A DNA stretch of 64,000 bases from Candidatus Proruminimicrobium quisquiliarum. GTDB lineage: Bacteria > Elusimicrobiota > Endomicrobiia > Endomicrobiales > Endomicrobiaceae. Both the position numbers and the translations under genes were made by a program. Positions 1 through 64,000 of this stretch are shown here, in pieces. Under the pieces are notes generated by a model, which saw only the letters and a list, made by a program, of their open reading frames with translations, made no database searches and was not told where the DNA came from. Numbering within the stretch: the first letter of the stretch is position 1; each line of letters opens with the position of its first letter. The stretch covers positions 1 through 64,000 of the forward strand of contig JAHDRN010000005.1 of assembly GCA_018433245.1 (NCBI GenBank), given 5' to 3'.

Positions 1-327
1 CGTACCAACCGTAATTGAATCTCCAAAAACTAAAATCCTTTTAATATTTCTTTCTTTTGTTTCACTAAACTCATAATCCCTAAAACCGACTGAATTTGTT
101 TTAAAATTGTCATAATTTTTGTTGTAATTATTAATATCAAAATTTTTTTTCATCTCATACACTAACACTTCACTATCTGACAATTCCCATATCCCATCGC
201 TTCTCAAACCATGACGTTCAGGAAAAAAGAATGCATCAATAAAAAATACTGCCGCCAACAAAAAGAAAAAAAACAGCAAACCCGCTATTACATATAAAAG
301 AATATAAATATATTTTTTTTGTTTCAT
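1..327 (-). CDS. SGNH/GDSL-type hydrolase-like protein, N-terminal part (cut by window edge)
   Basis: Reads leftward from an ATG at 327-325 and runs open to base 1 (109 codons, 3' end outside). The first ~28 residues form a strongly hydrophobic membrane anchor after a short Lys-rich start. Around residue 100 there is GDSIT followed by V-G, which matches block I of SGNH/GDSL esterases, where the Ser is the nucleophile. The ATG overlaps the pyrR stop by four bases (ATGA), so it is translationally coupled as the last visible gene of the purine operon. Membrane-anchored SGNH proteins often remove or add acyl groups on envelope glycans, but the substrate cannot be told here. The Asp/His catalytic residues lie off the window. 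Confidence 0.6.
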   Translation of the reverse strand, partial: MKQKKYIYILLYVIAGLLFFFFLLAAVFFIDAFFFPERHGLRSDGIWELSDSEVLVYEMKKNFDINNYNKNYDNFKTNSVGFRDYEFSETKERNIKRILVFGDSITVGT

Positions 328-848
328 TTTACAATAACCATATCTTTGCCGTCTATTTCAACAAAATTAACACAAACTTCATCTTTTGTATAATGAGTCA
401 ATCCGGTAAAATCAGCCTGTATAGGCAGTTCTCTGTATCCTCTGTCAATAAGAACAACAAGCTGAATTGATTTAGGCCGGCCGAAATCTTTAAGTACGTC
501 AAGCGCCGATCTTATCGTTCTGCCGGTATATAAAACATCGTCAACCAATATTATATTTTTACCGTTTACGTCAAAAGGTATATTTGTATCTTTTATCGTA
601 GGTATATCGGCATTCTGTCCCAAATCGTCTCTGTAAAGAGTTATATCAAGAAATCCGAAAGGAATTTCTGTTTTCATTTTTTTAATTTTTACTGTTTCGT
701 TAAGAAGTCTTTTGGCAAGAAAAACGCCTCTTGTCTGTATGCCGACAACAGCAAGTTCGGATAAATCCTCATTTTTTTTCAAAATTGCCTTGGCAAGTTT
801 CGTTATAGTTTTTTTTATTTCTTCCTGCGTTAAAATTATTTTTTCCAT
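324..848 (-). CDS. pyrR: PyrR bifunctional pyrimidine regulator / uracil phosphoribosyltransferase
   Basis: 174 residues, normal PyrR length. The PRPP-binding loop VDDVLYTGRT lies at residues 102-111, inside a type I phosphoribosyltransferase fold, and the N-terminal region (IQTRG near 37-41) is also typical. In Bacillus, PyrR binds pyr mRNA to control attenuation and has weak uracil phosphoribosyltransferase activity. It follows purE by one base and overlaps the next gene by four, so it sits at the 3' end of a purine operon rather than in a pyr operon. I see no PyrR-binding attenuator in this window, so whether it regulates RNA or only salvages uracil is open. Confidence 0.9.
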   Translation of the reverse strand: MEKIILTQEEIKKTITKLAKAILKKNEDLSELAVVGIQTRGVFLAKRLLNETVKIKKMKTEIPFGFLDITLYRDDLGQNADIPTIKDTNIPFDVNGKNIILVDDVLYTGRTIRSALDVLKDFGRPKSIQLVVLIDRGYRELPIQADFTGLTHYTKDEVCVNFVEIDGKDMVIVK

Positions 849-849
849 T

Positions 850-1383
850 TTATTTTTTCATCTCTTCTATATATTTGACATAACCTGCTTTAGCCAATTT
901 TTCATCTTTTGCAATTATTGAATCAGCCATATCTTTTCTGTACTGTATAAGTTTTTCCGCAAGTTTTTTATCTTCCAAAGCTAAAATCTGAATGGCAAGT
1001 ATCGCTGAATTTATCGCGCCTGCTTTTCCTATGGATACGCACGCAACAGGCACAAAAGGAGGCATTTGTGAAACGGAAAATAAAGCATCCATGCCTGCAA
1101 GATGTTTGCCGTCCATCGGAACGCCTATTACAGGAAGCGTTGTTTCGGAAGCGACTACTCCCGGAAGAGCCGCCGACATACCGGCTACGGCTATAAAAAC
1201 TTTAACGCCCGATGAAACAGCGTTCTGAACGCATTTTTTAACATGTTCCGGCGTTCTGTGCGCAGAACCGACATTAACAGAGTAGGCGATTTGAAATTTA
1301 TCAAATATTTTAAGACATTCAGCCATCGCAGGCAGATCCGAATCTGAACCCATAATAACGGAAATCTGAATTTTTTTATCCAT
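850..1383 (-). CDS. purE: N5-carboxyaminoimidazole ribonucleotide mutase (PurE, class I)
   Basis: 177 residues. GSDSD at 12-16 and SAHRTP at 40-45 are the substrate- and phosphate-binding signatures of PurE, and the AGMSAALPG segment near the middle is also family-typical. It converts N5-CAIR to CAIR in purine synthesis and normally works with PurK; no purK is in this window. The ATG at 1383 has a good GGAGGG ribosome site just upstream and overlaps the end of purD by eight bases. Confidence 0.95.
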   Translation of the reverse strand: MDKKIQISVIMGSDSDLPAMAECLKIFDKFQIAYSVNVGSAHRTPEHVKKCVQNAVSSGVKVFIAVAGMSAALPGVVASETTLPVIGVPMDGKHLAGMDALFSVSQMPPFVPVACVSIGKAGAINSAILAIQILALEDKKLAEKLIQYRKDMADSIIAKDEKLAKAGYVKYIEEMKK

Positions 1384-2653
1384 TTTTCAAAACCCTCCAT
1401 GCTATATCTCTTCTGTAATAACTGTTTTCAAATTTTATTTTTTCAACCGATTTATAAACTTTATCAACCGTAGATTTTATATCGTCCGATACTGCGGAAA
1501 CGGCAAGCACTCTTCCGCCGGCCGTAACGGTTTTTCCGTTTTCAGTTTTAGTTCCCGCGTGAAAAATTATCGCCTCTTCCGGTTTAACGTCATTAAAACC
1601 GGAAATTTCATAACCGTTTACGTGTTTTTCCGGATACCCGCCTGAAGCTATCACAACGGTTACCGCCGATTTCTTTAACCAGTCTATTTTCAAATCGCCG
1701 AGCGTTCCGTTCACCGTATTTGCCATTATATCAAATAAATCTGTTTTTAAAAGAGGAAGAATAACCTGTGTTTCCGGGTCTCCAAATCTGCAGTTAAACT
1801 CCAAAACATAAGGCCGGTCTTTAACAATCATAAAACCTATATATAAAACACCTTTATAATCTATTTTCTCTTTTTGTAAGCCTTCCAGTATTTTCGGAAC
1901 TATATTTTCTTTAATATCTTTTAATAATTTTTCCGTAGCAATCGGAGCCGGAGTATAAGCTCCCATTCCGCCTGTATTTAATCCCGTATCTTTTTCGCCT
2001 ATTCTTTTATGATCCTGAGCCGGAGGCATTATTTCAAAAAACTTTCCGTCCGTAAAAAGAAGAACCGAAACTTCTTCGCCTTCCAGCCATTCTTCAAATA
2101 CTATTTTTGTTCCGGAATCGCCGAAAGCTTTTGAAAGCATCATCTGCTCCGCGGCATTAAGAGCTTCTTTCCTGTTTTGGCACATAACTACGCCTTTTCC
2201 GGCTGCAAGACCGTCCGCTTTAACTACGATCTTTTTATCTTCAGGCCATTTATCTAAAAAATCTTTTGCCTGTTTAAAATCTTCAAAAGAAGCATATTCT
2301 GCGGTCGGAATTTCATATTTTTTCATAAAATTTTTTGAAAAACTTTTACTTGCTTCAAGCATAGCGCCTTTTTTTGAAGGGCCGAAAATTTTCAAATTTT
2401 TCTCTTTAAAATAATCAACTATTCCCAAAGCAAGCGGCACTTCGGGCCCGACAAACGTATAGTCTATATTTTCTTTAGCGGCAAAAGCAGCCAAAGAATT
2501 AATGTCATCTGATTTTATTTTAACGGTTTCGGCGAGTTTTTCTATGCCGGAATTGCCGATAGTGCAATATATTTTTTGAATTTTGGAACTCTGTGACAAC
2601 TTCCAGACTATGGCATGTTCTCTTCCGCCGTTTCCGACAACCAAAACTTTCAT
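1376..2653 (-). CDS. purD: Phosphoribosylamine-glycine ligase (GAR synthetase)
   Basis: 425 residues, full-length PurD. The N-terminal GNGGREHA (7-14) is the family hallmark. The central ATP-grasp domain has KADGLAAGKGV around residue 145 and the metal-binding FNCRFGDPETQ near 285. It joins glycine to phosphoribosylamine with ATP. The 3' end overlaps purE by eight bases. It is preceded by a small membrane-protein gene that interrupts the purine order. Confidence 0.96.
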   Translation of the reverse strand: MKVLVVGNGGREHAIVWKLSQSSKIQKIYCTIGNSGIEKLAETVKIKSDDINSLAAFAAKENIDYTFVGPEVPLALGIVDYFKEKNLKIFGPSKKGAMLEASKSFSKNFMKKYEIPTAEYASFEDFKQAKDFLDKWPEDKKIVVKADGLAAGKGVVMCQNRKEALNAAEQMMLSKAFGDSGTKIVFEEWLEGEEVSVLLFTDGKFFEIMPPAQDHKRIGEKDTGLNTGGMGAYTPAPIATEKLLKDIKENIVPKILEGLQKEKIDYKGVLYIGFMIVKDRPYVLEFNCRFGDPETQVILPLLKTDLFDIMANTVNGTLGDLKIDWLKKSAVTVVIASGGYPEKHVNGYEISGFNDVKPEEAIIFHAGTKTENGKTVTAGGRVLAVSAVSDDIKSTVDKVYKSVEKIKFENSYYRRDIAWRVLKNG

Positions 2654-2669
2654 TAAAAACTCCGTCTAT

Positions 2670-2972
2670 TTAAAAAATGTATTTGTCAAAAAATTTGACT
2701 ACGACAAGGAAAGTCAAAAAAGCCATAATAAAAGTTGCTATCATAATATACCAGTTTGATTTTATTATATATGCAAGTTTTGTATCGTTTCCTTTGACTT
2801 TCATGGCATACTGCGCTCTTAAATCTTTGCTCATATCGGCATATTCAATAAATTGCGCGCATGAATCCTGTTCTTTTTTCCATTTGCAGTTGACCATACA
2901 AAAAACTCTGCCTTCACCGTTTTCATCAACATTATTGTCACCTTGAAAAAAACAATTAATACAGTTTTTCAT
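2670..2972 (-). CDS. Small Cys-rich, single-TM protein of unknown function
   Basis: 100 residues. The first ~45 residues carry six cysteines in a loose zinc-knuckle-like spacing (C4, C7, C25, C29, C38 among them). The last ~25 residues are one hydrophobic helix ending in a charged tail, so it looks tail-anchored with a cytosolic Cys-rich head. It sits between purQ and purD with short gaps and a GGATGG ribosome site, so it is part of the purine operon. I do not recognise the family. The context gives no clear purine role, and it may be a lineage-specific passenger. Confidence 0.7.
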   Translation of the reverse strand: MKNCINCFFQGDNNVDENGEGRVFCMVNCKWKKEQDSCAQFIEYADMSKDLRAQYAMKVKGNDTKLAYIIKSNWYIMIATFIMAFLTFLVVVKFFDKYIF

Positions 2973-2990
2973 GTTTAACCATCCTTTAAA

Positions 2991-3770
2991 TTATTTTAAA
3001 AAATCTATTGCATTTTGGAATATTTGTTTACCCCAGCCGTAAACGCCGTCATAGCCTTCTCTTGCCGGATGCTGAAGAGCATAAACATATCTTTCCGGAT
3101 GAGGCATAAGCCCGAAAACGTTGCCCTTATCGTTACAAATGCCTGCAATCGCGTTCATTGACCCGTTAGGATCTTCCGGATACTGCGTTTTTGAGCCGTC
3201 TTTATCGCAGTATCTAAAAACCACCTGCGATTTTTCTTCTATTTCTTTTAAAACTTTTTCATCGGCTATAAATTTACCTTCTCCGTGCGCTACCGGCAGA
3301 GAAATAACATCAGGAATTTCTTTCGTCCATATACATTTCGTATCACCTTGTTTTTTCTCTGTTTTAAGATAAACCCATCTGCATTCAAATTTATTGGAAT
3401 CATTATAAGACAAAGTTGAAATCTGCTCAAACTTTTCAGGTTTCGGCAAAAGCCCCATTTTGGCAAGAATCTGAAATCCGTTGCAGATTCCTATTATGGG
3501 TTTTCCCGAAAGCGCAAATTTTTTAACGTTGTCGCCGAGTTTATTTTTAATTTCATTTGATAATATTTTTCCGGAAGCGATATCGTCTCCGTAGGAAAAT
3601 CCGCCCGGAACGGCAAGTATATCGTACGATAATATTTTATTTTTATTTGCTATCAGCTCATTTATATGAATTCTTTCGGCTTCGGCTCCGCACATTTCAA
3701 ATGCCGATTTAAGTTCATAATCGCAGTTTGTACCGGCAGTTCTTATTATTATGGCTTTTATTTTTTTCAT
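2991..3770 (-). CDS. purQ: FGAM synthase subunit PurQ (glutaminase)
   Basis: 259 residues, a class I glutamine amidotransferase. The nucleophile is Cys96 in GICNGFQ, the oxyanion region GGFSYGDD is at 56-63, and the catalytic His is in MPHPER near 224. It supplies ammonia to PurL in the three-subunit (PurL/PurQ/PurS) FGAM synthase, fitting the separate purS and purL next door. It is somewhat longer than the usual ~225-residue stand-alone PurQ because of insertions in the second half (around 110-160). It lies 22 bases after purL. Confidence 0.95.
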   Translation of the reverse strand: MKKIKAIIIRTAGTNCDYELKSAFEMCGAEAERIHINELIANKNKILSYDILAVPGGFSYGDDIASGKILSNEIKNKLGDNVKKFALSGKPIIGICNGFQILAKMGLLPKPEKFEQISTLSYNDSNKFECRWVYLKTEKKQGDTKCIWTKEIPDVISLPVAHGEGKFIADEKVLKEIEEKSQVVFRYCDKDGSKTQYPEDPNGSMNAIAGICNDKGNVFGLMPHPERYVYALQHPAREGYDGVYGWGKQIFQNAIDFLK

Positions 3771-3792
3771 TTTAAAAATCCTTTAACTCAAT

Positions 3793-6195
3793 TCATCCCA
3801 GAAGCTGTCTCTGCCAGGATTTCTGCAAATCTTTTATTTTTGTTTTTATTGAAATTTTTGATTTCTTTGACTCTATAACAAGACTTTGTTCCGATTCTGT
3901 TGTTCCTATCTGCGCAAAAACAAAACCTTTAAGCGTTTTCTCAAATTTTTCCTTATTTTCAGGCATTATTTCAACAATAAATCTTGTATTGGATTCTGAG
4001 AAAAGTTTTTCCGTCAAAGTCATCTGAAAGTCCGTTTTTATCAGGTCGGCATTGATTTTTGCTCCGAGTTCTCCCGCAAAAGCCATTTCTGAAACGGCTG
4101 CCGCAAAACCGCCTTCCGAACAGTCGTGGCAGGCTTCAACAAAACCCGAAGATATCGCATCATACATCGCTTTCATAAGTTTTCTTGAAACTTTTATATC
4201 TACATCAGGCACTATGCCTTTTAATCCTTTTATTTTTGCATATACCGATCCGCCGAGCTCGTTTTTCGTAAGTCCGACAAGATAAATATAATTTCCCGCT
4301 GATTTAAAATTCATCGTTATTGTTTTATCAACGTCTTCAATTACTCCCATCGCCGAAATCAAAAGAGCAGGCGGAATTGAATATGTTCTTCCGTCTATCG
4401 TATACTCGTTATATAAACTGTCTTTGCCGGATATGAAAGGTATTTCAAAACCTTTTGACATATCGTAACATGCCTGAGCGGCTCTCACAAGACTGCCTAG
4501 TATTTCCGGCTTGTTCGGGTTTCCCCAGCAGAAATTATCAAGAACAGACAGCATTTCGGGATTTGCTCCGACGCAGACTGCGTTTCTCACGGATTCTTCT
4601 ATCGCCGACGTCGTCATTTTATAAGTGTCTATTTTTCCGTACTCCGGATTTAAACCGTTTGAAAGAACAACGGCTTTTTTAGTATTTTTAACTACTGTAT
4701 AAGGCCATATTACGGCTGCGTCCGACGGACCGAAATTATGAATTGAATTTCCCAAAAGAGGCTTTACGACAGTCTGTCCCTGCACTTCATGGTCGTACTG
4801 TCTTATAATCCAATCTCTTGAACATACGTTAATATCCGATAGAACTTTTTTCATATCGTCCGCCAAAACTTTTGCTGACGCCTTTACCGGTTTCTGTTTT
4901 AACTGTTTTGTTTCTTTCCAGACCGCAGGTCTTGTAGGTTTTGGAACGCCGTCATGTAAAAATTCCATGCTCATATCGGCAACTTTTTTGCCGTTATAAG
5001 TAAGCGTAAGCTTATTATCGTTTGTAAATTTTCCTATGAAAGTCGCTTCAACGTTTTCCTGTTTAAAAAGTTTTAAAATTTTATGTTTATTTTTCGGCTG
5101 AACGGCGAAAACCATTCTTTCCTGAGCTTCGGAAATCCATATTTCCCAAGGTTTTAAACCTTTGTATTTTAAAGGAACTTTTTCAAGCTGAACTTCTACT
5201 CCTGTTTTTTCCCCGAGTTCTCCTACCGCGCTTGAAAGGCCGCCTGCTCCGCAGTCGGTAACTGCTCTGTAAAGATTCAAATCTCTTGCTTTAAGCATCG
5301 TATCAAGAACTTTTTTTTCTACTATCGGGTTTCCTATCTGAACGGCGCTTACGTCCGATTCCTTGTCAAGTTCAACAGACGAAAAAGTTGCTCCGTGTAT
5401 TCCGTCTCTTCCGGTTCTTCCTCCGACTACCAACACTAAATCTCCGGATTTAACTTCTTTAAACGCTTTGTTCTTTGGTATTATTCCCATCGTTCCGCAG
5501 TAAACAAGCGGATTTGCCATATATCCTTTATCAAAAAAAACGGCTCCGTTAACCGTCGGTATTCCCATTCTGTTGCCGTAATCTCTTACGCCGGAAACAA
5601 CGCCTTTTGCAATTCTTTTAGGATGGTGCATTCCTTCCGGAACTTCCGAATATTTTGTATCGGGAAGCCCGAAGCAGAAAACATCAGTATTGGCAAGAGG
5701 TTTTGCTCCCAACCCTACGCCTAAAATGTCTCTTATTACGCCGCCTATTCCCGTCGCCGAACCTCCGTAAGGTTCAAGAGCCGAAGGGTGATTATGAGTC
5801 TCAACTTTAAAAGCGACGCCGTTTTTTGAATCGAAATCAATTACGCCGGCATTATCTTTAAAAACCGATATACACCATTTCTTGTTTAACTCAACGGTCG
5901 CTTTAAAAATGGTTTCTTTAAGAAGATTTGAATATTTTTTTACTTTCTTTCCTTTTGAAGTTTCTTCTGCATATTCTATATTGCCGGTTAAAGTTTTATG
6001 TTTGCAGTGTTCGCTCCAAGTCTGCGCGACTGTTTCAAGTTCAACATCCGTAGGATTTCTTTTTGCGGCTTTAAAATATTTTTGTACTTCTTTCATTTCT
6101 ACAAGAGAAAGAGAAAGAGTATTTTTTTTGCTAAGTTCAATCAGCTGATTGTCATTAAGAGAATTTATTTCAACAATGTTTACGTTTGAATTCAT
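3793..6195 (-). CDS. purL: FGAM synthase subunit PurL (small type)
   Basis: 800 residues, the short PurL that needs separate PurQ and PurS. The N-terminal region has the WSEHCKHKT motif (near 60) and HNHPSALEPYGGSATGIGG (about 135-152), typical of the ATP/Mg site of the AIR synthase-type superfamily. A second AIRS-like half contains SGKDSLYNE near 560. The start ATG overlaps the purS stop by four bases (ATGA). It converts FGAR to FGAM with ammonia from PurQ. Confidence 0.97.
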   Translation of the reverse strand: MNSNVNIVEINSLNDNQLIELSKKNTLSLSLVEMKEVQKYFKAAKRNPTDVELETVAQTWSEHCKHKTLTGNIEYAEETSKGKKVKKYSNLLKETIFKATVELNKKWCISVFKDNAGVIDFDSKNGVAFKVETHNHPSALEPYGGSATGIGGVIRDILGVGLGAKPLANTDVFCFGLPDTKYSEVPEGMHHPKRIAKGVVSGVRDYGNRMGIPTVNGAVFFDKGYMANPLVYCGTMGIIPKNKAFKEVKSGDLVLVVGGRTGRDGIHGATFSSVELDKESDVSAVQIGNPIVEKKVLDTMLKARDLNLYRAVTDCGAGGLSSAVGELGEKTGVEVQLEKVPLKYKGLKPWEIWISEAQERMVFAVQPKNKHKILKLFKQENVEATFIGKFTNDNKLTLTYNGKKVADMSMEFLHDGVPKPTRPAVWKETKQLKQKPVKASAKVLADDMKKVLSDINVCSRDWIIRQYDHEVQGQTVVKPLLGNSIHNFGPSDAAVIWPYTVVKNTKKAVVLSNGLNPEYGKIDTYKMTTSAIEESVRNAVCVGANPEMLSVLDNFCWGNPNKPEILGSLVRAAQACYDMSKGFEIPFISGKDSLYNEYTIDGRTYSIPPALLISAMGVIEDVDKTITMNFKSAGNYIYLVGLTKNELGGSVYAKIKGLKGIVPDVDIKVSRKLMKAMYDAISSGFVEACHDCSEGGFAAAVSEMAFAGELGAKINADLIKTDFQMTLTEKLFSESNTRFIVEIMPENKEKFEKTLKGFVFAQIGTTESEQSLVIESKKSKISIKTKIKDLQKSWQRQLLG

Positions 6196-6656
6196 TTTAT
6201 TTTATATTCCTGAATTAGAGTATTTGCCAAAAGACCCGTTGCGATTTTTGTAAGTTTTTTATCGTCGGTTTCGCCTTTAAAAATATATTTATGGCCGGTT
6301 TTTACTTTCACTTCATTTTCTATGCCCAAGTCTTTTATGGCTTTTACGACGCTCTCCGAAACCGTATCGGTAACTCCGGATTTAAACCAGACTTCTATGG
6401 AATTTTTTTCTATTTTTTTATCGGAAAGTGAATTGTAGGAAACGATTGAAAACTCTTCGGTAATCTTATCGCTTAAAAGTTCCGAAGCTATAATTTCGGC
6501 CTGTTTTTTTGTTATATCAGAATCTATTCTGTAAACAGGCATATATTCGGACGATTTTATACCCTTTACGCCTATGCCTTTTATATCGCTTATCAAATGC
6601 GTTGAATGCGGATTTGAAAAGCCTTTTTTCATTTTAATAGCAATTTCAAATATCAT
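6192..6656 (-). CDS. purS: PurS-like FGAM synthase subunit, tandem-duplicated
   Basis: 154 residues, about twice the ~80 of ordinary PurS. The second half (about 84-154) reads like Bacillus PurS: a strand, a helix, then VKTGHKYIF and a C-terminal LLANTLIQEYKIK that mirrors the family ending LLANTVIEDY. The first half (1-75) repeats the same pattern (MKKGFSNP..., PVYRIDSDI, ASELLSDKITEEFSIV). It therefore looks like two PurS domains fused in one chain. PurS normally dimerises and bridges PurL and PurQ. It abuts purC with no gap and overlaps purL by four bases. Confidence 0.85.
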   Translation of the reverse strand: MIFEIAIKMKKGFSNPHSTHLISDIKGIGVKGIKSSEYMPVYRIDSDITKKQAEIIASELLSDKITEEFSIVSYNSLSDKKIEKNSIEVWFKSGVTDTVSESVVKAIKDLGIENEVKVKTGHKYIFKGETDDKKLTKIATGLLANTLIQEYKIK

Positions 6657-7535
6657 TTAGAATTCCCTGCCCGTTATTTTTTCATAAGCTTCTATGTATT
6701 TCGCTCTGGTGTTGATTATAACGTCTTCAGGCAGAGACGGAACCGGAGGCTGTTTGTTCCATTTTATTTTTTCAAGATAATCTCTTACGTACTGTTTATC
6801 AAGACTGTCCTGGCTTACTCCTTCCTGATATTTTTCTTTTTCCCAAAACCTTGACGAGTCCGGAGTAAAAATTTCATCTATAAGAATAAGTTTGTCTTCG
6901 TAAATTCCGAATTCAAGTTTTGTATCTGCCAGTATTATGCCTCTGCTCAAGCAGAATTCGCTTACTTTTTTATAAAGAGTTATTGAAACTTCGCTTAACT
7001 GGGCAGCCAAATCATCGCCGATTCTTTTTGCCGTTTCTTCAAACGAAATATTTTCATCGTGTTTTCCGCCTTCCTCTTTGCTTGAAGGAGTAAAAATCGG
7101 TTCCGGAAGCTTTGAAGATTCTTTAAGCCCTGCAGGCAGTTTTATACCGCAGACAGTCTGTGATTTTTGATATTCTTTCCAGCCTGAACCCGCGAGATAC
7201 CCTCTTACTATACATTCAATATCTATTCTTTTTGCTTTTTTTACTATCATTGCTCTGTCTCTCAAAAAGTCATACTTTTTAAGTTCTTCCGGAAAATTTT
7301 TAAAATCTCCCGTTATGATATGATTCGGAATTATATTTTGAACATAATCAAACCAAAACATTGATAATTTATGCAGTATTCTTCCTTTATCGGGAATCAC
7401 AGAACCAAGCACATAGTCAAACGCCGAAATTCTGTCGGTAGCGACTATAAGAAAATCTTTCCCGTAATAGAAAACGTCCCTGACTTTGCCCTGATGAAAC
7501 AATTTTGCCTCTTCTATATCATTCGACCCTATCAT
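6657..7535 (-). CDS. purC: SAICAR synthetase
   Basis: 292 residues. The N-terminal GKVRDVFYYG and VATDRISAFD are classic PurC motifs, and CIVRGYLAGSGWKEY lies near the middle. This is the yeast-like long form rather than the ~240-residue E. coli type. It joins aspartate to CAIR. It is the first gene of the leftward purine operon. An AAGGAG ribosome site lies seven bases before the ATG, and a promoter (7575-7603) lies upstream. Confidence 0.96.
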   Translation of the reverse strand: MIGSNDIEEAKLFHQGKVRDVFYYGKDFLIVATDRISAFDYVLGSVIPDKGRILHKLSMFWFDYVQNIIPNHIITGDFKNFPEELKKYDFLRDRAMIVKKAKRIDIECIVRGYLAGSGWKEYQKSQTVCGIKLPAGLKESSKLPEPIFTPSSKEEGGKHDENISFEETAKRIGDDLAAQLSEVSITLYKKVSEFCLSRGIILADTKLEFGIYEDKLILIDEIFTPDSSRFWEKEKYQEGVSQDSLDKQYVRDYLEKIKWNKQPPVPSLPEDVIINTRAKYIEAYEKITGREF

Positions 7536-7574
7536 AAACGAACTCCTTTTTTTCTTACAATCTAAAGATGGTAT

Positions 7575-7603
7575 ATTTTAGTATTTTCGGGGCTTTCTGT
7601 AAA
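7575..7603 (-). promoter_or_regulatory. Candidate sigma70 promoter of the purine operon
   Basis: On the minus strand, TTTACA (7603-7598) and TAAAAT (7580-7575) are separated by exactly 17 bases. The predicted start near 7568 gives a leader of about 30 bases, too short for a riboswitch or attenuator. Confidence 0.55.
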
Positions 7604-7615
7604 GTAAGAATATAT

Positions 7616-7644
7616 TTGACAAATAAAATCTATTGTGGTACAAT
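7616..7644 (+). promoter_or_regulatory. Strong sigma70 promoter of tRNA-Asp
   Basis: Consensus TTGACA (7616-7621), 17-base spacer, TACAAT (7639-7644), with TG one base before the -10 (extended -10). The predicted start is about 12 bases before the mature tRNA end. It is divergent from the purine promoter. Confidence 0.85.
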
Positions 7645-7663
7645 TCTTCCCGTGTTACCTATT

Positions 7664-7742
7664 GGGGATGTGGTGTAGCCTGGTTTAACACACTGCCCTG
7701 TCAAGGCAGAGACCGCGGGTTCAAATCCCGTCGTCCCCGCCA
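7664..7742 (+). tRNA. tRNA-Asp (GTC)
   Basis: 79 bases including an encoded CCA. The acceptor GGGGATG pairs with CGTCCCC (one G-T wobble), the anticodon arm is CTGCC / loop CTGTCAA / GGCAG, and the T arm is GCGGG / CCCGT. Anticodon GTC at the loop centre. Confidence 0.95.
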
Positions 7743-7755
7743 GAAAATTATGTCA

Positions 7756-7790
7756 AGTCCAATTTTGAAGCAACAAATTGGACTTTTTTA
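7756..7790 (+). terminator. Intrinsic terminator after tRNA-Asp
   Basis: A perfect 10-bp stem (7756-7765 with 7775-7784), 9-base loop, then a T run. It ends only a few bases before the ATG of the next gene. Confidence 0.85.
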
Positions 7791-7797
7791 TTTGATT

Positions 7798-8577
7798 ATG
7801 AAATTTAATAAATATACCGATACCGCAGTTGAAAGCGCAAAAGCCGGAGCAAAAATCCTTTTAAAACACTTAAATAATCTTGAAAGTATAGAGTATAAAG
7901 GAAAAATAGATCCTGTAACGATTGCTGATAAACAATCTCAAAAAGCGATAATTTCAACGATTAAAAAATCTTTTCCCGACCATAATATAATAGCCGAAGA
8001 AAAAGATACTTTTAAGAAAACAGAATCGGATTACTGCTGGATTATAGATCCTCTTGACGGGACCGTAAATTTTGTGCACGGAGTTCCGTCTTTTTGTATT
8101 TCAATCGGCTTGATGCATAAAAAAGAAATCGTATCGGCCGTAATATATGCTCCGGCGTTAAATGAATTATTTGTCGCCGAAAAGGGAAAAGGAAGTTTCT
8201 TAAACGGCAAAAAGATACAAGTTTCAAAAATAAACAAAATGCTCAGAGCTCTGCCGGTAACCGGATTTCCTTATTATGCGCAGGAAAAACCGGATCGTGT
8301 TTTAAAAAATTTTAAAAATATAATGATGGTAACGCAGGGAATGAGAAGATTCGGATCGGCCGCAATAGATATGGCTTATGTAGCGTGCGGAAGATTTGAT
8401 TTTTTCTGGGAAGAAGGATTAAAACCGTGGGATGTTGCGGCCGGAATTTTAATCGTAAAAGAAGCCGGCGGAAAAATATCGGATTATAATAACAAAAATG
8501 ATTATCTTTTCGGACAGACTATGGTCGCTTCAAATAAACTGCTTCACGGACGGATAATAAAAATCCTCAACAAATGA
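7798..8577 (+). CDS. Inositol monophosphatase / SuhB-family phosphatase
   Basis: 259 residues. The metal-binding signatures are present: DPVTIADK and AEEK in the N-terminal half, DPLDGTVNF (motif 1) near 80-88, and PWDVAAG (motif 2) near 208. Family members dephosphorylate inositol-1-phosphate, fructose bisphosphate, NADP or PAP, and the substrate cannot be told from sequence. I start at the ATG at 7798, giving the family-typical VESAKAGAKILL beginning. The open frame runs further upstream through the tRNA, which is not credible as coding. There is no ribosome site before this ATG, and the tRNA terminator ends just upstream, so initiation is unusual. It overlaps nth by four bases. Confidence 0.88.
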   Translation: MKFNKYTDTAVESAKAGAKILLKHLNNLESIEYKGKIDPVTIADKQSQKAIISTIKKSFPDHNIIAEEKDTFKKTESDYCWIIDPLDGTVNFVHGVPSFCISIGLMHKKEIVSAVIYAPALNELFVAEKGKGSFLNGKKIQVSKINKMLRALPVTGFPYYAQEKPDRVLKNFKNIMMVTQGMRRFGSAAIDMAYVACGRFDFFWEEGLKPWDVAAGILIVKEAGGKISDYNNKNDYLFGQTMVASNKLLHGRIIKILNK

Positions 8578-9224
8578 ATAAAAAAATTAATCAAATAATC
8601 AAAATTTTAAATAAAGAATACGGAAACATAGGAATAGCTCTTAATTTTTCAAATGTTTTTGAACTTTTGGTCGCCACAATTCTGTCTGCCCAGTGCACGG
8701 ATAAAAGAGTAAACATAATTACATCCGAGTTATTTAAAAAATATAAAACAATAGAAGATTATGCAAAAGCAGATCTCGTTGAATTTCAAAATGACATAAA
8801 ATCGGCAGGTTTTTACAGAAACAAGGCCAAAAATATAATTTCAACCGCCAATAAAGTATTAGAGCATCATAAAGGAAAAGTTCCCGATACAATGGAAGAA
8901 CTCATAAAACTTAACGGAGTTGCAAGAAAAACGGCCAATATCGTATTGGGAAGCGGCTACGGAATAACCGCAGGAATTGCCGTTGACACTCATGTTATCA
9001 GACTTTCAAATCTTATAGGACTTTCAAAAAATACAGATCCCGTAAAGATAGAACAAGATCTCGTAAAAATAATACCTAAAAAATACTGGATAAAAATTTC
9101 ATTTTTAATACAAACTCTCGGACGAAGAATATGTAAAGCCAGAAAACCTTCCCATGAAATATGCCCCATAAAAAATTTATGCTTATTTTACGCAAAAAAC
9201 CGTAAAAAACGAAATATTGCCTAA
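8574..9224 (+). CDS. nth: Endonuclease III (DNA glycosylase/AP lyase) with a variant Fe-S ligand set
   Basis: 216 residues. Helix-hairpin-helix LNGVARKTANIVL carries the catalytic Lys, and AVDTHV carries the catalytic Asp. It removes oxidised pyrimidines in base excision repair. The C-terminal [4Fe-4S] loop normally reads C-x6-C-x2-C-x5-C. Here Cys187, Cys197 and Cys203 are present, but the second position is His194 (codon CAT at 9153-9155). The cluster may use a His ligand, be labile, or be absent. It is coupled to the upstream phosphatase gene by an ATGA overlap. Confidence 0.93.
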   Translation: MNKKINQIIKILNKEYGNIGIALNFSNVFELLVATILSAQCTDKRVNIITSELFKKYKTIEDYAKADLVEFQNDIKSAGFYRNKAKNIISTANKVLEHHKGKVPDTMEELIKLNGVARKTANIVLGSGYGITAGIAVDTHVIRLSNLIGLSKNTDPVKIEQDLVKIIPKKYWIKISFLIQTLGRRICKARKPSHEICPIKNLCLFYAKNRKKRNIA

Positions 9225-9245
9225 TATATTCAAACTTGCTATAAT
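9217..9245 (+). promoter_or_regulatory. Candidate promoter of the zinc-ribbon coiled-coil gene
   Basis: TTGCCT (9217-9222), 17-base spacer, TATAAT (9240-9245), about 40 bases before the ATG at 9285. The -10 is perfect and the -35 partial. Confidence 0.5.
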
Positions 9246-9284
9246 TTCGGGGTTAAAATCAATTTATGAATATGTGGAGACAGA

Positions 9285-9998
9285 ATGGAAAACTTAAAAG
9301 AAAATTTGCTGTTGCTGTGCGATTTGCAGGAGATTGACACGCGTATTGTTAACATGGAACAGAATCTTATTAATCTCCCGAAAAAAATAGAAGAAAAAAA
9401 ACGCGAAATTATTAATTTAAAAGCAGATTTTGAAAATAAAAAAGCCGAATATGTAAAATTGAATTCTCTTAAAAAAGAAAAAGAATCGGCGCTTGCGGCA
9501 AAAGAATCCGCAATAGCAAAACATACCGCGGATTTAAACACGGTAAAATCAAATGATCTTTATAAAACATGCCTTCTTGAAATAGAAAAATCAAAAGCGG
9601 ATAAAAGCAACATTGAAGACGAAATTCTCATTTTAATGGACGGCATTGAAAAAGAAATGTCAAATTTAAAAGAAAATGAAGAAACACTTAAAAAATCAGA
9701 ATCGGAAATCAACAATTCCGTTTCATTAATAGAACAGGACATTAAAAAAATTCAGACTGAAATTGACGTTTTAAAAAAAGAAAGAGAAGAATTTGCAAAG
9801 AAAATAAATTTGAACATTTTGTCTCAGTATGAAAGAATACGGGAAAACAGAAACGGACAGGGGCTTGCTCTTGTTGACGGAGACAGCTGCACCGGCTGCA
9901 ATATGGTATTAAGGCCTCAGCTTATAATGCAGGCTACAAAATGCACCGAAATTGTTTACTGCGACAACTGTTCAAGAATTTTATTTAATAAAAAATAA
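9285..9998 (+). CDS. Coiled-coil protein with C-terminal C4 zinc ribbon
   Basis: 237 residues. Residues ~10-180 are Lys/Glu-rich heptad sequence forming a long coiled coil. The C-terminal ~50 residues have two CxxC pairs (CTGC and CDNC) flanking RPQLIMQ, matching the widespread C4-type zinc-ribbon family seen in many bacterial phyla. Function is not established; nucleic-acid or protein scaffolding is suggested for relatives. It lies directly upstream of the RNase P RNA gene, an arrangement I have seen for this family elsewhere. Confidence 0.85.
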   Translation: MENLKENLLLLCDLQEIDTRIVNMEQNLINLPKKIEEKKREIINLKADFENKKAEYVKLNSLKKEKESALAAKESAIAKHTADLNTVKSNDLYKTCLLEIEKSKADKSNIEDEILILMDGIEKEMSNLKENEETLKKSESEINNSVSLIEQDIKKIQTEIDVLKKEREEFAKKINLNILSQYERIRENRNGQGLALVDGDSCTGCNMVLRPQLIMQATKCTEIVYCDNCSRILFNKK

Positions 9999-10007
9999 AA
10001 ATATAAT

Positions 10008-10331
10008 GCAGATACCGTATGGTCGCTTTACGCTTCGGGCGTAAAGAGGAAAGTCCGAACTTTACTCTCCTTACGGAGAAAAACGGTAGCGGGTAATCCC
10101 CGTCGTCCGCGAGGATAGAGGTGCGAACAGTGACGCTTTCTGCCGAAAGGCGGAAGGTTCCCTTTTAAGGGAAAATCCCGCTATAATGAAAACGGGAATG
10201 AAACGGCTAAATCCTTACCGGAAAGCAAGATAGAAGTTTTATCGCTTGACCGCATAAAGCAATTTATGCGGCAGAGAAATGACCATAGTGTTCGGAAACG
10301 AACATACAAAATTCGGTGTATAGGTATCTGC
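10008..10331 (+). ncRNA. rnpB: RNase P RNA (class A)
   Basis: Contains the universal core GAGGAAAGTCCGAAC near 10048 and the matching 3' core AGAAATGACCATAG near 10274, which form the P4/J regions. The ends pair as P1 (GCAGATACC at 10008-10016 with GGTATCTGC at 10323-10331). About 324 bases, slightly short for type A. It processes tRNA 5' ends with the RnpA protein. A TATAAT lies immediately upstream (10002-10007), so the true 5' end may be a few bases further in. Confidence 0.93.
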
Positions 10332-10354
10332 GTTTCTTTTATAAAGGTTTTATT

Positions 10355-10717
10355 ATGGATCTGATTTCCGTCATTTATTGCATACTTATCGGTTTACTGG
10401 CCGGTTCTTTAAGCGGTTTGGTCGGCATAGGCGGCGGCATTGTTATGGTCCCGTTAATGGTTCTGTTTTTTGCAATGCCTCAGCATCTGGCGCAGGGCAC
10501 TTCTCTGGCAGTTCTTCCGGCAAGCATCATCACTATATGGGTGTATTATAAATCAGGCAATGTCAATATTCCGGTTGCGCTTATTATTTGCTGCGGATTT
10601 ATCATAGGCGGTTATTTCGGAGCCAAATTCGCATCCGTATTGCCGGCAAATATCTTAAGAAAAATATTCTCAATTATTATGCTTATTGTCGCCGTTAAAA
10701 TGTTTTTTTCTAAATAG
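10355..10717 (+). CDS. Half-size TauE/SafE (TSUP) family membrane protein
   Basis: 120 residues with four hydrophobic segments. The N-terminal GLVGIGGGIVMVPLM motif and the QGTSLAVLP element match one repeat of the TSUP family of sulfite/organosulfonate exporters. Full proteins have two such repeats (~250 residues), and only one is present here, so it would have to dimerise. I start at the ATG at 10355 (AAAGG upstream). The frame extends further back but only into RNase P RNA. Confidence 0.8.
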   Translation: MDLISVIYCILIGLLAGSLSGLVGIGGGIVMVPLMVLFFAMPQHLAQGTSLAVLPASIITIWVYYKSGNVNIPVALIICCGFIIGGYFGAKFASVLPANILRKIFSIIMLIVAVKMFFSK

Positions 10718-10726
10718 GAATGCCTA

Positions 10727-11623
10727 ATGAGCGATTCTTTTTATCACAAACCGGTTATGCAGGATGAAGTAACAGAATATCTTATTACATCAAACAAAGG
10801 TTTATACGCCGACTGTACTTTCGGAGGAGGCGGTCATTCTTTTCATTTTTTAGAAAAATTTGACAATATAAAAATATTAGCTTTTGACCAGGACGCAGAC
10901 TCATACGATTATTTTTTGAACAACGAGCAGAACAAACGTTTTCATAACAGAATTATATTCTGCAGGTCAAATTTCAGAGACATACTCAAAATTATAAAAG
11001 AAAAAGGATTTGACCGGCTTAACGGAGTATTCGCCGATTTGGGAGTGTCGTCAAAACAGCTTGACGATATGACAAGAGGTTTTTCTTTTAATTCAGATGA
11101 AATCCTTGATATGCGAATGGACCGGACAAAAAATATTTCGGCATACGAAGTTATAAACTCCTATTCGGAAGAAGAATTAAAAAATATTTTTTTTGAATAC
11201 GGAGAAGAATCTTTCGCGCCGCAGATAGCCGCGCAAATTGTCCGCTCAAGGCTTAAAGGCAAAATACGCACATGCAGGCAGTTAAGCGGCATAGTATCAT
11301 CCGTAAAATGGAAAAAAGACAAAATAAATCCGGCGACAAAAATTTTTCAGGCGTTAAGAATATATGTAAACGATGAACTGGGCAGTCTCAGAGATTTTCT
11401 TGACAGTCTTCCGGAAATTCTGCTCCCCGGAGCCAGAGCGGTAATACTTACGTATCATTCTCTTGAAGACAGAATGGTAAAACAGAGTTTTAAAAACTTT
11501 CATAAAAATGGATTAAAAATTATTAACAAAAAAGTTATAATAGTCTCTGAAGCCGAAGCGATAAGCAACCCTAGAAGCAGAAGCGCGAAGATGCGAATAT
11601 TGGAGAATTCAAAAAATGAATAA
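10727..11623 (+). CDS. rsmH: 16S rRNA C1402 N4-methyltransferase RsmH (MraW)
   Basis: 298 residues. The SAM-binding DCTFGGGGHS is at about 29-38, FADLGVSSKQLDD near 105, and YHSLEDRMVK near 247, all RsmH hallmarks. It methylates C1402 in the ribosomal decoding centre. Its place at the head of the division/cell-wall cluster is conserved across bacteria. It overlaps the next gene by eight bases. Confidence 0.96.
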   Translation: MSDSFYHKPVMQDEVTEYLITSNKGLYADCTFGGGGHSFHFLEKFDNIKILAFDQDADSYDYFLNNEQNKRFHNRIIFCRSNFRDILKIIKEKGFDRLNGVFADLGVSSKQLDDMTRGFSFNSDEILDMRMDRTKNISAYEVINSYSEEELKNIFFEYGEESFAPQIAAQIVRSRLKGKIRTCRQLSGIVSSVKWKKDKINPATKIFQALRIYVNDELGSLRDFLDSLPEILLPGARAVILTYHSLEDRMVKQSFKNFHKNGLKIINKKVIIVSEAEAISNPRSRSAKMRILENSKNE

Positions 11624-11900
11624 TAACAAACATAAAAAATCCAACATTTTGGTTTTATTTTGGATTATGCTTGTAGTGCTTTTGACGATATTAATTTACA
11701 CTTATGAAAACAATCTGCTGTTAAAATTTGAATCCAAAAATTCAATTTTGAAAACCGAATACGACAAACTTAAAACAGATACCGATGAAATAAAATACAA
11801 GATAAACGCCATTCTTGCTCTGGAAAAACTTGATAAAATCGCAAAAGAAAAAAACTTTACGACGCCTGCCGAAAAAGAAATCGTTAATATAAAAGAATGA
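11616..11900 (+). CDS. ftsL: FtsL-like small bitopic division protein
   Basis: 94 residues: a short basic cytoplasmic start, one transmembrane helix (about 10-28), then a coiled-coil segment. Sequence identity to FtsL is always low. The call rests on topology, size, and position between rsmH and the class B PBP. It is coupled to both neighbours (8-base overlap before, ATGA after). Confidence 0.7.
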   Translation: MNNNKHKKSNILVLFWIMLVVLLTILIYTYENNLLLKFESKNSILKTEYDKLKTDTDEIKYKINAILALEKLDKIAKEKNFTTPAEKEIVNIKE

Positions 11901-13645
11901 TCAGAAAAAATATATTCACATTTCAGCAAAATAAAAATGATACAGCCGTTACCGGAAGAAAAATATTTCTTCTTTCATGCCTGCTTTTTATATTTTTTAT
12001 AATTATCGCAAGAGCTTTTTATTTCCAGGTTTTTAAATTCGCCGATACGGAAAAACGCGCTGATTCCACCGTAAACAAAGAAATCATAGAAAAACCCAAG
12101 CGCGGCGATATATTGGACAGAAACGGCAATATTCTTGCGATGAGCGTGAAAAAATATTCACTGTTTTTAGACGGCAAAAATATCAACGACACGGCTAAAA
12201 TAACAAAAATACTAAATGACGCCGGCATACAACTTTCCAAAAAACAAATGACGGAAATAAACAAAAAAAACAGAAACATAAAAATAACCGATGATTTAGA
12301 CGAGATTTCTGTAGAAAAAATAAAAGAAAACAAAAAGTTTCTTATAGGACACGAATATAAATTAACTTACAGATATGTGCGTCTTTATCCCGAAACAAAA
12401 ATGCTTTCACATGTTTTGGGAAGAGTCAATAGCGACGGAAAAGGCATTGAAGGTATTGAAAAAACATGCGACAATCATTTGACCGGCAATTCTTTAAAAA
12501 TATCCGCAAAAGAAATCGGAGGAATAAATAAAAAAAGAATTTATACCGAAACTCCGAATGAAAATTCTTACTACGGAAAAACCGTTACTCTTACAATTGA
12601 CAAAAAAATACAATTTATAGCCGAACAGGAATTACAGGAAGGATTGAAAAAGAATAAAGCAAAACATGCGGTAGCCATAGTTCAGGATCCCCATTCAGGC
12701 GAAATTCTTGCGATGGTCTCGCTGCCTAATTATAATCCGGGAAAAAAAATAAAAGACATATCCGTATTGCGTAATTATGCCATAAGCGGCACTCTTGAAC
12801 CCGGTTCAACATTTAAAATTATAGCGCTTGCCGGAGTACTTGAAGAACATTTGTTCAAACCGACTGACAGAATAGACTGTATGAACGGGAAAATGGAAAT
12901 TTATAAAAATGTCGTAATAAGCGACCATGAAAAACAGAAAGTTATTTCGCTTGCCCGTGTAATGGAAGTTTCTTCAAATATCGGAACTGCCAAAATAGCC
13001 TTAGCTTTGGGGGAAGACAGATTTTATAAATACATCAAAATATTCGGGTTTGACAGCAAAACCGGAATAGAACTAAACGGAGAAGAAAACGGAGTGTTAA
13101 AACCTACAAAAACATGGAGCGGCCGAAGCCTGCATACCATTTCATTCGGGCAGGAAATTCTTACAACTCCTTTGCAAACTGTCAACAGTTTTTCGGCAAT
13201 CGCAAATAACGGACTTCTTTTAAAGCCTCAAATAATCAAATCTATAGACTGCGTGCAGCAGTCTACGCAGCCTGTATCCATAAGACGCGCTGTTTCTGAA
13301 GATACGGCTTTTGAAATTCGTAAAATTTTAAAGGGAGTTGTTGACAAAGGAACTGGAGCCGGAGCAAAAATTGAAGGATATACAGCAGGCGGAAAGACAG
13401 GCACCGCGCAAAAAATAGATAAAACAACAGGAAAATATTCAAAAAAACATTATGTCTCTTCTTTTTGCGGAATGATTCCGGCAATGGAGCCGAAACTTGT
13501 AATACTTGTTTTATTTGACGAACCGCAGGGAGATTATTACGCCTCTTCTGTTGCCGCTCCTGTTTTTGCTAAAATAGCTCAGAGAACGATGCAATATCTT
13601 AATATACCGAAAGATGAAATTGGCGTAAAAAAAAATAAGGAATAA
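11897..13645 (+). CDS. ftsI: Class B penicillin-binding protein (FtsI/PBP3-like transpeptidase)
   Basis: 582 residues. It has an N-terminal membrane anchor (about 24-44) and a PBP dimerisation domain with RGDILDRNG. In the transpeptidase domain the catalytic Ser304 lies in STFK (304-307), SSN is at 359-361 and KTG at 500-502. It crosslinks septal peptidoglycan together with FtsW, which is encoded further down the cluster. No PASTA domains. ATGA overlap with the ftsL-like gene. Confidence 0.93.
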   Translation: MIRKNIFTFQQNKNDTAVTGRKIFLLSCLLFIFFIIIARAFYFQVFKFADTEKRADSTVNKEIIEKPKRGDILDRNGNILAMSVKKYSLFLDGKNINDTAKITKILNDAGIQLSKKQMTEINKKNRNIKITDDLDEISVEKIKENKKFLIGHEYKLTYRYVRLYPETKMLSHVLGRVNSDGKGIEGIEKTCDNHLTGNSLKISAKEIGGINKKRIYTETPNENSYYGKTVTLTIDKKIQFIAEQELQEGLKKNKAKHAVAIVQDPHSGEILAMVSLPNYNPGKKIKDISVLRNYAISGTLEPGSTFKIIALAGVLEEHLFKPTDRIDCMNGKMEIYKNVVISDHEKQKVISLARVMEVSSNIGTAKIALALGEDRFYKYIKIFGFDSKTGIELNGEENGVLKPTKTWSGRSLHTISFGQEILTTPLQTVNSFSAIANNGLLLKPQIIKSIDCVQQSTQPVSIRRAVSEDTAFEIRKILKGVVDKGTGAGAKIEGYTAGGKTGTAQKIDKTTGKYSKKHYVSSFCGMIPAMEPKLVILVLFDEPQGDYYASSVAAPVFAKIAQRTMQYLNIPKDEIGVKKNKE

Positions 13646-13647
13646 CT

Positions 13648-15111
13648 ATGTTATTAGGAAATTTAATATCCGAATTAAACGCTCAAATATACGGGAATAT
13701 TGAAACTGAAATTACCGGATTATCATACGATTCAAGAACCGTACGCAAAGGTTTCGTATTCTTCGCATTTAAAGGTATTCACGCGGACGGCGCATCATTT
13801 GCGCACGAAGCCGCAGCCAAAGGCGCGGCATGCGTAGTTTCCGAAAACAAAATAGATAATCTCGGATGCACAAACGCCGTAGTTAAAGACATTAACGAAG
13901 CCATGTCAAAAATGAGTTCAAAATTTTATGATTATCCCGACAAAAAAATGACGATTATAGGAGTTACCGGAACCAACGGAAAAACTTCAATAACGTATAT
14001 GACGGAATCTTTGTTCAAATCAATGGGGATACAGATAGGAGTTATAGGCACGATATCTTACAGATACGCCGGTAAAATAATCGATGCTCCGAACACTACG
14101 CCGCAATCTTTAGATCTTTACAGAATGATGTCCGAAATGGCGGCGGCAGGAATAAAATATCTTATAACGGAAGTTTCATCTCATTCTCTCTCTTTGGGCA
14201 GAGTAAAAGGAATAGAATTTGATATCGCCGTTTTTACAAATTTAACTCCGGACCATCTTGATTTTCATAAAAACATGAATTCTTATTTTGAAGCCAAATC
14301 AATGTTATTTTCATCGCTTTCAAACAACCGGAAAAAAAATACAAAATACACAATTTTAAATATTGATGACGATTACGGCAAAAAACTTTTTGAAAATGAC
14401 ATTAAAGCCGAAAAGCTTTCCTATTCAACAAAAGACGTAAAAGCCGCAATCTCGGCTTCCGATATAAAACTTAAAAATACAGATTCTTCTTTTACTCTTA
14501 AAACAAATTTCGGAACAAAATCTTTATCCGTTCATCACATAGGACTTCATAACGTTTACAATATTCTTGCCGTAACAGGAATTTGTATCGCCGCAGGTTT
14601 TAAATTTGAAGATATTGTGCGTTTTATAGAAAATACATCTCCCGCGCCGGGAAGATTTGAAAAAATCGTTTCAAAAAAAGGTTTTACCGTTATTATAGAT
14701 TATGCGCACACCGACGATGCTTTAAAAAACGTACTGTCGGCGATTAAAAATCTTAATCCCTCAAGAATTATCACCGTATTCGGATGTGGCGGAAACAGAG
14801 ACAGAACAAAAAGACCTGTTATGGCAAAAACCGCCTGCACAATGAGCGACTTTGTTTTTATAACGTCGGACAACCCGAGAGAAGAAGATCCCGTAAAGAT
14901 AACCGAAGAGATTGAGTCCGGCGCTAAAGAAATCAATAAAACAAATTACAAAACAATAATAGACAGACGCAGCGCAATTGCAGAAGCTGTTAAATATGCC
15001 GGCAAAAATGATATAGTATTGCTTGCCGGAAAAGGGCACGAAAAATACCAGATAATAGGAACCACAAAGTTTCATTTTGACGATAAAGAAGAAGTAATGA
15101 AACTTATATAA
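13648..15111 (+). CDS. murE: UDP-MurNAc-tripeptide synthetase, meso-DAP adding
   Basis: 487 residues, Mur ligase with the ATP loop GVTGTNGKTS at 105-114, the central TNLTPDHLDFH, and the DNPR motif at 408-411, which in this family marks meso-diaminopimelate (rather than lysine) as the added amino acid. GKGHEKYQ is near the C-terminus. This tells that the wall is of the mDAP type. It lies three bases after the PBP gene, with an AAGG ribosome site. Confidence 0.96.
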   Translation: MLLGNLISELNAQIYGNIETEITGLSYDSRTVRKGFVFFAFKGIHADGASFAHEAAAKGAACVVSENKIDNLGCTNAVVKDINEAMSKMSSKFYDYPDKKMTIIGVTGTNGKTSITYMTESLFKSMGIQIGVIGTISYRYAGKIIDAPNTTPQSLDLYRMMSEMAAAGIKYLITEVSSHSLSLGRVKGIEFDIAVFTNLTPDHLDFHKNMNSYFEAKSMLFSSLSNNRKKNTKYTILNIDDDYGKKLFENDIKAEKLSYSTKDVKAAISASDIKLKNTDSSFTLKTNFGTKSLSVHHIGLHNVYNILAVTGICIAAGFKFEDIVRFIENTSPAPGRFEKIVSKKGFTVIIDYAHTDDALKNVLSAIKNLNPSRIITVFGCGGNRDRTKRPVMAKTACTMSDFVFITSDNPREEDPVKITEEIESGAKEINKTNYKTIIDRRSAIAEAVKYAGKNDIVLLAGKGHEKYQIIGTTKFHFDDKEEVMKLI

Positions 15112-15117
15112 TTTAAA

Positions 15118-16509
15118 ATGGAAAATATAAATTTAAATGAAATAATAAAAGCTGCAGGCGGCGCATTAACAAAAGGCAATCCCGAAATAAACATAAACAA
15201 AATAGGAATAGATTCAAGAACCATAGAGAAAGATGCGTTATTTTTTGCAATAAAAGGTAAAACTCTTGACGGTAATAATTTCATAAAAGACGCGGTCCAA
15301 AAAGAAGTTGCCGCCGTAATCTATTCAACCGAAGGAGCCGAAAAGAATTTTTCGGACGCAAAAACGGTTTTTGTAAGAGTTCCCGACACTTCTCTTGCTC
15401 TTGAAACGGCTGCGAAACTTTACAAACGTAAATTTAAAGATTTGATAACGGTTTCAATAACGGGCTCAAACGGAAAAACGACGACAAAAGAAATGCTTGC
15501 CTCAATTCTCAAACAAAAAGCAAAGACTCTGAACAATCAGGGGAATTTCAATAACAGAATAGGCGTTCCTCTTACCGTTTTCAACATTTCTTACGATACA
15601 AAATACGCGGTTTTTGAACTTGGAACTTCCGAATTCGGCGAAATAAAAGTTTTAACCGGAATAACAGAACCGGATTATGCCGTAATAACGAATATAGGTT
15701 CTTCCCATCTTGAATTTTTTAAGACGCAAGATAATGTTTTGAAAGAAAAAAGAGAAATTATCAACGGCCTTAAAGAAAACGGAACGATTGCGTTAAATAT
15801 TGACAATTCTTATCTAAAATCAATAATTGAAGAAACAAAAAAGACGCGTAAAGTCATAACTTTCGGTTTTTCAAATGATGCCGACGTTTACGCAGATAAT
15901 ATAAAACTTGACGGAGAAACTACGGTATTTAATATAACTATTAAAGGCATCACAGATGTTTTTGAAATACCTATAAAATCAAAATTTAACGTTTTAAATG
16001 CGTTAGGAGCCGCGGCAACGGCTTATTCAATGGGCTTTTCTATTGAAGAGATAAAGAACGGTCTTAAAACTTTTACCCCTCCTAAAATGAGAATGCAGAC
16101 AGTCAAACTTTCAAACGGCGCTCTTGCAATAAACGACGCTTATAATGCAAACCCCTCTTCAATGTCGGCGGCGATTTTATCGCTTGAACAGTCATATCCC
16201 GGGAAAGATATTATTCTTGTAATAGGCGATATGCTTGAACTGGGAGAAAATTCCTCTCAGTATCACGCGGAAATAGGCGATCTCATAAATAAAATATCTT
16301 CCGTAAAAACAGTTTATATGTACGGAGATAAAATAAAATATACCGGAGAACGCATTGCCGGCAAAGATGTAATTTTTTTTAGCGACAGAGATAGTCTGTT
16401 AAATTCCATTAAGACAAAAATCAAACAAAATTCTCTTGTGTTTTTTAAAGCGTCAAGAGGCATAAAACTTGATATAATATATGACAACCTTATAACTTCG
16501 GAGATCTAA
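15118..16509 (+). CDS. murF: UDP-MurNAc-tripeptide:D-Ala-D-Ala ligase
   Basis: 463 residues with SITGSNGKTTTKEML as ATP loop, the NNRIGVPLT segment characteristic of MurF, and DAYNANPSSM in the second half. It adds D-Ala-D-Ala to complete the pentapeptide precursor. It starts six bases after murE without a clear ribosome site and directly abuts mraY. Confidence 0.96.
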   Translation: MENINLNEIIKAAGGALTKGNPEININKIGIDSRTIEKDALFFAIKGKTLDGNNFIKDAVQKEVAAVIYSTEGAEKNFSDAKTVFVRVPDTSLALETAAKLYKRKFKDLITVSITGSNGKTTTKEMLASILKQKAKTLNNQGNFNNRIGVPLTVFNISYDTKYAVFELGTSEFGEIKVLTGITEPDYAVITNIGSSHLEFFKTQDNVLKEKREIINGLKENGTIALNIDNSYLKSIIEETKKTRKVITFGFSNDADVYADNIKLDGETTVFNITIKGITDVFEIPIKSKFNVLNALGAAATAYSMGFSIEEIKNGLKTFTPPKMRMQTVKLSNGALAINDAYNANPSSMSAAILSLEQSYPGKDIILVIGDMLELGENSSQYHAEIGDLINKISSVKTVYMYGDKIKYTGERIAGKDVIFFSDRDSLLNSIKTKIKQNSLVFFKASRGIKLDIIYDNLITSEI

Positions 16510-17595
16510 ATGCTATACCATTTTCTTTACGGACTCAGAGATATTTTTTCGCCTTTCAATCTTTTTCAATATATAACTTTCAGAGCGGGCGGCGCCGTTC
16601 TTACAAGCCTTCTGATAACTTTTTTAATAGCCCCTTACATAATAAATAAACTTAAAGAATTAAAAGCCGGACAGCCTGTAAGAGACTGCGCTCCTTCAAA
16701 CCATCACTGTAAATCAGGCACGCCTACGATGGGCGGCTTAATAATAATAATTTCAATACTTATATCCGTTCTTTTATGGGCCAGACTTGACAATCCCTAT
16801 ATTTTGTGGCTCTCCGCAGCAACGCTGTTTTTCGGAATAATAGGTTTTACCGACGACTATCTTAAATTGACAAAAAAAAATCCGAAAGGACTCGCCGGAA
16901 GAAAAAAATTATTCTGGCAGACTCTGTTTTCGCTTGCGGTAGTAACTTATTTGTTTTTTAATCCGGTAAATGCAAACTACGCAACTTCTCTTAATATACC
17001 TTTTTTAAAAAATTGTTTTTTGCCTTTGTCTTATTTATATTTTGTTCTTATTCTTTTTGTTATAGTAGGAAGTTCAAACGCGGTAAATCTGACTGACGGA
17101 TTGGACGGACTTGCAATAGGCAATATTATAATAGCGACTCTTACTCTGGCTTTATTTTCTTATCTTATCGGAAACTCTCATATATCGTCTTATCTTAAAA
17201 TCATATATGTCTCAGGTGCAGGAGAAATATCCGTTTTTTTAATGGCAATGTTCGGCGCAAGCATCGGATTTCTATGGTATAACGCGCACCCTGCCGAAGT
17301 TTTCATGGGAGATACCGGAAGTCTTTGTTTGGGAGGGCTTTTGGGGCTTGTTGCGGTATTTATAAAACAGGAACTTATTTTATTTATAGTAGGCGGAATA
17401 TTTGTCGTTGAGGCTTTGTCGGTTCTCATTCAGGTGGCTGTATTTAAAAAAACAAATAAACGCGTATTCAAAATGGCGCCTATTCACCATCATTTTGAAC
17501 TCGGCGGATTAAGAGAAACTAAAGTCACTATAAGATTTTGGATTATCGGCATTATTCTGGCAATAATAGCGATTGCCTCATTAAAAATCAGATAA
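16510..17595 (+). CDS. mraY: Phospho-MurNAc-pentapeptide transferase
   Basis: 361 residues with about ten transmembrane helices. Diagnostic sites are FTDDYLKLTKKNPKGL (the DDY pair), NLTDGLDGLA, and PIHHHFELGG (the His triad), as in all MraY. It makes lipid I on the inner face of the membrane. The ATG follows the murF stop directly, with GGAG upstream. Confidence 0.97.
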   Translation: MLYHFLYGLRDIFSPFNLFQYITFRAGGAVLTSLLITFLIAPYIINKLKELKAGQPVRDCAPSNHHCKSGTPTMGGLIIIISILISVLLWARLDNPYILWLSAATLFFGIIGFTDDYLKLTKKNPKGLAGRKKLFWQTLFSLAVVTYLFFNPVNANYATSLNIPFLKNCFLPLSYLYFVLILFVIVGSSNAVNLTDGLDGLAIGNIIIATLTLALFSYLIGNSHISSYLKIIYVSGAGEISVFLMAMFGASIGFLWYNAHPAEVFMGDTGSLCLGGLLGLVAVFIKQELILFIVGGIFVVEALSVLIQVAVFKKTNKRVFKMAPIHHHFELGGLRETKVTIRFWIIGIILAIIAIASLKIR

Positions 17596-17648
17596 CACAA
17601 TCATAAAAACCACTGCTGTTTTAGATAAATTTAAATTCGGGATAAAAA

Positions 17649-18983
17649 ATGAAAAAAGAGAAAGAAACGATATCTATATTGGGGTTGGGCAAATCCGGCG
17701 TAGCATGCGCCAATCTTGCAGTTTCAAAAGGATATAAAGTGTTTGCAAGCGACAGCGGCAAAGCGCGGACTCATTTGCAAATGAAACTTGATAAACGCGT
17801 AGAAACCGAATTTAACGGACATACCGATAAAATACTAAAATCCGATATTATAATAAAAAGTCCCGGTCTGCCCCCTGATCTTCCTATATTAAAAAACACT
17901 GAATTAAATAAAATACCGGTAATAAGCGAAATAGATTTTGCTATGAGCTTTATAAAACCAAAAAAAATAATAGCCGTAACGGGAACAAACGGCAAAACAA
18001 CGACAACGACTCTTATATATAAAATAATTAAAAATTACTACAAAAACGCGGTTGTCGCCGGCAATATAGGATTCCCTTTATCGTCTGTTACGGATAAAAT
18101 AAATAAAGATACTGTTCTTGTTCTTGAACTTTCGTCATACCAGCTTGAAGACTCTCCGGATTTCAGGACCGATATAAGCGTTTTATTAAATATTACTCCC
18201 GACCACATAAAACACCATAAAACAATGAAAAATTATGTGCTTGCAAAAGCAAATATTTTCAAAAACCAAAAACAAGGCGACTTCATTGTATTTAATTACG
18301 CCGATAAATATTTAAAGGAAATTATTCCTTTGAATAAGAAATCCTCTTTTCCGTTTAATTTTACAAAACAAAATCATAACTGTATTTATTATAAGGATTC
18401 GGCTTTTCACATAATACATAAAAATAAAAAAATTGATTTTAAAGCACAGGTAAAAATACCCGGCAGACACAATATAGACAATATTCTGGCTTCAACTGCG
18501 GCGGCTTATCTTGCAGGAGTTCCTGTTGATTGCATAAAAAAAACAATATCTTCTTTTAATGGAGTTGAACACCGAATAGAATTCGTAAAAGAAATTAAAG
18601 GCGTAAAATATTATAACGATTCAAAGGGAACAAACGTAGACTCAACAAAAGTAGCGCTTGAATCTTTTGACAAAAACATACATCTGATTTTAGGCGGACA
18701 GGATAAAGGAAGCCCTTATAAACCGATATATAATCTGATAAAAAATAAAGTAAAAAACATCATTCTTATAGGCGAAGCGACGCCCATAATAGAAAAGGAA
18801 TTAAAAGGCGCAGCGCCGATTTATAAAGCAGAAACAATTAAAAACGCAATAAAAAAGCTTCATAACACGGCAAAAAAAGGCGATATTGTTTTATTTTCGC
18901 CGGCATGCGCATCTTTTGACCAGTTTAAAAACTTTGAACACAGAGGAAAGACGTTTAAAAAAATAATTTTATCTTTAAATTAA
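17649..18983 (+). CDS. murD: UDP-MurNAc-L-alanine:D-glutamate ligase
   Basis: 444 residues. Rossmann-like start ILGLGKSGVA, ATP loop VTGTNGKTTTTT near 116-127, LNITPDHIKHH, and YNDSKGTN. It adds D-Glu to UDP-MurNAc-Ala. It is preceded by a 53-base gap after mraY and followed after one base by ftsW. Confidence 0.96.
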   Translation: MKKEKETISILGLGKSGVACANLAVSKGYKVFASDSGKARTHLQMKLDKRVETEFNGHTDKILKSDIIIKSPGLPPDLPILKNTELNKIPVISEIDFAMSFIKPKKIIAVTGTNGKTTTTTLIYKIIKNYYKNAVVAGNIGFPLSSVTDKINKDTVLVLELSSYQLEDSPDFRTDISVLLNITPDHIKHHKTMKNYVLAKANIFKNQKQGDFIVFNYADKYLKEIIPLNKKSSFPFNFTKQNHNCIYYKDSAFHIIHKNKKIDFKAQVKIPGRHNIDNILASTAAAYLAGVPVDCIKKTISSFNGVEHRIEFVKEIKGVKYYNDSKGTNVDSTKVALESFDKNIHLILGGQDKGSPYKPIYNLIKNKVKNIILIGEATPIIEKELKGAAPIYKAETIKNAIKKLHNTAKKGDIVLFSPACASFDQFKNFEHRGKTFKKIILSLN

Positions 18984-18984
18984 T

Positions 18985-20130
18985 ATGAACAATTTTTTTA
19001 AAATCATCAAGAATTACGTAAGAAATCCGTTCTCCGAACTTTCATCGCTGAACAGATATGACTGGTCGCTGCTGATCGTAATTTTTGGTCTTTTGTTCAT
19101 AGGCATAACGGAAAGTCTGTCTGTTACTCCTGTGCGTTTGGAAGATATATCTCTAAGACTTTTTTTTAAACATATTGCAACAATATTTCTCGGGATAATA
19201 TGTTTCATATTTACGGCGTTTGTATTTGATTATAAACTGTATAAAGAAAAAAAAATAACTTTGTGTTTGTTTATTGTAATTATTTTAATGCTTGTCGCGG
19301 TATTGGTGTTAGGAAAAGAAACGAAAGGCGCAACCAGATGGCTTGATTTAGGTATCATAAAAATGCAGCCGTCTGAACTTGCCAAAATAGTTTTTGTCTT
19401 AATAGCGACAAAAATTTTATCCGTAAAGGAAAAGATTGAAATCAGCCGTAACAAAAAATTTTTTATAACAATGGGATATTTTATAATATTCGCCGCATTG
19501 ATAGGTTTGCAGAAAGATTTCGGCACCATTGCATTTCTCGGAGTAATATACACCGTAATTCTGCTTATACACGGCTTTACATGGAAACGCGTCCTTATTA
19601 CCGATCTTATTTTTGTAATTTTCGCCACGCCTCTTGTTTTAAAGCAAAGTTACAGAATGGTACGTATAAACGACTATCTGCCGGCTCTTTTAGACTGGAC
19701 AAAATCTTCGGATAACGTCAGAAACGCAATTATAGCATTAGGGTCCGGCGGATTTTTCGGCAAAGGATTCGGTCAAAGTGAAATGAAACTGCTTCATCTG
19801 CCGGAAGCACATACTGATTTTATTTTCCCCATAATCGGAGAAGAAATCGGTTTTTTAGGAGTATTTGGTATTATTTTTGCATTCGCATATATAATGTTAA
19901 AAGCTTTCAAGATAAGCGAACAATGCGATGATTATTTCGGTAAAAATTTATCTTTTACAATAGGCATTATGTTTGCCGTTCAGGCTGCAATAAACACAGG
20001 AATGTCCATAGGGGTTCTGCCGGCAAAAGGCATGCCGTTGCCGTTTATATCATACGGAGGATCTTCAATGTTGTATAGTCTTATAACAATTGGTATATTA
20101 TTTAATATTTCAAGAAAAAAACAAAGATGA
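18985..20130 (+). CDS. ftsW: Lipid II polymerase FtsW (SEDS family)
   Basis: 381 residues, about ten transmembrane helices. Family signatures are MQPSELAKI near 132-140 and PFISYGGSSM near 361-370, with the conserved Asp-containing extracytoplasmic loop between. It is the septal glycosyltransferase working with the PBP at 11897. An N-terminal cytosolic extension of ~27 residues precedes the first helix. Confidence 0.94.
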   Translation: MNNFFKIIKNYVRNPFSELSSLNRYDWSLLIVIFGLLFIGITESLSVTPVRLEDISLRLFFKHIATIFLGIICFIFTAFVFDYKLYKEKKITLCLFIVIILMLVAVLVLGKETKGATRWLDLGIIKMQPSELAKIVFVLIATKILSVKEKIEISRNKKFFITMGYFIIFAALIGLQKDFGTIAFLGVIYTVILLIHGFTWKRVLITDLIFVIFATPLVLKQSYRMVRINDYLPALLDWTKSSDNVRNAIIALGSGGFFGKGFGQSEMKLLHLPEAHTDFIFPIIGEEIGFLGVFGIIFAFAYIMLKAFKISEQCDDYFGKNLSFTIGIMFAVQAAINTGMSIGVLPAKGMPLPFISYGGSSMLYSLITIGILFNISRKKQR

Positions 20131-21215
20131 ATAATATTTTAATAGTCACCAGCGGCACAGGCGGACACGTATATCCCGGAATGGCTTTGGCTTACGAGCT
20201 GAAAAATGCCGGTTATAACCCCGTTTTTATAGTAAATGACGTTGCCGGCTCCGTTTCACTGAACATAGTCAAAAATTCAGGTTATGATTACAGACTTTTA
20301 AACTTCTATGCTCCGCCCAGAAAAGTTTCTCTTAAAATGTTTTTATTTCCTTTCAATATGGGAAAAAGCATATTTTCGGCTCTTTCCATAATATCAGAAA
20401 CGCGTCCGAAGGCCGCAGTCGGAATGGGTGCCTATCTTGCCGTGCCTGTTTTATTGGCTGCAAAATTAAAAAAAATACCTTCAATGATACATGAACAAAA
20501 TTCAATACCCGGTCTTGCAAATAAACTGCTGTCTAAAATCGCCGACAAAACGGCAATAAGTTTTAAGCAGTCGGCAAAATATTTTTGTCCTTTAAAAACA
20601 GTTTACACTTCAAATCCCGTAAGAAAAGATATCTTTTCAATACCGCGTTCTCAGGCAGCCGAAAAACTCGGACTGAATCCTTCCGTATTTACTGTTTTCG
20701 TATTCGGAGGAAGCCTCGGAGCAGATAAATTAAACGAAACCTCTTTTAACACAGCGGCAAAACTTTATGAAAAATATAACGATAAAATACAATTCATTCA
20801 TATAACCGGAACAAAATATTTTGAAGAGCTTAATAAAAAATACTCTAAAATTTCTTATAAAAAATTTATAGCGCCTTATATGCATGATATCGGAAACGCT
20901 TATGCATGTTCCGATTTTACAATATGCAGGGCGGGAGCGGGCACGGTAAAAGAAGTTGAAATGTACGGTCTTAAAGCCGTTTTTGTCCCTTATCCGTATG
21001 CTACTGACAATCACCAGTATTTCAACGCAAAAAATTCTTCTGCGCCGCAGTCTGTTATTATTGAAGAAAAAAATCTTAAAACAGAAGATTTATATAAAAT
21101 TATAGAAGAAAACTTGAACACATCCGCAATTGATACGGAACGCGCCGTTAAACCTGATATTTTCCCGCAGGAAAAACTTTTTAACACGCTTATAAACGTC
21201 ATTAATAAAAAATAA
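20127..21215 (+). CDS. murG: UDP-GlcNAc:lipid I transferase
   Basis: 362 residues, GT28 fold. GTGGHVYPG at about 11-19, HEQNSIPG in the N-terminal half, GGSLGA near 195, and RAGAGTVKE with the downstream Gln-rich nucleotide site in the C-terminal half. It makes lipid II. ATGA overlap with ftsW. It is the last wall gene here; murC, murB, ddl and ftsQAZ do not follow as they do in the classic cluster. Confidence 0.96.
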   Translation: MNNILIVTSGTGGHVYPGMALAYELKNAGYNPVFIVNDVAGSVSLNIVKNSGYDYRLLNFYAPPRKVSLKMFLFPFNMGKSIFSALSIISETRPKAAVGMGAYLAVPVLLAAKLKKIPSMIHEQNSIPGLANKLLSKIADKTAISFKQSAKYFCPLKTVYTSNPVRKDIFSIPRSQAAEKLGLNPSVFTVFVFGGSLGADKLNETSFNTAAKLYEKYNDKIQFIHITGTKYFEELNKKYSKISYKKFIAPYMHDIGNAYACSDFTICRAGAGTVKEVEMYGLKAVFVPYPYATDNHQYFNAKNSSAPQSVIIEEKNLKTEDLYKIIEENLNTSAIDTERAVKPDIFPQEKLFNTLINVINKK

Positions 21216-21238
21216 TTTAAATAATATAAGGGAGCAAG

Positions 21239-21985
21239 ATGAATATTCTAATCTCAAACGACGACGGCATAAAAGGCAAAGGACTTAAACCGCTTATAAA
21301 AGAGATGTCAAAACTCGGGAATGTTTACGTTATAGTTCCGGAACATGAAATGTCCGGAATGAGCCAGTCCATAACGCTTGACGATTACAGACAGATAAAA
21401 GATTACGGCAACAATATTTACAGTCTTATTGACGGAACTCCGACTGACTGCGTAAAGTTCGGTCTTTACTCTTTTTTAAAAGATAAAATAGATCTTGTAA
21501 TATCGGGCATCAACACTCACCCGAATCTCGGACAGGACGTAGTATATTCGGGCACCGTCGCATGCGCAAGAGAAGGCGCATATCTTGGAATACCGTCAAT
21601 GGCCGTATCCGTTGTAAACGAAAAAAGACCGTGTTTTGAAAAATCCGCCGCAATAGTGCTTGAAATTGCAAAACAATTTTTAAAAACGGCAAAAAAAGGA
21701 AGACCGGCTCCTTGTTTAAACGTAAATATTCCGCCGGAAGCAAAAGGAATAAAAGTAGTGTCTCTCGGAATACGCTCTTATGACGAATCCATAGTATCAA
21801 AGCAAACCGGCAAAAAGACTTATTATAAACTTGCGGGAAGATTCATATGCGGCAAGAAAAACAAAGGAACGGATATTGAAGTAGTTGAAAAAGGATTTGT
21901 TGCCGTTACTCCTCTTTTGCTTGACCAGACTCATCACAAAAATATGGCAAAATATAAATATATGGAAGAACGCTTTGAAAAATAA
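21239..21985 (+). CDS. surE: 5'/3'-nucleotidase SurE
   Basis: 248 residues. The N-terminal ISNDDGI (metal-binding Asp8/Asp9), PEHEMSGMSQSIT, and SGINTHPNLGQDVVYSGTVACARE are SurE motifs. A stationary-phase survival phosphatase acting on nucleoside monophosphates. It has a strong GGGAG ribosome site and overlaps the probable uvrB start by 11 bases. Confidence 0.94.
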   Translation: MNILISNDDGIKGKGLKPLIKEMSKLGNVYVIVPEHEMSGMSQSITLDDYRQIKDYGNNIYSLIDGTPTDCVKFGLYSFLKDKIDLVISGINTHPNLGQDVVYSGTVACAREGAYLGIPSMAVSVVNEKRPCFEKSAAIVLEIAKQFLKTAKKGRPAPCLNVNIPPEAKGIKVVSLGIRSYDESIVSKQTGKKTYYKLAGRFICGKKNKGTDIEVVEKGFVAVTPLLLDQTHHKNMAKYKYMEERFEK

Positions 21986-24002
21986 ATTTGAACTTGTATC
22001 GGATTTTAAACCTTCCGGAGAACAGCCTCAGGCAATTAATAAGTTATATGAAAATATCACAAAAGGCAAAAAGTCTCAGGTTCTGCTCGGCGTAACCGGA
22101 TCGGGAAAAACTTTCGTAATGGCAAACCTTATTACGAAACTTCAAAGACCTGCTCTTATAATATCTCCTAATAAAATTCTTGCGGCGCAGTTATATTCGG
22201 AGTTCAAATCTTTTTTTCCTAAAAACGCCGTCGAATACTTTATCTCTTATTACGATTATTACCAGCCGGAAGCATATATCCCGTCAACAGACACTTATAT
22301 TGAAAAAGATTCGTCGATAAATGACCATATAGACAGACTGCGTTTGAAAGCTACAACATCAATTCTAGAAAGAAACGACGTGATTGTAGTTGCTTCCGTA
22401 TCAAGCATTTATAATCTCGGTTCTCCTGACGAATACCAAAACATGTGCGTAGGTTTTAAAGTCGGCGAAAAAATGAGCATTGATAATCTTACAAGAAAAC
22501 TTGTCGCCATACATTACGAAAGAAATGAAATAGAGTTTTTAAGAGGCAGATTCAGAATAAAGGGCGATACTGTAGAGATTTTCCCCGCTTATTTGGAAAC
22601 GGCCGTAAGAATCAATTTTTTCGGCAATGAAATAGATTCAATAAAAGAGTTTAATCCTCTGACCGGAGAAATATACAATAAAAAAGAAAAATGTTTTATA
22701 TACCCCGCAAAACATTTCGTAACGGCCGGCGATAAAATGGAAAATGCGTTAAAAACTATAGAGGCGGAATTAAATATACAGACAGCCGCCTTAAAAGCAA
22801 AAGGGAATCTCCTTGAAGCGCAAAGACTAATGCAGAGAACAAAATATGACATGGAAATGCTCAGAGAAACGGGTTTTTGCAGCGGAGTTGAGAATTATTC
22901 AAGACATCTTTCCGCAAGACCGGAGGGATCAAGACCGACTACGCTCATAGATTATTTTCTCTCAAATGAACAGACAAAAGATTTTCTTCTTGTGGCAGAC
23001 GAATCGCATATCACTCTTCCGCAGATACGAGGGATGTATGAAGGAGACAGAAGCAGAAAGCAGACTCTTGTTGATTTTGGATTTAGACTCCCGTCGGCTC
23101 TTGATAACAGACCTTTGAAATTTAACGAATTTGAATCAATAATAAACCAGTCGGTGATGGTTTCTGCGACTCCCGGCAAATACGAACTTGAAAAATCAAA
23201 ACACGATATAGTGGAACTTGTCATAAGACCTACCGGCCTTGTAGATCCGGAAATAATAATAAAACCCGTAGAAGGACAGATTCCGGACATGATAAAAGAG
23301 ATAGAAAAAACTATCTCAAAAAAATACAGAGTGCTTGTAACTACTTTAACAAAAAGAATGTCGGAAGATCTTACGGCATATCTTAAAGAAAAGGGATTGC
23401 GCGTAGAATATATGCATTCAGAAATAGAATCTCTTAAAAGAATAGAAATTATAAGAGATTTGAGACTCGGAAAATTTGACGTGCTTGTCGGCATAAATCT
23501 TTTGAGAGAAGGGCTTGATCTGCCGGAAGTCGCGCTCGTAGTGATTCTTGACGCAGACAAAGAAGGTTTTTTAAGATCCGAACAGACTCTTATACAGACT
23601 TGCGGAAGAACTGCAAGAAATGTTGACGGAAGAGTTATTTTTTACGCCGATAAAATGACTAATTCCATGAGTAGAGCCATAAATGAAATGGAAAGAAGAA
23701 GAAAAAAACAGATTGAATACAATAAAAAACATAATATAACGCCTAAAACAATTATAAAAGCCGTTACTGAGCTTGAAGAATTTCAGATTAAGGCAAAAAA
23801 TGAAAGTCTTGAACTTTATACCGCCGAACTTAGCGAAGAATACATATCGCATAATAAAATTGAAGACATATTGAAATCTCTTGAAAAGCAGATGAAAGAA
23901 GCCGCCGAAATACTTGATTTTGAAACTGCCGCTCTTCTGCGCGATAAAATAACGGAAATAAAGTCTATGAGGGCTTCAGGTTTAAAAAAGAGAAAACGCT
24001 GA
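21975..24002 (+). CDS. uvrB: Excinuclease ABC subunit B (UvrB), TTG start
   Basis: 675 residues when started at the TTG at 21975, which gives the family-typical beginning FELVSDFKPSGEQPQAI. The open frame continues upstream, but only inside surE. A GGAAG lies six bases before. Walker A GVTGSGKT is at 39-46, followed by the beta-hairpin YYDYYQPEAY, the helicase motif VADESH, and LREGLDLPEVALV. A C-terminal UVR motif (around 630-665) binds UvrC. Damage-verification helicase of nucleotide excision repair. Confidence 0.95.
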   Translation: MKNKFELVSDFKPSGEQPQAINKLYENITKGKKSQVLLGVTGSGKTFVMANLITKLQRPALIISPNKILAAQLYSEFKSFFPKNAVEYFISYYDYYQPEAYIPSTDTYIEKDSSINDHIDRLRLKATTSILERNDVIVVASVSSIYNLGSPDEYQNMCVGFKVGEKMSIDNLTRKLVAIHYERNEIEFLRGRFRIKGDTVEIFPAYLETAVRINFFGNEIDSIKEFNPLTGEIYNKKEKCFIYPAKHFVTAGDKMENALKTIEAELNIQTAALKAKGNLLEAQRLMQRTKYDMEMLRETGFCSGVENYSRHLSARPEGSRPTTLIDYFLSNEQTKDFLLVADESHITLPQIRGMYEGDRSRKQTLVDFGFRLPSALDNRPLKFNEFESIINQSVMVSATPGKYELEKSKHDIVELVIRPTGLVDPEIIIKPVEGQIPDMIKEIEKTISKKYRVLVTTLTKRMSEDLTAYLKEKGLRVEYMHSEIESLKRIEIIRDLRLGKFDVLVGINLLREGLDLPEVALVVILDADKEGFLRSEQTLIQTCGRTARNVDGRVIFYADKMTNSMSRAINEMERRRKKQIEYNKKHNITPKTIIKAVTELEEFQIKAKNESLELYTAELSEEYISHNKIEDILKSLEKQMKEAAEILDFETAALLRDKITEIKSMRASGLKKRKR

Positions 24003-24066
24003 CTGACCTTTTTAACAAAAAAATATTTTGATAGAATCATTTTGAAATACATTCAAGGAGCCGGCT

Positions 24067-24414
24067 ATGCATGAACACGGAATAGGAAGAGAATTATGGG
24101 CAGTAATTGAAGAACATATAAAACAGAACAATTTAAAAAAAATTACAAAAATAAGCATCGTAATCGGCAAAGCAAGCGGAATTGAAAAAGAACTGCTTGT
24201 CCATACTATGAAAGATCATATAATACCCGAAACGATAGCAAAAGGATGCGAACTTGAATTTGTCGTAGAAGATCTGACTGCTTTATGCAACGCGTGCCAA
24301 GAAAAAATAGAAATTCATAAAATGGAAGCAGCCTGCTGCCCGAAATGCGGCTCAGGAGACATATCAATAATAGCGGGCAATGACGTTTTTGTTAAGAGCA
24401 TTGAAGGTGAATAA
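24067..24414 (+). CDS. hypA: Hydrogenase/urease nickel insertion protein HypA
   Basis: 115 residues. Begins MHE, whose His2/Glu3 bind nickel. A zinc domain of CNAC (residues 77-80) and CPKC (97-100) is normal for HypA. It delivers nickel to [NiFe]-hydrogenase large subunits. An AAGGAG ribosome site precedes the ATG. It is followed by an overlapping hypF, indicating that [NiFe]-hydrogenase maturation occurs in this organism although no hydrogenase is in the window. Confidence 0.94.
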   Translation: MHEHGIGRELWAVIEEHIKQNNLKKITKISIVIGKASGIEKELLVHTMKDHIIPETIAKGCELEFVVEDLTALCNACQEKIEIHKMEAACCPKCGSGDISIIAGNDVFVKSIEGE

Positions 24415-26671
24415 AAAAAAATCGTTTTTAATTGAAATATCAGGGATAGTGCAGGGAATCGGATTCAGGCCAAAAATATATAATCTTGCCGAAAAGCATA
24501 ATCTTTCGGGATATGTTTTTAACACCGGATCCGGAGTTAAAATAGCGGCTGAGGGTTTAAAACAAAATACCGACTGTTTCATTTGCGAATTAAAGAAATT
24601 GCCGTCTTTAAAAATTAAAATTAAAAAAACTTCTTATAAAAATTATAAAACATTTGAAATCAAAAAAAGTTCAAAAACAAAAAACATAATATCCGATTTC
24701 CCTGCAGATGCGGCTATATGCACGCAATGCAAACAGGAAATACTTTCACCGTCGGACAGAAGATATCATTATCCTTTCACAAACTGCACGCAATGCGGAC
24801 CGCGTTATTCAATAGTAAAAAAACTTCCTTACGACAGAAAAAATACCGTCATGAAAGTTTTTAAAATGTGTAAAGAATGTTCCGAAGAATATAAAAAACC
24901 GTCTGACAGGCGTTTTCACGCGCAGCCTGACGCGTGTTCAGAGTGCGGGCCGAAAGTAAAATTAACCGTAACAAAAACAGGCAAAACTCATTATGAAAAA
25001 GAGGCTCTTTCCTATGCGGCAAAAATGCTGGACGGCGGAAAAATTATCGCCCTAAAAAGCATCGGCGGCTATCATCTGGCCTGCAGCGCTTATGACGCAA
25101 AAGCAATACTCAGACTTAGAAAAATTAAAAACAGAGATCAAAAACCGTTTGCCGTTATGGCAAAAAATATTGAAACCGCAAAAAAAACGGTTTTTATAAA
25201 TAAATTTGAAGAAAAAGAACTAAATTCAAAAACAGCTCCCATAGTACTGCTTGAAAAAAAAGACGCAATAAATAAGATTTTTAACGAATGTATATCTAAA
25301 AACAATAAATACATAGGCGTTATGATGCCTTATACTCCTGTGCACTGCATACTTTTTGATCTCATTAAAACAGACATGCTTATCATGACTTCGGCAAACA
25401 AAAATGATAAACCTATAATACATACCGAAAATAAAATATATTCTGAGTTTTCAAAAGAAATTGACGCTGTTTTAAGCAATGACCGTGAAATTTTAAATCC
25501 GGTTGACGATTCAATAGTGTCATTTTTTGATAATGACAAAAAAATAATAATACGCAGAAGCAGAGGTTTTGTTCCGGAACCGGTTAATCTTGAAATATCA
25601 AAGGATATTTTTGCGGCAGGCGCCGATTTAAAAAATTCATTCTGCCTGACGAGAAAAAACTCGGTCTATCTTTCGCCTTACTGCGGAGACATGATAGCTT
25701 ATGAAAACATTGAATTTATGTCCGATACATTCAACAAAATGAAAAATTTTCTTGATATAAAACCTCAAAAAGCGGTTTGTGATATGCATCCCGGTTATAA
25801 TACAACGGCTTATTGCTCGCAGAAATTTAAAAATATAAAAAAAATACAGCATCATTACGCGCATATTGCCTCGGTAATTGCCGAAAACAAATTAAAGGGC
25901 GGTATACTGGGCTTTTCTTATGACGGAACAGGTTTCGGTTATGACGACAATATATGGGGCAGCGAATGCATTTTATTTAAAAACAATACCGTAAAAAGAC
26001 TTTGTCATTTTGAATATTTTGATATGCCCGGAGGAGACGCCGCAACAAAAGAAATATGGCGTCTTGCATTGTCTCTTCTAAACAAACATAACAAACTCTC
26101 AGCCGTTCCAAATTCAATAAAAAAAGAAAAACTCTATAATCGGATTTTGTCGCTTTTAAATTCAGAGATAAAAAAACCGCAGGTATGCAGCGTAGGAAGA
26201 TATCTGGACGCTATGGCGGCAATATGCGGGATTTCAAATTTTTGTTTATACGAAGGCCAAACTGCCGCTCATCTTGAATCTTTAGTTAAAAAAGACAGCC
26301 GCGAATTTTATCCTTTTGATTTTATTCATAAAGAAAATAATATTTCCGAAATACTATTTTCAAAAACAATTGAATCTCTGATTAAGGATTTAAAAAATAA
26401 AATTTCTGTTGAACAAATAAGCGGTAAAATACACGAGACAATATGCCGTATCATATTAAAACAGGCTTTGTTTTTTTGCAAAAAATTTGCGGTAACACAA
26501 ATCGCTTTAAGCGGCGGTGTATTCCAAAACAGATATATTCTTTCAAGAACAATAAAATTGCTTGAAAAAGAAGGATTTAAAGTTTTCTACAACAAACTTG
26601 TTCCGATAAATGACGGCGGAATATCTTTAGGTCAGGCTTATATGCTAAATAAAAAAACGGCCGCTTTATAA
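24407..26671 (+). CDS. hypF: [NiFe]-hydrogenase maturation carbamoyltransferase HypF
   Basis: About 754 residues from the GTG at 24407. A TTG at 24401 or an earlier ATG are alternatives, but they only add sequence inside hypA. Domains in order: acylphosphatase (GIVQGIGFRP, about 12-21), two zinc fingers (CTQC...CTQC and CKEC...CSEC around 105-195), a YrdC-like domain, and a Kae1-like domain with HHYAHIASV and LSGGVFQN. It makes and transfers the carbamoyl group that becomes the active-site cyanide. It partners with HypE, not seen here. Confidence 0.94.
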   Translation: MNKKKSFLIEISGIVQGIGFRPKIYNLAEKHNLSGYVFNTGSGVKIAAEGLKQNTDCFICELKKLPSLKIKIKKTSYKNYKTFEIKKSSKTKNIISDFPADAAICTQCKQEILSPSDRRYHYPFTNCTQCGPRYSIVKKLPYDRKNTVMKVFKMCKECSEEYKKPSDRRFHAQPDACSECGPKVKLTVTKTGKTHYEKEALSYAAKMLDGGKIIALKSIGGYHLACSAYDAKAILRLRKIKNRDQKPFAVMAKNIETAKKTVFINKFEEKELNSKTAPIVLLEKKDAINKIFNECISKNNKYIGVMMPYTPVHCILFDLIKTDMLIMTSANKNDKPIIHTENKIYSEFSKEIDAVLSNDREILNPVDDSIVSFFDNDKKIIIRRSRGFVPEPVNLEISKDIFAAGADLKNSFCLTRKNSVYLSPYCGDMIAYENIEFMSDTFNKMKNFLDIKPQKAVCDMHPGYNTTAYCSQKFKNIKKIQHHYAHIASVIAENKLKGGILGFSYDGTGFGYDDNIWGSECILFKNNTVKRLCHFEYFDMPGGDAATKEIWRLALSLLNKHNKLSAVPNSIKKEKLYNRILSLLNSEIKKPQVCSVGRYLDAMAAICGISNFCLYEGQTAAHLESLVKKDSREFYPFDFIHKENNISEILFSKTIESLIKDLKNKISVEQISGKIHETICRIILKQALFFCKKFAVTQIALSGGVFQNRYILSRTIKLLEKEGFKVFYNKLVPINDGGISLGQAYMLNKKTAAL

Positions 26672-26700
26672 TAACGCAGCCGCTTTAAAAAAACAATCTT

Positions 26701-27663
26701 TCACTTTTTTAAAGACTGCCACCATTTTTTATTATCAATATACCATTTTATAGTTTTGATTATCGCATCTTCAAACACATAGGCCGGCTGCCAGCCGAGT
26801 TCTTTCTTTATTTTTGAAGCGTCTATCGCGTATCTTCTGTCATGTCCGAGCCTGTCCTGCACATACTTTATAAGACTTTCGTCTTTGCCCAGATTTTTCA
26901 ATATTGTATCGGTTATATATCTGTTTGTCTTTTCATTGTTGCCGCCGACATTATAAACAGAGCCCGGTTTTGCTTTATGAAGAACTGTGTCTATTGCAGC
27001 GCAATGGTCTTCAACAAAAAGCCAGTCTCTGACGTTTAAACCGTCTCCGTATAAAGGAACCTGATTATTATCCATAAGATTTGTTATAAAAAGAGGTATA
27101 AGTTTTTCCGGAAACTGATAAGGTCCGTAATTATTGGAACATCTTGTAATATTTACGTCAAGCCCGAAAGTGCGGTGGTAAGCAAGAACAAGCAGATCGG
27201 CCGCCGCTTTGCTTGAAGAATACGGACTGCTCGGATCAAGAGGAGTTTCTTCCGTAAAATAACCTGTGCTGCCGAGTGAACCGTAGACTTCGTCGGTAGA
27301 GATCTGGATCATTTTTATTTTGTACTTTTTTGCGCATTCCAAAAGATTCTGCGTCCCCAAAACGTTTGTTTTTACAAAAACTCCCGGCTCGGTTATGCTT
27401 CTGTCAACATGCGATTCGGCGGCAAAATTTATTATTACGTCAACTTGGCCCGATACAATTTTATCGGTAAGCTGCGCGTCACAGATATCACCTTTTACAA
27501 ATTCGTAATTTTTATTATTTTTTATATCGTCAAGGCTTGAAAGATTGCCGGCATAAGTAAGTAAATCAAGATTTATTATTTTATAATCATGCCTATTTAG
27601 CATATATCTGACGAAATTGCTTCCGATAAAACCTGCTCCGCCGGTTACTAAAATTTTATACAT
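26701..27663 (-). CDS. rfbB: dTDP-glucose 4,6-dehydratase
   Basis: 320 residues from the ATG at 27663 (AAAGGA upstream). An upstream extension in frame only enters the preceding gene. NAD-binding GGAGFIGSN at 8-16, catalytic TDEVYG near 123, and YSSSKAA (Tyr/Lys pair) near 150. Makes dTDP-4-keto-6-deoxyglucose for rhamnose or other deoxysugars. The partner genes rfbA, C and D are not in the window. It is the last gene of a leftward block of radical SAM and lipid genes, and a short copy of its 5' end survives at 30421-30445. Confidence 0.92.
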   Translation of the reverse strand: MYKILVTGGAGFIGSNFVRYMLNRHDYKIINLDLLTYAGNLSSLDDIKNNKNYEFVKGDICDAQLTDKIVSGQVDVIINFAAESHVDRSITEPGVFVKTNVLGTQNLLECAKKYKIKMIQISTDEVYGSLGSTGYFTEETPLDPSSPYSSSKAAADLLVLAYHRTFGLDVNITRCSNNYGPYQFPEKLIPLFITNLMDNNQVPLYGDGLNVRDWLFVEDHCAAIDTVLHKAKPGSVYNVGGNNEKTNRYITDTILKNLGKDESLIKYVQDRLGHDRRYAIDASKIKKELGWQPAYVFEDAIIKTIKWYIDNKKWWQSLKK

Positions 27664-27685
27664 TGTTTTTTCCTTTAAAACATTA

Positions 27686-28933
27686 TTAACATAAAATACT
27701 GCAATCTTCACATGGATCAATATAATTTTCATCAATAATAGATTGTCTTATATTTTGAATAGCAAGTCCATTCCATGATTTTTCAATAGTTTCAAATTTT
27801 CCAAAATGTTTGAAATCAGAACGACAGTCGAAATATACATCGTTATGAATAGCAATAGAAATATTTTTCCATGGAATATTACACTTCACATACAACTTAT
27901 TATGAACAACACTAAAATCATTACATAGACTTTTTTGATTTTTTCTAACTACATTTAAATTTGGATCGGTAAAAATTTGAATATTATAGTTTTCTCTTTC
28001 TACAAGATCTATACATTCATTAATTTGATAAATTGCATGTTCCATTTCTTTTTCATTTGGCATATATTGAAATACCGATGTTAATTTTAGAAAATTCAAT
28101 GCTTCAAAATTGTATTTCAACGCAAAATCAAGAGCATTTTTGATTTGTTTATAATTATTGTTCATAACAACCATATTTAACAAAGTTCTTACTTGTTTAA
28201 AAGAATCTTTTTTCATTGATTGTTTAAGAATTTCAAGATTTTCTGTTAAAATATCAAAATTCCCGTTTATTCTGATTTTTTCATAAGTTTCTTTGTCAAA
28301 ACCGTCTACAGAAACTCCTATTGAAGCTCTCATATTCTCAAATATTGCCATATTTTTAAGCAAAGATAAACCGTTTGTCACAATACATAACTCAGTATCA
28401 TATTTTTTGGCACTTTCAATAATATCATTAATCTTGTCGTATAAAAAAACTTCTCCGCCGATACAAGTAAACCGTTCAAAATATTTCATATATTTTATAA
28501 TATCGGCTATTGTTTCATCCGAAATAAGATAATTTTCTTTGACAGATTCGCACATTATACATCTGAGATTGCATTTGCTTGTAAGAACAGCAAGCATTGA
28601 AGAAGGTTTTGACTTTAATATTGTTCTTTTTTTTAATATTTCAAAATTATTTAAAAGTGTATTTTTTACCCTGTCTTTATTGCTTTCCGTTATATATTCG
28701 TCTATATTGTCCAAAAAAGACAACATTTCCGTATCGTTAAAAAACTTGCCGATTTCTTCTATTGCTTTTGTATAATTTTTCATAAACACATATATTTTAG
28801 CTATTTCTTCACGAATCAATATTTTTATTTCAGTTTTTGATTCTTTTTTTAAAAATTCAGAAAGAAGATTAAGAGCTTGGTCATATTTTGCAGCTTTAAT
28901 AAATTGTTTCGACTTTTTTATTGTTGCATACAT
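27686..28933 (-). CDS. Radical SAM/SPASM-like protein, paralogue 1
   Basis: 415 residues from the ATG at 28933 (AGGAG upstream, matching the starts of the two paralogues). Residues 1-105 are helical with TPR-like character. The radical SAM cysteines are C121, C125, C128 (CNLRCIMC), followed by GGEVFL. The C-terminus has the PWKNISI...FDC...CEDC pattern of a short SPASM auxiliary-cluster domain. It should bind one or two Fe-S clusters and modify an unknown substrate. It is one of three tandem copies placed between candidate ceramide genes and rfbB. Confidence 0.85.
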   Translation of the reverse strand: MYATIKKSKQFIKAAKYDQALNLLSEFLKKESKTEIKILIREEIAKIYVFMKNYTKAIEEIGKFFNDTEMLSFLDNIDEYITESNKDRVKNTLLNNFEILKKRTILKSKPSSMLAVLTSKCNLRCIMCESVKENYLISDETIADIIKYMKYFERFTCIGGEVFLYDKINDIIESAKKYDTELCIVTNGLSLLKNMAIFENMRASIGVSVDGFDKETYEKIRINGNFDILTENLEILKQSMKKDSFKQVRTLLNMVVMNNNYKQIKNALDFALKYNFEALNFLKLTSVFQYMPNEKEMEHAIYQINECIDLVERENYNIQIFTDPNLNVVRKNQKSLCNDFSVVHNKLYVKCNIPWKNISIAIHNDVYFDCRSDFKHFGKFETIEKSWNGLAIQNIRQSIIDENYIDPCEDCSILC

Positions 28934-29012
28934 ATAAAAAAACTCCTGCAAAAAATATCATAATTACACATGCCATGCTTATGCAAATATACGGTTTCAA
29001 GTCTTTGTATTT

Positions 29013-30266
29013 TTAAACTAACTGACTGCACTTATTACACGGTTCAATATAAACACCGTCAATAACAGCCTGTCTTATTTTTTGAATAGCCAAACTGTTC
29101 CATGATTTTTCAACAGTCTCAAAATGTCCGATTTCTTTGCGATCAGAACAGCAGTCAAAAAATATATCATTGTTTATTGAAACAGATATATTTTTCCAAG
29201 GAACATCGCATTTAACTCCAAATGCACTACGGTTTATACTTTTGTTATTATATAAATTTTTTTGGTTTTTACGAACAACATTAAGATCAGGGTCAGTAAG
29301 AATCTTAATATTCAAATGTTCTTTTTCAATTATATCCATACACGCATTGATATTCTTTGCAGCTTCGTTACTTTCTGTCTGCGAAAGCCGGCTTGAATTC
29401 TGCGGTTCTCCATTCAATTTTAAAAATTTTAATACACAAAATCCGTTTTTAACAGCAAAATCAAAAGCTTGTCTTATCTGAAAGTAATTTTCTTTCATAA
29501 CTATCATATACAAAAAACTTTTAACTTCTTTGAATGATTCTTTTTGTAATGCTGTTTTTAAAGCCGCTACATTTTCAAGCAATACTTCAAATCTGCCATT
29601 TAGTCTTATTTTTTCATATGTGTTTTTATCAAAACCATCCACAGACACGCCTATTGAAGCCTTCATGTTTTCAAACATCGCAAGATTTTCTAAAAGAAGC
29701 AAACCATTTGTAGAAACACACATTTCAGTATCACTTTTTTTTGCTTGTTTAAGAAGATATGAAAATTCCGGGCATAAAAAAACTTCTCCGCCTAAACATG
29801 TTATTTTTTCAAAATACTTTATATTTGCGGCTATATCGCTTACAATATCTGCTGAAAGTGAAATATCGCTTTTATTTGTCCGACACATTATGCATCTTAA
29901 ATTACATTTGTTTGTAAGTTCGACAAGCATTGAAGACGGTTTTGATTTTAATATTGTTCTTTTTTTCAATATCTCAAAATTATTTAAAAGTGTATTTTTT
30001 ACCCTGTCTTTATTGCTTTCCGTTATATATTCGTCTATATTTTCCAAAAAAGACAACATTTCCGTATCATTAAAAAACACGTCTATTTCTTCTATTGCTT
30101 TCGTGTAATTTTTCATAAATACATGCATTTTAGCTATTTCTTCATAAATTGGGATTTTAGCTCCGGTTTTTGGTTCTTTTCCCAAAAAAACATATAAATT
30201 TCTTAAAGCTCCTTCCGCATCTCCGGCTTTTAAACTTTTTTTTGATTTTTCTATTGTTTTATACAT
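29013..30266 (-). CDS. Radical SAM/SPASM-like protein, paralogue 2
   Basis: 417 residues, same architecture as its neighbours: helical N-terminus, CNLRCIMC at 121-128, GGEVFL, and a C-terminal SPASM-like motif (FDCCSD...CNKC). The middle N-terminal stretch (about 44-116) is nearly identical in nucleotide sequence to paralogue 1, while the rest has diverged more. Its start lies six bases after the stop of a remnant of the upstream acyltransferase gene, in exactly the arrangement seen in front of paralogue 3. Confidence 0.85.
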   Translation of the reverse strand: MYKTIEKSKKSLKAGDAEGALRNLYVFLGKEPKTGAKIPIYEEIAKMHVFMKNYTKAIEEIDVFFNDTEMLSFLENIDEYITESNKDRVKNTLLNNFEILKKRTILKSKPSSMLVELTNKCNLRCIMCRTNKSDISLSADIVSDIAANIKYFEKITCLGGEVFLCPEFSYLLKQAKKSDTEMCVSTNGLLLLENLAMFENMKASIGVSVDGFDKNTYEKIRLNGRFEVLLENVAALKTALQKESFKEVKSFLYMIVMKENYFQIRQAFDFAVKNGFCVLKFLKLNGEPQNSSRLSQTESNEAAKNINACMDIIEKEHLNIKILTDPDLNVVRKNQKNLYNNKSINRSAFGVKCDVPWKNISVSINNDIFFDCCSDRKEIGHFETVEKSWNSLAIQKIRQAVIDGVYIEPCNKCSQLV

Positions 30267-30271
30267 AAATT

Positions 30272-30445
30272 TCAGATTCCCGCATTTGAATAAACGGCAT
30301 ATTTTTTGTACAGCCTGTCGGACATCATTTCCGCCGTTCTCTGCGTCATTATATTATCGTCTAGTATCCATGACAGTTCGCAGTTTTCATAGCCTGCGGA
30401 CACTGAATTTTTTAATGCTTCGCCCGTTACCAAAATTTTATATAT
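30272..30445 (-). pseudogene. Chimeric duplication scar: rfbB 5' end fused to acyltransferase 3' end
   Basis: A 57-codon open remnant. Its first ~9 codons match the start of rfbB (YKILVTG, with the ATG changed to ATA at 30445-30443). From codon 9 on it matches the last ~49 residues of the GNAT gene at 31728, differing at a few residues only (for example V to I, G to D, R to K), with the same ANAG-I-stop ending. Most changes are synonymous. It marks the junction of a tandem duplication. No start codon or ribosome site remains, so it is unlikely to be expressed as a protein. Confidence 0.85.
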
Positions 30446-30465
30446 ATTTTTTCTTTAAGAGATCA

Positions 30466-31722
30466 TTAATATAAAACGCTGCAGTCTTTACATATTTTAA
30501 CATAATTACCATAAATTATGGCCTTTCTTATTTTTTGAATAGCAAGACTATTCCATGATTTTTCAATTGTTTCAAATTTTTCAATATGTTTACAATCACA
30601 ACGGCAGTCAAAATACACATCATTCTTCATAGAGATGGAAAGATTCTTCCAAGGAATATTACATTTTACATATAACTCATTGCTGCCTGTGCTAGCATTA
30701 TTATATAACGTTTTCTGGTTTTTTTGACCAGCATTTAAATTCAAATCGTTTGTATCTGTAAAAATCTGAATATTGTATTTCTCTTTTTCTACAATATCCA
30801 TACATTGGCGAATTTGATCAATTGCATATTTAAGTTCTTTTGCATTCGGACTATATTCAAATGCCGAATTCAATCTTAAAAAATTTAATGCTTTGAAATT
30901 ATATTTTAATGCAAAATCAAAAGCCTTCATGACCTGTTTATAATTATTTTTCATAATAACCATACGCAATAAAGTCTTGATTTGTTTAAAAGATTCTTTT
31001 TGAGTAGACTGCTTAAGTATCTCAAGATTTTCATTTAAAACATCAAAATTACCTTTCATCCTGATTTTTTCATAAGTTTCCTTATCAAAACCGTCGACAG
31101 ATACACCTATTGATGCCTGCATATTTTCAAACATAGACATATTTTTACCAAGCAATAATCCATTTGTAGAAATACTCAGTTCCGTATCAAATTTTTTGGC
31201 ATTTTCAACTATAACATTAAATTTATCATACAGAAAAACTTCTCCGCCCAAACACGCTAAATATTCAAAATATTTCATATTTTTTATAATATCGTCTAAT
31301 GTTTCGTCTGAAATAGTATAGTTTTCTCTTATAGATTTGCACATTATGCATCTGAGATTACATTTATTTGTCAGCACTGCAAGCATTGAAGAAGGTTTTG
31401 ATTTTAATACAGTCTTTTTTTTTAATATTTCAAAATTATTTAATAATATGTTTTTGACTCTGTCTTTATTGTTTTCATTTATATATTTATCTATATTATC
31501 TAGAAAAACAGCTATTTTGGAATCATCAAAAAAATATCCGATTGCCTCAATTGCTTCTATATATTTTTTCTGCGAAACATATATTTTTGCTATATATATA
31601 TATATTCTTTCCTTCTCATTTGAATCTGATGTTTTTTTTAAAAGACTGTATAAACTACTTAAAGCAACATCCGGTCCACATGATTTTAAAAGTTGCTTTG
31701 ATTTTTCTATTGTTTTATACAT
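30466..31722 (-). CDS. Radical SAM/SPASM-like protein, paralogue 3
   Basis: 418 residues. Radical SAM cysteines at 121, 125 and 128, GGEVFL after them, and a C-terminal CNIPWKN...FDCRCD...CKDC SPASM-like region with one more Cys than the others. The central part resembles paralogue 1 more than 2 (NFLRLNSAFEYSPN against NFLKLTSVFQYMPN). Starts six bases after the stop of the acyltransferase gene, so it is co-transcribed with the candidate ceramide genes. Substrate unknown. Confidence 0.85.
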   Translation of the reverse strand: MYKTIEKSKQLLKSCGPDVALSSLYSLLKKTSDSNEKERIYIYIAKIYVSQKKYIEAIEAIGYFFDDSKIAVFLDNIDKYINENNKDRVKNILLNNFEILKKKTVLKSKPSSMLAVLTNKCNLRCIMCKSIRENYTISDETLDDIIKNMKYFEYLACLGGEVFLYDKFNVIVENAKKFDTELSISTNGLLLGKNMSMFENMQASIGVSVDGFDKETYEKIRMKGNFDVLNENLEILKQSTQKESFKQIKTLLRMVIMKNNYKQVMKAFDFALKYNFKALNFLRLNSAFEYSPNAKELKYAIDQIRQCMDIVEKEKYNIQIFTDTNDLNLNAGQKNQKTLYNNASTGSNELYVKCNIPWKNLSISMKNDVYFDCRCDCKHIEKFETIEKSWNSLAIQKIRKAIIYGNYVKICKDCSVLY

Positions 31723-31727
31723 AAATT

Positions 31728-32846
31728 TCAGATTCCCGCATTTGAGTAAACGGCATATCTTTTGTACAGTCTGCCTGACATCATTTCCGCCGTTCTCTGC
31801 GTCATTACATTGTCATCAAGTATCCATGAAAGTTCGCAGTTTTCATAGCCTGCGGATACTGAATTTTTTAACGCCTCTCCGGCCATATAAGCTTCTATTC
31901 CTTTATTTCTGTATTCTTTTTTTACGCCCATTATCATAAGCCTTAAATCTTTCACTTTATTTTTAAAATACAAAAATTTTAAAAAACCAAAAGGGAATAA
32001 CTTCCCGTTTAATTTTTTTAATATATAATTGTAATCCGGTATTGCTATAAGCATACCTGCCGGATTTTCACCGTCATATGCCATCATCACAATTTTTTCA
32101 TCAAGCAATCCGACAAGACTATCGGCTATGGTTTCAAATTCTTCGTTAGTCCATGGGACAAAGCCCCAATTTTTTTCCCATGCAGAATTGTAAATTTCCA
32201 TAACGTCAGCCAAATCTTTTTTATAATTCTTTTTAGAAAATGTTCTTATTGTTATTGTAGGATTTCTTTTTTTAACTATGTTTAACGCTTTGTTTAATCT
32301 TACCATTCTGTCATCAAGAGCAACGGGTATTTCATAAGCGTACAATTCTTTTATTTTTTTCAGCCCCGCCTGTTCTGCAAGATCAATATAATATTTATGA
32401 GTATACGGCATCATTATTCTTGCCGGGCTGTCAAAACCTTCATATAAAAAGCCTACTTCGTCATTTGTGGACGGATTCATAGGCCCCATCATTTTTTTTA
32501 TATTATTTTCCGCAAGAAAATTTTCAACGCAGGCAAAAAGCCGTTTTGCCGCTTCAACATTGTTTACACATTCAAAAAAACCGAAGAACCCGATTTCATT
32601 TTCCTGGAATTCAATATAATTATAGTCTATAATGCCGGCAATTCTGCCGACAATTTTTTTGTTATCGTCATATGCCAAAAAAAGAGCCCTTTTCGCATGC
32701 CGCCAAAAAGGGTTTTTATCCGATAATATATTTTTAACATCTCTGTCTAACTGCGGGATCCAATACGAATTGCCTTTATAAATTTCATAAGGACATTTTA
32801 TAAATTTATCTATTTTGTCATCTTTTATTTCTTTTATGGTAAACAT
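31728..32846 (-). CDS. GNAT-superfamily acyltransferase, YghO-like; candidate bacterial ceramide synthase
   Basis: 372 residues. Characteristic stretches are YWIPQLDRDV (about 28-37), NPFWRHAKRALF, GRIAGIIDYN, GFFGFFECVN, and GPMNPSTNDEVGFL, followed by an acyl-CoA-type GNAT fold near the C-terminus. I recognise this as the YghO-like family that includes the ceramide synthase bCerS described in Caulobacter. The key argument is context: it directly follows a serine-palmitoyltransferase-like gene (no gap) and an extended SDR. It would N-acylate the sphingoid base. Activity and acyl donor are inferred, not shown by sequence alone. Confidence 0.72.
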   Translation of the reverse strand: MFTIKEIKDDKIDKFIKCPYEIYKGNSYWIPQLDRDVKNILSDKNPFWRHAKRALFLAYDDNKKIVGRIAGIIDYNYIEFQENEIGFFGFFECVNNVEAAKRLFACVENFLAENNIKKMMGPMNPSTNDEVGFLYEGFDSPARIMMPYTHKYYIDLAEQAGLKKIKELYAYEIPVALDDRMVRLNKALNIVKKRNPTITIRTFSKKNYKKDLADVMEIYNSAWEKNWGFVPWTNEEFETIADSLVGLLDEKIVMMAYDGENPAGMLIAIPDYNYILKKLNGKLFPFGFLKFLYFKNKVKDLRLMIMGVKKEYRNKGIEAYMAGEALKNSVSAGYENCELSWILDDNVMTQRTAEMMSGRLYKRYAVYSNAGI

Positions 32847-34139
32847 CTATTTTGACCAAAGATTTTTAAACCAGTTTTTAGTGGCATCCGCAAAATCTTT
32901 TCTTGAAAATGCGAATTTCCATGATTTTTTAGCGGATGTCTTTGATTTTCTTGTATTGCCGCCCGGGATAAGGCCTACCTGCTTTGAAACTTTTTCAAAT
33001 TTATCAAGTATAAATTCAAGATGAGCATCCGTATGAGTAGCCATATAACTTGTTCTTATTATGGCCTGAGGAACTGCGGGACTTACTACGGGAGACGTAA
33101 AAACGCCTTCATCAAAAAGCATTCTGCACATCTGGAACGCTTTCATATCATCGCCGACTGTTATAGGTATTATAGGAGATTCCGAAGTACCGGTATCAAG
33201 TCCCATTGACTGGAAACCTTCTTTCATCTTTCTGGTATTTTTCCAAAGAGTTTCTCTGCGTTCCGGCTCCTGCTGTAAAATATCAAGAGCGACATCTATC
33301 GCTCCTACGCATGCAGGCGGAAGACTTGCGGTAAATATAAGTGATCTTGCCGTATGTTTTATATATTCTATTACTTCATTGCTGCTTGCGATGAACCCGC
33401 CGATTGAAGCAAGCGATTTTGAAGCTGTCGCCATGACTACGTCAACATCGCTTTGAAGCCCGAAATGCTCTCCGGTACCGGTTCCCCTTTCGCCTAAAAC
33501 TCCCAAAGAATGAGCTTCGTCTACAAAAATTCTGACGCCGTATCGCTTTGCGAGTTTTACTATCTCCGGAAGATTGGCAATGTCTCCTTCCATGCTGAAA
33601 ACTCCGTCAACCACTATTATTGCCGATGCGTCTTTATTTTTTATAAGCTGCCTTTCAAGATCAGCCATATCGTTATGCCTGAACCTTACCATTTCGCCCA
33701 AAGCCAAACGGCAGCCGTCTATTATTGAAGCATGATCAAGTTTATCGGTTATTACTATATCGTTTTTGCCTACAAGAGAAGATATTGCTCCTATGTTTGA
33801 ATGATGTCCCGTTGTAAACAAAATCGCAGTCTCTTTACCTACAAATTTTGCGAATTTTTTTTCAACTTTTTCATGTAAATCGTTAGTTCCGTTTAAAAAT
33901 CTTGAACCTGTGCATGAAGTGCCGTACTTCTTTGCGGCCTTAATTGAACCTTCTATAACCTTAGGGTGGTCTGCAAGACCAAGGTAATTATTTGAACATA
34001 CTACAACTATTTTTCTTCCGCCTATTATGACTTCCGGCCCCTGTGCGGATTCAACTTTTTTGAAATAAGGATATACCCCCTGCGCTTTGATATCCTTTGT
34101 CGCCGTAAATTCATAACACTTCTTAAAAATATCGTTCAT
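32847..34139 (-). CDS. spt: Serine palmitoyltransferase-like alpha-oxoamine synthase
   Basis: 430 residues, PLP-dependent. AQGVYPYF at 19-26, SRFLNGT (79-85), HASIIDG (136-142), RFRHND (152-157), DEAH (207-210), Lys241 in ASKSLASIGG as the PLP lysine, then IFTASLPP and VVSPAVPQ. The RFRHN, FTASLPP, SLASIGGF and MATHT wording is closer to Bacteroides/Sphingomonas SPT than to Kbl (which has YxNND) or BioF. It would condense serine and acyl-CoA to 3-ketosphinganine. A Lys/Trp-rich amphipathic tail of ~30 residues extends beyond the family's usual end and may bind the membrane. AGGAG precedes the ATG. Confidence 0.82.
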   Translation of the reverse strand: MNDIFKKCYEFTATKDIKAQGVYPYFKKVESAQGPEVIIGGRKIVVVCSNNYLGLADHPKVIEGSIKAAKKYGTSCTGSRFLNGTNDLHEKVEKKFAKFVGKETAILFTTGHHSNIGAISSLVGKNDIVITDKLDHASIIDGCRLALGEMVRFRHNDMADLERQLIKNKDASAIIVVDGVFSMEGDIANLPEIVKLAKRYGVRIFVDEAHSLGVLGERGTGTGEHFGLQSDVDVVMATASKSLASIGGFIASSNEVIEYIKHTARSLIFTASLPPACVGAIDVALDILQQEPERRETLWKNTRKMKEGFQSMGLDTGTSESPIIPITVGDDMKAFQMCRMLFDEGVFTSPVVSPAVPQAIIRTSYMATHTDAHLEFILDKFEKVSKQVGLIPGGNTRKSKTSAKKSWKFAFSRKDFADATKNWFKNLWSK

Positions 34140-34169
34140 TTAATCTAACTCCTAAAAGTTAATATATTC

Positions 34170-35144
34170 CTAAAACCATTTATTCTTTAAATACCAATTG
34201 TATGTTATTTTTGAACCGTTTTCAAGATTTTCAAATGTAAAATCAAGGTCTTTTAATGTTTGGGAATTATCGCAAACCCATGCTTTTTGAAGCATTTCGG
34301 TTATTTTCTGTCTGTTTAAAACCTGCGGTTTTTTTACAATAACAGATATAAATTCAAAAATACTGCCTGCAGCCTTAAAAATAAAATCAAATAGAGGAAC
34401 GGATACTGTTTTAATACCGTTTGAAACTGCTATTGTATCGGCGACATTTTGCCACGAATATATTTTGCCGTCCGCGAGATAATATATTTTATTATCCGAA
34501 ACAGGATTGTTTATTATTTTGATTGCTATTTTAGCTATATCTCTAACAAAAACAAGCTGTATAAGATGTTCTTTTACGGTTTTAGGAGCGATATGTTTAT
34601 TGACCATATTGAAAAATGAGAAAATATCTTTATCTCTGGGACCGTAAACAGCCGCCGGTCTTAAAATACAGTACGGCACTATTCCTTTGAGTTTTTTTAC
34701 CTCCTGTTCGGCCAGCAACTTACTTTTGCCGTAATCGGAAACAGGGGTTTCAATATCGCCGATTTTTCTTATTTTATCTTCAAAAGAAGGCCCCATTGCG
34801 GCCTGTGATGAAATAAAAATAAATTTTTTTAAATTTTTATTATTTTCCAAAACGGCTTCTATTATATTTTTCGTGCCTGTTACATTAACATCGTTGTAAG
34901 TATCCCATTTCAACGCCCTTACAACTCCGGCGCAGTGAATAACAATATCTGTTTCGGATATTATCTCTTTAAGAAAAGTTTTATCGTTTAAAGTTCCGTA
35001 TTTTAATTTTACAGGCCGGTTATTTATCCATTTAAGATCTGAATTCTTTCTGACAGCACAAATGACTTCATAGTTGTTTGCGGCAAGTTCCTCAACTATG
35101 TGGCTTCCTACAAAACCGTTGGCTCCGGTAATTAATATTTTCAT
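34170..35144 (-). CDS. Extended SDR (NAD-dependent epimerase/dehydratase); candidate CerR-type reductase
   Basis: 324 residues. N-terminal Rossmann GANGFVGSH at 7-15, a Ser at FISSQAA near 112, and the catalytic YGKSK near 138. C-terminal half is the variable substrate domain. In Caulobacter the keto-reduction step of ceramide synthesis is done by CerR, an SDR annotated as an epimerase/dehydratase. This gene sits directly before spt and the acyltransferase, so the same role is inferred here. It starts 16 bases after the tRNA-Met 3' end without a ribosome site. A sugar epimerase remains possible. Confidence 0.7.
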   Translation of the reverse strand: MKILITGANGFVGSHIVEELAANNYEVICAVRKNSDLKWINNRPVKLKYGTLNDKTFLKEIISETDIVIHCAGVVRALKWDTYNDVNVTGTKNIIEAVLENNKNLKKFIFISSQAAMGPSFEDKIRKIGDIETPVSDYGKSKLLAEQEVKKLKGIVPYCILRPAAVYGPRDKDIFSFFNMVNKHIAPKTVKEHLIQLVFVRDIAKIAIKIINNPVSDNKIYYLADGKIYSWQNVADTIAVSNGIKTVSVPLFDFIFKAAGSIFEFISVIVKKPQVLNRQKITEMLQKAWVCDNSQTLKDLDFTFENLENGSKITYNWYLKNKWF

Positions 35145-35160
35145 TTTTTAAAATAAAAAA

Positions 35161-35232
<72 letters not shown>

Positions 35233-35281
35233 AAACTTGTATAATTTTATTTTTTTTCACAACGAAAATCAATATTTAATA

Positions 35282-35363
35282 TGCGGATAGAGGGACTTGA
35301 ACCCCCACATCTTTCGATATACGGTCCTAAGCCGTACGCGTCTGCCAATTCCGCCATATCCGC
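35282..35363 (-). tRNA. tRNA-Leu (TAG)
   Basis: 82 bases, no encoded CCA. Acceptor GCGGATA pairs with TATCCGC, there is a long variable arm, and the anticodon loop CTTAGGA lies between ACGG and CCGT. It precedes tRNA-Met in the same transcript. Confidence 0.94.
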
Positions 35364-35378
35364 AAAAACGGAATTGGT

Positions 35379-35408
35379 ATTATATCATTTATACTTTTTT
35401 TAAGTCAA
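35379..35408 (-). promoter_or_regulatory. Promoter of the tRNA-Leu/tRNA-Met unit
   Basis: Minus-strand TTGACT, 18-base spacer, perfect TATAAT (35384-35379), about 15 bases upstream of tRNA-Leu and overlapping the ribF stop. It may also drive the candidate ceramide genes, because no terminator separates them. Confidence 0.65.
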
Positions 35409-36284
35409 TTTGCAGACTTTTTTATCCGAAGCAAAAGCGATATCTTTTCTTATTGCTCTTTGCAGCGATTCAATATTTGCAAATTTTTTTTCGTTTCTTA
35501 TGAATTCATGAACTAAAATTTTTATATTTTTTGTTTTCCATTTGCCGGAAAAATTTAAAATATGAACTTCAACCGACAAAGAATGGCTCAATTTTCTAAA
35601 TGTAGGTCTGGTACCTATGTTTAAAACGGCCGGGTAACATTTGCCGTAAGCGTCAAAAACAGAACATGTAAAAATCCCTTTCGGCAATATTTTTTCTTTA
35701 CAGACTTTTACGTTTATTGTAGGAAATCCTATTGTTCTTCCGATTTTATTTCCGGAAACGTGAACCCCGTTTATTTCAAATATTCTGCCTGATGTTTTAT
35801 TGGCTAAACTGATTTTGTTTTTGTTTATTAAATCTCTTATTTTTGAAGAAGATACTATATATCCGCCGTTTTTCACCTGACTTACTACTTTAAGTTTAAT
35901 GCCGTATTTTTTTACCGCTTCTTTAAGCCACGCTATATCGCCTTCCCGGTCTTTGCCGAAAGCGCAATTATAACCGACAACAAGATATTTTGCTTTTAAT
36001 TGTTTTACTATTATGTTTTTGAAAAAATCTGCTGCCGTAGTGTTTAAAACCGTTTTATTGACCGGAAAAACCACTATTTTATCAATCCCGAACGATGATA
36101 TAATTTCAATTTTTTCGTTCGGCAAAGTCAACAGCCCGTCAACTTTCTTAACGGGTTTTTCCATTGTAATAACTATACTCTGCAAGTTATATGCTTTAGC
36201 TGTTTTTACAACTTTATCCAAAATAGCTTTATGCCCTAAATGCACGCCGTCAAAAGTGCCTATTGTGATAACGGAACCTTTCAT
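35400..36284 (-). CDS. ribF: Bifunctional riboflavin kinase / FAD synthetase
   Basis: 294 residues from the ATG at 36284; a GTG at 36290 directly after the ychF stop is an alternative. N-terminal nucleotidyltransferase with GTFDGVHLGH (the HxGH-type motif) near 8-17, and C-terminal flavokinase with GRTIGFPTINV and NIGTRPTF. Converts riboflavin to FMN and FAD, which feeds the flavodiiron protein encoded at 55563 among others. Confidence 0.93.
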   Translation of the reverse strand: MKGSVITIGTFDGVHLGHKAILDKVVKTAKAYNLQSIVITMEKPVKKVDGLLTLPNEKIEIISSFGIDKIVVFPVNKTVLNTTAADFFKNIIVKQLKAKYLVVGYNCAFGKDREGDIAWLKEAVKKYGIKLKVVSQVKNGGYIVSSSKIRDLINKNKISLANKTSGRIFEINGVHVSGNKIGRTIGFPTINVKVCKEKILPKGIFTCSVFDAYGKCYPAVLNIGTRPTFRKLSHSLSVEVHILNFSGKWKTKNIKILVHEFIRNEKKFANIESLQRAIRKDIAFASDKKVCKLT

Positions 36285-36290
36285 TTTCAC

Positions 36291-37388
36291 CTATTTTGAA
36301 ACATTAAATTTAAATTCTATAATATCGCCGTCTTTGACTTCATAATCTCTGCCTTCGCTTCGCAGATGCCCTGATTCTTTTACGGCTTTTTCGCCGCCCA
36401 ATTTAAAAATATCGTCAAACGTCATAACTTCGGCTCTTATAAAACCTTTTTCAAAATCAGTATGAATCACGCCTGCCGCCTGAGGCGCTAAAAAACCTTT
36501 TTTAATAGTCCATGCCCTGCATTCATCTTCTCCTGCCGTAAGATATGTTATAAGACCGAGAAGATTATAGCTTGCTTTTATTAAACGGTTAAGTCCCGGT
36601 TCGGTTAAACCGAGATCGGATAAAAAAGTCTGTCTGTCGGAATCTGACAGTTCCGAAAGTTCGGCCTCTATTTTTGCACATATAGGTATTGACTGGGCGC
36701 CTTCTTCAGCGGCTCTTTTTTCTACTATATCGGTAAATTTATTTTTCATTGAAGGCAGATCGCTTTCCGCCACATTGCATGCATATATTACCGGTTTTGC
36801 CGTTATTAAAAAAAAGTTTTTCACCATTTCTGTTTCTTCATCATTTAATTCAAGAGTTCTTATAGCTTTGCCGTCATCAAGATGTTTTTTTACTTTTTCG
36901 GCAAGTTCTTTTTCCGCAATTATTTTTTTGTCTTTAGATTTTGAATCTTTCTGCAGTTTATCAATTTTTTTTGTCATTGTTTCAAGATCTGAAAGAAGCA
37001 ATTCGGTTTCTATTATTTCAATGTCTCTCAACGGGTCAATTTTGCCTTCAACATGCGCAATATCGCCGTTTTCAAAACATCTTACCACGTGCACTATGGC
37101 CGCCGTTTCCCTTATATGTGATAAAAATTGGTTGCCGAGTCCTTCGCCTTTTGAGGCTCCTTTTACAAGACCGGCTATATCAACAAAATCAACTGTTGCA
37201 TAAACTTTCCTTTTTGATTTATAAAGATTCTCAAGAAAATCAAGCCTTTTATCGGGAACTGCCACCACTCCCACATTAGGTTCTATCGTGCAGAACGGAT
37301 AGTTTGCGCATTCAGCGCCTGCTTTCGTTATAGCGTTAAATAACGTTGATTTACCAACATTAGGAAGCCCGACTATGCCAAGTTTCAT
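36291..37388 (-). CDS. ychF: Ribosome-binding P-loop ATPase YchF (OLA1 family)
   Basis: 365 residues. GLPNVGKST at 6-14, DIAGLVKGASKGEGLGNQFL as the G2/G3 region, and a C-terminal TGS-like domain with IHTDFEKGFIRAEV. The NxxE form of the G4 site (NVAE) fits the known ATP preference. AGAGG precedes the ATG. It is almost contiguous with ribF. Confidence 0.95.
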   Translation of the reverse strand: MKLGIVGLPNVGKSTLFNAITKAGAECANYPFCTIEPNVGVVAVPDKRLDFLENLYKSKRKVYATVDFVDIAGLVKGASKGEGLGNQFLSHIRETAAIVHVVRCFENGDIAHVEGKIDPLRDIEIIETELLLSDLETMTKKIDKLQKDSKSKDKKIIAEKELAEKVKKHLDDGKAIRTLELNDEETEMVKNFFLITAKPVIYACNVAESDLPSMKNKFTDIVEKRAAEEGAQSIPICAKIEAELSELSDSDRQTFLSDLGLTEPGLNRLIKASYNLLGLITYLTAGEDECRAWTIKKGFLAPQAAGVIHTDFEKGFIRAEVMTFDDIFKLGGEKAVKESGHLRSEGRDYEVKDGDIIEFKFNVSK

Positions 37389-37405
37389 ATTTGCCTCTTA
37401 AAAAT

Positions 37406-37444
37406 AAAATAGTGCTTTTATTATACAAATAAAAACACTATTTT
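37406..37444 (-). terminator. Terminator-like inverted repeat after the giant gene
   Basis: A 9-bp perfect outer stem (AAAATAGTG with CACTATTTT), extended by a further AT-rich stem after one mismatch, lies between the giant gene stop and ychF. In the minus direction it ends in a T-rich tract. Confidence 0.6.
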
Positions 37445-37459
37445 AAAAATATAACAGTC

Positions 37460-40400
37460 TTATGCCGACATTAACATTGTTTTGATATGTTTAATATCAA
37501 TATCGCCGCCTGCGGGAATTATACGTTCTTCGTCATCAATATAAGGGAACGGAAGTATTCCCATTTCCATTTCGCCTATTTTTGCGGTTACGGACAAATA
37601 TCCGTTGAATTTATCTCTGACAACCGAATCGGTATTTATTCTGTCAATTATCATTGAAAGAATAACGGCGGAATCTATCTTGCCGTCATATTTTGAATCT
37701 ATGCAGAAAACTGAAATATTACCGTCTGTTTTTTTGAGATAAACATGTATGGCTTCGTCTTGCTGAAGAGGATTTGCCATATTAAATAAGATTTCGCTTC
37801 CTGCCGGCATATCTTCAAATGATATCGCCGCCATTTGCTTGACTTCCTTTTCTTCAATAGCCGGAGTTATATCCGGTTTTGCCTGTACAGCGTCTTCAAG
37901 CGTAGTAATCGGTCTTCTCTGCAATATATAAATTTCACCATCTTTTATTCCGTATTCTATATCTACCGGATAGCCCGCATCCTTTTCAAGAACATTTACT
38001 ATATCCATTAATGTTTTTACAGTTTCTGCCGATAAAACTCTGTCTTTTGCACCTTCCGTTACGACTTCCTGGCTTGTTCCGTTGGCCGTAGCCACTATTT
38101 TTGAATATTTGTCTGCAACCGAATATTCAATAATCTCTCCGCTTGTAGTTTCAACTTCAACCGTATCCGGAGTAATTATGCCCGATACTATTCCTTCTCC
38201 GAGACCATAGACTCCTTCAATAATAGTATTGCCGTATTTATTTCTGCTGAATATAACTCCGGCTTTATCCACGTTTATCATTTCCTGTATTAAAACCGCA
38301 GGTTTAACAATCTGTCCGGTTTTTATCATATATTCAATACATCTGTCGGAATAAAAAGATTTCCAGCATTCCTGAATATTTTCAAAGACATCCGCGTAGG
38401 AGACGTTTAATTTTGTTTCTCCCATTCCGGCAAAAGCTTTATTTTCACTGTCTTCGCCGACTCCGGAAGACCTGACCGAATATCTTGCCCCTTGCCGTAA
38501 AGCCGATTTCATTTTACCTTCTATTACTTTTTGCATAAAAGTCTGTTTTTTATCTTTTGAACCATCTATAAGTTTTTGTATTTTTTTTGCAACCTGTTTT
38601 GCAGCCGTCTCATTTTTTGTTTTTACGGCAAGTTCAAAATCCGCGGTTAATTGTCTGTATTCTTCATTTTGTCCGGTCTCGCTGAAAAACATATAAAGAA
38701 CATTGGCACTTATACCTACTCCCGCCGGAACTTTTACTCCTTTTATTTTTGACAAAAGCCTGTAAATCAAGGCAAGTTCCGTAGTTTTGGAACCGAATCT
38801 GTAAGCGTCTCCGGCCGATATTTCGCTAAAACCGCATATTTCGGAATCTATGCTTATTTTCTTATTGGACTGATACTCCGTTACTATGTTTTCCAAAACC
38901 AAAACAAGATTCTTAATTTCGCTTCTTTTTTCCGCCAAGTCTTCTCTCTTTTCGCTTTCGGGAATAAAGTAACGGTATACGGATATCTGATGAAGCAGTT
39001 TGACAATATTTTCTATATCCGAAGCATTCAATTTCTTTTTTGAAGCAAGAGTTTTACCGGTTTCTATAATATCGGTAACATATTCCAGAAGACCGTCTTT
39101 TATTTTTTCCTGAGCCGATGCGACATCTTTTTTTAAAGCATTTATATCTTCTCTGTTTTCAATAGTTTTTATGTAATTAAGTTTATCGTTTAATCCCGTT
39201 ATAATCCCGTAACTTATATTTATATTGTCTATATTCTCCAAATTTTTAAGAGATTCGGATATATTTCTTACTTTGTTTTTGACGTAAACGACATTAAGTT
39301 CTTTTACTTTTTGCCTTACGGCTTCCGGCAATGAACTGTCAAATAAAACAAACATTATTTCTTCAAGTTCTTTATCGCCTATTGTCTGGAAATAAATATA
39401 TTCAACAAGTTTTCTTATGTTTTCGTTATCTTTATTTTCACCGAAGAATGTTTTTATTGCTTTGATATCCTTCGTTTCTATATACCTCTGCAATTGGTCA
39501 AGAAGACGCGGGGCAATGTCGTTAAACAAAAGAATCCGGCCCGTTTCTCCGTTGACAAGAACTTTTGTTCCTTCCTTAAGCATAACCGTATTTTCTTTTA
39601 CTTTTCTGACATTAAATCCTTTTATTTCTTCCGCCGCTTCTTCATAAGTGTAGTACTTTACCTCAACGCTTCCGTCATTCCATGAAGCGCCGTTAAGCAC
39701 AACCGAAGGTTTTTTTAATTCTCTGGTTGTTATCGCAGCGTGGCTAAGAGTACCGCCGCCGGTCGTTATAACCGCTTTTACCGATTCTATCGCCTTTACG
39801 TCATCCGGAACAGTGAATTTAACAAGCAGAATATCTCCTGAACCGGCGTTCTTTCTGTCAAAAGTAATATTACCGGCCACGTAAGTTCCTTTACCGTCGG
39901 ACGTTCCCGTGCACAAAACTTCAGGGCTGTCGGTATTTTGAATCTGGGCAGACAAGAAACTTTTTATTCTTTCTCTTTCTTTTGTCCCTATCAATTCCTG
40001 TTCTGATGAAATTTTATATCCTTCTCCGTTCAGCACCGCAGTAAGTTTGGCTTCCGTAAGTTTCTCGCGTCCGGCTGCGGATATAATTTCCGTCTGAGCG
40101 TATTTCAATCTTCTTGTGTAAGGATTCATCAGCCCCCTGACGGATAAAGTTTCTCCGTTAGATAATTTAACGTTGCCGGTAACAAACATCAGATTGCCTA
40201 TAAAACCTATTGTTTTAAAACTGAATTTTGATCTGCTTATGAGATTTATAATTCTGCTCTGTTTTAACGCATCGTATTCATCTTCCAAAATGGCATTAAC
40301 AAGCTGTTCTATAATATCATAATTAACATTCTTTACAAGATATCCGTTTTCATCAAAAGAGATACGCCCTTCACCATAAGCCTGTTCTATTGGTTTATTA

Positions 40401-43400
40401 AAATATTTATCAATGAAACTTTGGTCAAATTCATAATATCTTCTTGATCCGTCGTATGCTTTTTCAATACCGAGATACTCAAAAACTTCGTCAAATATTT
40501 GTTTTGCCGACGAAAAACTCGGTTTAGGAAATCTTTCCGTCATTGTATTGTCTCTGAATGCCGTTCTTCCGTTGGACACATAAGAGTATCCGTACCATAT
40601 TTCTCCCGCCATAAATTTATCTACAAGTTTAGCCAATGTTTCCAGATAAGAACCTTCCGAATATCTGTCGGCCAATTCTTCAAGTTCCATATCAAGATTA
40701 GTCGAATGTTTATACAATAAAACCGCTCTGGCAGCTATTTCCGCGATATCTGTTTCCTCATTTAATCCGAAATCTTTATTCAATACGGCCTTCAGTCCGC
40801 ATGTTCCGGGTTTTTTATCTGAAAAATCTTCTTCCGTATCGGAAACGACATCAAATCCGAGCCTTGTCAAAACTTGGCTGAAATAACGTACTCTCTCCGC
40901 ATACCCGGATTTTCTTCCGTTTTCATTGTAATAAATAGAAATCCCTCTGTCTTTTTCTCCGAAATTTATAAAAATATCAACGCTGTGAGCAAATAATCTT
41001 GTCGTCCATACAAGAATGTCGTCTCTAAAAACAAAATCGTCAATGCTTACCCTGTCTGATGCCAGTCTTGTAAGAAAACTTTGTATATCTCTGTTCATTT
41101 TTCCGGAATCGGACAAATCATACGCTAAAATTGAAGTATTATCGCGTATAAATCTTGACGTGCGAATATCTCCTTTATCCATACCGCTTATACTTTTAAC
41201 TTTTTGTTTAAAATCAAGAATGCTCGTTTGATGTATGGCGTTTATCAAAGTGTGAATCTCTTCAATAGAGGATATAGAATCTTCATTCCATTTGGAAAGA
41301 GCAGCCTGTTTTTTTATCGTACCCGGGTCAATATCCCCGTTAGGAATTGAACTCAGTATTTTTTCAAGAGCCGCTTCGGCGGCAGCGCCGTGTTCTGAAT
41401 TAATTTTTTTCAATATCTGTATCATTCTGGCTACAATTTCAACGGTTTTATCAAAATCTTTTCTTGCAGAACGGTCATTTAATTTTTTCATCCTTTCAAG
41501 CACGATTACGTTATATTTGAGAATGTCCTGCAAACTGTCAAAATCTTCGGTCATTGCCGCAACTTCTTTATTTTTTTTATTTACACGGCCTCTGTTTTCC
41601 ATGAAAACAGGAGATTTGGATTTGAGTTTCTCTTTTGCAATGAGAGATTTCGGAAGTCTGGATACCAGCGGAGTAAAATCAAAATTTTCCGCATACGATT
41701 CGCCGTATCCCGTTCGTCCGTAAATATTTTCAAAGTATACGGTTGATTCCTGTAATAAAGCATCAATATTTAAATCGGCGTATATCTTGTTGATTTTTGC
41801 TATATTTAAAACTTTATCGTCGTTAAATTCCTGATACGATAATGAGGCGGTACGGCCCAATGTAATCGCGGCAGTTTTACGCGTTTCAATATCGGCATCA
41901 GGATTTTCGGCAATTTCAAATAAGTTTTTTATTAAAGCCAAAGCTATTTTCTCGCCGTTAACACCCGATAAATAAAGTCTCAAACATAATTTTTCAAATA
42001 TAAGGTTATTTATAGATTTAAGTATTAATTCCGTCATTTTTTTTGAATAAACGATTTTTTCGTCATTCGGCAGATAAGGAACTGCCGATTTGCCCGATTT
42101 ATTTAATGCTTCTATAAACACAGCAAAAGTCTGTTCATTAAACCCGAGTTCATCAAACAAATATCTGTAAACTCCAATATTATCCGGAACATTTTCGGCA
42201 AGTTTTCTGAAAATATTTAATATCTCATTTTCTGTTTTTATATATTCTTGGCTGTTTTTATCATATTTTTTTACGGAATTATGCATCATAACAGCCATCT
42301 TGCATATATATTCGCAAACTCTGTCATTTGTTCTTGCGCCGTCTTTAAAATTCGACGCTTTTGCGACAAATAATAAATATGACATAACAGTATTAAAAGC
42401 GTCTGTCATATTTTTAGAATACAATTTATTGGACAACAAGGATAATTCTCTGAGAGTTTTTTCGTTAACCATTTTTGTTTTTAAAACTATTTGTTCGCAA
42501 ACCGGCATAACGGCTTTGATAATTTCTGCCGATTCATCTGTTTCTCCGGATTCTGCAAGCCTGTCCGTTAAAGCGATTAATTCCTGTATCTGGCTGTCGG
42601 CTATTTGGGCGGTTGAAGGATTTATAACGTCGTACAATGAATTTAAATTTCTAACTGCCGATTCTTTTTTATTATTTAATTCTTCATCCTGCAGTTTGAT
42701 ATCTTTTAACATCTCAATTGTTTTCAGAAGTCCTTTAAGCATATCACGGTCAACGCCCGGACTTGCAAACGATAAATAATAATCTCTCAAATCATTATAT
42801 TCTTTTATAATATCTCTGAGTCCCCATGGCATTTCTTTGTTATCTATAAAATTGAGTTCATATAATACTTTTGTTATTTCAAGCGCATTTTTTTTGTCTG
42901 TTGAATATGCAACTTCAAATATCTTTATCGCGGCAGATCTCAAATTTGAATATTGGTTATTTGCCCACATATCCGAATATAACGGTGCGCTTGCGCTTAT
43001 TTTTTCTTTTTCAATTTTTAACATATCGGCAAATTCAGACACCAATAATCTGCCGGTTTGAGGATTTCTTACAACGGTGGCCAAAGGTACAAGCTGTAAA
43101 AAATAAGAATCTTTAGGACCGCCAAATATCGCTTGTAATTTTATTAACTGTTCAAAAATAATATTATTCTTTTCTTGCGCCGGAGTTTCAGGCGTAATTT
43201 TTGATAAAATGTCAATAATTTCTGAAATATCATTTTGAAATCTGTATACCTTTATATTTTTCAAATAATTTATCAAATCAAGAATTATTGCCGTATCAAA
43301 ATCAGGGAAATTTTCAGGGTCTTTCAATAAAGAATCAGGCGCAAAGTTATCTTCAAAAATACGGTTAATTAAAGCCGTAACCTTAATTTTAAGTTCGTAA

Positions 43401-46400
43401 CCGGCGTATGGATCGGGCAATTCCTCGGAAACAAGGCTTGGAGCAAGTTCCTCAAATGTTATAATTTTTTCTTCAGAAACTCCCATTTTTATCAATGCGG
43501 TCTTATGTCTTTTTCCGGCAGCTATGAAATAATCCGATTTTAAATGTTCAAGGGTAAGATTGGAAGACCTGAAACTTTTTATAATATCATCCGGAACTCC
43601 GTATTTTTCTAATTCGGCGACATATTCCGGTTTTAAAGACGCACCCAAATGAGACGAGTCCGTGTATGTTCCGGCCGATATGGCTTTTATATTAGTTTTA
43701 CCGTTTTTTATCATCAATGATTTGAACAACATTTCCGCAACGGGACTGCGGTCCGTATTTCCGCTGCATACAAAGCATATAGTTTTTGAATTATTTTCAA
43801 GAATATCTTTTTTAAGGCGTTTTATCTTTTCAACGGCGCGAGTTCTTTCTTGTTCGCCGTCTTTTAAAATTTCGGCGGCAGGTTTTTTTATTTTGCCCTC
43901 AAGAGCAAATTTATTGTATACGGCGTGCGTCACCGTAGCGACAATCAAAGCGGCAAAATTAATCCAAAAAAACGGAAGTATTGAAGATAAACAAACATAT
44001 ACTAAAACATAAAATCCCGTAAACAAAACGGAAGGGACAACAAAGCTTTTCCAGTCTCTTATTTGAGTCTGCGGTGATTTTTTAGCCGTGATTTTATCTG
44101 CAAGCGTGTGTGCGTATGAAAACGCAAATACTGACACCGCAGCGGTTATTGCAATCGGAACTGCGGACAAAGGATTTGCCGCTATAATACCCAAAGCAAA
44201 GAAAGGAATAAATCTGAATATCAGCTCCTCAATCGCAGGTACGGCAAAAACCGTTATATTTCTGTAAAGTTTATCACTTTTGATTTTTATCTTTCTTAAA
44301 AATGAATCAGCAACTGACTGAACCGTTAAAACAGCTTCTTCAAGCTCACGTTTTGCTTCGGATTCGTTTATTTTACCGTTAAAAGCCGTATCAGCCCTTC
44401 TCTGAAGTATAAATATATTGTCTTTTGAATCAATTGCAAATTCAACGTCAATCGGATAACCGACTTCCTGTCTCAAAGCATATACAATATCAACCATTTT
44501 CCTTATATTGCTTTCATCCGTTATTCTGTTAATTTTTTCTTTATTTTCAAGTTTTTCAATCTGAATGCCGCCGTGAGGCAGAGCTATTATTTTCTTCTTA
44601 TTCTGCAACGCCCTTCTGTATTCTATTCTGCCGTCTCTGTGAAATACCTTAATTCTGTCAGGATCTATTTTTCCGCTTGCAAGTCCCTCGCCTACTCCGC
44701 GCACTATTTCCATATTGAAATCGCCGTTGGCGTCAGAACTGAATATTACTCCGGCGCTTTTAATATTTTCAACAAATTCCTGAACAAGAACCGCAGGCTT
44801 CACAAATTGTCCGCTTTTGAGCATATATTTAATTGTTTCCTGTTCAAAAAATGATTCCCATACCTCTTTAATATCGGCGTATATATTTTCTTTGTCGCGG
44901 TTTAATTTAGTCTTAGCCATTCCGGCAAACGAATAGTTTGCTCCGTCTTCTCCTATCCCCGAAGACCTGACAGCATATCTTTTTCCGTATTTCAGTTTAC
45001 CGAGATTATCAATATATCCTTTTAATTTTGGGCTGTGCGAATCTTTTATCATTTGAGAAATGATGCCGGCTATTTCTGCGGCTCTTTCAAATTTTGACAT
45101 GTCTTTAGTTTTTATTATGCCGCTTAACTCGGACATCAGAGTTTTAAATTCGTCCAATCTGCCGGCATCTTTAAAAAATATATCCAAAACACCGCTGCTT
45201 ATTCCAAGACCGGCAAGTATTCCGAAATTCCTTCCTGAATTGTTTATCTTGGCAAGTTCAGTTGTTTTTGAACCGAACTTAAATTTATCGTCAGATCCTA
45301 TTTCATCAAAACTCTTTATTTCTTCACTAAGTTCCAAATTCTCCGATACGGCGGAAAAATTATTGCGTATTTTTTCGTCAAGAGCATCCGTTAATTCTTT
45401 TATTCCTTTGTATCCGTAAAAATATTTCCAATACTTTGCCATTTCAACAAGTTTAACGGCAATATCCATATCTCTGCCGGTCAAGCCGCTTTTTTTAAGC
45501 AGTTTATCCGCCGTGTTTTTGAACCCTTCTATATACCGGACGTATTCGGCAAGTATTTCTCTCTTTTTGCCGGCAATTTTGACTTTCAGCTCTTTAACTG
45601 CCGGATTCGCTTTTCTTAAAACTATACTATTGATTTGTTTTTCGGTCGATTTAATCAGCACATACGCTTCTTTAATATCTTCCGTATTTCCGGCGTTGTC
45701 AAACATATTCTGTATCTCTTTAACTTTATTGAGCACATACACAATATTTAATTCGTCTATCTTTTCTCCTATTTTATCGTCATATTCCCATGCGACAAGC
45801 ATACGGAGAATTTCTTTCAATTTCTGGGTTCCCGCAGACTGATAATAAACATATTCTACAAGCTTTCCTATGTTAGGGTCTGATTCGTTGGCTTTTAAAT
45901 AATTTTTTACTCCCTGCACGTCGGAAGCATCTATCATCTTCTGCAATGCATCAAGCCGGCTTTTATTTATTTCATTAAATAAAAGCATTTCTCCTGTTTC
46001 CGGATTTATCAGAACAACGTCTCCCGCTTTTATTCTTACGGTATGTTCTACTGTTTCCCTTATGAAAAATCCGCCTTCGTTGACTACATCTCCCTTATAG
46101 GTGTAGTATCTTAACTCTATTTCATTGTCAGACCATTTACTCTGCAATAAAACAGCAGGTTTATTTTTTTCTCTGGCAACAATGCTGGCATGGCTGTAAA
46201 TTCCGCCGCTTGTAATACAGAATCCGGCAGGGATATCCATTTTTTCAACGCTTTCTTTCATAATCTGCTGCGCTATCCATATACTGTCATGTTTAAGATT
46301 ATTTTCATCATATTCAACTTTTCCGATTACGCTTCCGCCCGTTCCGACAGATAGCCCAATCGCTTTAGCCGTAGGAGTTTCTTTCATAAACGGAGGCTGT

Positions 46401-49400
46401 TCATGAAGAGTGTTTATCGTTTTCTTTTTTTCGGAACCGCTCCTTTCGGCCTGTCTTTCAACTTCGTATCCGTTTTCCTGAAGAATTTGAAGAAGTTCAT
46501 CGTAGTTTAACTCTGTTCTGTTTCCGTATACATCTACATATTCCACAAATGCGCACTGCATTCTCTCTCTTTCAGCGTCAACAACTGCTTTTACGGAAAG
46601 CCAGCCTTCGTACAATTTTATCACTCCGGATTTGGCTATCATACCGCCTATATAACCTTCCGTTCTAAAATTGATTTTTGAATAATCCAAAAGATTTAGA
46701 AGCTGCGCCTGTTTGAAAGACTCATCTCTCTCCCATTCATTTCCGTTTATTATGTCAACTATTTTGGAGGTCGGTCTGTATTTTGCATTAATCTCCAGAA
46801 AACCCGTCTCAGGATTTTTTATTATTTTTCCTTCCACATACATTCTTTCAACATTTTCAATATTTCTGTCGATTCCTTTAAGACCGAAATAATCGTATAC
46901 GGCATTGAATATATCTTTTCCGGTCTTATCTTCTTCATAATAAGAATCATTTAAATCCAGCCCCGTTTGCATTGTTTGTTTCTGTTTTTCATAATCTCTG
47001 ATTACGCTTTCGGGAATCCGGCGGCTGTTTTTTAATACTCTGAAATCTTCAAGCGTCAACTGCGGAATAGCAAATTGATGGTAAAAATTCTTGTCATTAT
47101 CATATTCAAGACCCTGCAGACGAAAATCCAAATCTTTCGTGTCTTCTACTATAGAAAATGCTCTTTTAAAATATTCGGCGTAGAATTCTCCCTTTCTCAG
47201 CGATTCTGAATTCCCGCTTGCCCAAACTGCTTTAAATTCACATAATCCGAGCAATGATTCATTATAATCGGAAACTCTATTGTCAAAACTGGTTATGTCA
47301 AAACCAGCTGTCGCAAATGCTAATGAAAGCATCGTTGTTCTCATAGCGTTGCCGTCGCTTCTGCCGGAATCATAAAATGCGCAAACTATGCTGTCTTCAG
47401 TATTGTCAAAATCCACAAATATTGAAACACTGTGCGCTCCGAGCTTTTTATTGTATAGTATTTTTCCGTCACTTATATAAAGAATCCCGCTTTGTTTTGA
47501 CTCTGCGAGCTTTGCCAGAAAATCCTTTACTTCCGTACGCATTTCTTTTTTAGAAAAATCATATACTTTAAGATAATTTGTAGCAGGATTTACAATAACT
47601 TCCTTTGCACTGTCTTTTTTTATTTCATCGTCTATAAGACTCATAAAAACAGATATTGAAGTCTGATGTACCGCATTAATAAGAGTATGCACAGTATCTA
47701 TTTCTTCAATTTTACCGGCAGTCCATAATTTAAGTTTGTTCTGCAACGTTACATTTTCAGAAGCAAGTCCTCTCTTCATTCGTTCCTTTATTTTATCAAG
47801 AGATTTCTGTGAATCTTCGCCGTATTTATTATATTGAGTATCAAATTTTTTCAAGCCGTCTATCATTCTCTGCAAAAATAAAATTGAATCCAAAAGAGAA
47901 TCTTCATTTCCCCTGTTAAGTTCTGATAATGCAAGGATGTTGTTTTCAAGAATAGCATTAAAAATTTCAAATTTATTTTCGGACTGAACATCGCGGACGG
48001 GAGCTTGTATTTCATGTTTTTTTGTTCTGAAATAAGTTGCCGGAGCTGAAAAACTTTTTATTTTTTCGGTCACGGTGTCCGGAAGCATATTTTGTAACAT
48101 TCTCAAATAATCAGACTTATAAAAAACTCTGTCGTATATAGATATTTTTTCGTTTATTTCCTCATAGGGGATTCCTATAGCATCATAAAACAACTCAAGT
48201 CCCGCATAAGTTTTTATTACATCCGACCAACCGTACGGTATTCTTGAATAAGCCTTATCCCTTCTCATCTCATCGCTGAAAAGTTTTATATTTATTAAAC
48301 GTTTTTCCTGCATTTGTTTCAGCAAAGATAATCCTAATTCGCGATTTATTAAAAAAATACGCGACGATATTTTCAGAAGAAAATCTGTTTTGTTGATTGA
48401 AACAAGAGAACTAGAACTGTATGATTCTTTTTTATCCGCAAGGCAGATTTCAAATATGTAATTAAAGACTGTCAGGGCGAGAGATTCATCTTTAGATGTA
48501 TTTTTTACTAACAAAATAACCGGAATCAAAGCATTAAATATATTTACGTCTGCGTCATGTTTCATAAATTCATTTATAAGATAGTTAACCTGCTCGTCAA
48601 TAATTTTGTATTTTTCTTCAGCCGGGAGTTTTGAGGCGTTTTTTAAAACCGCCACGGTTTTTTCTACAAGACCTTTAATATTTTCATTTTGTTTATAAAA
48701 AGATGTTGTTTGAATGTACTGCAATCTTGAAATTACGTCGTTTAAAGAAAAATTAAAATCAGAAGCATTCCCGTTTTTGACAAAATAATCTGTTTCATTC
48801 TCAGTCAAAACAGGTTCGTCTTTCTCTGTTATAATAATTCCCATACCGTCTTGCGAAATGGCAGTATAAAAGAATTTTGCAAGCTCAAAGCCCGTAATGC
48901 TTCTTAAGGTCGGAAGGTCATTTCTGAAAAAACCTGCTTTGTATGCTTCTCTCAAAACAAATGCCGCTCTTTCAGGATGTCCTGCATATAAACTGTCTGT
49001 CAAATTAAGCAGTCTTATACTATCGGAAACTATAAACATCTTTTTTTGTATTAAGGCATAATCTATTATTTTATCAAACAGAAGGTTTCCGCTCTCGTCT
49101 TTGACATATAGAGAATCCATATAAAATATATTCATTACTGATTTCGCCAAAAGCATCGGACCGCTGAATTCCTCTCCGTTCCCTTTTTCCGCACATGCAA
49201 CCATTATGTCATAGAGATAATTCATTTGTTTGGAATACAAATCATATTTTTCGGCATCCGAAAGTTCATAAGCATTTGACAAATCAGCTCTCATCTTTTT
49301 AATCTGCTCCGTCATGCTTAGTTCGGAACCTTCCATCTTTGGACCATAATTTCTCATCGCATAATCCTGATTTTTGATTATAGAATCCAGATTATCTATA

Positions 49401-51883
49401 AGATTTCCTATTTTTTCATTGACATTTATTTCTTGGGTAATAAAAAGTTTGTCAAAAACGCTTGATATTTCCAATTTGGCCGTTTTTAATACTGCCGACG
49501 GAATTTTTCGCAAATTAATAAAATTTCTTGAAATAAGAATCGCAGAATTATAAACGGCATGAGCTAAAAAAGATGCTGCAAAACCTGCAAGAGGAACCGC
49601 CGGAAAAAGCGCCGATGCCGTAACGTATATAGCCGTAAAAACAAGCGAAGGCAGAATAAAATCTTTAAAATTTCTTGTTTTAGAACCGGACTTTAAAAAT
49701 AATTTATCGGCAATAACGTGGACAAAAGGAAACGCCGCAAGACTCGCAACTGCGGTAACGGCAAATGCGGCTGCGGGAACAGGCAAAATTGCGGCAAGGC
49801 TGCCGGTTATCGCAAAAGGAATAAATCTGAAAACAAATTCTTCCCATACCGGCGCGATTACCGTTGTATACAGTCCATACCAAAATGTTTTTATATTTTT
49901 AAATATATTATTAAATATTGACTGTACGGATTGCCCATTGGGCGATGTTTCCCGGATTTCTTTTTTTTCAATATTACGAAAACGCGGCAACAGAGATTTT
50001 CCGTCAAAATTATATTCTTCGTTATATGTTTTAATCTCAGTGTCAGAAGCATCGGTATATACAGCTGTTATTTTTGCTTTATCTTTTTCAAATTCTTCAA
50101 TTCTCCAATCTACGGAAACTTTGTCGTTATAATTTCGTGATTTTAAAGCCTCGTCAACAACTTCCCGTATCAACTGTTTTTGTTTTTCGGGATTCAATTT
50201 TAAGAAATCAGGCAGTTCATTGACGGCCGCCAACGCTCTGAACAGTATTTCCGGAAATAAAACGCTTGTCCATGTTTCCGTAAGAGGCTTTGCGTTAATC
50301 GTATTGTCAAGAACCTGTCTGTATCCTCTTATGGTATTCCAATGAATCTCGCCTGCGCGGCTTATGTCTTTTGTTATTTTCGGAGTTATCTGTATATAAG
50401 ATATTTGTCTTTCTTTCGCTATTTCTTCCAATCCGCGGCTGTGGAATCCGCCTGTTACTATAACCTTTATTTTCTTACCGTTAATCTCATCGCGTAATTT
50501 TATAATTGCTTCCTGCCCGTAAGCCGCGTTAATATTTGCGGCGTTATTTTCATACGGCAGTATTTTATCGGCGAATACTCTGTCTCTTTCTATATTATTG
50601 TAATGGTATTTTGCAAGAAGCCGTTCATATTTATCCAACTGTCTGCTTGTATTCTCAGGGAAATAAGAATTCCATATAATTCTGAACTTTTTAAAATCTT
50701 CACTGAACCGCAAATAATCGTCTGCCGTTATATTCGCTCCAAAATATTCTTTTATAACAGGAATAAATTCATATAAAAAGGTAACTTCGCGTTCATATTT
50801 ATTTTTGCTTAATTGCGCATACAATCTGTTTAAAAGCTGTTTCTCTTCCTCAACAAATACGATTAAATTTACGTTTTTATTAAATTCAAGATATGTAAAA
50901 AAATCTTTAAGCTGCGCAAATTTGCCGTTTTCAAAAATTTTATTCTTATCCGCTATATTTTTCAATTCCGAAACTATATTCTCTATATCCTGAAAATTAT
51001 TGCTTGTTTGGGCCAATTCGGAATATTTTCCGTATTCTATATTTGATTTTAATACGTTTACAAAAGTTTTAAACTGTTTTGACACTTTATCAAGATTTAA
51101 ATTTTTAGATTGCGCCAAAAGGTTCATATAAGTTTTTACATTTTCAAATTCGTTTAAATTGACGCCTCCTTTTTCGGCTAGTTTTGATAATTTATCGTAA
51201 TATTTATTTGCGCTTATTTTATTGGATTTATATCTTTTCACCAATTTATTTAATCTGTCAGTATCTCTGTTAAAGTAAGCTTTTCTTACGGGTTCTATTT
51301 CATTCTGCATTCGCGTGCATATTTCGTTTATTTCCGGCTGCAAATCTATTATTTCATTAAGCAGTTTTATGTTTTCTTCATAAATATTTTTATCTTCTAT
51401 GCCTTTTATAATGCAGTCTTTGTTATTTATTGCCGAATAATATTCAACGCCTCCAAGCTGTCCTGATTCAACCAAATCTTCTATCATCTGCCTGCCTAAC
51501 TCGTTCTCTTCCAGGCGGCTGAGCCATTTTGTATCAACAGTCCCGTATGCTCCTTCCAAAAACAGCTCGCTCAATTTATATTTGCCGTCCAAATAACTTA
51601 TTATTTTTGCGATATTTCTCTGAGTTTGCGGATGGCTGTGCAAATCCTGAATGTTTATTATAATCTCGCTGCTGCCGAAATCAACAGCTTTTGTAACAAG
51701 ACCGATTGAAGGCAGAGTTAAAAAAGCCCTGGAATTTTCTATTGACTGTTTTTCATTACCGTAAATGACCGCAGCCTGGGAGATATCCGCAAATACGCCC
51801 GTAAATATGAAACACATCACGGTAAATACGGCCGTAAATTTTATCATGATACTTTTATTCAGTTTATTGAATGTTCGTTCCAT
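37460..51883 (-). CDS. Giant multidomain envelope protein: two CPBP + phosphohistidine + ATP-grasp (dikinase-like) units
   Basis: 4,807 residues in one uninterrupted frame, ATG at 51883 with GGGAG upstream. Order: signal/anchor helix (about 15-37); Tiki/ChaN-like domain (QDLHSHPQTQ at 79-88 to GGFHSRG near 481); CPBP (CAAX-type) membrane domain with E681/E682, H722, H775; long helical region; phosphohistidine swivel domain (His1898); PPDK-type ATP-grasp domain (~2190-2500, VRSSGIGED with R2306); second CPBP (E2552/E2553, H2592, H2653); LMW tyrosine phosphatase (Cys2706, Arg2712, D2824 in DPY); helical region; second swivel domain (His4048); second ATP-grasp (~4353-4660, R4471); short tail. 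There is no PEP-binding barrel. His domain before ATP-grasp is the glucan-water-dikinase order. Substrate unknown. Functions of the linkers are not recognised. Confidence 0.85.
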   Translation of the reverse strand: MERTFNKLNKSIMIKFTAVFTVMCFIFTGVFADISQAAVIYGNEKQSIENSRAFLTLPSIGLVTKAVDFGSSEIIINIQDLHSHPQTQRNIAKIISYLDGKYKLSELFLEGAYGTVDTKWLSRLEENELGRQMIEDLVESGQLGGVEYYSAINNKDCIIKGIEDKNIYEENIKLLNEIIDLQPEINEICTRMQNEIEPVRKAYFNRDTDRLNKLVKRYKSNKISANKYYDKLSKLAEKGGVNLNEFENVKTYMNLLAQSKNLNLDKVSKQFKTFVNVLKSNIEYGKYSELAQTSNNFQDIENIVSELKNIADKNKIFENGKFAQLKDFFTYLEFNKNVNLIVFVEEEKQLLNRLYAQLSKNKYEREVTFLYEFIPVIKEYFGANITADDYLRFSEDFKKFRIIWNSYFPENTSRQLDKYERLLAKYHYNNIERDRVFADKILPYENNAANINAAYGQEAIIKLRDEINGKKIKVIVTGGFHSRGLEEIAKERQISYIQITPKITKDISRAGEIHWNTIRGYRQVLDNTINAKPLTETWTSVLFPEILFRALAAVNELPDFLKLNPEKQKQLIREVVDEALKSRNYNDKVSVDWRIEEFEKDKAKITAVYTDASDTEIKTYNEEYNFDGKSLLPRFRNIEKKEIRETSPNGQSVQSIFNNIFKNIKTFWYGLYTTVIAPVWEEFVFRFIPFAITGSLAAILPVPAAAFAVTAVASLAAFPFVHVIADKLFLKSGSKTRNFKDFILPSLVFTAIYVTASALFPAVPLAGFAASFLAHAVYNSAILISRNFINLRKIPSAVLKTAKLEISSVFDKLFITQEINVNEKIGNLIDNLDSIIKNQDYAMRNYGPKMEGSELSMTEQIKKMRADLSNAYELSDAEKYDLYSKQMNYLYDIMVACAEKGNGEEFSGPMLLAKSVMNIFYMDSLYVKDESGNLLFDKIIDYALIQKKMFIVSDSIRLLNLTDSLYAGHPERAAFVLREAYKAGFFRNDLPTLRSITGFELAKFFYTAISQDGMGIIITEKDEPVLTENETDYFVKNGNASDFNFSLNDVISRLQYIQTTSFYKQNENIKGLVEKTVAVLKNASKLPAEEKYKIIDEQVNYLINEFMKHDADVNIFNALIPVILLVKNTSKDESLALTVFNYIFEICLADKKESYSSSSLVSINKTDFLLKISSRIFLINRELGLSLLKQMQEKRLINIKLFSDEMRRDKAYSRIPYGWSDVIKTYAGLELFYDAIGIPYEEINEKISIYDRVFYKSDYLRMLQNMLPDTVTEKIKSFSAPATYFRTKKHEIQAPVRDVQSENKFEIFNAILENNILALSELNRGNEDSLLDSILFLQRMIDGLKKFDTQYNKYGEDSQKSLDKIKERMKRGLASENVTLQNKLKLWTAGKIEEIDTVHTLINAVHQTSISVFMSLIDDEIKKDSAKEVIVNPATNYLKVYDFSKKEMRTEVKDFLAKLAESKQSGILYISDGKILYNKKLGAHSVSIFVDFDNTEDSIVCAFYDSGRSDGNAMRTTMLSLAFATAGFDITSFDNRVSDYNESLLGLCEFKAVWASGNSESLRKGEFYAEYFKRAFSIVEDTKDLDFRLQGLEYDNDKNFYHQFAIPQLTLEDFRVLKNSRRIPESVIRDYEKQKQTMQTGLDLNDSYYEEDKTGKDIFNAVYDYFGLKGIDRNIENVERMYVEGKIIKNPETGFLEINAKYRPTSKIVDIINGNEWERDESFKQAQLLNLLDYSKINFRTEGYIGGMIAKSGVIKLYEGWLSVKAVVDAERERMQCAFVEYVDVYGNRTELNYDELLQILQENGYEVERQAERSGSEKKKTINTLHEQPPFMKETPTAKAIGLSVGTGGSVIGKVEYDENNLKHDSIWIAQQIMKESVEKMDIPAGFCITSGGIYSHASIVAREKNKPAVLLQSKWSDNEIELRYYTYKGDVVNEGGFFIRETVEHTVRIKAGDVVLINPETGEMLLFNEINKSRLDALQKMIDASDVQGVKNYLKANESDPNIGKLVEYVYYQSAGTQKLKEILRMLVAWEYDDKIGEKIDELNIVYVLNKVKEIQNMFDNAGNTEDIKEAYVLIKSTEKQINSIVLRKANPAVKELKVKIAGKKREILAEYVRYIEGFKNTADKLLKKSGLTGRDMDIAVKLVEMAKYWKYFYGYKGIKELTDALDEKIRNNFSAVSENLELSEEIKSFDEIGSDDKFKFGSKTTELAKINNSGRNFGILAGLGISSGVLDIFFKDAGRLDEFKTLMSELSGIIKTKDMSKFERAAEIAGIISQMIKDSHSPKLKGYIDNLGKLKYGKRYAVRSSGIGEDGANYSFAGMAKTKLNRDKENIYADIKEVWESFFEQETIKYMLKSGQFVKPAVLVQEFVENIKSAGVIFSSDANGDFNMEIVRGVGEGLASGKIDPDRIKVFHRDGRIEYRRALQNKKKIIALPHGGIQIEKLENKEKINRITDESNIRKMVDIVYALRQEVGYPIDVEFAIDSKDNIFILQRRADTAFNGKINESEAKRELEEAVLTVQSVADSFLRKIKIKSDKLYRNITVFAVPAIEELIFRFIPFFALGIIAANPLSAVPIAITAAVSVFAFSYAHTLADKITAKKSPQTQIRDWKSFVVPSVLFTGFYVLVYVCLSSILPFFWINFAALIVATVTHAVYNKFALEGKIKKPAAEILKDGEQERTRAVEKIKRLKKDILENNSKTICFVCSGNTDRSPVAEMLFKSLMIKNGKTNIKAISAGTYTDSSHLGASLKPEYVAELEKYGVPDDIIKSFRSSNLTLEHLKSDYFIAAGKRHKTALIKMGVSEEKIITFEELAPSLVSEELPDPYAGYELKIKVTALINRIFEDNFAPDSLLKDPENFPDFDTAIILDLINYLKNIKVYRFQNDISEIIDILSKITPETPAQEKNNIIFEQLIKLQAIFGGPKDSYFLQLVPLATVVRNPQTGRLLVSEFADMLKIEKEKISASAPLYSDMWANNQYSNLRSAAIKIFEVAYSTDKKNALEITKVLYELNFIDNKEMPWGLRDIIKEYNDLRDYYLSFASPGVDRDMLKGLLKTIEMLKDIKLQDEELNNKKESAVRNLNSLYDVINPSTAQIADSQIQELIALTDRLAESGETDESAEIIKAVMPVCEQIVLKTKMVNEKTLRELSLLSNKLYSKNMTDAFNTVMSYLLFVAKASNFKDGARTNDRVCEYICKMAVMMHNSVKKYDKNSQEYIKTENEILNIFRKLAENVPDNIGVYRYLFDELGFNEQTFAVFIEALNKSGKSAVPYLPNDEKIVYSKKMTELILKSINNLIFEKLCLRLYLSGVNGEKIALALIKNLFEIAENPDADIETRKTAAITLGRTASLSYQEFNDDKVLNIAKINKIYADLNIDALLQESTVYFENIYGRTGYGESYAENFDFTPLVSRLPKSLIAKEKLKSKSPVFMENRGRVNKKNKEVAAMTEDFDSLQDILKYNVIVLERMKKLNDRSARKDFDKTVEIVARMIQILKKINSEHGAAAEAALEKILSSIPNGDIDPGTIKKQAALSKWNEDSISSIEEIHTLINAIHQTSILDFKQKVKSISGMDKGDIRTSRFIRDNTSILAYDLSDSGKMNRDIQSFLTRLASDRVSIDDFVFRDDILVWTTRLFAHSVDIFINFGEKDRGISIYYNENGRKSGYAERVRYFSQVLTRLGFDVVSDTEEDFSDKKPGTCGLKAVLNKDFGLNEETDIAEIAARAVLLYKHSTNLDMELEELADRYSEGSYLETLAKLVDKFMAGEIWYGYSYVSNGRTAFRDNTMTERFPKPSFSSAKQIFDEVFEYLGIEKAYDGSRRYYEFDQSFIDKYFNKPIEQAYGEGRISFDENGYLVKNVNYDIIEQLVNAILEDEYDALKQSRIINLISRSKFSFKTIGFIGNLMFVTGNVKLSNGETLSVRGLMNPYTRRLKYAQTEIISAAGREKLTEAKLTAVLNGEGYKISSEQELIGTKERERIKSFLSAQIQNTDSPEVLCTGTSDGKGTYVAGNITFDRKNAGSGDILLVKFTVPDDVKAIESVKAVITTGGGTLSHAAITTRELKKPSVVLNGASWNDGSVEVKYYTYEEAAEEIKGFNVRKVKENTVMLKEGTKVLVNGETGRILLFNDIAPRLLDQLQRYIETKDIKAIKTFFGENKDNENIRKLVEYIYFQTIGDKELEEIMFVLFDSSLPEAVRQKVKELNVVYVKNKVRNISESLKNLENIDNINISYGIITGLNDKLNYIKTIENREDINALKKDVASAQEKIKDGLLEYVTDIIETGKTLASKKKLNASDIENIVKLLHQISVYRYFIPESEKREDLAEKRSEIKNLVLVLENIVTEYQSNKKISIDSEICGFSEISAGDAYRFGSKTTELALIYRLLSKIKGVKVPAGVGISANVLYMFFSETGQNEEYRQLTADFELAVKTKNETAAKQVAKKIQKLIDGSKDKKQTFMQKVIEGKMKSALRQGARYSVRSSGVGEDSENKAFAGMGETKLNVSYADVFENIQECWKSFYSDRCIEYMIKTGQIVKPAVLIQEMINVDKAGVIFSRNKYGNTIIEGVYGLGEGIVSGIITPDTVEVETTSGEIIEYSVADKYSKIVATANGTSQEVVTEGAKDRVLSAETVKTLMDIVNVLEKDAGYPVDIEYGIKDGEIYILQRRPITTLEDAVQAKPDITPAIEEKEVKQMAAISFEDMPAGSEILFNMANPLQQDEAIHVYLKKTDGNISVFCIDSKYDGKIDSAVILSMIIDRINTDSVVRDKFNGYLSVTAKIGEMEMGILPFPYIDDEERIIPAGGDIDIKHIKTMLMSA

Positions 51884-51898
51884 TTCAACTCCCAAAGA

Positions 51899-51926
51899 AA
51901 AAACCCGCTTAATATTCAGCGGGTTT
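51899..51926 (-). terminator. Intrinsic terminator between the small membrane-protein gene and the giant gene
   Basis: Perfect 10-bp stem AAAACCCGCT / AGCGGGTTTT with an 8-base loop that contains the upstream gene's stop codon. In the minus direction it is followed by TTTTTTC and, within ~10 bases, by the giant gene's ribosome site. Confidence 0.8.
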
Positions 51927-52448
51927 TAACAATAAATATATTCTCGTAATTTTATTATTAATAAAATCATACGCATTTTTTACCGAAGTAAAAAACAACA
52001 GCATAAGCATAAAATAAAAAATAAAAAACGCGCACGTTCGGTGTTTATCAACAACTTTTAAATTAACAGCCGGCACGGCGTCATTTAAAATGCCTATAAA
52101 AATTTGAGATTTTAAAAATTTAAAGTCTCGGTCAAAATGCGGCTGCACAATACCGTCGTTTGCATGTTTCTTGCCGGTTTGTTCAGCCCCGGAAGCGTCG
52201 TTTTGTCCGGCGTCCTTTTGAGAGATTACCTTTCCTACTATATCCAATCCTATTTTCCCTACTGCGTCAGATATAAAAAAAACCGTAGCAAAAATATCTT
52301 TTTGTATTACGGAAACCTGATTAAGTTTAATTGCGTCATTTACCGTAACGGCCGAAAAAATAACATTTAAAACAACGGTAAATGTTATAAAACAGCTTAA
52401 CATTCCGGTAAAAAAACCGCTTGAAAGTCTGCGCTCAAAAAATACCAT
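51909..52448 (-). CDS. Small two-TM protein of unknown function
   Basis: 179 residues from the ATG at 52448 (AGGA seven bases upstream); the longer frame upstream lacks a ribosome site. One hydrophobic helix near 12-37 and another near 140-160, with a ~100-residue polar loop rich in Asp, Gln and Lys between. I do not recognise a family. The stop is inside the terminator hairpin, directly upstream of the giant gene, so the two may be functionally linked. Confidence 0.6.
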   Translation of the reverse strand: MVFFERRLSSGFFTGMLSCFITFTVVLNVIFSAVTVNDAIKLNQVSVIQKDIFATVFFISDAVGKIGLDIVGKVISQKDAGQNDASGAEQTGKKHANDGIVQPHFDRDFKFLKSQIFIGILNDAVPAVNLKVVDKHRTCAFFIFYFMLMLLFFTSVKNAYDFINNKITRIYLLLKPAEY

Positions 52449-52608
52449 TATTCTATCCTGTAAAAAATCTATAAAACAAGTATACACCCGGGAAGTCTTT
52501 TTGTCAACATATTTATTGCCGCTATTGCGCAAAATTATTTTAGCATTTAACGGAAAATATTCAAACAAGGATTTGTGAAATTTTTGTAAAAAAACCGCTT
52601 ATTTTTTA

Positions 52609-52637
52609 TTGACAAAACGCAAGAGATGTTATTAAAT
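52609..52637 (+). promoter_or_regulatory. Promoter of the redox/Fe-S gene cluster
   Basis: Perfect TTGACA (52609-52614), 17-base spacer, TTAAAT (52632-52637), about 30 bases before the ATG at 52670. ACGGAGG follows as ribosome site. Confidence 0.6.
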
Positions 52638-52669
52638 ATGGGCGTTAGTCAACAATACGGAGGCTTTAA

Positions 52670-53263
52670 ATGAAAAGAACTTTATTATTTTTGTTTGCCG
52701 TTATCCTAATCGGAGCACAATTTGCCTATACAGATGACGGACGCAATATTTTCAGTTCAGCTTCCCAAAAAGTTGAGAAAAACCTTCATAAAGGTATTTT
52801 TTATGATATGACCGTAACCGATAAAAACGGAAAAATTGTACAGAAAGGTGTTGCTTACAACAAAAACAATAAGGTAAGAATGGATTTTGGCGACTTAATT
52901 ACAATTGTCAACGGTGATGATATGTATTTATACAACGTTGTCAATAAATCTGCAATGAAAATGTCTGCCCAGAAAGAAACAGGACAAAACAAACTTGAGT
53001 CGTTTGATTCTTTTAAGGTCCCTGACAATTCTGTTTTTATTAAAAAAACTACAAAAAACGGATATCCCTGTAACTTAGTTAAAGCTGAGGAAGACGGTAT
53101 CAAAATGGATTATTATTTAACCGAAGAGTTCGGCTTTCCTACATGCGTAAAAACAAGTGACGGCAATGAAATAAATATGACAAACTTCAAAATCGGAGTA
53201 ACTGATGATAAATTTAAATTACCTCCCGGAGTCAAAATTACGGATATGAATAATTTTATGTGA
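52670..53263 (+). CDS. LolA-like secreted outer-membrane lipoprotein-sorting-type protein (possibly truncated by in-frame TGA)
   Basis: 197 residues with a classical signal peptide (Lys-Arg then ~16 hydrophobic residues). The rest alternates beta strands such as YDMTVTDKNGK, MYLYNVVNKSAMKM and KMDYYLTEEFGFP, as in LolA/DUF4412-type lipoprotein-carrier folds, so a periplasmic lipid- or lipoprotein-binding role is inferred. The stop TGA (53261-53263) is followed in the same frame by 63 more open codons ending at TAA 53453-53455. The original gene was therefore probably 261 codons long. It heads the redox cluster. Confidence 0.75.
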   Translation: MKRTLLFLFAVILIGAQFAYTDDGRNIFSSASQKVEKNLHKGIFYDMTVTDKNGKIVQKGVAYNKNNKVRMDFGDLITIVNGDDMYLYNVVNKSAMKMSAQKETGQNKLESFDSFKVPDNSVFIKKTTKNGYPCNLVKAEEDGIKMDYYLTEEFGFPTCVKTSDGNEINMTNFKIGVTDDKFKLPPGVKITDMNNFM

Positions 53264-53455
53264 GCTTTATCGGAATCTTCAAAACAAGAAAAAACAAATG
53301 TCCTATCAGGTATAATGAAAGAAGTTGCAGATGATACTGTTGTAAGCGGAGTAAAAGAAGCTAAAGACGAAACCGTACAGGAACAAAAAAGCAAAGTAAA
53401 AGAAGAAACTAAGAAAAAAACAAAAGAAACTATAAAAGATTTATTCGGTTTTTAA
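53264..53455 (+). pseudogene. In-frame continuation of the LolA-like gene after TGA
   Basis: 63 sense codons in the same frame as the preceding gene and uninterrupted. The encoded tail is helical and Lys/Glu-rich (KEVADDTVVSGVKEAKDE in part) and ends in DLFGF. This looks like a genuine C-terminal tail cut off by a nonsense change, or a read-through extension. An internal ATG at 53315 could start a 46-residue peptide but has no convincing ribosome site. Confidence 0.5.
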
Positions 53456-53477
53456 ATAAATTTTGAACGGAGGAATT

Positions 53478-53636
53478 ATGGACAAATTTAAATGTATCGT
53501 ATGCGGTTACGAATATGATCCTGCGGCAGGCGATCCGGAACATAATATACCGGCTGGGACATCTTTTGATAAACTGCCTGAAGACTGGGTATGCCCGGTT
53601 TGCGGAGTAGGCAAAGATCAGTTTGAAAAAATTTAA
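53478..53636 (+). CDS. Rubredoxin
   Basis: 52 residues. Two CxxCG knuckles, CIVCGY (6-11) and CPVCGV (39-44), the intervening [14 protein letters not shown] and DWVCP are all standard rubredoxin. Single-iron electron carrier. Strong ribosome site CGGAGG. It most likely passes electrons to the flavodiiron protein, desulfoferrodoxin or rubrerythrin of the same cluster. Confidence 0.96.
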
Positions 53637-53643
53637 TTGCAAA

Positions 53644-53675
53644 AATTAAAACAAACCTTTGTTTAATTATTTGTT
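53644..53675 (+). terminator. Weak terminator-like hairpin after rubredoxin
   Basis: AATTAAAACAAA (53644-53655) pairs with TTTGTTTAATT (53658-53668) with one bulge, and T-rich sequence follows. AT-only stem, so only partial termination is likely. Confidence 0.4.
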
Positions 53676-53692
53676 TTTAGGCGGGATTTTTT

Positions 53693-54928
53693 ATGAAAAA
53701 AATATATCTTGACAATCAGTCTAATACGATTCTTGACGATCATATATTTGAGAAAATGTTGCCGTATTTTAAAGAAAATTACGGTAATCCCCAAAGTATT
53801 TATTCGCTCGGACAAATTTCAAAAGATGCGGTTGAACAGGCCAGAAATTCCGTCGCTAAACTGATAAACGCAAAAAACAATGAGATTATTTTTACATCTT
53901 GCGGTTCCGAAGCTAATAATCTGGCGATAAAAGGTTTTGCTTTCGCGCATTCTAAGATTAATAAACACATTATTGTTTCGGCAATAGAACATTTTTCAAT
54001 TCTTAACGCCGTAAATTCTCTTAAGCAGCACGGTTTTGAAATCACAACCGTTCCGGTTGACAAACAGGGATTTGTAAAAATTGAAGCGTTAAAACAAGCT
54101 ATGAAAGACGAGACTATACTTGTGTCAATACAGCACGCTAATCCGGAAATAGGCGTAATCCAAAATTTAAGCGAAATAGCAAAAATAGTCAAAAATAAAA
54201 ATGTCGCTTTGCATGTTGACGCAGTCGCGTCCGCAGGCATGATTCCCATAGACGTTGAAGCATTAAACATAGACATGCTTACTCTGTCGTCAAGCGTAAT
54301 GTACGGACCCAAAGGGGCGGCCGCGATTTATATAAGAAAAGGAACTCCGGTTAAAACGCAGATTGACGGAGGCGTTCAGGAATTTTCAAAAAGAGCAGGT
54401 ACAGAAAACGTGCCCGCAATAGCAGGGTTCGGCGCAGCGTGTGATTTGGCTGCGGCTGAAATGCGCCAAAATGCCGCAAAAATGCAAATTTTAAGAGACA
54501 AACTTATAAACGGGCTGAAAGAAAAAATAAAATTTATTTATTTAAACGGCCCGGTTGAAAACAGGCTTCCCAACAATGTAAATTTTTCAATAGAATTTGT
54601 TGAAGGCGAGGCTTTATTTCTGCTGCTTGACGCAAAAGGCATAATGGCCGCAAGCGGCTCTTCGTGCGCTTCAAAATCTCTTAAAATGTCACATGTTTTA
54701 ACCGCTCTTGAAGTTGATACAGCCGTAGGACAGGGTTCTATTGTTTTTACGCTTTCAAAATATAACACTGTTGAAGAAATAGATTACGTAATTAACGAAT
54801 TTCCGGCAATAGTAGAAAGACTCAGGCAGATGTCGCCGTTGTACGATCATTTTATGAAAACCGGAGAAAGAATGAAGGCCGGACCCGGAACAGATTACGG
54901 CCATGAGCATGAACATTGTGAAAACTGA
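53693..54928 (+). CDS. Cysteine-desulfurase homologue lacking the PLP lysine (NifS/IscS-like)
   Basis: 411 residues, clear class V aminotransferase/NifS fold: GSEANNLAIKG near 65-75, EHFSI, HANPEIG, HVDAV, GPKGAAA, and the Cys loop GSSCASK with Cys325. However, the PLP-lysine site, normally S-x-H-K before the YGPKG, reads SSSV here, so the lysine is Val202 and the His is Ser201. The Gln after HVDA is Ala, and the Arg of the SIRFS motif is Val (SIVFT). It is therefore unlikely to be an active desulfurase. Archaeoglobus IscS has been described as a comparable lysine-less partner of IscU. It precedes iscU by 29 bases. Confidence 0.9.
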   Translation: MKKIYLDNQSNTILDDHIFEKMLPYFKENYGNPQSIYSLGQISKDAVEQARNSVAKLINAKNNEIIFTSCGSEANNLAIKGFAFAHSKINKHIIVSAIEHFSILNAVNSLKQHGFEITTVPVDKQGFVKIEALKQAMKDETILVSIQHANPEIGVIQNLSEIAKIVKNKNVALHVDAVASAGMIPIDVEALNIDMLTLSSSVMYGPKGAAAIYIRKGTPVKTQIDGGVQEFSKRAGTENVPAIAGFGAACDLAAAEMRQNAAKMQILRDKLINGLKEKIKFIYLNGPVENRLPNNVNFSIEFVEGEALFLLLDAKGIMAASGSSCASKSLKMSHVLTALEVDTAVGQGSIVFTLSKYNTVEEIDYVINEFPAIVERLRQMSPLYDHFMKTGERMKAGPGTDYGHEHEHCEN

Positions 54929-54957
54929 AATTAAATTTTAAAAAATACGGAGGAATT

Positions 54958-55338
54958 ATGGCGTTTTATTCAGAAAAAGTTATGGACCACTTTGCCAATC
55001 CGAGAAATGTCGGAGAAATAAAGGACGCTTCGGGAGTAGGAGAGGTAGGAAATCCCGTCTGCGGCGATATGATGAAGTTTTATATCAAAGTTGAAAACAA
55101 TAAAATTGTTGACGTAAAATTTAAAACTTTCGGATGCGGGGCCGCTATAGCGGTGTCTTCAATGGTTTCGGAGATGGCATTGGGCAAAACGATTGAAGAA
55201 GTTCTTGAAATAACAAATGAAAAAGTAGCTCAGGAACTCGGAGGGCTTCCTCCTAATAAGATGCACTGTTCAAATCTTGGAGCGGACGCATTGCATAAGG
55301 CGATTGAAGATTATAAGAAAAAAAACGGGCAGGTATAA
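54958..55338 (+). CDS. iscU: Fe-S cluster scaffold IscU/NifU-N type
   Basis: 126 residues. The three ligand cysteines are in NPVCGD (about 37), TFGCGAA (61) and MHCSNLG (104), with the Asp after the first Cys. It assembles [2Fe-2S] clusters for transfer. It is paired with the lysine-less NifS-like protein, so sulfur may come from free sulfide or another desulfurase. Strong CGGAGG ribosome site. Confidence 0.94.
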   Translation: MAFYSEKVMDHFANPRNVGEIKDASGVGEVGNPVCGDMMKFYIKVENNKIVDVKFKTFGCGAAIAVSSMVSEMALGKTIEEVLEITNEKVAQELGGLPPNKMHCSNLGADALHKAIEDYKKKNGQV

Positions 55339-55340
55339 AT

Positions 55341-55520
55341 ATGAGCAAGAAAAAATGTAATTGTTCTTTCTGCGAAACTGAAATGAAGGAAGTCTGCGGA
55401 GAAGAAAACTTCTGCAACAGAAATTTTATTGAATTCGCAAAATGCGAAAAATGCGGAATAATGTATGAAAAATATTTAGAGAAATGCCCGCAGTGCTCAC
55501 AGGAAAAAAACGATAAATAA
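55341..55520 (+). CDS. Cys-rich 59-residue mini-protein
   Basis: 59 residues with nine cysteines, arranged as CNCSFC, then single Cys, then CEKCG and CPQC, the last two like a small zinc ribbon. It starts two bases after the iscU stop, so it is translated in the same unit, perhaps by reinitiation. It may bind zinc or an Fe-S cluster; no family recognised. Confidence 0.75.
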   Translation: MSKKKCNCSFCETEMKEVCGEENFCNRNFIEFAKCEKCGIMYEKYLEKCPQCSQEKNDK

Positions 55521-55562
55521 ATCAAAATTTATTGAAACACAGTAAAACGTCAGGAGCATGTT

Positions 55563-56741
55563 ATGAGACAAATTACCGAAAACATATACGCCGTCGGCAT
55601 AGTTGACTGGAACGTCAGAAAATTCCACGGCAACACGTATATCACAAAAAAAGGCGCAACTTATAATTCTTATCTTATTACTGGAAAGGAACCTGTCCTT
55701 ATAGATGTGGTTCATAAAGGTTTTGAAGAAGAATTTCTGTCAAATATTTCAGAAATCATTGACCCTAAAGAAATAAAACATATAGTTTTAAACCATCTTG
55801 AACCGGATCATTCCGGTTCTCTTGAATATGTAGCCGAAATGTGCCCTAACGCAAAGTTTTACGCAACCGCAAAATTAAAAGAAGGCGCATCCAAATATTA
55901 TAAACTTAACATTGAAATAAACACGGTAAAAACCGGAAACTCATTTAATACGGGCGATTATACTTTTAAATTTATTGAAGTCCCGATGATTCACTGGCCC
56001 GACAGCATGATGACATACTGCCCGGAGAAAAAAATTCTGTTTTCAAACGACGCTTTCGGACAGCACATAACGTCAAATAAACTTTTTGACGACGAAATAG
56101 ACAGGGCCGATTTGTTTAAAGAAGCAAAAAAATATTATGCCAATATACTTTGGGCTCTCGGCTCAATAATCCAAAGAAAACTGACCGAACTTGCCGCAAT
56201 GAATCTTGAAATTGAAATGATAGCGCCGAGCCACGGAATGATATGGAGAAAAGAAATTTCCGGGATAATGGAACTTTATATGCAGTGGGCGCAAAATAAA
56301 ACCGAAAATAAAGCCGTTATTGTTTATGAAACAATGTGGGGCTCAACGGAAATAATGGCAAAAGAAATCCTAAAAGGATTGACTTCAAAGGCAATAGACG
56401 CTAAACTTTTTGACATCGCTTCAACTGATTTCGGAGAACTCGCCTATGAGATGCTTGAGGCAAAAACTTTTATAATCGGCTCTTCTACGCATGACAACGA
56501 AATGCTCCCTTATATTGCCGGATTTTTATACTTTCTAAAAGGACTTAAACCTCAAAAAAGAACGGCATTCGCATTCGGTTCTTACGGATGGGCCGGCGGA
56601 GCGGTAAAAGATATTGTTGAAACTTTAAAATCTTCCGGAATTGAAGTAATCGGACAGACAGACGCTAAATTTAAACCCGATTCATCAGAACTAAAAAAAT
56701 GTTTTGACGCGGGCGTCATGCTGGCCGAAAAACTTAACTGA
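55563..56741 (+). CDS. Flavodiiron protein (FprA/ROO type A)
   Basis: 392 residues. N-terminal metallo-lactamase-like diiron domain with HLEPDH at 78-83 (H78, E80, D82, H83), then IHWPDSM, NDAFGQH and PSHGMIW for the remaining ligands. C-terminal flavodoxin domain from about 250, with the FMN loop ETMWGSTE. It reduces O2 to water or NO to N2O without releasing radicals, using electrons from rubredoxin, which is encoded upstream. AGGAG precedes the ATG. Confidence 0.95.
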   Translation: MRQITENIYAVGIVDWNVRKFHGNTYITKKGATYNSYLITGKEPVLIDVVHKGFEEEFLSNISEIIDPKEIKHIVLNHLEPDHSGSLEYVAEMCPNAKFYATAKLKEGASKYYKLNIEINTVKTGNSFNTGDYTFKFIEVPMIHWPDSMMTYCPEKKILFSNDAFGQHITSNKLFDDEIDRADLFKEAKKYYANILWALGSIIQRKLTELAAMNLEIEMIAPSHGMIWRKEISGIMELYMQWAQNKTENKAVIVYETMWGSTEIMAKEILKGLTSKAIDAKLFDIASTDFGELAYEMLEAKTFIIGSSTHDNEMLPYIAGFLYFLKGLKPQKRTAFAFGSYGWAGGAVKDIVETLKSSGIEVIGQTDAKFKPDSSELKKCFDAGVMLAEKLN

Positions 56742-56773
56742 CCGGATTATTATAAAGCCGTAACGGAGGTGAC

Positions 56774-56926
56774 ATGCTGCCGGATATCATTGGCATTGTC
56801 GGTCTTGCATCTCTTGTTTTGGGCATTATTTTTTCCGTAAAACGCAACACAAAAATGCAGATTCTGTTTGTAACAATCGCAATAATTCTCCTCATAATCC
56901 GTTCAACCATGCTATTTTTTAATTAA
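56774..56926 (+). CDS. Small two-TM membrane protein A
   Basis: 50 residues: two hydrophobic helices joined by a short basic loop (VKRNTK). A strong CGGAGGT ribosome site sits eight bases upstream, which is the main reason to believe it. No family recognised. It forms a pair with the similar-sized gene that follows. Confidence 0.65.
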   Translation: MLPDIIGIVGLASLVLGIIFSVKRNTKMQILFVTIAIILLIIRSTMLFFN

Positions 56927-56936
56927 GGAGTATTAT

Positions 56937-57104
56937 ATGTTATTTGAAATTTTTGAATTTGCCGGAATTGCGGGCTTTATATTTATTTGTCTGGCTGTTT
57001 TTTTTGCAGTAAGAAAAAAATTCAAACTCCATAGACTGTTTGCAATAGCCGGATTTACAGCAGTCATTGTTCACGCTTCAATATATTTTATATTTTTAAA
57101 ATAA
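56937..57104 (+). CDS. Small two-TM membrane protein B
   Basis: 55 residues with two helices around a basic loop (VRKKFKLHR). AAGGAG ribosome site. Same topology as the preceding gene, ten bases away. His in the loop and in the second helix (VIVHAS) might bind heme or metal, but this is speculation. Located between the flavodiiron gene and perR. Confidence 0.65.
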   Translation: MLFEIFEFAGIAGFIFICLAVFFAVRKKFKLHRLFAIAGFTAVIVHASIYFIFLK

Positions 57105-57109
57105 AGATA

Positions 57110-57138
57110 TTGACACAGTCATCTATTTTGTATACAAT
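57110..57138 (+). promoter_or_regulatory. Promoter of the perR-desulfoferrodoxin-rubrerythrin unit
   Basis: Perfect TTGACA (57110-57115), 17-base spacer, TACAAT (57133-57138). The predicted start at about 57144 lies only ~6 bases before the ATG, so the regulator mRNA would be practically leaderless. Confidence 0.75.
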
Positions 57139-57144
57139 ACCAGA

Positions 57145-57159
57145 TTGTAATGATTACAA
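57145..57159 (+). promoter_or_regulatory. PerR/Fur-type operator overlapping the regulator's own start codon
   Basis: TTGTAAT-G-ATTACAA is a perfect 7-1-7 palindrome, close to the Bacillus Per box pattern TTATAAT-N-ATTATAA. It covers the predicted transcription start and the ATG (57150-57152), so binding would block the gene's own transcription. Confidence 0.75.
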
Positions 57160-57554
57160 ATAAGCTAAGAGCTGCGGCTTTAAAATCAACTTTTCAAAGA
57201 GAAAAAATTCTTGAATATATTTCTTCAAGAAAAGAACATCCTACTGTAGATAAAATTTATAAACATATGCTTAAAATATGTCCCACCATATCAAAAACAA
57301 CCGTATATAATAACGTTAAATCTCTTGATAAAGCCGGACTTATAAAAGCAGTAAAGTTTTCCGGCAAAGGTGAAGCCATCTATGACGGAAATCCGTCTGT
57401 TCATTATCATTTTGTCTGCAACAAATGCGGAACAATATTTGATTTGGATTTAGACTGTAAAAATATTATAAAAAAAGAAATAGACGGGCATCTAGTTGAA
57501 AACGTATGCGCTTATTTTTCAGGCGTATGCAAAGAATGTAAAAAAGATTTATAA
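57150..57554 (+). CDS. perR: Fur-family regulator, PerR-like
   Basis: 134 residues. N-terminal winged helix with TVYNNVKSLDKAGLI as recognition region. C-terminal metal domain with HYHFVCNKCG and a second CxxC (CKEC) forming the structural zinc site. The context (desulfoferrodoxin and rubrerythrin just downstream, flavodiiron upstream) favours PerR-type peroxide sensing over Fur-type iron sensing; sequence alone does not decide. Probably autoregulated through the operator at 57145-57159. Confidence 0.88.
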   Translation: MITNKLRAAALKSTFQREKILEYISSRKEHPTVDKIYKHMLKICPTISKTTVYNNVKSLDKAGLIKAVKFSGKGEAIYDGNPSVHYHFVCNKCGTIFDLDLDCKNIIKKEIDGHLVENVCAYFSGVCKECKKDL

Positions 57555-57589
57555 ACATAAATCTGATAAAAAAACCGGAGGTATTAATT

Positions 57590-57973
57590 ATGGCTGGAAA
57601 TCACAAATTTTTTATTTGCAAACACTGCGGAAATCTCGTAGGAATGGTGCTTAATAAAGGGGTGCCGCTTGTATGCTGTGGAGAAAAAATGACGGAACTT
57701 ATCCCGAATACCGTTGACGCAAGCACGGAAAAACACGTTCCCGTAGTTAAAATTGAAGAAAATACCGTAACCGTAAATATCGGAAGCGTTCCCCACCCTA
57801 TGGAACAGGCTCATTACATACAATTTATATACGTTGAAACGAAAAAAGGCGGACAGAGAAAATCTTTAAATCCGGGAGACGCTCCCAAAGCCGTATTTTC
57901 TCTCGTTGACGACGAAGTCGTTTCGGTATACGAATACTGCAATCTGCATGGTCTTTGGAAAACAGATTTATAA
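57590..57973 (+). CDS. dfx: Desulfoferrodoxin (two-iron superoxide reductase)
   Basis: 127 residues. N-terminal desulforedoxin iron site C10, C13, C29, C30. Superoxide-reducing centre ligands H49, H69, H75, C117 and H120 (motifs EKHVPV, PHPMEQAH, CNLHG). It reduces superoxide to peroxide without making oxygen. CGGAGG ribosome site. Transcribed after perR and before rubrerythrin. Confidence 0.96.
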   Translation: MAGNHKFFICKHCGNLVGMVLNKGVPLVCCGEKMTELIPNTVDASTEKHVPVVKIEENTVTVNIGSVPHPMEQAHYIQFIYVETKKGGQRKSLNPGDAPKAVFSLVDDEVVSVYEYCNLHGLWKTDL

Positions 57974-57992
57974 TTTTTAAGGGAGCAAGACG

Positions 57993-58463
57993 ATAAATAT
58001 TTTTATTTTAGATAAAAATCCAAAACTGGCGGCAAAGTTTCAGTGCGATAAACACATATGTAAAATGATAGTTGAATCATGTCAAATTCTTTGTTCCGTG
58101 TTTTATTATAATTCTGAAATTAAACCGCCTTATAAACTGACTCATAAAAACCACCCGTGCTGCGTATGGGCAAGAGAGTCTCTCGGAAATTTCAAATGGC
58201 TTCTAAAACATACGGAATATTTATTGGATGAATACTCTTTAAGATATGCAAAACGCCACAAATGCAATGATGTTTTCTGCTGGATAAAAAGCAACATGAA
58301 TGTTTTGAAATTTAATAAAACAGAACTAACCGATTTTGTACAGGCTATGCCGGAACATTACAGACTTAACGACGCCGTTAAAGCTTACAGAAATTATTAC
58401 AAAGGCGAAAAGGCTGAAATAGCCGTCTGGAAAAATAGCGTAATACCTGATTGGTTTGCATAA
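57993..58463 (+). CDS. Conserved protein of unknown function with a non-ATG (ATA or ACG) start
   Basis: About 156 residues if started at the ATA at 57993, giving the beginning (M)NIFILDKNPKLAAKFQCDKH that fits relatives I remember from bacteria and phages (M-N-x-F-x-LD, then CDKHxxKM, THxNHPCxxW, AMPxxY, YRNYYxGEK, and a Trp near the end). The first in-frame ATG (58065) would remove the conserved CDKH. A GGGAG lies upstream, with ACG (57990) at ideal spacing and ATA next. Function is not known to me. The conserved Cys/His/Asp suggest an enzyme or metal site. Confidence 0.65.
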   Translation: MNIFILDKNPKLAAKFQCDKHICKMIVESCQILCSVFYYNSEIKPPYKLTHKNHPCCVWARESLGNFKWLLKHTEYLLDEYSLRYAKRHKCNDVFCWIKSNMNVLKFNKTELTDFVQAMPEHYRLNDAVKAYRNYYKGEKAEIAVWKNSVIPDWFA

Positions 58464-58482
58464 AAATAAACGGAGGCTTAAA

Positions 58483-59058
58483 ATGAAAAGCGTAAAAGGA
58501 ACAAAAACAGAGCAGAATTTGCTCAAATCATTTGCGGGAGAATCTCAGGCAAGAAACAGATATACATATTTTGCTTCTGTCGCAAAGAAAGAAGGATACG
58601 AACAAATTTCGGCGATTTTTACCGAAACAGCAGACAATGAAAAGGAACATGCGAAAAGATTTTTTAAATTTCTTGAAGGCGGAGATTTGGAAATAACGGC
58701 GACATATCCGGCCGGTAAAATAGGAACAACTTTGGAAAATCTGCAAGCGGCGGCGGCGGGAGAAAATGAAGAACACACTATTCTTTATCCTGAATTTGCA
58801 AAAGTGGCGGAACAGGAAGGTTTTGACGAAATAGCAAGCGTTTACAAATTTATTTCAACTGTTGAAGCCGAACATGAAAGAAGATATCTCGCACTTGCGG
58901 CAAATGTCAAAAACGCCAAAGTGTTTAAAAAGGACAGCAGCATAAAATGGAGATGCAGAAACTGCGGATACGTATATAATTTGGCTGAAGCGGTTGATTT
59001 GTGCCCTGCATGCGCGCATCCTAAAGCATATCAGGAAGTCGCGGCGGACAATTATTAA
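58483..59058 (+). CDS. rbr: Rubrerythrin
   Basis: 191 residues from the ATG at 58483 (CGGAGG upstream). Diiron four-helix domain with E20 in FAGESQARNRY and ETADNEKEHAKRF, then a second E-x-x-H set (EAEHERR). C-terminal rubredoxin domain with CRNCGYVY and CPAC. Peroxidase protecting anaerobes from hydrogen peroxide, completing the superoxide-to-water path with desulfoferrodoxin. Confidence 0.96.
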   Translation: MKSVKGTKTEQNLLKSFAGESQARNRYTYFASVAKKEGYEQISAIFTETADNEKEHAKRFFKFLEGGDLEITATYPAGKIGTTLENLQAAAAGENEEHTILYPEFAKVAEQEGFDEIASVYKFISTVEAEHERRYLALAANVKNAKVFKKDSSIKWRCRNCGYVYNLAEAVDLCPACAHPKAYQEVAADNY

Positions 59059-59070
59059 TTTAAAACAAAC

Positions 59071-59108
59071 AAAAAAGCGCATCTTAATATTTAAGATGCG
59101 CTTTTTTT
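59071..59108. terminator. Bidirectional intrinsic terminator between rubrerythrin and cysE
   Basis: Perfect 11-bp stem GCGCATCTTAA / TTAAGATGCGC with a 3-base loop, A run on the left and T run on the right, so it serves both convergent genes. Confidence 0.92.
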
Positions 59109-59119
59109 ATTTATTTTTT

Positions 59120-59779
59120 TTACTTCTGTCCGTTTATAAATTTATTTAACTTATCTTCAAGTTTCTTCTGTTCGTTAAGAACAAATCTCATCGCGTCTGC
59201 CACAGGATCCGGTAATTTTGCATGTTCAAGATGATCAACTTCTTCCTGACTGTACCCCAATCCTATTCTTGCAGGAACACCGACTGCGGTGGCATTTGCA
59301 GGAACATCGTGTATAACAACCGAACCGGCTCCTACTCTGACATTGTTCCCGAGCGTAATTGCTCCGATTACAATTGCATTTGAACCAATAGTAACATGAT
59401 TGCCAAGAGTCGGATGTCTTTTCTTTTTTTCTAAAGAAGTCCCCCCCAACACAACTCCTTTATATATCAAAACATCATCCCCTATTTCTGTTGTTTCTCC
59501 TATTACTACGCCCATTCCGTGATCTATAAAAAATCTTTTACCTATTGTTGCGCCGGGATGAATTTCAATTCCGGTAAAAAATCTTGTTATGTGGGATAAA
59601 AATCTTGCCCAAAAATAAAAATTATGTTTCCACAGATAATGAGTAACTCTGTGTGACCATATTGCATGAAGTCCGGGATAGCATAACAAAACTTCCGGCC
59701 ATGACCGTGCGGCGGGATCTTTATGAAATATTGTCTGAACGTCTTCTTTTAATAAATTAAACTTACTTTTAATACTCAT
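59120..59779 (-). CDS. cysE: Serine O-acetyltransferase
   Basis: 219 residues from the ATG at 59779; an upstream TTG at 59797 is less likely. Left-handed beta-helix hexapeptide repeats with [20 protein letters not shown] (catalytic Asp/His), and [17 protein letters not shown]. This is the short form lacking the long N-terminal helical domain of E. coli CysE. Makes O-acetylserine for cysteine synthesis. Confidence 0.94.
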
Positions 59780-59806
59780 ATTGCCTGCATTATACAAAAA
59801 AATATA

Positions 59807-59835
59807 ATTTTTTTATACAAGTTTGACAAAAATAT
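59807..59835 (-). promoter_or_regulatory. Candidate cysE promoter
   Basis: Minus-strand TTGTCA, 17-base spacer and TATATT, about 30 bases upstream of the ATG. A second TATAAT sits closer to the gene. Confidence 0.45.
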
Positions 59836-59883
59836 TCTAAACTATTAAACTAATGGTCTTTCAGGGTTATAAAATATCAGAAT

Positions 59884-59971
59884 GGAGAGATGGCCGAGTT
59901 GGTTTAAGGCGCAGTCCTGGAAAGACTGTTTATCAGAAATGGTAACAAGGGTTCGAATCCCTTTCTCTCCG
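59884..59971 (+). tRNA. tRNA-Ser (GGA)
   Basis: 88 bases, no encoded CCA. Acceptor GGAGAGA pairs with TCTCTCC, anticodon loop CTGGAAA between CAGTC and GACTG-side bases, long variable arm typical of Ser. Followed by accessory genes, a common integration position. Confidence 0.95.
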
Positions 59972-59980
59972 TTTTTTTTT

Positions 59981-60002
59981 GAGTCCTTTTGGACTCTTTT
60001 TT
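59981..60002 (+). terminator. Intrinsic terminator after tRNA-Ser
   Basis: GAGTCC / GGACTC stem with TTTT loop and a following T run. Confidence 0.75.
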
Positions 60003-60586
60003 ATTTATTTTGAACTTCGGATATCGGTTCACTACCGTTCAGCTCTGCTTGATATACCTTGTCCAAAATAAATAAAAAATAGCCTCAAAATCATCTCAAA
60101 AAAATTTATATACTCGGATGTGCTTGGTATACCATTGCATTAAAAAAATAAAAAATATTCGCAAAATCCTTCATAAAATTACTCTACTTGATATACCTCG
60201 TTCAAAATAAATAAAAAATAGCCTCAAAATTTTCTCAAACATTTCTACTGCTTTTATTTATGTGTTTTTTATACACTACACTCTTGAACTACTTTATTTC
60301 GCCTAAAATCTTAATGTTTCAAACGACACCAAATAATCTTAAAACCTTTGCTAAAACAAAGAAACATATTGTTAAGTAATTTTGTATTAAGATGTGGACT
60401 GGTTTACCAGTAAATTCTTGCTGTTTTTTGTGCAGTTCTTTTGTAAATATCCCGTTCAAATTATCAATATTATCTTCCTTACACATTCCCGCTTACTAGA
60501 TGTGGAAAGGCAAGCAAAACGGATCGTCTATATATTCTCATATTTATTTTGATATAATAAATAACATATTTTAAGGAACGGTTTAA
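60003..60586. other. AT-rich non-coding stretch at the left edge of the accessory region
   Basis: I see no convincing gene in this ~580-base stretch. Its left part holds three imperfect tandem repeats (60046-60250). The rest is AT-rich with scattered short open frames lacking ribosome sites. It may be decayed mobile DNA. Confidence 0.6.
60046..60250. repeat. Three imperfect tandem repeats of ~64-75 bp
   Basis: Copies begin at 60046, 60121 and 60185. Each starts with TNCTTGRTATACC, followed by an AAAATAAATAAAAAAT-like tract and then an AGCCTCAAAAT/TTCGCAAAAT tract. Copies 1 and 3 are close to each other, and copy 2 is diverged. No protein-coding sense; spacers are not unique, so this is not a CRISPR array. 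Confidence 0.75.
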
Positions 60587-60682
60587 ATGCCTCCAACAAA
60601 AACCATACAAGGACTTTGCATCGTTACATACTTTCTATTGAAGAAACAGGATTTTTCTTGTATTTACTTGTGCTGGGCATGA
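60587..60682 (+). CDS. Doubtful 31-residue open frame
   Basis: A short frame with an AAGGAA ribosome-like site and an upstream TATAAT. The peptide has no recognisable motif and two Cys near its end. It may be a gene fragment left by decay. Listed only for completeness. Confidence 0.2.
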   Translation: MPPTKTIQGLCIVTYFLLKKQDFSCIYLCWA

Positions 60683-60719
60683 TAAGCAACTATTTAAAAC
60701 ATTTATAGAGGAGTTATAA

Positions 60720-61796
60720 ATGGCTGAAGCATTACGGGAAATATCATCGTTTTTAGAAAATTATACTTTGCAAGATTATACAGAACCTAATCCTAATTTT
60801 TTTAAAATAGCCGGTTTCCCGCGATGGGAAAATGTTAGCAGCAATATACTGCAATATTTTTTCAGAAATCAGGCTGTATTAAATTTATTTTTAGAATGCA
60901 CAGATGACAATGATCTCAAATCCAGTCCCATTACAGGAGAAATAGAAGTTCTCCGTGAAGAACAAACCGAGAATTTAAAGCGAATAGACTTAGTAATTAT
61001 TACAAATAAATTTGTAATAGGCATTGAAAATAAAATAGGCGCGTCACTTTATAATCCTGTAGATGATTACAATAGTCATTTGAAAAAAGAAGCAGGAGAA
61101 AGTAAAATTCCAAAGTTGATAATTTTATCTGAAACTCCTGTTATAAAAGACAACAGATACGCAAGAGTAACACATGGTGCTCTAATTAAAAAAATACAAA
61201 AAAATTATTACAAGCTCTTAAATGTTTTAGGACATAGAGATTTTCTTTTACTTACAGAATATATTAACAATATAGAATCTTTACAAGGAGCACGGTATAT
61301 GAATGAAAAATTTATAAAATTTGCTGCAGAAGATGATAATGCTGATAAAATAGAACAGATTGCTCAGAAATTTTTGTCTGTAAATTTAGAATTAAAAAAT
61401 ATTGCTTATAAAATTTTAGAAGATTTAGGAGATGAAATTAAGCCGTTTACGAATAAAGATGTTTGGCAAGCCAGAACAAGCTGTAAAATGCTTGCCACGG
61501 CATATCTGGATAGCTGTTTTTTTGAAGGAAATAAATATAATTGTGCCATTGATATAGATGTGACGGTTAAAGGGTATAAACTTTTAATATTTGACAGAGG
61601 TAACAAAACGCTTGATGCGGAATTTATAAATATCTTAAAAAAAAGACTGCCAACTTTTACAAGTGATTTTAAACAAGAAATCAAAGATAAAACTCCAAGG
61701 TTTGTTTATAAGAATGATTTTTCTTTTGATGAGTACGATGAATTGTTAAAATTAGTAAAAGAAATTTTAACGTCTTTTGCAAAGGAAACTGTATAA
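60720..61796 (+). CDS. PD-(D/E)XK nuclease-like protein (PDDEXK_4-type)
   Basis: 358 residues with GAGGAG ribosome site. N-terminal E38 in WENVSSNILQYF, Asp90 in RIDLVI, and E103-N-K105 in IGIENKIG form the E...D...ExK active-site pattern of the restriction-endonuclease-like fold, followed by DDYNSHLKK and later strands. The C-terminal ~150 residues are of unknown type. Proteins of this class are frequent in defence islands and mobile elements. Target (DNA or RNA) unknown. Lies in the accessory region beside tRNA-Ser. Confidence 0.75.
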   Translation: MAEALREISSFLENYTLQDYTEPNPNFFKIAGFPRWENVSSNILQYFFRNQAVLNLFLECTDDNDLKSSPITGEIEVLREEQTENLKRIDLVIITNKFVIGIENKIGASLYNPVDDYNSHLKKEAGESKIPKLIILSETPVIKDNRYARVTHGALIKKIQKNYYKLLNVLGHRDFLLLTEYINNIESLQGARYMNEKFIKFAAEDDNADKIEQIAQKFLSVNLELKNIAYKILEDLGDEIKPFTNKDVWQARTSCKMLATAYLDSCFFEGNKYNCAIDIDVTVKGYKLLIFDRGNKTLDAEFINILKKRLPTFTSDFKQEIKDKTPRFVYKNDFSFDEYDELLKLVKEILTSFAKETV

Positions 61797-61954
61797 TTAT
61801 TTCAGCAAAGGTTTGGCTTTTACGCTGTAATGTTTCATGTATAGGCGGTTTTAAAAGTTTATTTGTAAATAACAATGAAATTTTAGCTGTTACCCCAAAA
61901 GGAACTTTTGTATCAAAAAATCAAGGCAGAACTTGGGTATTTAAAGGGAGATAA
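61797..61954 (+). pseudogene. Possible gene fragment ending in a BNR/Asp-box-like motif
   Basis: An open stretch of ~50 codons without its own start, ending TPKGTFVSKNQGRTWVFKGR and a stop at 61952-61954. SKNQGRTW resembles the S-x-D-x-G-x-T-W Asp-box of BNR repeats. The start of any original gene is missing. Could be chance. Confidence 0.3.
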
Positions 61955-61956
61955 AT

Positions 61957-62094
61957 ATGCAAAAAAAGAAAACAAAAGATACCCAAAATTTACAAAACAG
62001 TAACTTGTATAAACTGGGCGGATTGTTCGCACATATTTACACGGCAGTAGCACTTATCGGGCGAATAATTGCTAATAAAAAAACTGAAAAATAA
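61957..62094 (+). CDS. Small 45-residue basic protein
   Basis: 45 residues with a GGGAG ribosome site. Lys-rich N-terminus, then a moderately hydrophobic helix (LYKLGGLFAHIYTAVALIGR in part), then a Lys-rich end. It sits 17 bases before the first GTPase gene, so it may be its partner, a small membrane-associated or toxin-like peptide. No family recognised. Confidence 0.5.
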   Translation: MQKKKTKDTQNLQNSNLYKLGGLFAHIYTAVALIGRIIANKKTEK

Positions 62095-62111
62095 GAGAAG
62101 GAGTATAGAAA

Positions 62112-63242
62112 ATGCAAGAGTACTCACGGGAAAATATTGAAAAATCTCTACGAGAATTGTTGGCGCAGCAAAAAGTACCTAATATCCTTATATGTGGCCA
62201 GACGGGAGTTGGTAAGTCATCTGTTATCAATCTTATTTTTAATGATAGTGTTGCATCTGTATCAGATTTTGAGCCATGTACCAAAGATATAAAGCTTTTC
62301 AAAAGCAACTATGTTAATATTTACGATAGTGAGGGTTATGAAATAGGTGAGGAAAAGCAAAAATATTATAAGAAAATGCTGTTGGATGAATTTTTGATAA
62401 AGAAAAAAAATAGCGATGATGCGCCACATTTGGTGTGGTACGCAATTTCAGGTTCAGCGAAGAAATATACAGACACTGACATTGAAATTATACAATGCAT
62501 TAAAGAAGCAGGATACCCTTTATGTGTTCTTATAACCAAAATAGATAACTCTGGGCATAAGACATTAGGTGAAATAATTAGTGCACTTAAACAAGATTTA
62601 CCCGACACTGAAATATTTAGGATAAGTAACAGAATGGAAGAAGAAGTGCAAAAACTGTGTGACAGAGAAGCGCTTGAAAAATGGTCGTATAACGCACTTA
62701 AAGATGTAATTCAAGATAGATTTGTAGCGGCTTTAAAAGGTGGACTTGAACAAAAAAAGGAACAGGCAGAAAAAAGAATTAAGGAAGCAACACGACTTCT
62801 GCAAATTATATCCGATCCGGAAAAGCATTTTGCTAATCTTGTCGCTGAAATTCTCGTAATCTATAACATAAAAATAAAAAATAAACCGTTGATTGATGGA
62901 CTTACTTCAGATGTAATAATATTTATAGGTAAGGTTACCGGCACGCTTATCGATTTGGGCATTCAATTTGCTTTTAAAACATCTAGCGGAAAAAGAGCCG
63001 GAAGTGTTATTGCTAAATGTGTGAAGTTTGTTGGAAATCAAATTGTATCTACGCTAACAATGAGAAAATTAGCTGAAGCGTTTTCTTATTTATGTTATAA
63101 ACAATGTAAAGATTCTATAGAAGGTAAAGAAAATTATTTTAATATAGAGCAACTTATAGAATCAGCTAATTTTATAAAACAACTGAAAGATACATATAAG
63201 TATATACAAGAAGAATCTAGTGAAGATATTGTTGAGGAGTAA
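62112..63242 (+). CDS. P-loop GTPase with C-terminal helical region (first of a pair)
   Basis: 376 residues with GGAG ribosome site. Walker A GQTGVGKSS (29-37), T57 as candidate switch I, DSEG (72-75), and TKID (142-145) give all four GTPase motifs. A long coiled segment around 210-235 leads into a more hydrophobic C-terminus (about 240-330) that may touch membrane, reminiscent of DUF697/YcjF-type GTPases. No effector domain recognised. Paired with another GTPase 35 bases downstream. Confidence 0.8.
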   Translation: MQEYSRENIEKSLRELLAQQKVPNILICGQTGVGKSSVINLIFNDSVASVSDFEPCTKDIKLFKSNYVNIYDSEGYEIGEEKQKYYKKMLLDEFLIKKKNSDDAPHLVWYAISGSAKKYTDTDIEIIQCIKEAGYPLCVLITKIDNSGHKTLGEIISALKQDLPDTEIFRISNRMEEEVQKLCDREALEKWSYNALKDVIQDRFVAALKGGLEQKKEQAEKRIKEATRLLQIISDPEKHFANLVAEILVIYNIKIKNKPLIDGLTSDVIIFIGKVTGTLIDLGIQFAFKTSSGKRAGSVIAKCVKFVGNQIVSTLTMRKLAEAFSYLCYKQCKDSIEGKENYFNIEQLIESANFIKQLKDTYKYIQEESSEDIVEE

Positions 63243-63277
63243 ATGAAGCTGTCTGATTAATAAAAAGGGAGACAATA

Positions 63278-64000
63278 TGCCACATTCAAATATAAATTTA
63301 ATAATGTTAGGTAAAGCGGGCTCCGGGAAAAGCAGTCTTATCAATTATTTGTATGGTGAGGATATACTTAAAACAGGCGCAGGAAAATCTGTTACACCAA
63401 GTGGTGAGTTTAAAAAAACTATCATATCTGTTTCGCTCGGTGATATAAAAACTTATACTTTTTACGATAGTTGGGGTTTAGAAGCAAATAAATCAAAAGA
63501 ATGGCAGAAGGAAATAGAGAGAAAGCTAAGTGATAGATTAACAAAAGAAGATTTTATCTGTGGCGCAATTTATTGCATATCATACGCTTTTACCCGCATC
63601 ATTGAAGAATTTGAAATAAACATATTAAATTTGCTCATTTCAAAAGGATATAAAGTTGTCATAGTATTGACTAATGCTGATTGTTGCGATGAAACACGAA
63701 AAAATAAATTTAGAGATGAGCTGAATAAAAAGCTATCCGGACATGAGAAAAATTATAATATTGTAGATGTATGCTCAGTAGAAGAAGAAAAAATTTTAAA
63801 AACAGCAGACACTTCTGTATTTGGTAAAGAAGAACTTTTAGCAAAGATAAACGACAATATTCATGAAAATTTTACACATTCATATCGTCTTGCAATGAAA
63901 GATTGGCTTGAAGAAAGTCGTTTTGAAATTATGAAAGCCCACAAAGACGCAAAAAAAGAGATAGCAAAAGGTCTGTCATTTTTTAAAAGTCCCGAAAAAC
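63278..64000 (+). CDS. Second P-loop GTPase of the pair (3' end beyond window)
   Basis: 241 codons visible, open to the last base. GGGAG ribosome site. Walker A GKAGSGKSS (12-20), DSWG as G3 and TNAD as G4. It is clearly related in kind to the preceding GTPase but with different switch sequences, so it is not a recent duplicate. The C-terminal ~40 visible residues are a helical Lys-rich segment (AHKDAKKEIAKG). Whatever effector domain follows lies outside the window. Confidence 0.8.

What the first reader, a model, noticed from the sequence alone, without database searches (positions are those of the whole stretch)
31728..35144. Candidate bacterial ceramide (sphingolipid) operon
Three contiguous genes encode an SPT-like enzyme (Lys241, RFRHN, IFTASLPP), a YghO/GNAT-family acyltransferase of the type reported as bacterial ceramide synthase, and an extended SDR like CerR. 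The set matches the three-step pathway defined in Caulobacter: serine plus acyl-CoA, N-acylation, keto-reduction. Sphingolipids are not, as far as I know, a described trait of this lineage. Motifs are seen directly; the pathway is inferred from family and adjacency.
Basis: partly seen in the sequence, partly recalled or inferred. Interest (0 to 1): 0.8.

Follow-up and report, generated by a model that had tools for sequence, protein, structure and literature searches.

The report
Ceramide-making gene trio in Elusimicrobiota
Three adjacent genes in a gut-type Elusimicrobiota bacterium (family Endomicrobiaceae) are very probably a complete bacterial ceramide pathway, a known kind of gene cluster shared with many other phyla but apparently not reported for this group, and the cultured relative Endomicrobium proavitum carries the same trio, so it can be tested.

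Summary
Three intact, same-strand, tightly spaced genes (SDR 35144-34170, SPT-like 34139-32847, GNAT 32846-31728) are present. In a maximum-likelihood tree the synthase falls in the SPT clade (support 100/99) with the solved Sphingobacterium SPT, outside BioF, Kbl and ALAS. The GNAT is collinear with E. coli YghO and the Sphingomonas N-acyltransferase (30-33% identity; tandem-GNAT model, pLDDT 92.7). The SDR's best matches include SDRs of other SPT/YghO clusters. The same trio, often in the same order, occurs in many other phyla, so the kind is known. The lineage is Elusimicrobiota, family Endomicrobiaceae. I found no paper describing sphingolipids there; a 67-MAG study of the family does not mention them. 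The isolate Endomicrobium proavitum (genome identified by its length) carries the whole trio. Two unusual points: the SPT has a basic C-terminal tail ending in a predicted helix, nearly confined to Elusimicrobiota in my sample; and two endosymbiont-type genomes have lost SPT but keep intact acyltransferase and reductase genes with low dN/dS, which hints at salvage. No lipid has been measured; serine specificity and step order are inferred.

The parts
34170..35144 (-). Extended SDR, probable ceramide (3-ketoceramide) reductase of the CerR type, 324 aa; TGANGFVG nucleotide-binding loop, Ser112, Tyr138-xxx-Lys142
   Evidence: Pfam Epimerase; HpnA only 102 of the 368 bits required; best relatives include SDRs of other SPT/YghO clusters; motifs invariant in alignment A3
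32847..34139 (-). Serine palmitoyltransferase-like alpha-oxoamine synthase, 430 aa
   Evidence: SPT clade 100/99; best PDB match Sphingobacterium SPT, 415 bits against at most 309 for BioF/Kbl-type enzymes; the only alpha-oxoamine synthase in the genome
33417..33419 (-). Lys241, the PLP lysine
   Evidence: invariant column K241 in A2 and A5
32850..32963 (-). C-terminal basic tail of the SPT (residues 393-430): low-confidence linker, then predicted helix 413-429 with ATKxWxKNLW motif
31728..32846 (-). YghO-family tandem-GNAT N-acyltransferase, probable bacterial ceramide synthase (bCerS), 372 aa
   Evidence: 30-33% identity over full length to E. coli YghO and Sphingomonas homologue; AlphaFold2 model pLDDT 92.7, tandem-GNAT fold
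35160..35233 (-). tRNA-Met ending 15 nt upstream of the SDR start (with tRNA-Leu 35281-35364 before it); context, possible shared transcript

Best explanation
The three genes are an operon for the ceramide backbone of sphingolipids. The SPT-like enzyme condenses an amino acid, most likely L-serine, with a long-chain acyl thioester to give 3-ketosphinganine. The YghO/bCerS enzyme N-acylates it with a second acyl thioester to give ketoceramide, and the CerR-type SDR reduces the keto group with NAD(P)H to give dihydroceramide. Shown here: gene integrity, family membership, SPT-clade placement, conserved catalytic motifs, and linkage kept over a class and in other phyla. Inferred: substrates, step order (taken from Caulobacter), and that the lipid is made. 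Because the genome has a single recognisable ACP and the operon has no AcpR/AasR, the acyl donor is probably acyl-CoA or the housekeeping acyl-ACP. Head groups are unknown. The basic tail on the SPT may hold it at the membrane (speculative).
For: Tree 100/99 for the SPT clade, with BioF, Kbl, ALAS and sampled Elusimicrobiota paralogues outside. PDB and HMM ranking favour SPT. GNAT full-length homology to YghO, which PMC9386255 lists as orthologue of Caulobacter CC_1154. SDR top hits lie in SPT/YghO clusters of Aureispira, Rubrobacter, Klebsiella and Rahnella, plus Bacteroidota. SDR-SPT-GNAT order kept in Endomicrobiia; trio in Rubrobacter and Streptomyces; collinear in 22 of 80 named loci. Purifying selection among SPT-bearing relatives: dN/dS 0.04-0.10 (SPT), 0.07-0.16 (GNAT), 0.13-0.18 (SDR).
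Against: No lipid data. The SPT scores below the curated cut-off of every NCBIfam SPT model (536 of 640 bits for the best). Amino-acid specificity cannot be read from the tree: alanine and perhaps other amino acids are proposed for related enzymes (PMC11334938). Caulobacter enzymes were not compared directly. The Caulobacter pathway also needs AcpR and AasR, which are absent here.
Confidence: 0.87

Rival explanations
1. The operon makes a related but non-canonical lipid: the synthase uses alanine, glycine, lysine or cysteate, giving 1-deoxyceramides, amino-acid ceramides or sulfonolipids rather than serine-derived ceramide.
For: SPT-like enzymes with other amino acids are proposed for anaerobic Black Sea bacteria (PMC11334938); a cysteate-C-fatty acyltransferase of the same superfamily is solved (28eh).
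Against: The window protein matches the solved Sphingobacterium SPT far better (415 bits) than the cysteate enzyme (254 bits) and lies in the SPT clade. No cysteate synthase was seen in the immediate gene neighbourhood.
Confidence: 0.12
2. The synthase is BioF (biotin) or Kbl (threonine breakdown), and its neighbours have unrelated jobs.
For: Same superfamily; it is the only such gene in this genome.
Against: The tree places it outside BioF and Kbl with 100/99 support; other Elusimicrobiota carry separate BioF- and Kbl-type paralogues that do group there. Linkage to GNAT and SDR is conserved.
Confidence: 0.01
3. The SDR is a sugar or hopanoid-type epimerase that is a neighbour by chance, and ketone reduction is done by another enzyme.
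For: Broad SDR family; other Elusimicrobiota classes keep SPT-GNAT without an SDR alongside.
Against: Close relatives include cluster SDRs of distant phyla; the HpnA model scores 102 of 368 bits; two f12 genomes have an unlinked SDR at 41% identity; the SDR keeps its place through the class.
Confidence: 0.08

Closest known systems
SPT-YghO-SDR triplets of Rubrobacter radiotolerans, Streptomyces and other phyla (annotated as aminotransferase / hypothetical or GNAT / oxidoreductase)
   Same: Same three families, adjacent
   Different: Gene order differs in these two (SPT-GNAT-SDR); identities about 43/39/30% (Rubrobacter)
Caulobacter crescentus ceramide genes spt, cerR, cerS with acpR, aasR (PMC9386255, PMC11324152)
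   Same: Same three enzyme families and the same predicted reactions
   Different: Here all three lie in one operon; no dedicated ACP or acyl-ACP synthetase; SPT nearer the Bacteroidota/delta type than the Rhodobacteria type
Sphingobacterium multivorum SPT (PDB 3a2b, 8guh)
   Same: Same clade, PLP lysine and active-site motifs
   Different: The window SPT has a C-terminal tail of about 38 residues that Sphingobacterium SPT lacks
Black Sea 'Spt-like' clade B (PMC11334938)
   Same: Spt-like genes, many with bCerS and CerR nearby, in 38 phyla
   Different: Marine MAGs; whether Elusimicrobiota are among the phyla could not be read

Membership tests
Serine palmitoyltransferase (SPT clade of alpha-oxoamine synthases) | Groups with proven SPTs and apart from BioF, Kbl, ALAS | tested here: met
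   30-row clade, support 100/99
Serine palmitoyltransferase (SPT clade of alpha-oxoamine synthases) | PLP lysine and catalytic His/Asp/Arg columns | tested here: met
   K241, H136, D207, H210, R362 invariant
Serine palmitoyltransferase (SPT clade of alpha-oxoamine synthases) | Condenses L-serine with a long-chain acyl thioester | not testable with these tools
   needs an enzyme assay
NCBIfam NF047600 SPT equivalog (Bacteroidota model) | Score above curated cut-off of 640 bits | tested here: not met
   536 bits, though the best of all models; so not filed under this narrow model
Bacterial ceramide synthase bCerS / YghO family | Full-length homology to YghO-type N-acyltransferase with shared invariant motifs | tested here: met
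   A1: 23 invariant columns, 33% to E. coli YghO and 30% to Sphingomonas
Bacterial ceramide synthase bCerS / YghO family | GNAT fold | tested here: met
   Model pLDDT 92.7; top PDB matches are tandem GNATs
Bacterial ceramide synthase bCerS / YghO family | Direct comparison with Caulobacter CC_1154 | not tested
   Sequence not reached in the collections queried; published orthologue YghO used instead
CerR ceramide reductase | Extended SDR with TGxxGFxG and YxxxK, related to SDRs of SPT clusters | tested here: met
CerR ceramide reductase | Reduces 3-ketoceramide | not testable with these tools
   needs an enzyme assay
Rhodobacterial five-gene ceramide system | Dedicated AcpR and AasR with spt | tested here: not met
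   None in the operon; one ACP match in the whole genome; seven AMP-binding matches, none on this contig

The most novel reading that the evidence does not exclude
Some flagellate endosymbionts (Endomicrobiellum type) have lost their own SPT but keep bCerS and CerR to build ceramides from sphingoid bases taken from their eukaryotic host: a bacterial sphingolipid salvage pathway.
Probability: 0.2. Interest if true: 0.65.

Novelty: new member of a known kind. Interest (0 to 1): 0.42.

Why it matters
It extends a complete ceramide operon to a class of gut bacteria and flagellate endosymbionts for which sphingolipids seem undescribed, and one isolate (Endomicrobium proavitum) makes the claim testable with ordinary lipid analysis. 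The stepwise decay in endosymbionts, with SPT lost before the other two genes, offers a natural test of whether bacteria can salvage host sphingoid bases, a question left open in PMC11324152.

Tried and rejected
I first took the lineage for Omnitrophota; named relatives corrected this to Elusimicrobiota. I first read the SPT remnants of G001 and G017 as one shared deletion (residues about 20 to 185); G121, sister to G017, still has traces of residues 91-182, so that deletion is not shared. I first equated the Bacteroides SDR relative with BT_0972; the paper describes BT_0972 as a different SDR of about 31 kDa chosen by likeness to the yeast enzyme, so I dropped that. The core paper on bacterial ceramide synthesis, PMC8891067, is not held.

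Full report
OBSERVATION. The first gap is 30 nt; the GNAT ATG follows the SPT stop directly; a tRNA-Met ends 15 nt before the SDR start. The quoted motifs (Lys241, RFRHN, IFTASLPP) are present.

LINEAGE. Named relatives of the GNAT place the window's family with Candidatus Endomicrobiellum devescovinae and Endomicrobiales bacteria, phylum Elusimicrobiota; genome G062 contig 10 and record JAIRYK010000010.1 have the same length, 135,766. Genome G023, same family, is a single contig of 1,588,979 bp, exactly the published length of Endomicrobium proavitum Rsa215, an isolate (PMC4505116). It carries SDR, SPT and GNAT in the window's order (G023:C1, about 399156-402503). Genome G034 (single contig, 1,643,562 bp) is probably Elusimicrobium minutum; that rests on my memory of its size. 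It has SPT and GNAT side by side.

THE SYNTHASE. The best NCBIfam model is the Bacteroidota SPT (536 bits; curated cut-off 640, so below the narrow model), ahead of BioF/Kbl-family models (418 or less). The best solved structures are Sphingobacterium SPT (415 bits), then a BioF/Kbl-type enzyme (309) and Sphingomonas-type SPT (about 277-287). A 49-row maximum-likelihood tree puts it in a 30-row clade (100/99) that holds the Sphingobacterium SPT, both Rhodobacteria-type SPTs and the SPT-like proteins linked to YghO-type genes; BioF, Kbl and ALAS lie outside, and so do the 14 sampled further alpha-oxoamine synthases of Elusimicrobiota, of which 13 group with BioF or Kbl. It is the only alpha-oxoamine synthase found in its own genome; the second hit is at 28% identity over half the protein. 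Within the phylum the SPTs do not form one group: starred branches force at least three changes of the label, so transfers between phyla are likely.

THE ACYLTRANSFERASE. Pfam sees only a weak GNAT domain and NCBIfam nothing, but it aligns over its whole length with E. coli YghO (33%) and the Sphingomonas parapaucimobilis protein (30%), with 23 invariant columns. PMC9386255 lists YghO as the orthologue of Caulobacter CC_1154, the ceramide acyltransferase. The E. coli and Sphingomonas loci used here also show the ACP, SDR and SPT genes of the known clusters. The AlphaFold2 model (pLDDT 92.7) is a tandem GNAT; besides general tandem GNATs the matches include a histidine acetyltransferase solved with N-myristoyl histidine (9emp) and N-myristoyltransferase (8fi4).

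THE REDUCTASE. An extended SDR with TGANGFVG and Tyr-xxx-Lys. Among 419 plasmid records its top full-length matches are SDRs of Bacteroidota and SDRs located in SPT/YghO clusters (Aureispira, Rubrobacter, Klebsiella, Rahnella; E. coli a little lower). It is not HpnA (102 of 368 bits).

DISTRIBUTION. In Elusimicrobiota the GNAT occurs in 217 of 294 genomes (54 of 90 genera). SDR-SPT-GNAT is the rule in the window's class; other classes keep SPT-GNAT without the SDR alongside, and two of those genomes have an unlinked SDR at 41% identity. Of 80 named loci from many phyla, 52 have SPT within reach, 50 of them directly upstream on the same strand; 36 have all three genes, 22 in the window's order. 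So the kind of cluster is known and widespread; what is new is the lineage.

KNOWN OR NOT. Full-text searches for Elusimicrobiota or Endomicrobium with sphingolipid terms gave only co-mentions in gut and diet studies, judged by titles and abstracts of the listed papers. The main comparative paper on Endomicrobiaceae (67 MAGs, PMC11257099) contains none of 'sphingo', 'ceramide', 'lipid' or 'palmitoyl' as word beginnings in its main text. PMC11334938 reports Spt-like genes in 38 phyla of the Black Sea; Elusimicrobiota is not named in its text, but the full list is in a figure and supplement that I could not read. The key Caulobacter paper is not held.

UNUSUAL POINT 1, A TAIL ON THE SPT. The window SPT ends in about 38 extra, basic residues: a low-confidence linker (394-412) and a predicted helix (413-429, pLDDT about 58) with the pattern ATKxWxKNLW. 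Similar tails occur in many Endomicrobiia outside the Endomicrobium/Endomicrobiellum group and in family f12, with related ends in L116 (unnamed bacterium) and L125 (Elusimicrobia bacterium). They are absent in Endomicrobiellum, Endomicrobium proavitum, families f13 and f16, and the other named SPTs examined. A membrane anchor is the simplest guess; it is untested.

UNUSUAL POINT 2, DECAY IN ENDOSYMBIONTS. Of 41 genomes in the Endomicrobiellum-type genus, most have SPT and GNAT. Three that form a clade in the GNAT tree (100/99) have lost SPT. G001 and G017 (both 99% complete) keep open SDR and GNAT genes with SPT remnants between them; in G121 the SDR and GNAT are broken too. G017 and G121 share a stop and the 3' loss, so that break is older than their split; whether the break in G001 is the same event is not settled. 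Between G001 and G017, dN/dS is 0.17 for GNAT (SPT-bearing pairs 0.07-0.16) and 0.15 for SDR (SPT-bearing pairs 0.13-0.18). This fits continued function without SPT, such as salvage of host sphingoid bases. It also fits losses too recent for the other two genes to have decayed, and G121 shows that decay can follow. I give salvage about 0.2.

VERDICT. A real, ordinary-in-kind ceramide operon in a lineage where it seems undescribed. Steps and substrates are inferred; nothing has been measured.

Noticed in passing
window 27686-31722, minus strand: Three tandem paralogous radical SAM genes (421, 417, 418 aa) follow the GNAT directly, sharing a near-identical N-terminal block (LLNNFEILKK..KSKPSSML); function unknown.
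   Followed up: partly
window 37460-51895, minus strand: Giant 4811-aa ORF with duplicated PPDK_N and PEP-utiliser domains, a LMW phosphatase-like and a CAAX-protease-like domain.
   Followed up: partly
L050:8376-9088, L055:9895-10137, L231:3221-3647: SPT pseudogene remnants between SDR and GNAT in Endomicrobiellum-type genomes G001, G017, G121; SDR and GNAT intact in the first two, broken in the third.
   Followed up: yes
window 32850-32963: Basic C-terminal tail on the SPT with predicted terminal helix, nearly confined to Elusimicrobiota in the sample.
   Followed up: partly
L069-L085 (families f13, f16): In other Elusimicrobiota classes the SPT-GNAT pair mostly follows a biotin carboxylase gene, a biotin-carrier-like gene and an RfaE2-like nucleotidyltransferase (names from reading the sequences), a different and possibly lipid-related context.
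   Followed up: no
window 35160-35364: tRNA-Leu and tRNA-Met lie immediately upstream of the SDR, with only 15 nt to its start codon, which suggests read-through from a tRNA promoter.
   Followed up: no

Follow-up and report, generated by a model that had tools for sequence, protein, structure and literature searches.

Is a bacterial open frame of 4,807 residues, carrying two dikinase units of reversed domain order, a genuine gene, and what might its product do? The frame lies in a 64,000-nucleotide stretch of DNA (the window) from an uncultured gut-type bacterium of the phylum Elusimicrobiota. The initial annotation of the window had described a single frame at 37460..51883; we recovered this frame and assigned it to the minus strand, with an ATG start and a GGGAG ribosome-binding site. 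Comparison with a same-genus relative gave dN/dS ratios of 0.145 over the N-terminal portion and 0.156 for the sequence from aa 2503 onward, approximate values because dS is near 1.5, which indicate that the gene is under purifying selection. Relatives in independent assemblies, together with dN/dS of about 0.15, ruled out an assembly artefact or a chance open frame. A phage or plasmid origin was also rejected, since searches of viral contigs, phages and plasmids returned no relative of the dikinase unit or of MID, the domain at its front.

Duplicated dikinase units and the MID domain

Pfam identified five families in all in the chain, including two copies each of PPDK_N (6e-96), PEP-utilizers (1e-21) and Rce1-like/CPBP (1e-5, which passes the curated cut-off), and one LMWPc domain at aa 2702-2829 (6e-13). 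The domain search proposed with the initial annotation thus found both the CPBP and the PPDK-type ATP-grasp domains. Its inventory of two CPBP, two phosphohistidine and two ATP-grasp domains stood, but it had overlooked the low-molecular-weight (LMW) phosphatase. Each copy is laid out as a CPBP-like module, a helical region, MID, a phosphohistidine domain (PHD) and a PPDK-type ATP-grasp domain. Helical region 1 (aa 816-1247; 48143..49438, minus strand, as are all features below) is weakly conserved; helical region 2 spans aa 2840-3385 (41729..43366). Internal alignment of aa 1248-2518 with aa 3386-4676 (30% identity, E=1e-150) bore out the annotated duplication and its spacing of ~2,150 residues, and the CPBP copies aligned as well (aa 644-813 with aa 2512-2687, E=4e-21).

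PHD 1 (aa 1810-1973; 45965..46456) was identified by Pfam, residue conservation and a structure model matching the PPDK carrier domain 2fm4 (TM 0.73), and PHD 2 (aa 3961-4124; 39512..40003) by Pfam and residue conservation. ATP-grasp domains 1 (aa 2185-2509; 44357..45331) and 2 (aa 4345-4669; 37877..38851), found by Pfam and supported by residue conservation, align to the solved ATP-grasp domains of rifampin phosphotransferase and PEP synthase. His1898 and His4048, as well as R2306 and R4471, were located exactly where they had been annotated, and a residue check agreed that both active sites are intact: the catalytic K, R, E, Q and R of the PPDK-type ATP-grasp/phosphohistidine superfamily are present, together with the swivelling-domain His.

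The order of these domains sets the chain apart. PEP synthase, PPDK and rifampin phosphotransferase have homologous ATP-grasp and phosphohistidine domains and share catalytic residues with the giant, but they put ATP-grasp first, whereas the His domain comes first in both of its units, as had been claimed. Also in line with the annotation, no PEP barrel was found among the Pfam families of the chain, unlike the order ATP-grasp, His, PEP-binding TIM barrel of PEP synthase and PPDK. PEP synthase was rejected as an identity on the basis of this order, the missing barrel and NCBIfam scores far below equivalog cut-offs. The genome's own ordinary PPDK (887 residues) has ATP-grasp followed by His, the usual order, and so do the PPDKs of relatives when read with the same profiles.

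The initial annotation had described this one gene. The follow-up it had proposed, a search for homologues and their taxonomic spread, recovered relatives across several families of Elusimicrobiota: the gene is no isolated oddity but belongs to a phylum-wide giant family. The unit was matched in 16/41 genomes searched, own genome counted and some of them matched weakly, via ordinary PPDK. With rebuilt profiles, the three domains of the unit (MID, PHD, ATP-grasp) turned up in about 30 giant ORFs of Elusimicrobiota. These span several classes and belong to Endomicrobiaceae, to another family of its order and to three families from other parts of the phylum. The order MID, PHD, ATP-grasp was kept in every unit found; in one ORF (L184) a phosphatase is inserted between PHD and ATP-grasp, with the order otherwise unchanged. 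The phospho-acceptor His is present in all units (41/41). Among readable units, the ATP-grasp domain has its K, R, E-D, G and E in 40/40 and its Q and R in 39/39; some units of the 6,700-aa relatives vary at secondary positions.

The same-genus relative has one unit; its sequence corresponds to aa 1-813 of the window's giant followed by aa 2503-4807, so that unit 1 is missing. In a tree, unit 1 sequences clustered together across genera, and unit 2 sequences likewise. This clustering points to an old duplication and makes loss of unit 1 from the relative the most likely history.

MID comprises ~500 residues ahead of PHD (MID 1, aa 1300-1809, 46457..47986; MID 2, aa 3440-3960, 40004..41566) and contains an HQT motif, an AHS-type His and an Arg, all three invariant. 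Neither Pfam nor a sequence search of the PDB returned a match for MID, and a fold search gave no convincing match to this part, the matches returned being PPDK-type. Among 150 phylum genomes, MID was confined to giant ORFs. Since every unit has MID in the same place, and given its conservation, we infer that it may be the acceptor-side domain.

Membrane modules, phosphatase and the giant family

CPBP-like module 1 (aa 655-790; 49514..49921) was supported by Pfam, by its motifs and by a structure model with four membrane-type helices, in agreement with the four predicted membrane helices; module 2 (aa 2532-2668; 43880..44290) was supported by Pfam, the duplication and its motifs. Both copies have the motifs of the CPBP/type II CAAX protease family (Rce1-like), EExxxR, FxxxH and HxxxN, as do most but not all copies of relatives, and CPBP modules also occur in giants without dikinases. 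Unlike the Rce1-like family, the modules are embedded in a giant chain, and several relatives have lost the catalytic glutamates. Because of this loss, "intramembrane protease", as the modules had been annotated, applies here as the name of a fold that Pfam and motifs do support, while protease activity is only putative. The number of K/R per module was 2.8 before it, 0.0 in loop 1, 6.6 in loop 2, 0.1 in loop 3 and 4.5 after it, so that both module ends are predicted to lie inside. This prediction would conflict with a signal peptide exporting the head, unless another crossing exists.

The LMW phosphatase (aa 2702-2829; 43397..43780) has both its CX5R loop (CSGNTDRS) and its DP aspartate (LPDPY) intact. 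It lies between the units in the window, before a single unit in one relative (L040), between PHD and ATP-grasp in L184 and elsewhere in the chain in another (L051); in L187 five copies follow the unit in tandem. In relatives, catalytic residues are gone from some copies of the phosphatase. The recurrence of this domain alongside dikinases supports a putative linked function. The L187 arrangement, a dikinase unit and then five tandem LMW phosphatase domains, occupies a 3,152-aa frame (630-10085).

The N-terminus had been annotated as an envelope anchor. It looks instead like a signal peptide (aa 1-37, ...DISQA|A; 51773..51883, by hydropathy), followed by a head of ~460 residues (aa 60-520; 50324..51706) with QDLH...EG...GGFH motifs. 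Of the 86 family members whose N-terminus could be read, 85 have such a hydrophobic core. A head profile run over the genome collection matched 269 loci in chains of about 1,500-12,000 aa; among the matches listed (80/269 head loci), all were Elusimicrobiota-type, and the closest of those listed was the Endomicrobiaceae MAG STB_19, of the same genus, with 75% head identity, which suggests that the source of the window is an uncultured Endomicrobiaceae bacterium. Of 150 phylum genomes, 43 have the head, and the frames that carry it reach about 12,000 aa; the source genome has about nine head-bearing giants. Pfam gave no match for the window head, a direct profile comparison of head with ChaN was not significant, and a fold search of the head returned no significant match. 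A distant family head (L205) matched both the head profile (6.6e-34) and PF04187, at 27.8 against a cut-off of 27.7 bits; a ChaN/Tiki-like fold is probable only. A search with PF05139 (erythromycin esterase) yielded no member among 100 phylum genomes. In the viral set, a 17-kb contig (L210, IMG/VR) encodes a head-like protein of 22% identity and is possibly a mislabelled bacterial sequence. In genus g7, many small genomes are without the head family and some copies contain stop codons, which suggests loss during genome reduction.

Between head and tail, other giants carry a SecA-like domain with seven GA modules, or HD, lipase, glycosyltransferase, APH-like or LPD3 domains. The SecA DEAD-like domain with seven GA modules belongs to a giant of the same genome (L152, 724-10410). 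A 12,027-aa member (L047-L048, G026:C12) has one dikinase unit and also lipase_3, glycosyltransferase, APH-like and 2H-phosphoesterase-like domains.

The C-terminal tail (aa 4690-4807; 37463..37816) ends in the family motif MLMSA-COOH. Endings in AA, SA or AS were found in 31/35 complete head ORFs and in 12/337 controls (Fisher 4e-31, a value that overstates the strength, since relatives are not independent samples). The ending L-x-[AS]-[AS]-COOH (e.g., 37463-37477) is common to giants whatever their cargo. Tail-specific proteases recognise non-polar C-termini; the giants' shared C-terminus resembles such recognition ends, and the genome has one S41 peptidase.

Proposed chemistry and alternative readings

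Our preferred reading, to which we give a probability of roughly 0.6, is that the units are working dikinases whose His is charged from ATP and passes its phosphate to a substrate held by MID, with the phosphatase tuning the outcome and the head and tail placing the chain. ATP bound by each ATP-grasp domain would donate phosphate to the His of the swivelling domain just before it (His1898 or His4048), the same transfer that PPDK, PEP synthase and rifampin phosphotransferase carry out. Homology provides a sound basis for the chemistry as far as phosphorylation of the His. The charged His would then hand its phosphate to a substrate held by MID, which would stand in for the usual acceptor domain, and the embedded LMW phosphatase may remove or tune the phosphate. 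Head and C-terminal motif, being common to the giant family, would serve delivery or placement separately from the enzyme cargo. Topology counts against this reading: a signal peptide would export the head to surroundings poor in ATP, while the loop charges of the CPBP modules predict that both their ends lie inside.

The initial annotation had compared the order of the domains with plant glucan-water dikinase (GWD), whose catalytic His is His992 and whose nucleotide-binding domain is C-terminal (PMC12892837, PMC5575247). If the units were a bacterial GWD counterpart, their substrate would be a polysaccharide, located at the surface of the cell or within it. GWD and PWD do share with the giant a His domain ahead of a C-terminal PPDK-type ATP-grasp and the lack of a PEP barrel, and glycosyltransferase domains occur in another family member. 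The parallel holds for domain order but not beyond it: Pfam finds neither CBM45 nor CBM20 nor any further carbohydrate module, hence no starch-binding module; MID replaces the plant N-terminal part and turned up, in the phylum genomes, viral contigs, phages and plasmids searched, only in giant ORFs of Elusimicrobiota; and the giant is bacterial, duplicated and fused to a head, CPBP modules and a phosphatase. A common domain order says nothing about the acceptor, and we consider a polysaccharide kinase of this kind quite unlikely. We regard as doubtful a second possibility, that the chain exits the cell and its cargo acts in a neighbouring bacterium or protist supplied with ATP, the CPBP-like module aiding membrane crossing. 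The signal peptide-like start of 85/86 members would fit such a secreted effector, as would a constant head and tail around variable, mostly cytosol-type cargo (SecA-like, HD, lipase, GT, APH, phosphatase, LPD3), the CPBP modules of dikinase-free giants, and the suggestion in PMC11573180 that huge proteins of such phyla relate to host association. It is countered by the conserved CPBP motifs, which exceed the needs of a hydrophobic hairpin, by the many small g7 genomes without the family, and by a variable part that is central, not C-terminal; no secretion apparatus or immunity gene was identified. A polymorphic toxin does not fit, the C-terminus being the conserved part and the variable part central; the neighbouring genes that were scanned include no recognisable immunity gene.

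Catalytic residues lost from some relatives' CPBP and LMWPc copies could also mean that the enzyme domains are inactive relics, reused to build up a protein of the surface or envelope. The dikinase catalytic residues are, however, almost fully kept, in both units and phylum-wide, which makes a mere scaffold highly improbable. Returning to working dikinases, the gene holds a genuine, conserved and probably functional new arrangement of known dikinase domains, in an apparently undescribed giant family. The initial annotation had thought the combination of domains undescribed, and no description of this architecture appeared in the literature covered, which comprised mostly open-access papers and no preprints. 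Huge proteins are reported as frequent in Elusimicrobiota, with no functional assignment (PMC11573180); these and the giants of Omnitrophota (PMC11573180, PMC10066038) are likewise very long ORFs of the same or related phyla. In the parts of these two papers available, Omnitrophota giants are discussed mainly as adhesins or surface proteins, and the shared head, tail and dikinase cargo are not described for Elusimicrobiota. The main text of an Endomicrobia genome paper is without giant proteins or dikinases (PMC11257099).

We tentatively suggest that the family could be an Elusimicrobiota-specific platform, in which a constant head and C-terminal tag, often with the leader hairpin described below, hold swappable enzyme cargo and the chains reach 12,000 residues. 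One cargo would be a dikinase of a new type that has an acceptor domain of its own and an LMW phosphatase as partner. The family gives many huge Elusimicrobiota proteins common parts (head, C-terminal motif and leader hairpin), and the dikinase cargo contributes a domain arrangement new for bacteria, as far as the literature covered goes, and a new candidate acceptor domain. A phosphatase beside a dikinase suggests reversible phosphorylation of some target; were the platform real, the two would form a reversible phosphorylation module inside one chain.

Gene neighbourhood and leader hairpin

Immediately upstream of the giant lies a gene for a 179-aa protein with two hydrophobic segments (51909..52448, minus strand). 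Its homologues precede dikinase-type giants in several other genera, two of the matches lying on truncated contigs, and were not found before other giants. The genes downstream are housekeeping (YchF, FAD synthetase).

A terminator-like hairpin with a T-run (51898..51927, minus strand) sits directly before the giant's ribosome-binding site and ends 14 nt ahead of the start codon; Rfam found nothing significant at this hairpin. Antitermination by a NusG paralogue was not supported as its reason, every genome with a match having exactly one NusG. Terminator-like leader hairpins were detected for 40/83 giants and for 7/363 other ORFs (Fisher 1e-26, again from relatives that are not independent samples). 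In the giants' leaders (L034-L193), the hairpins mostly lie right before the ribosome-binding site, and their stem sequences differ between genera.
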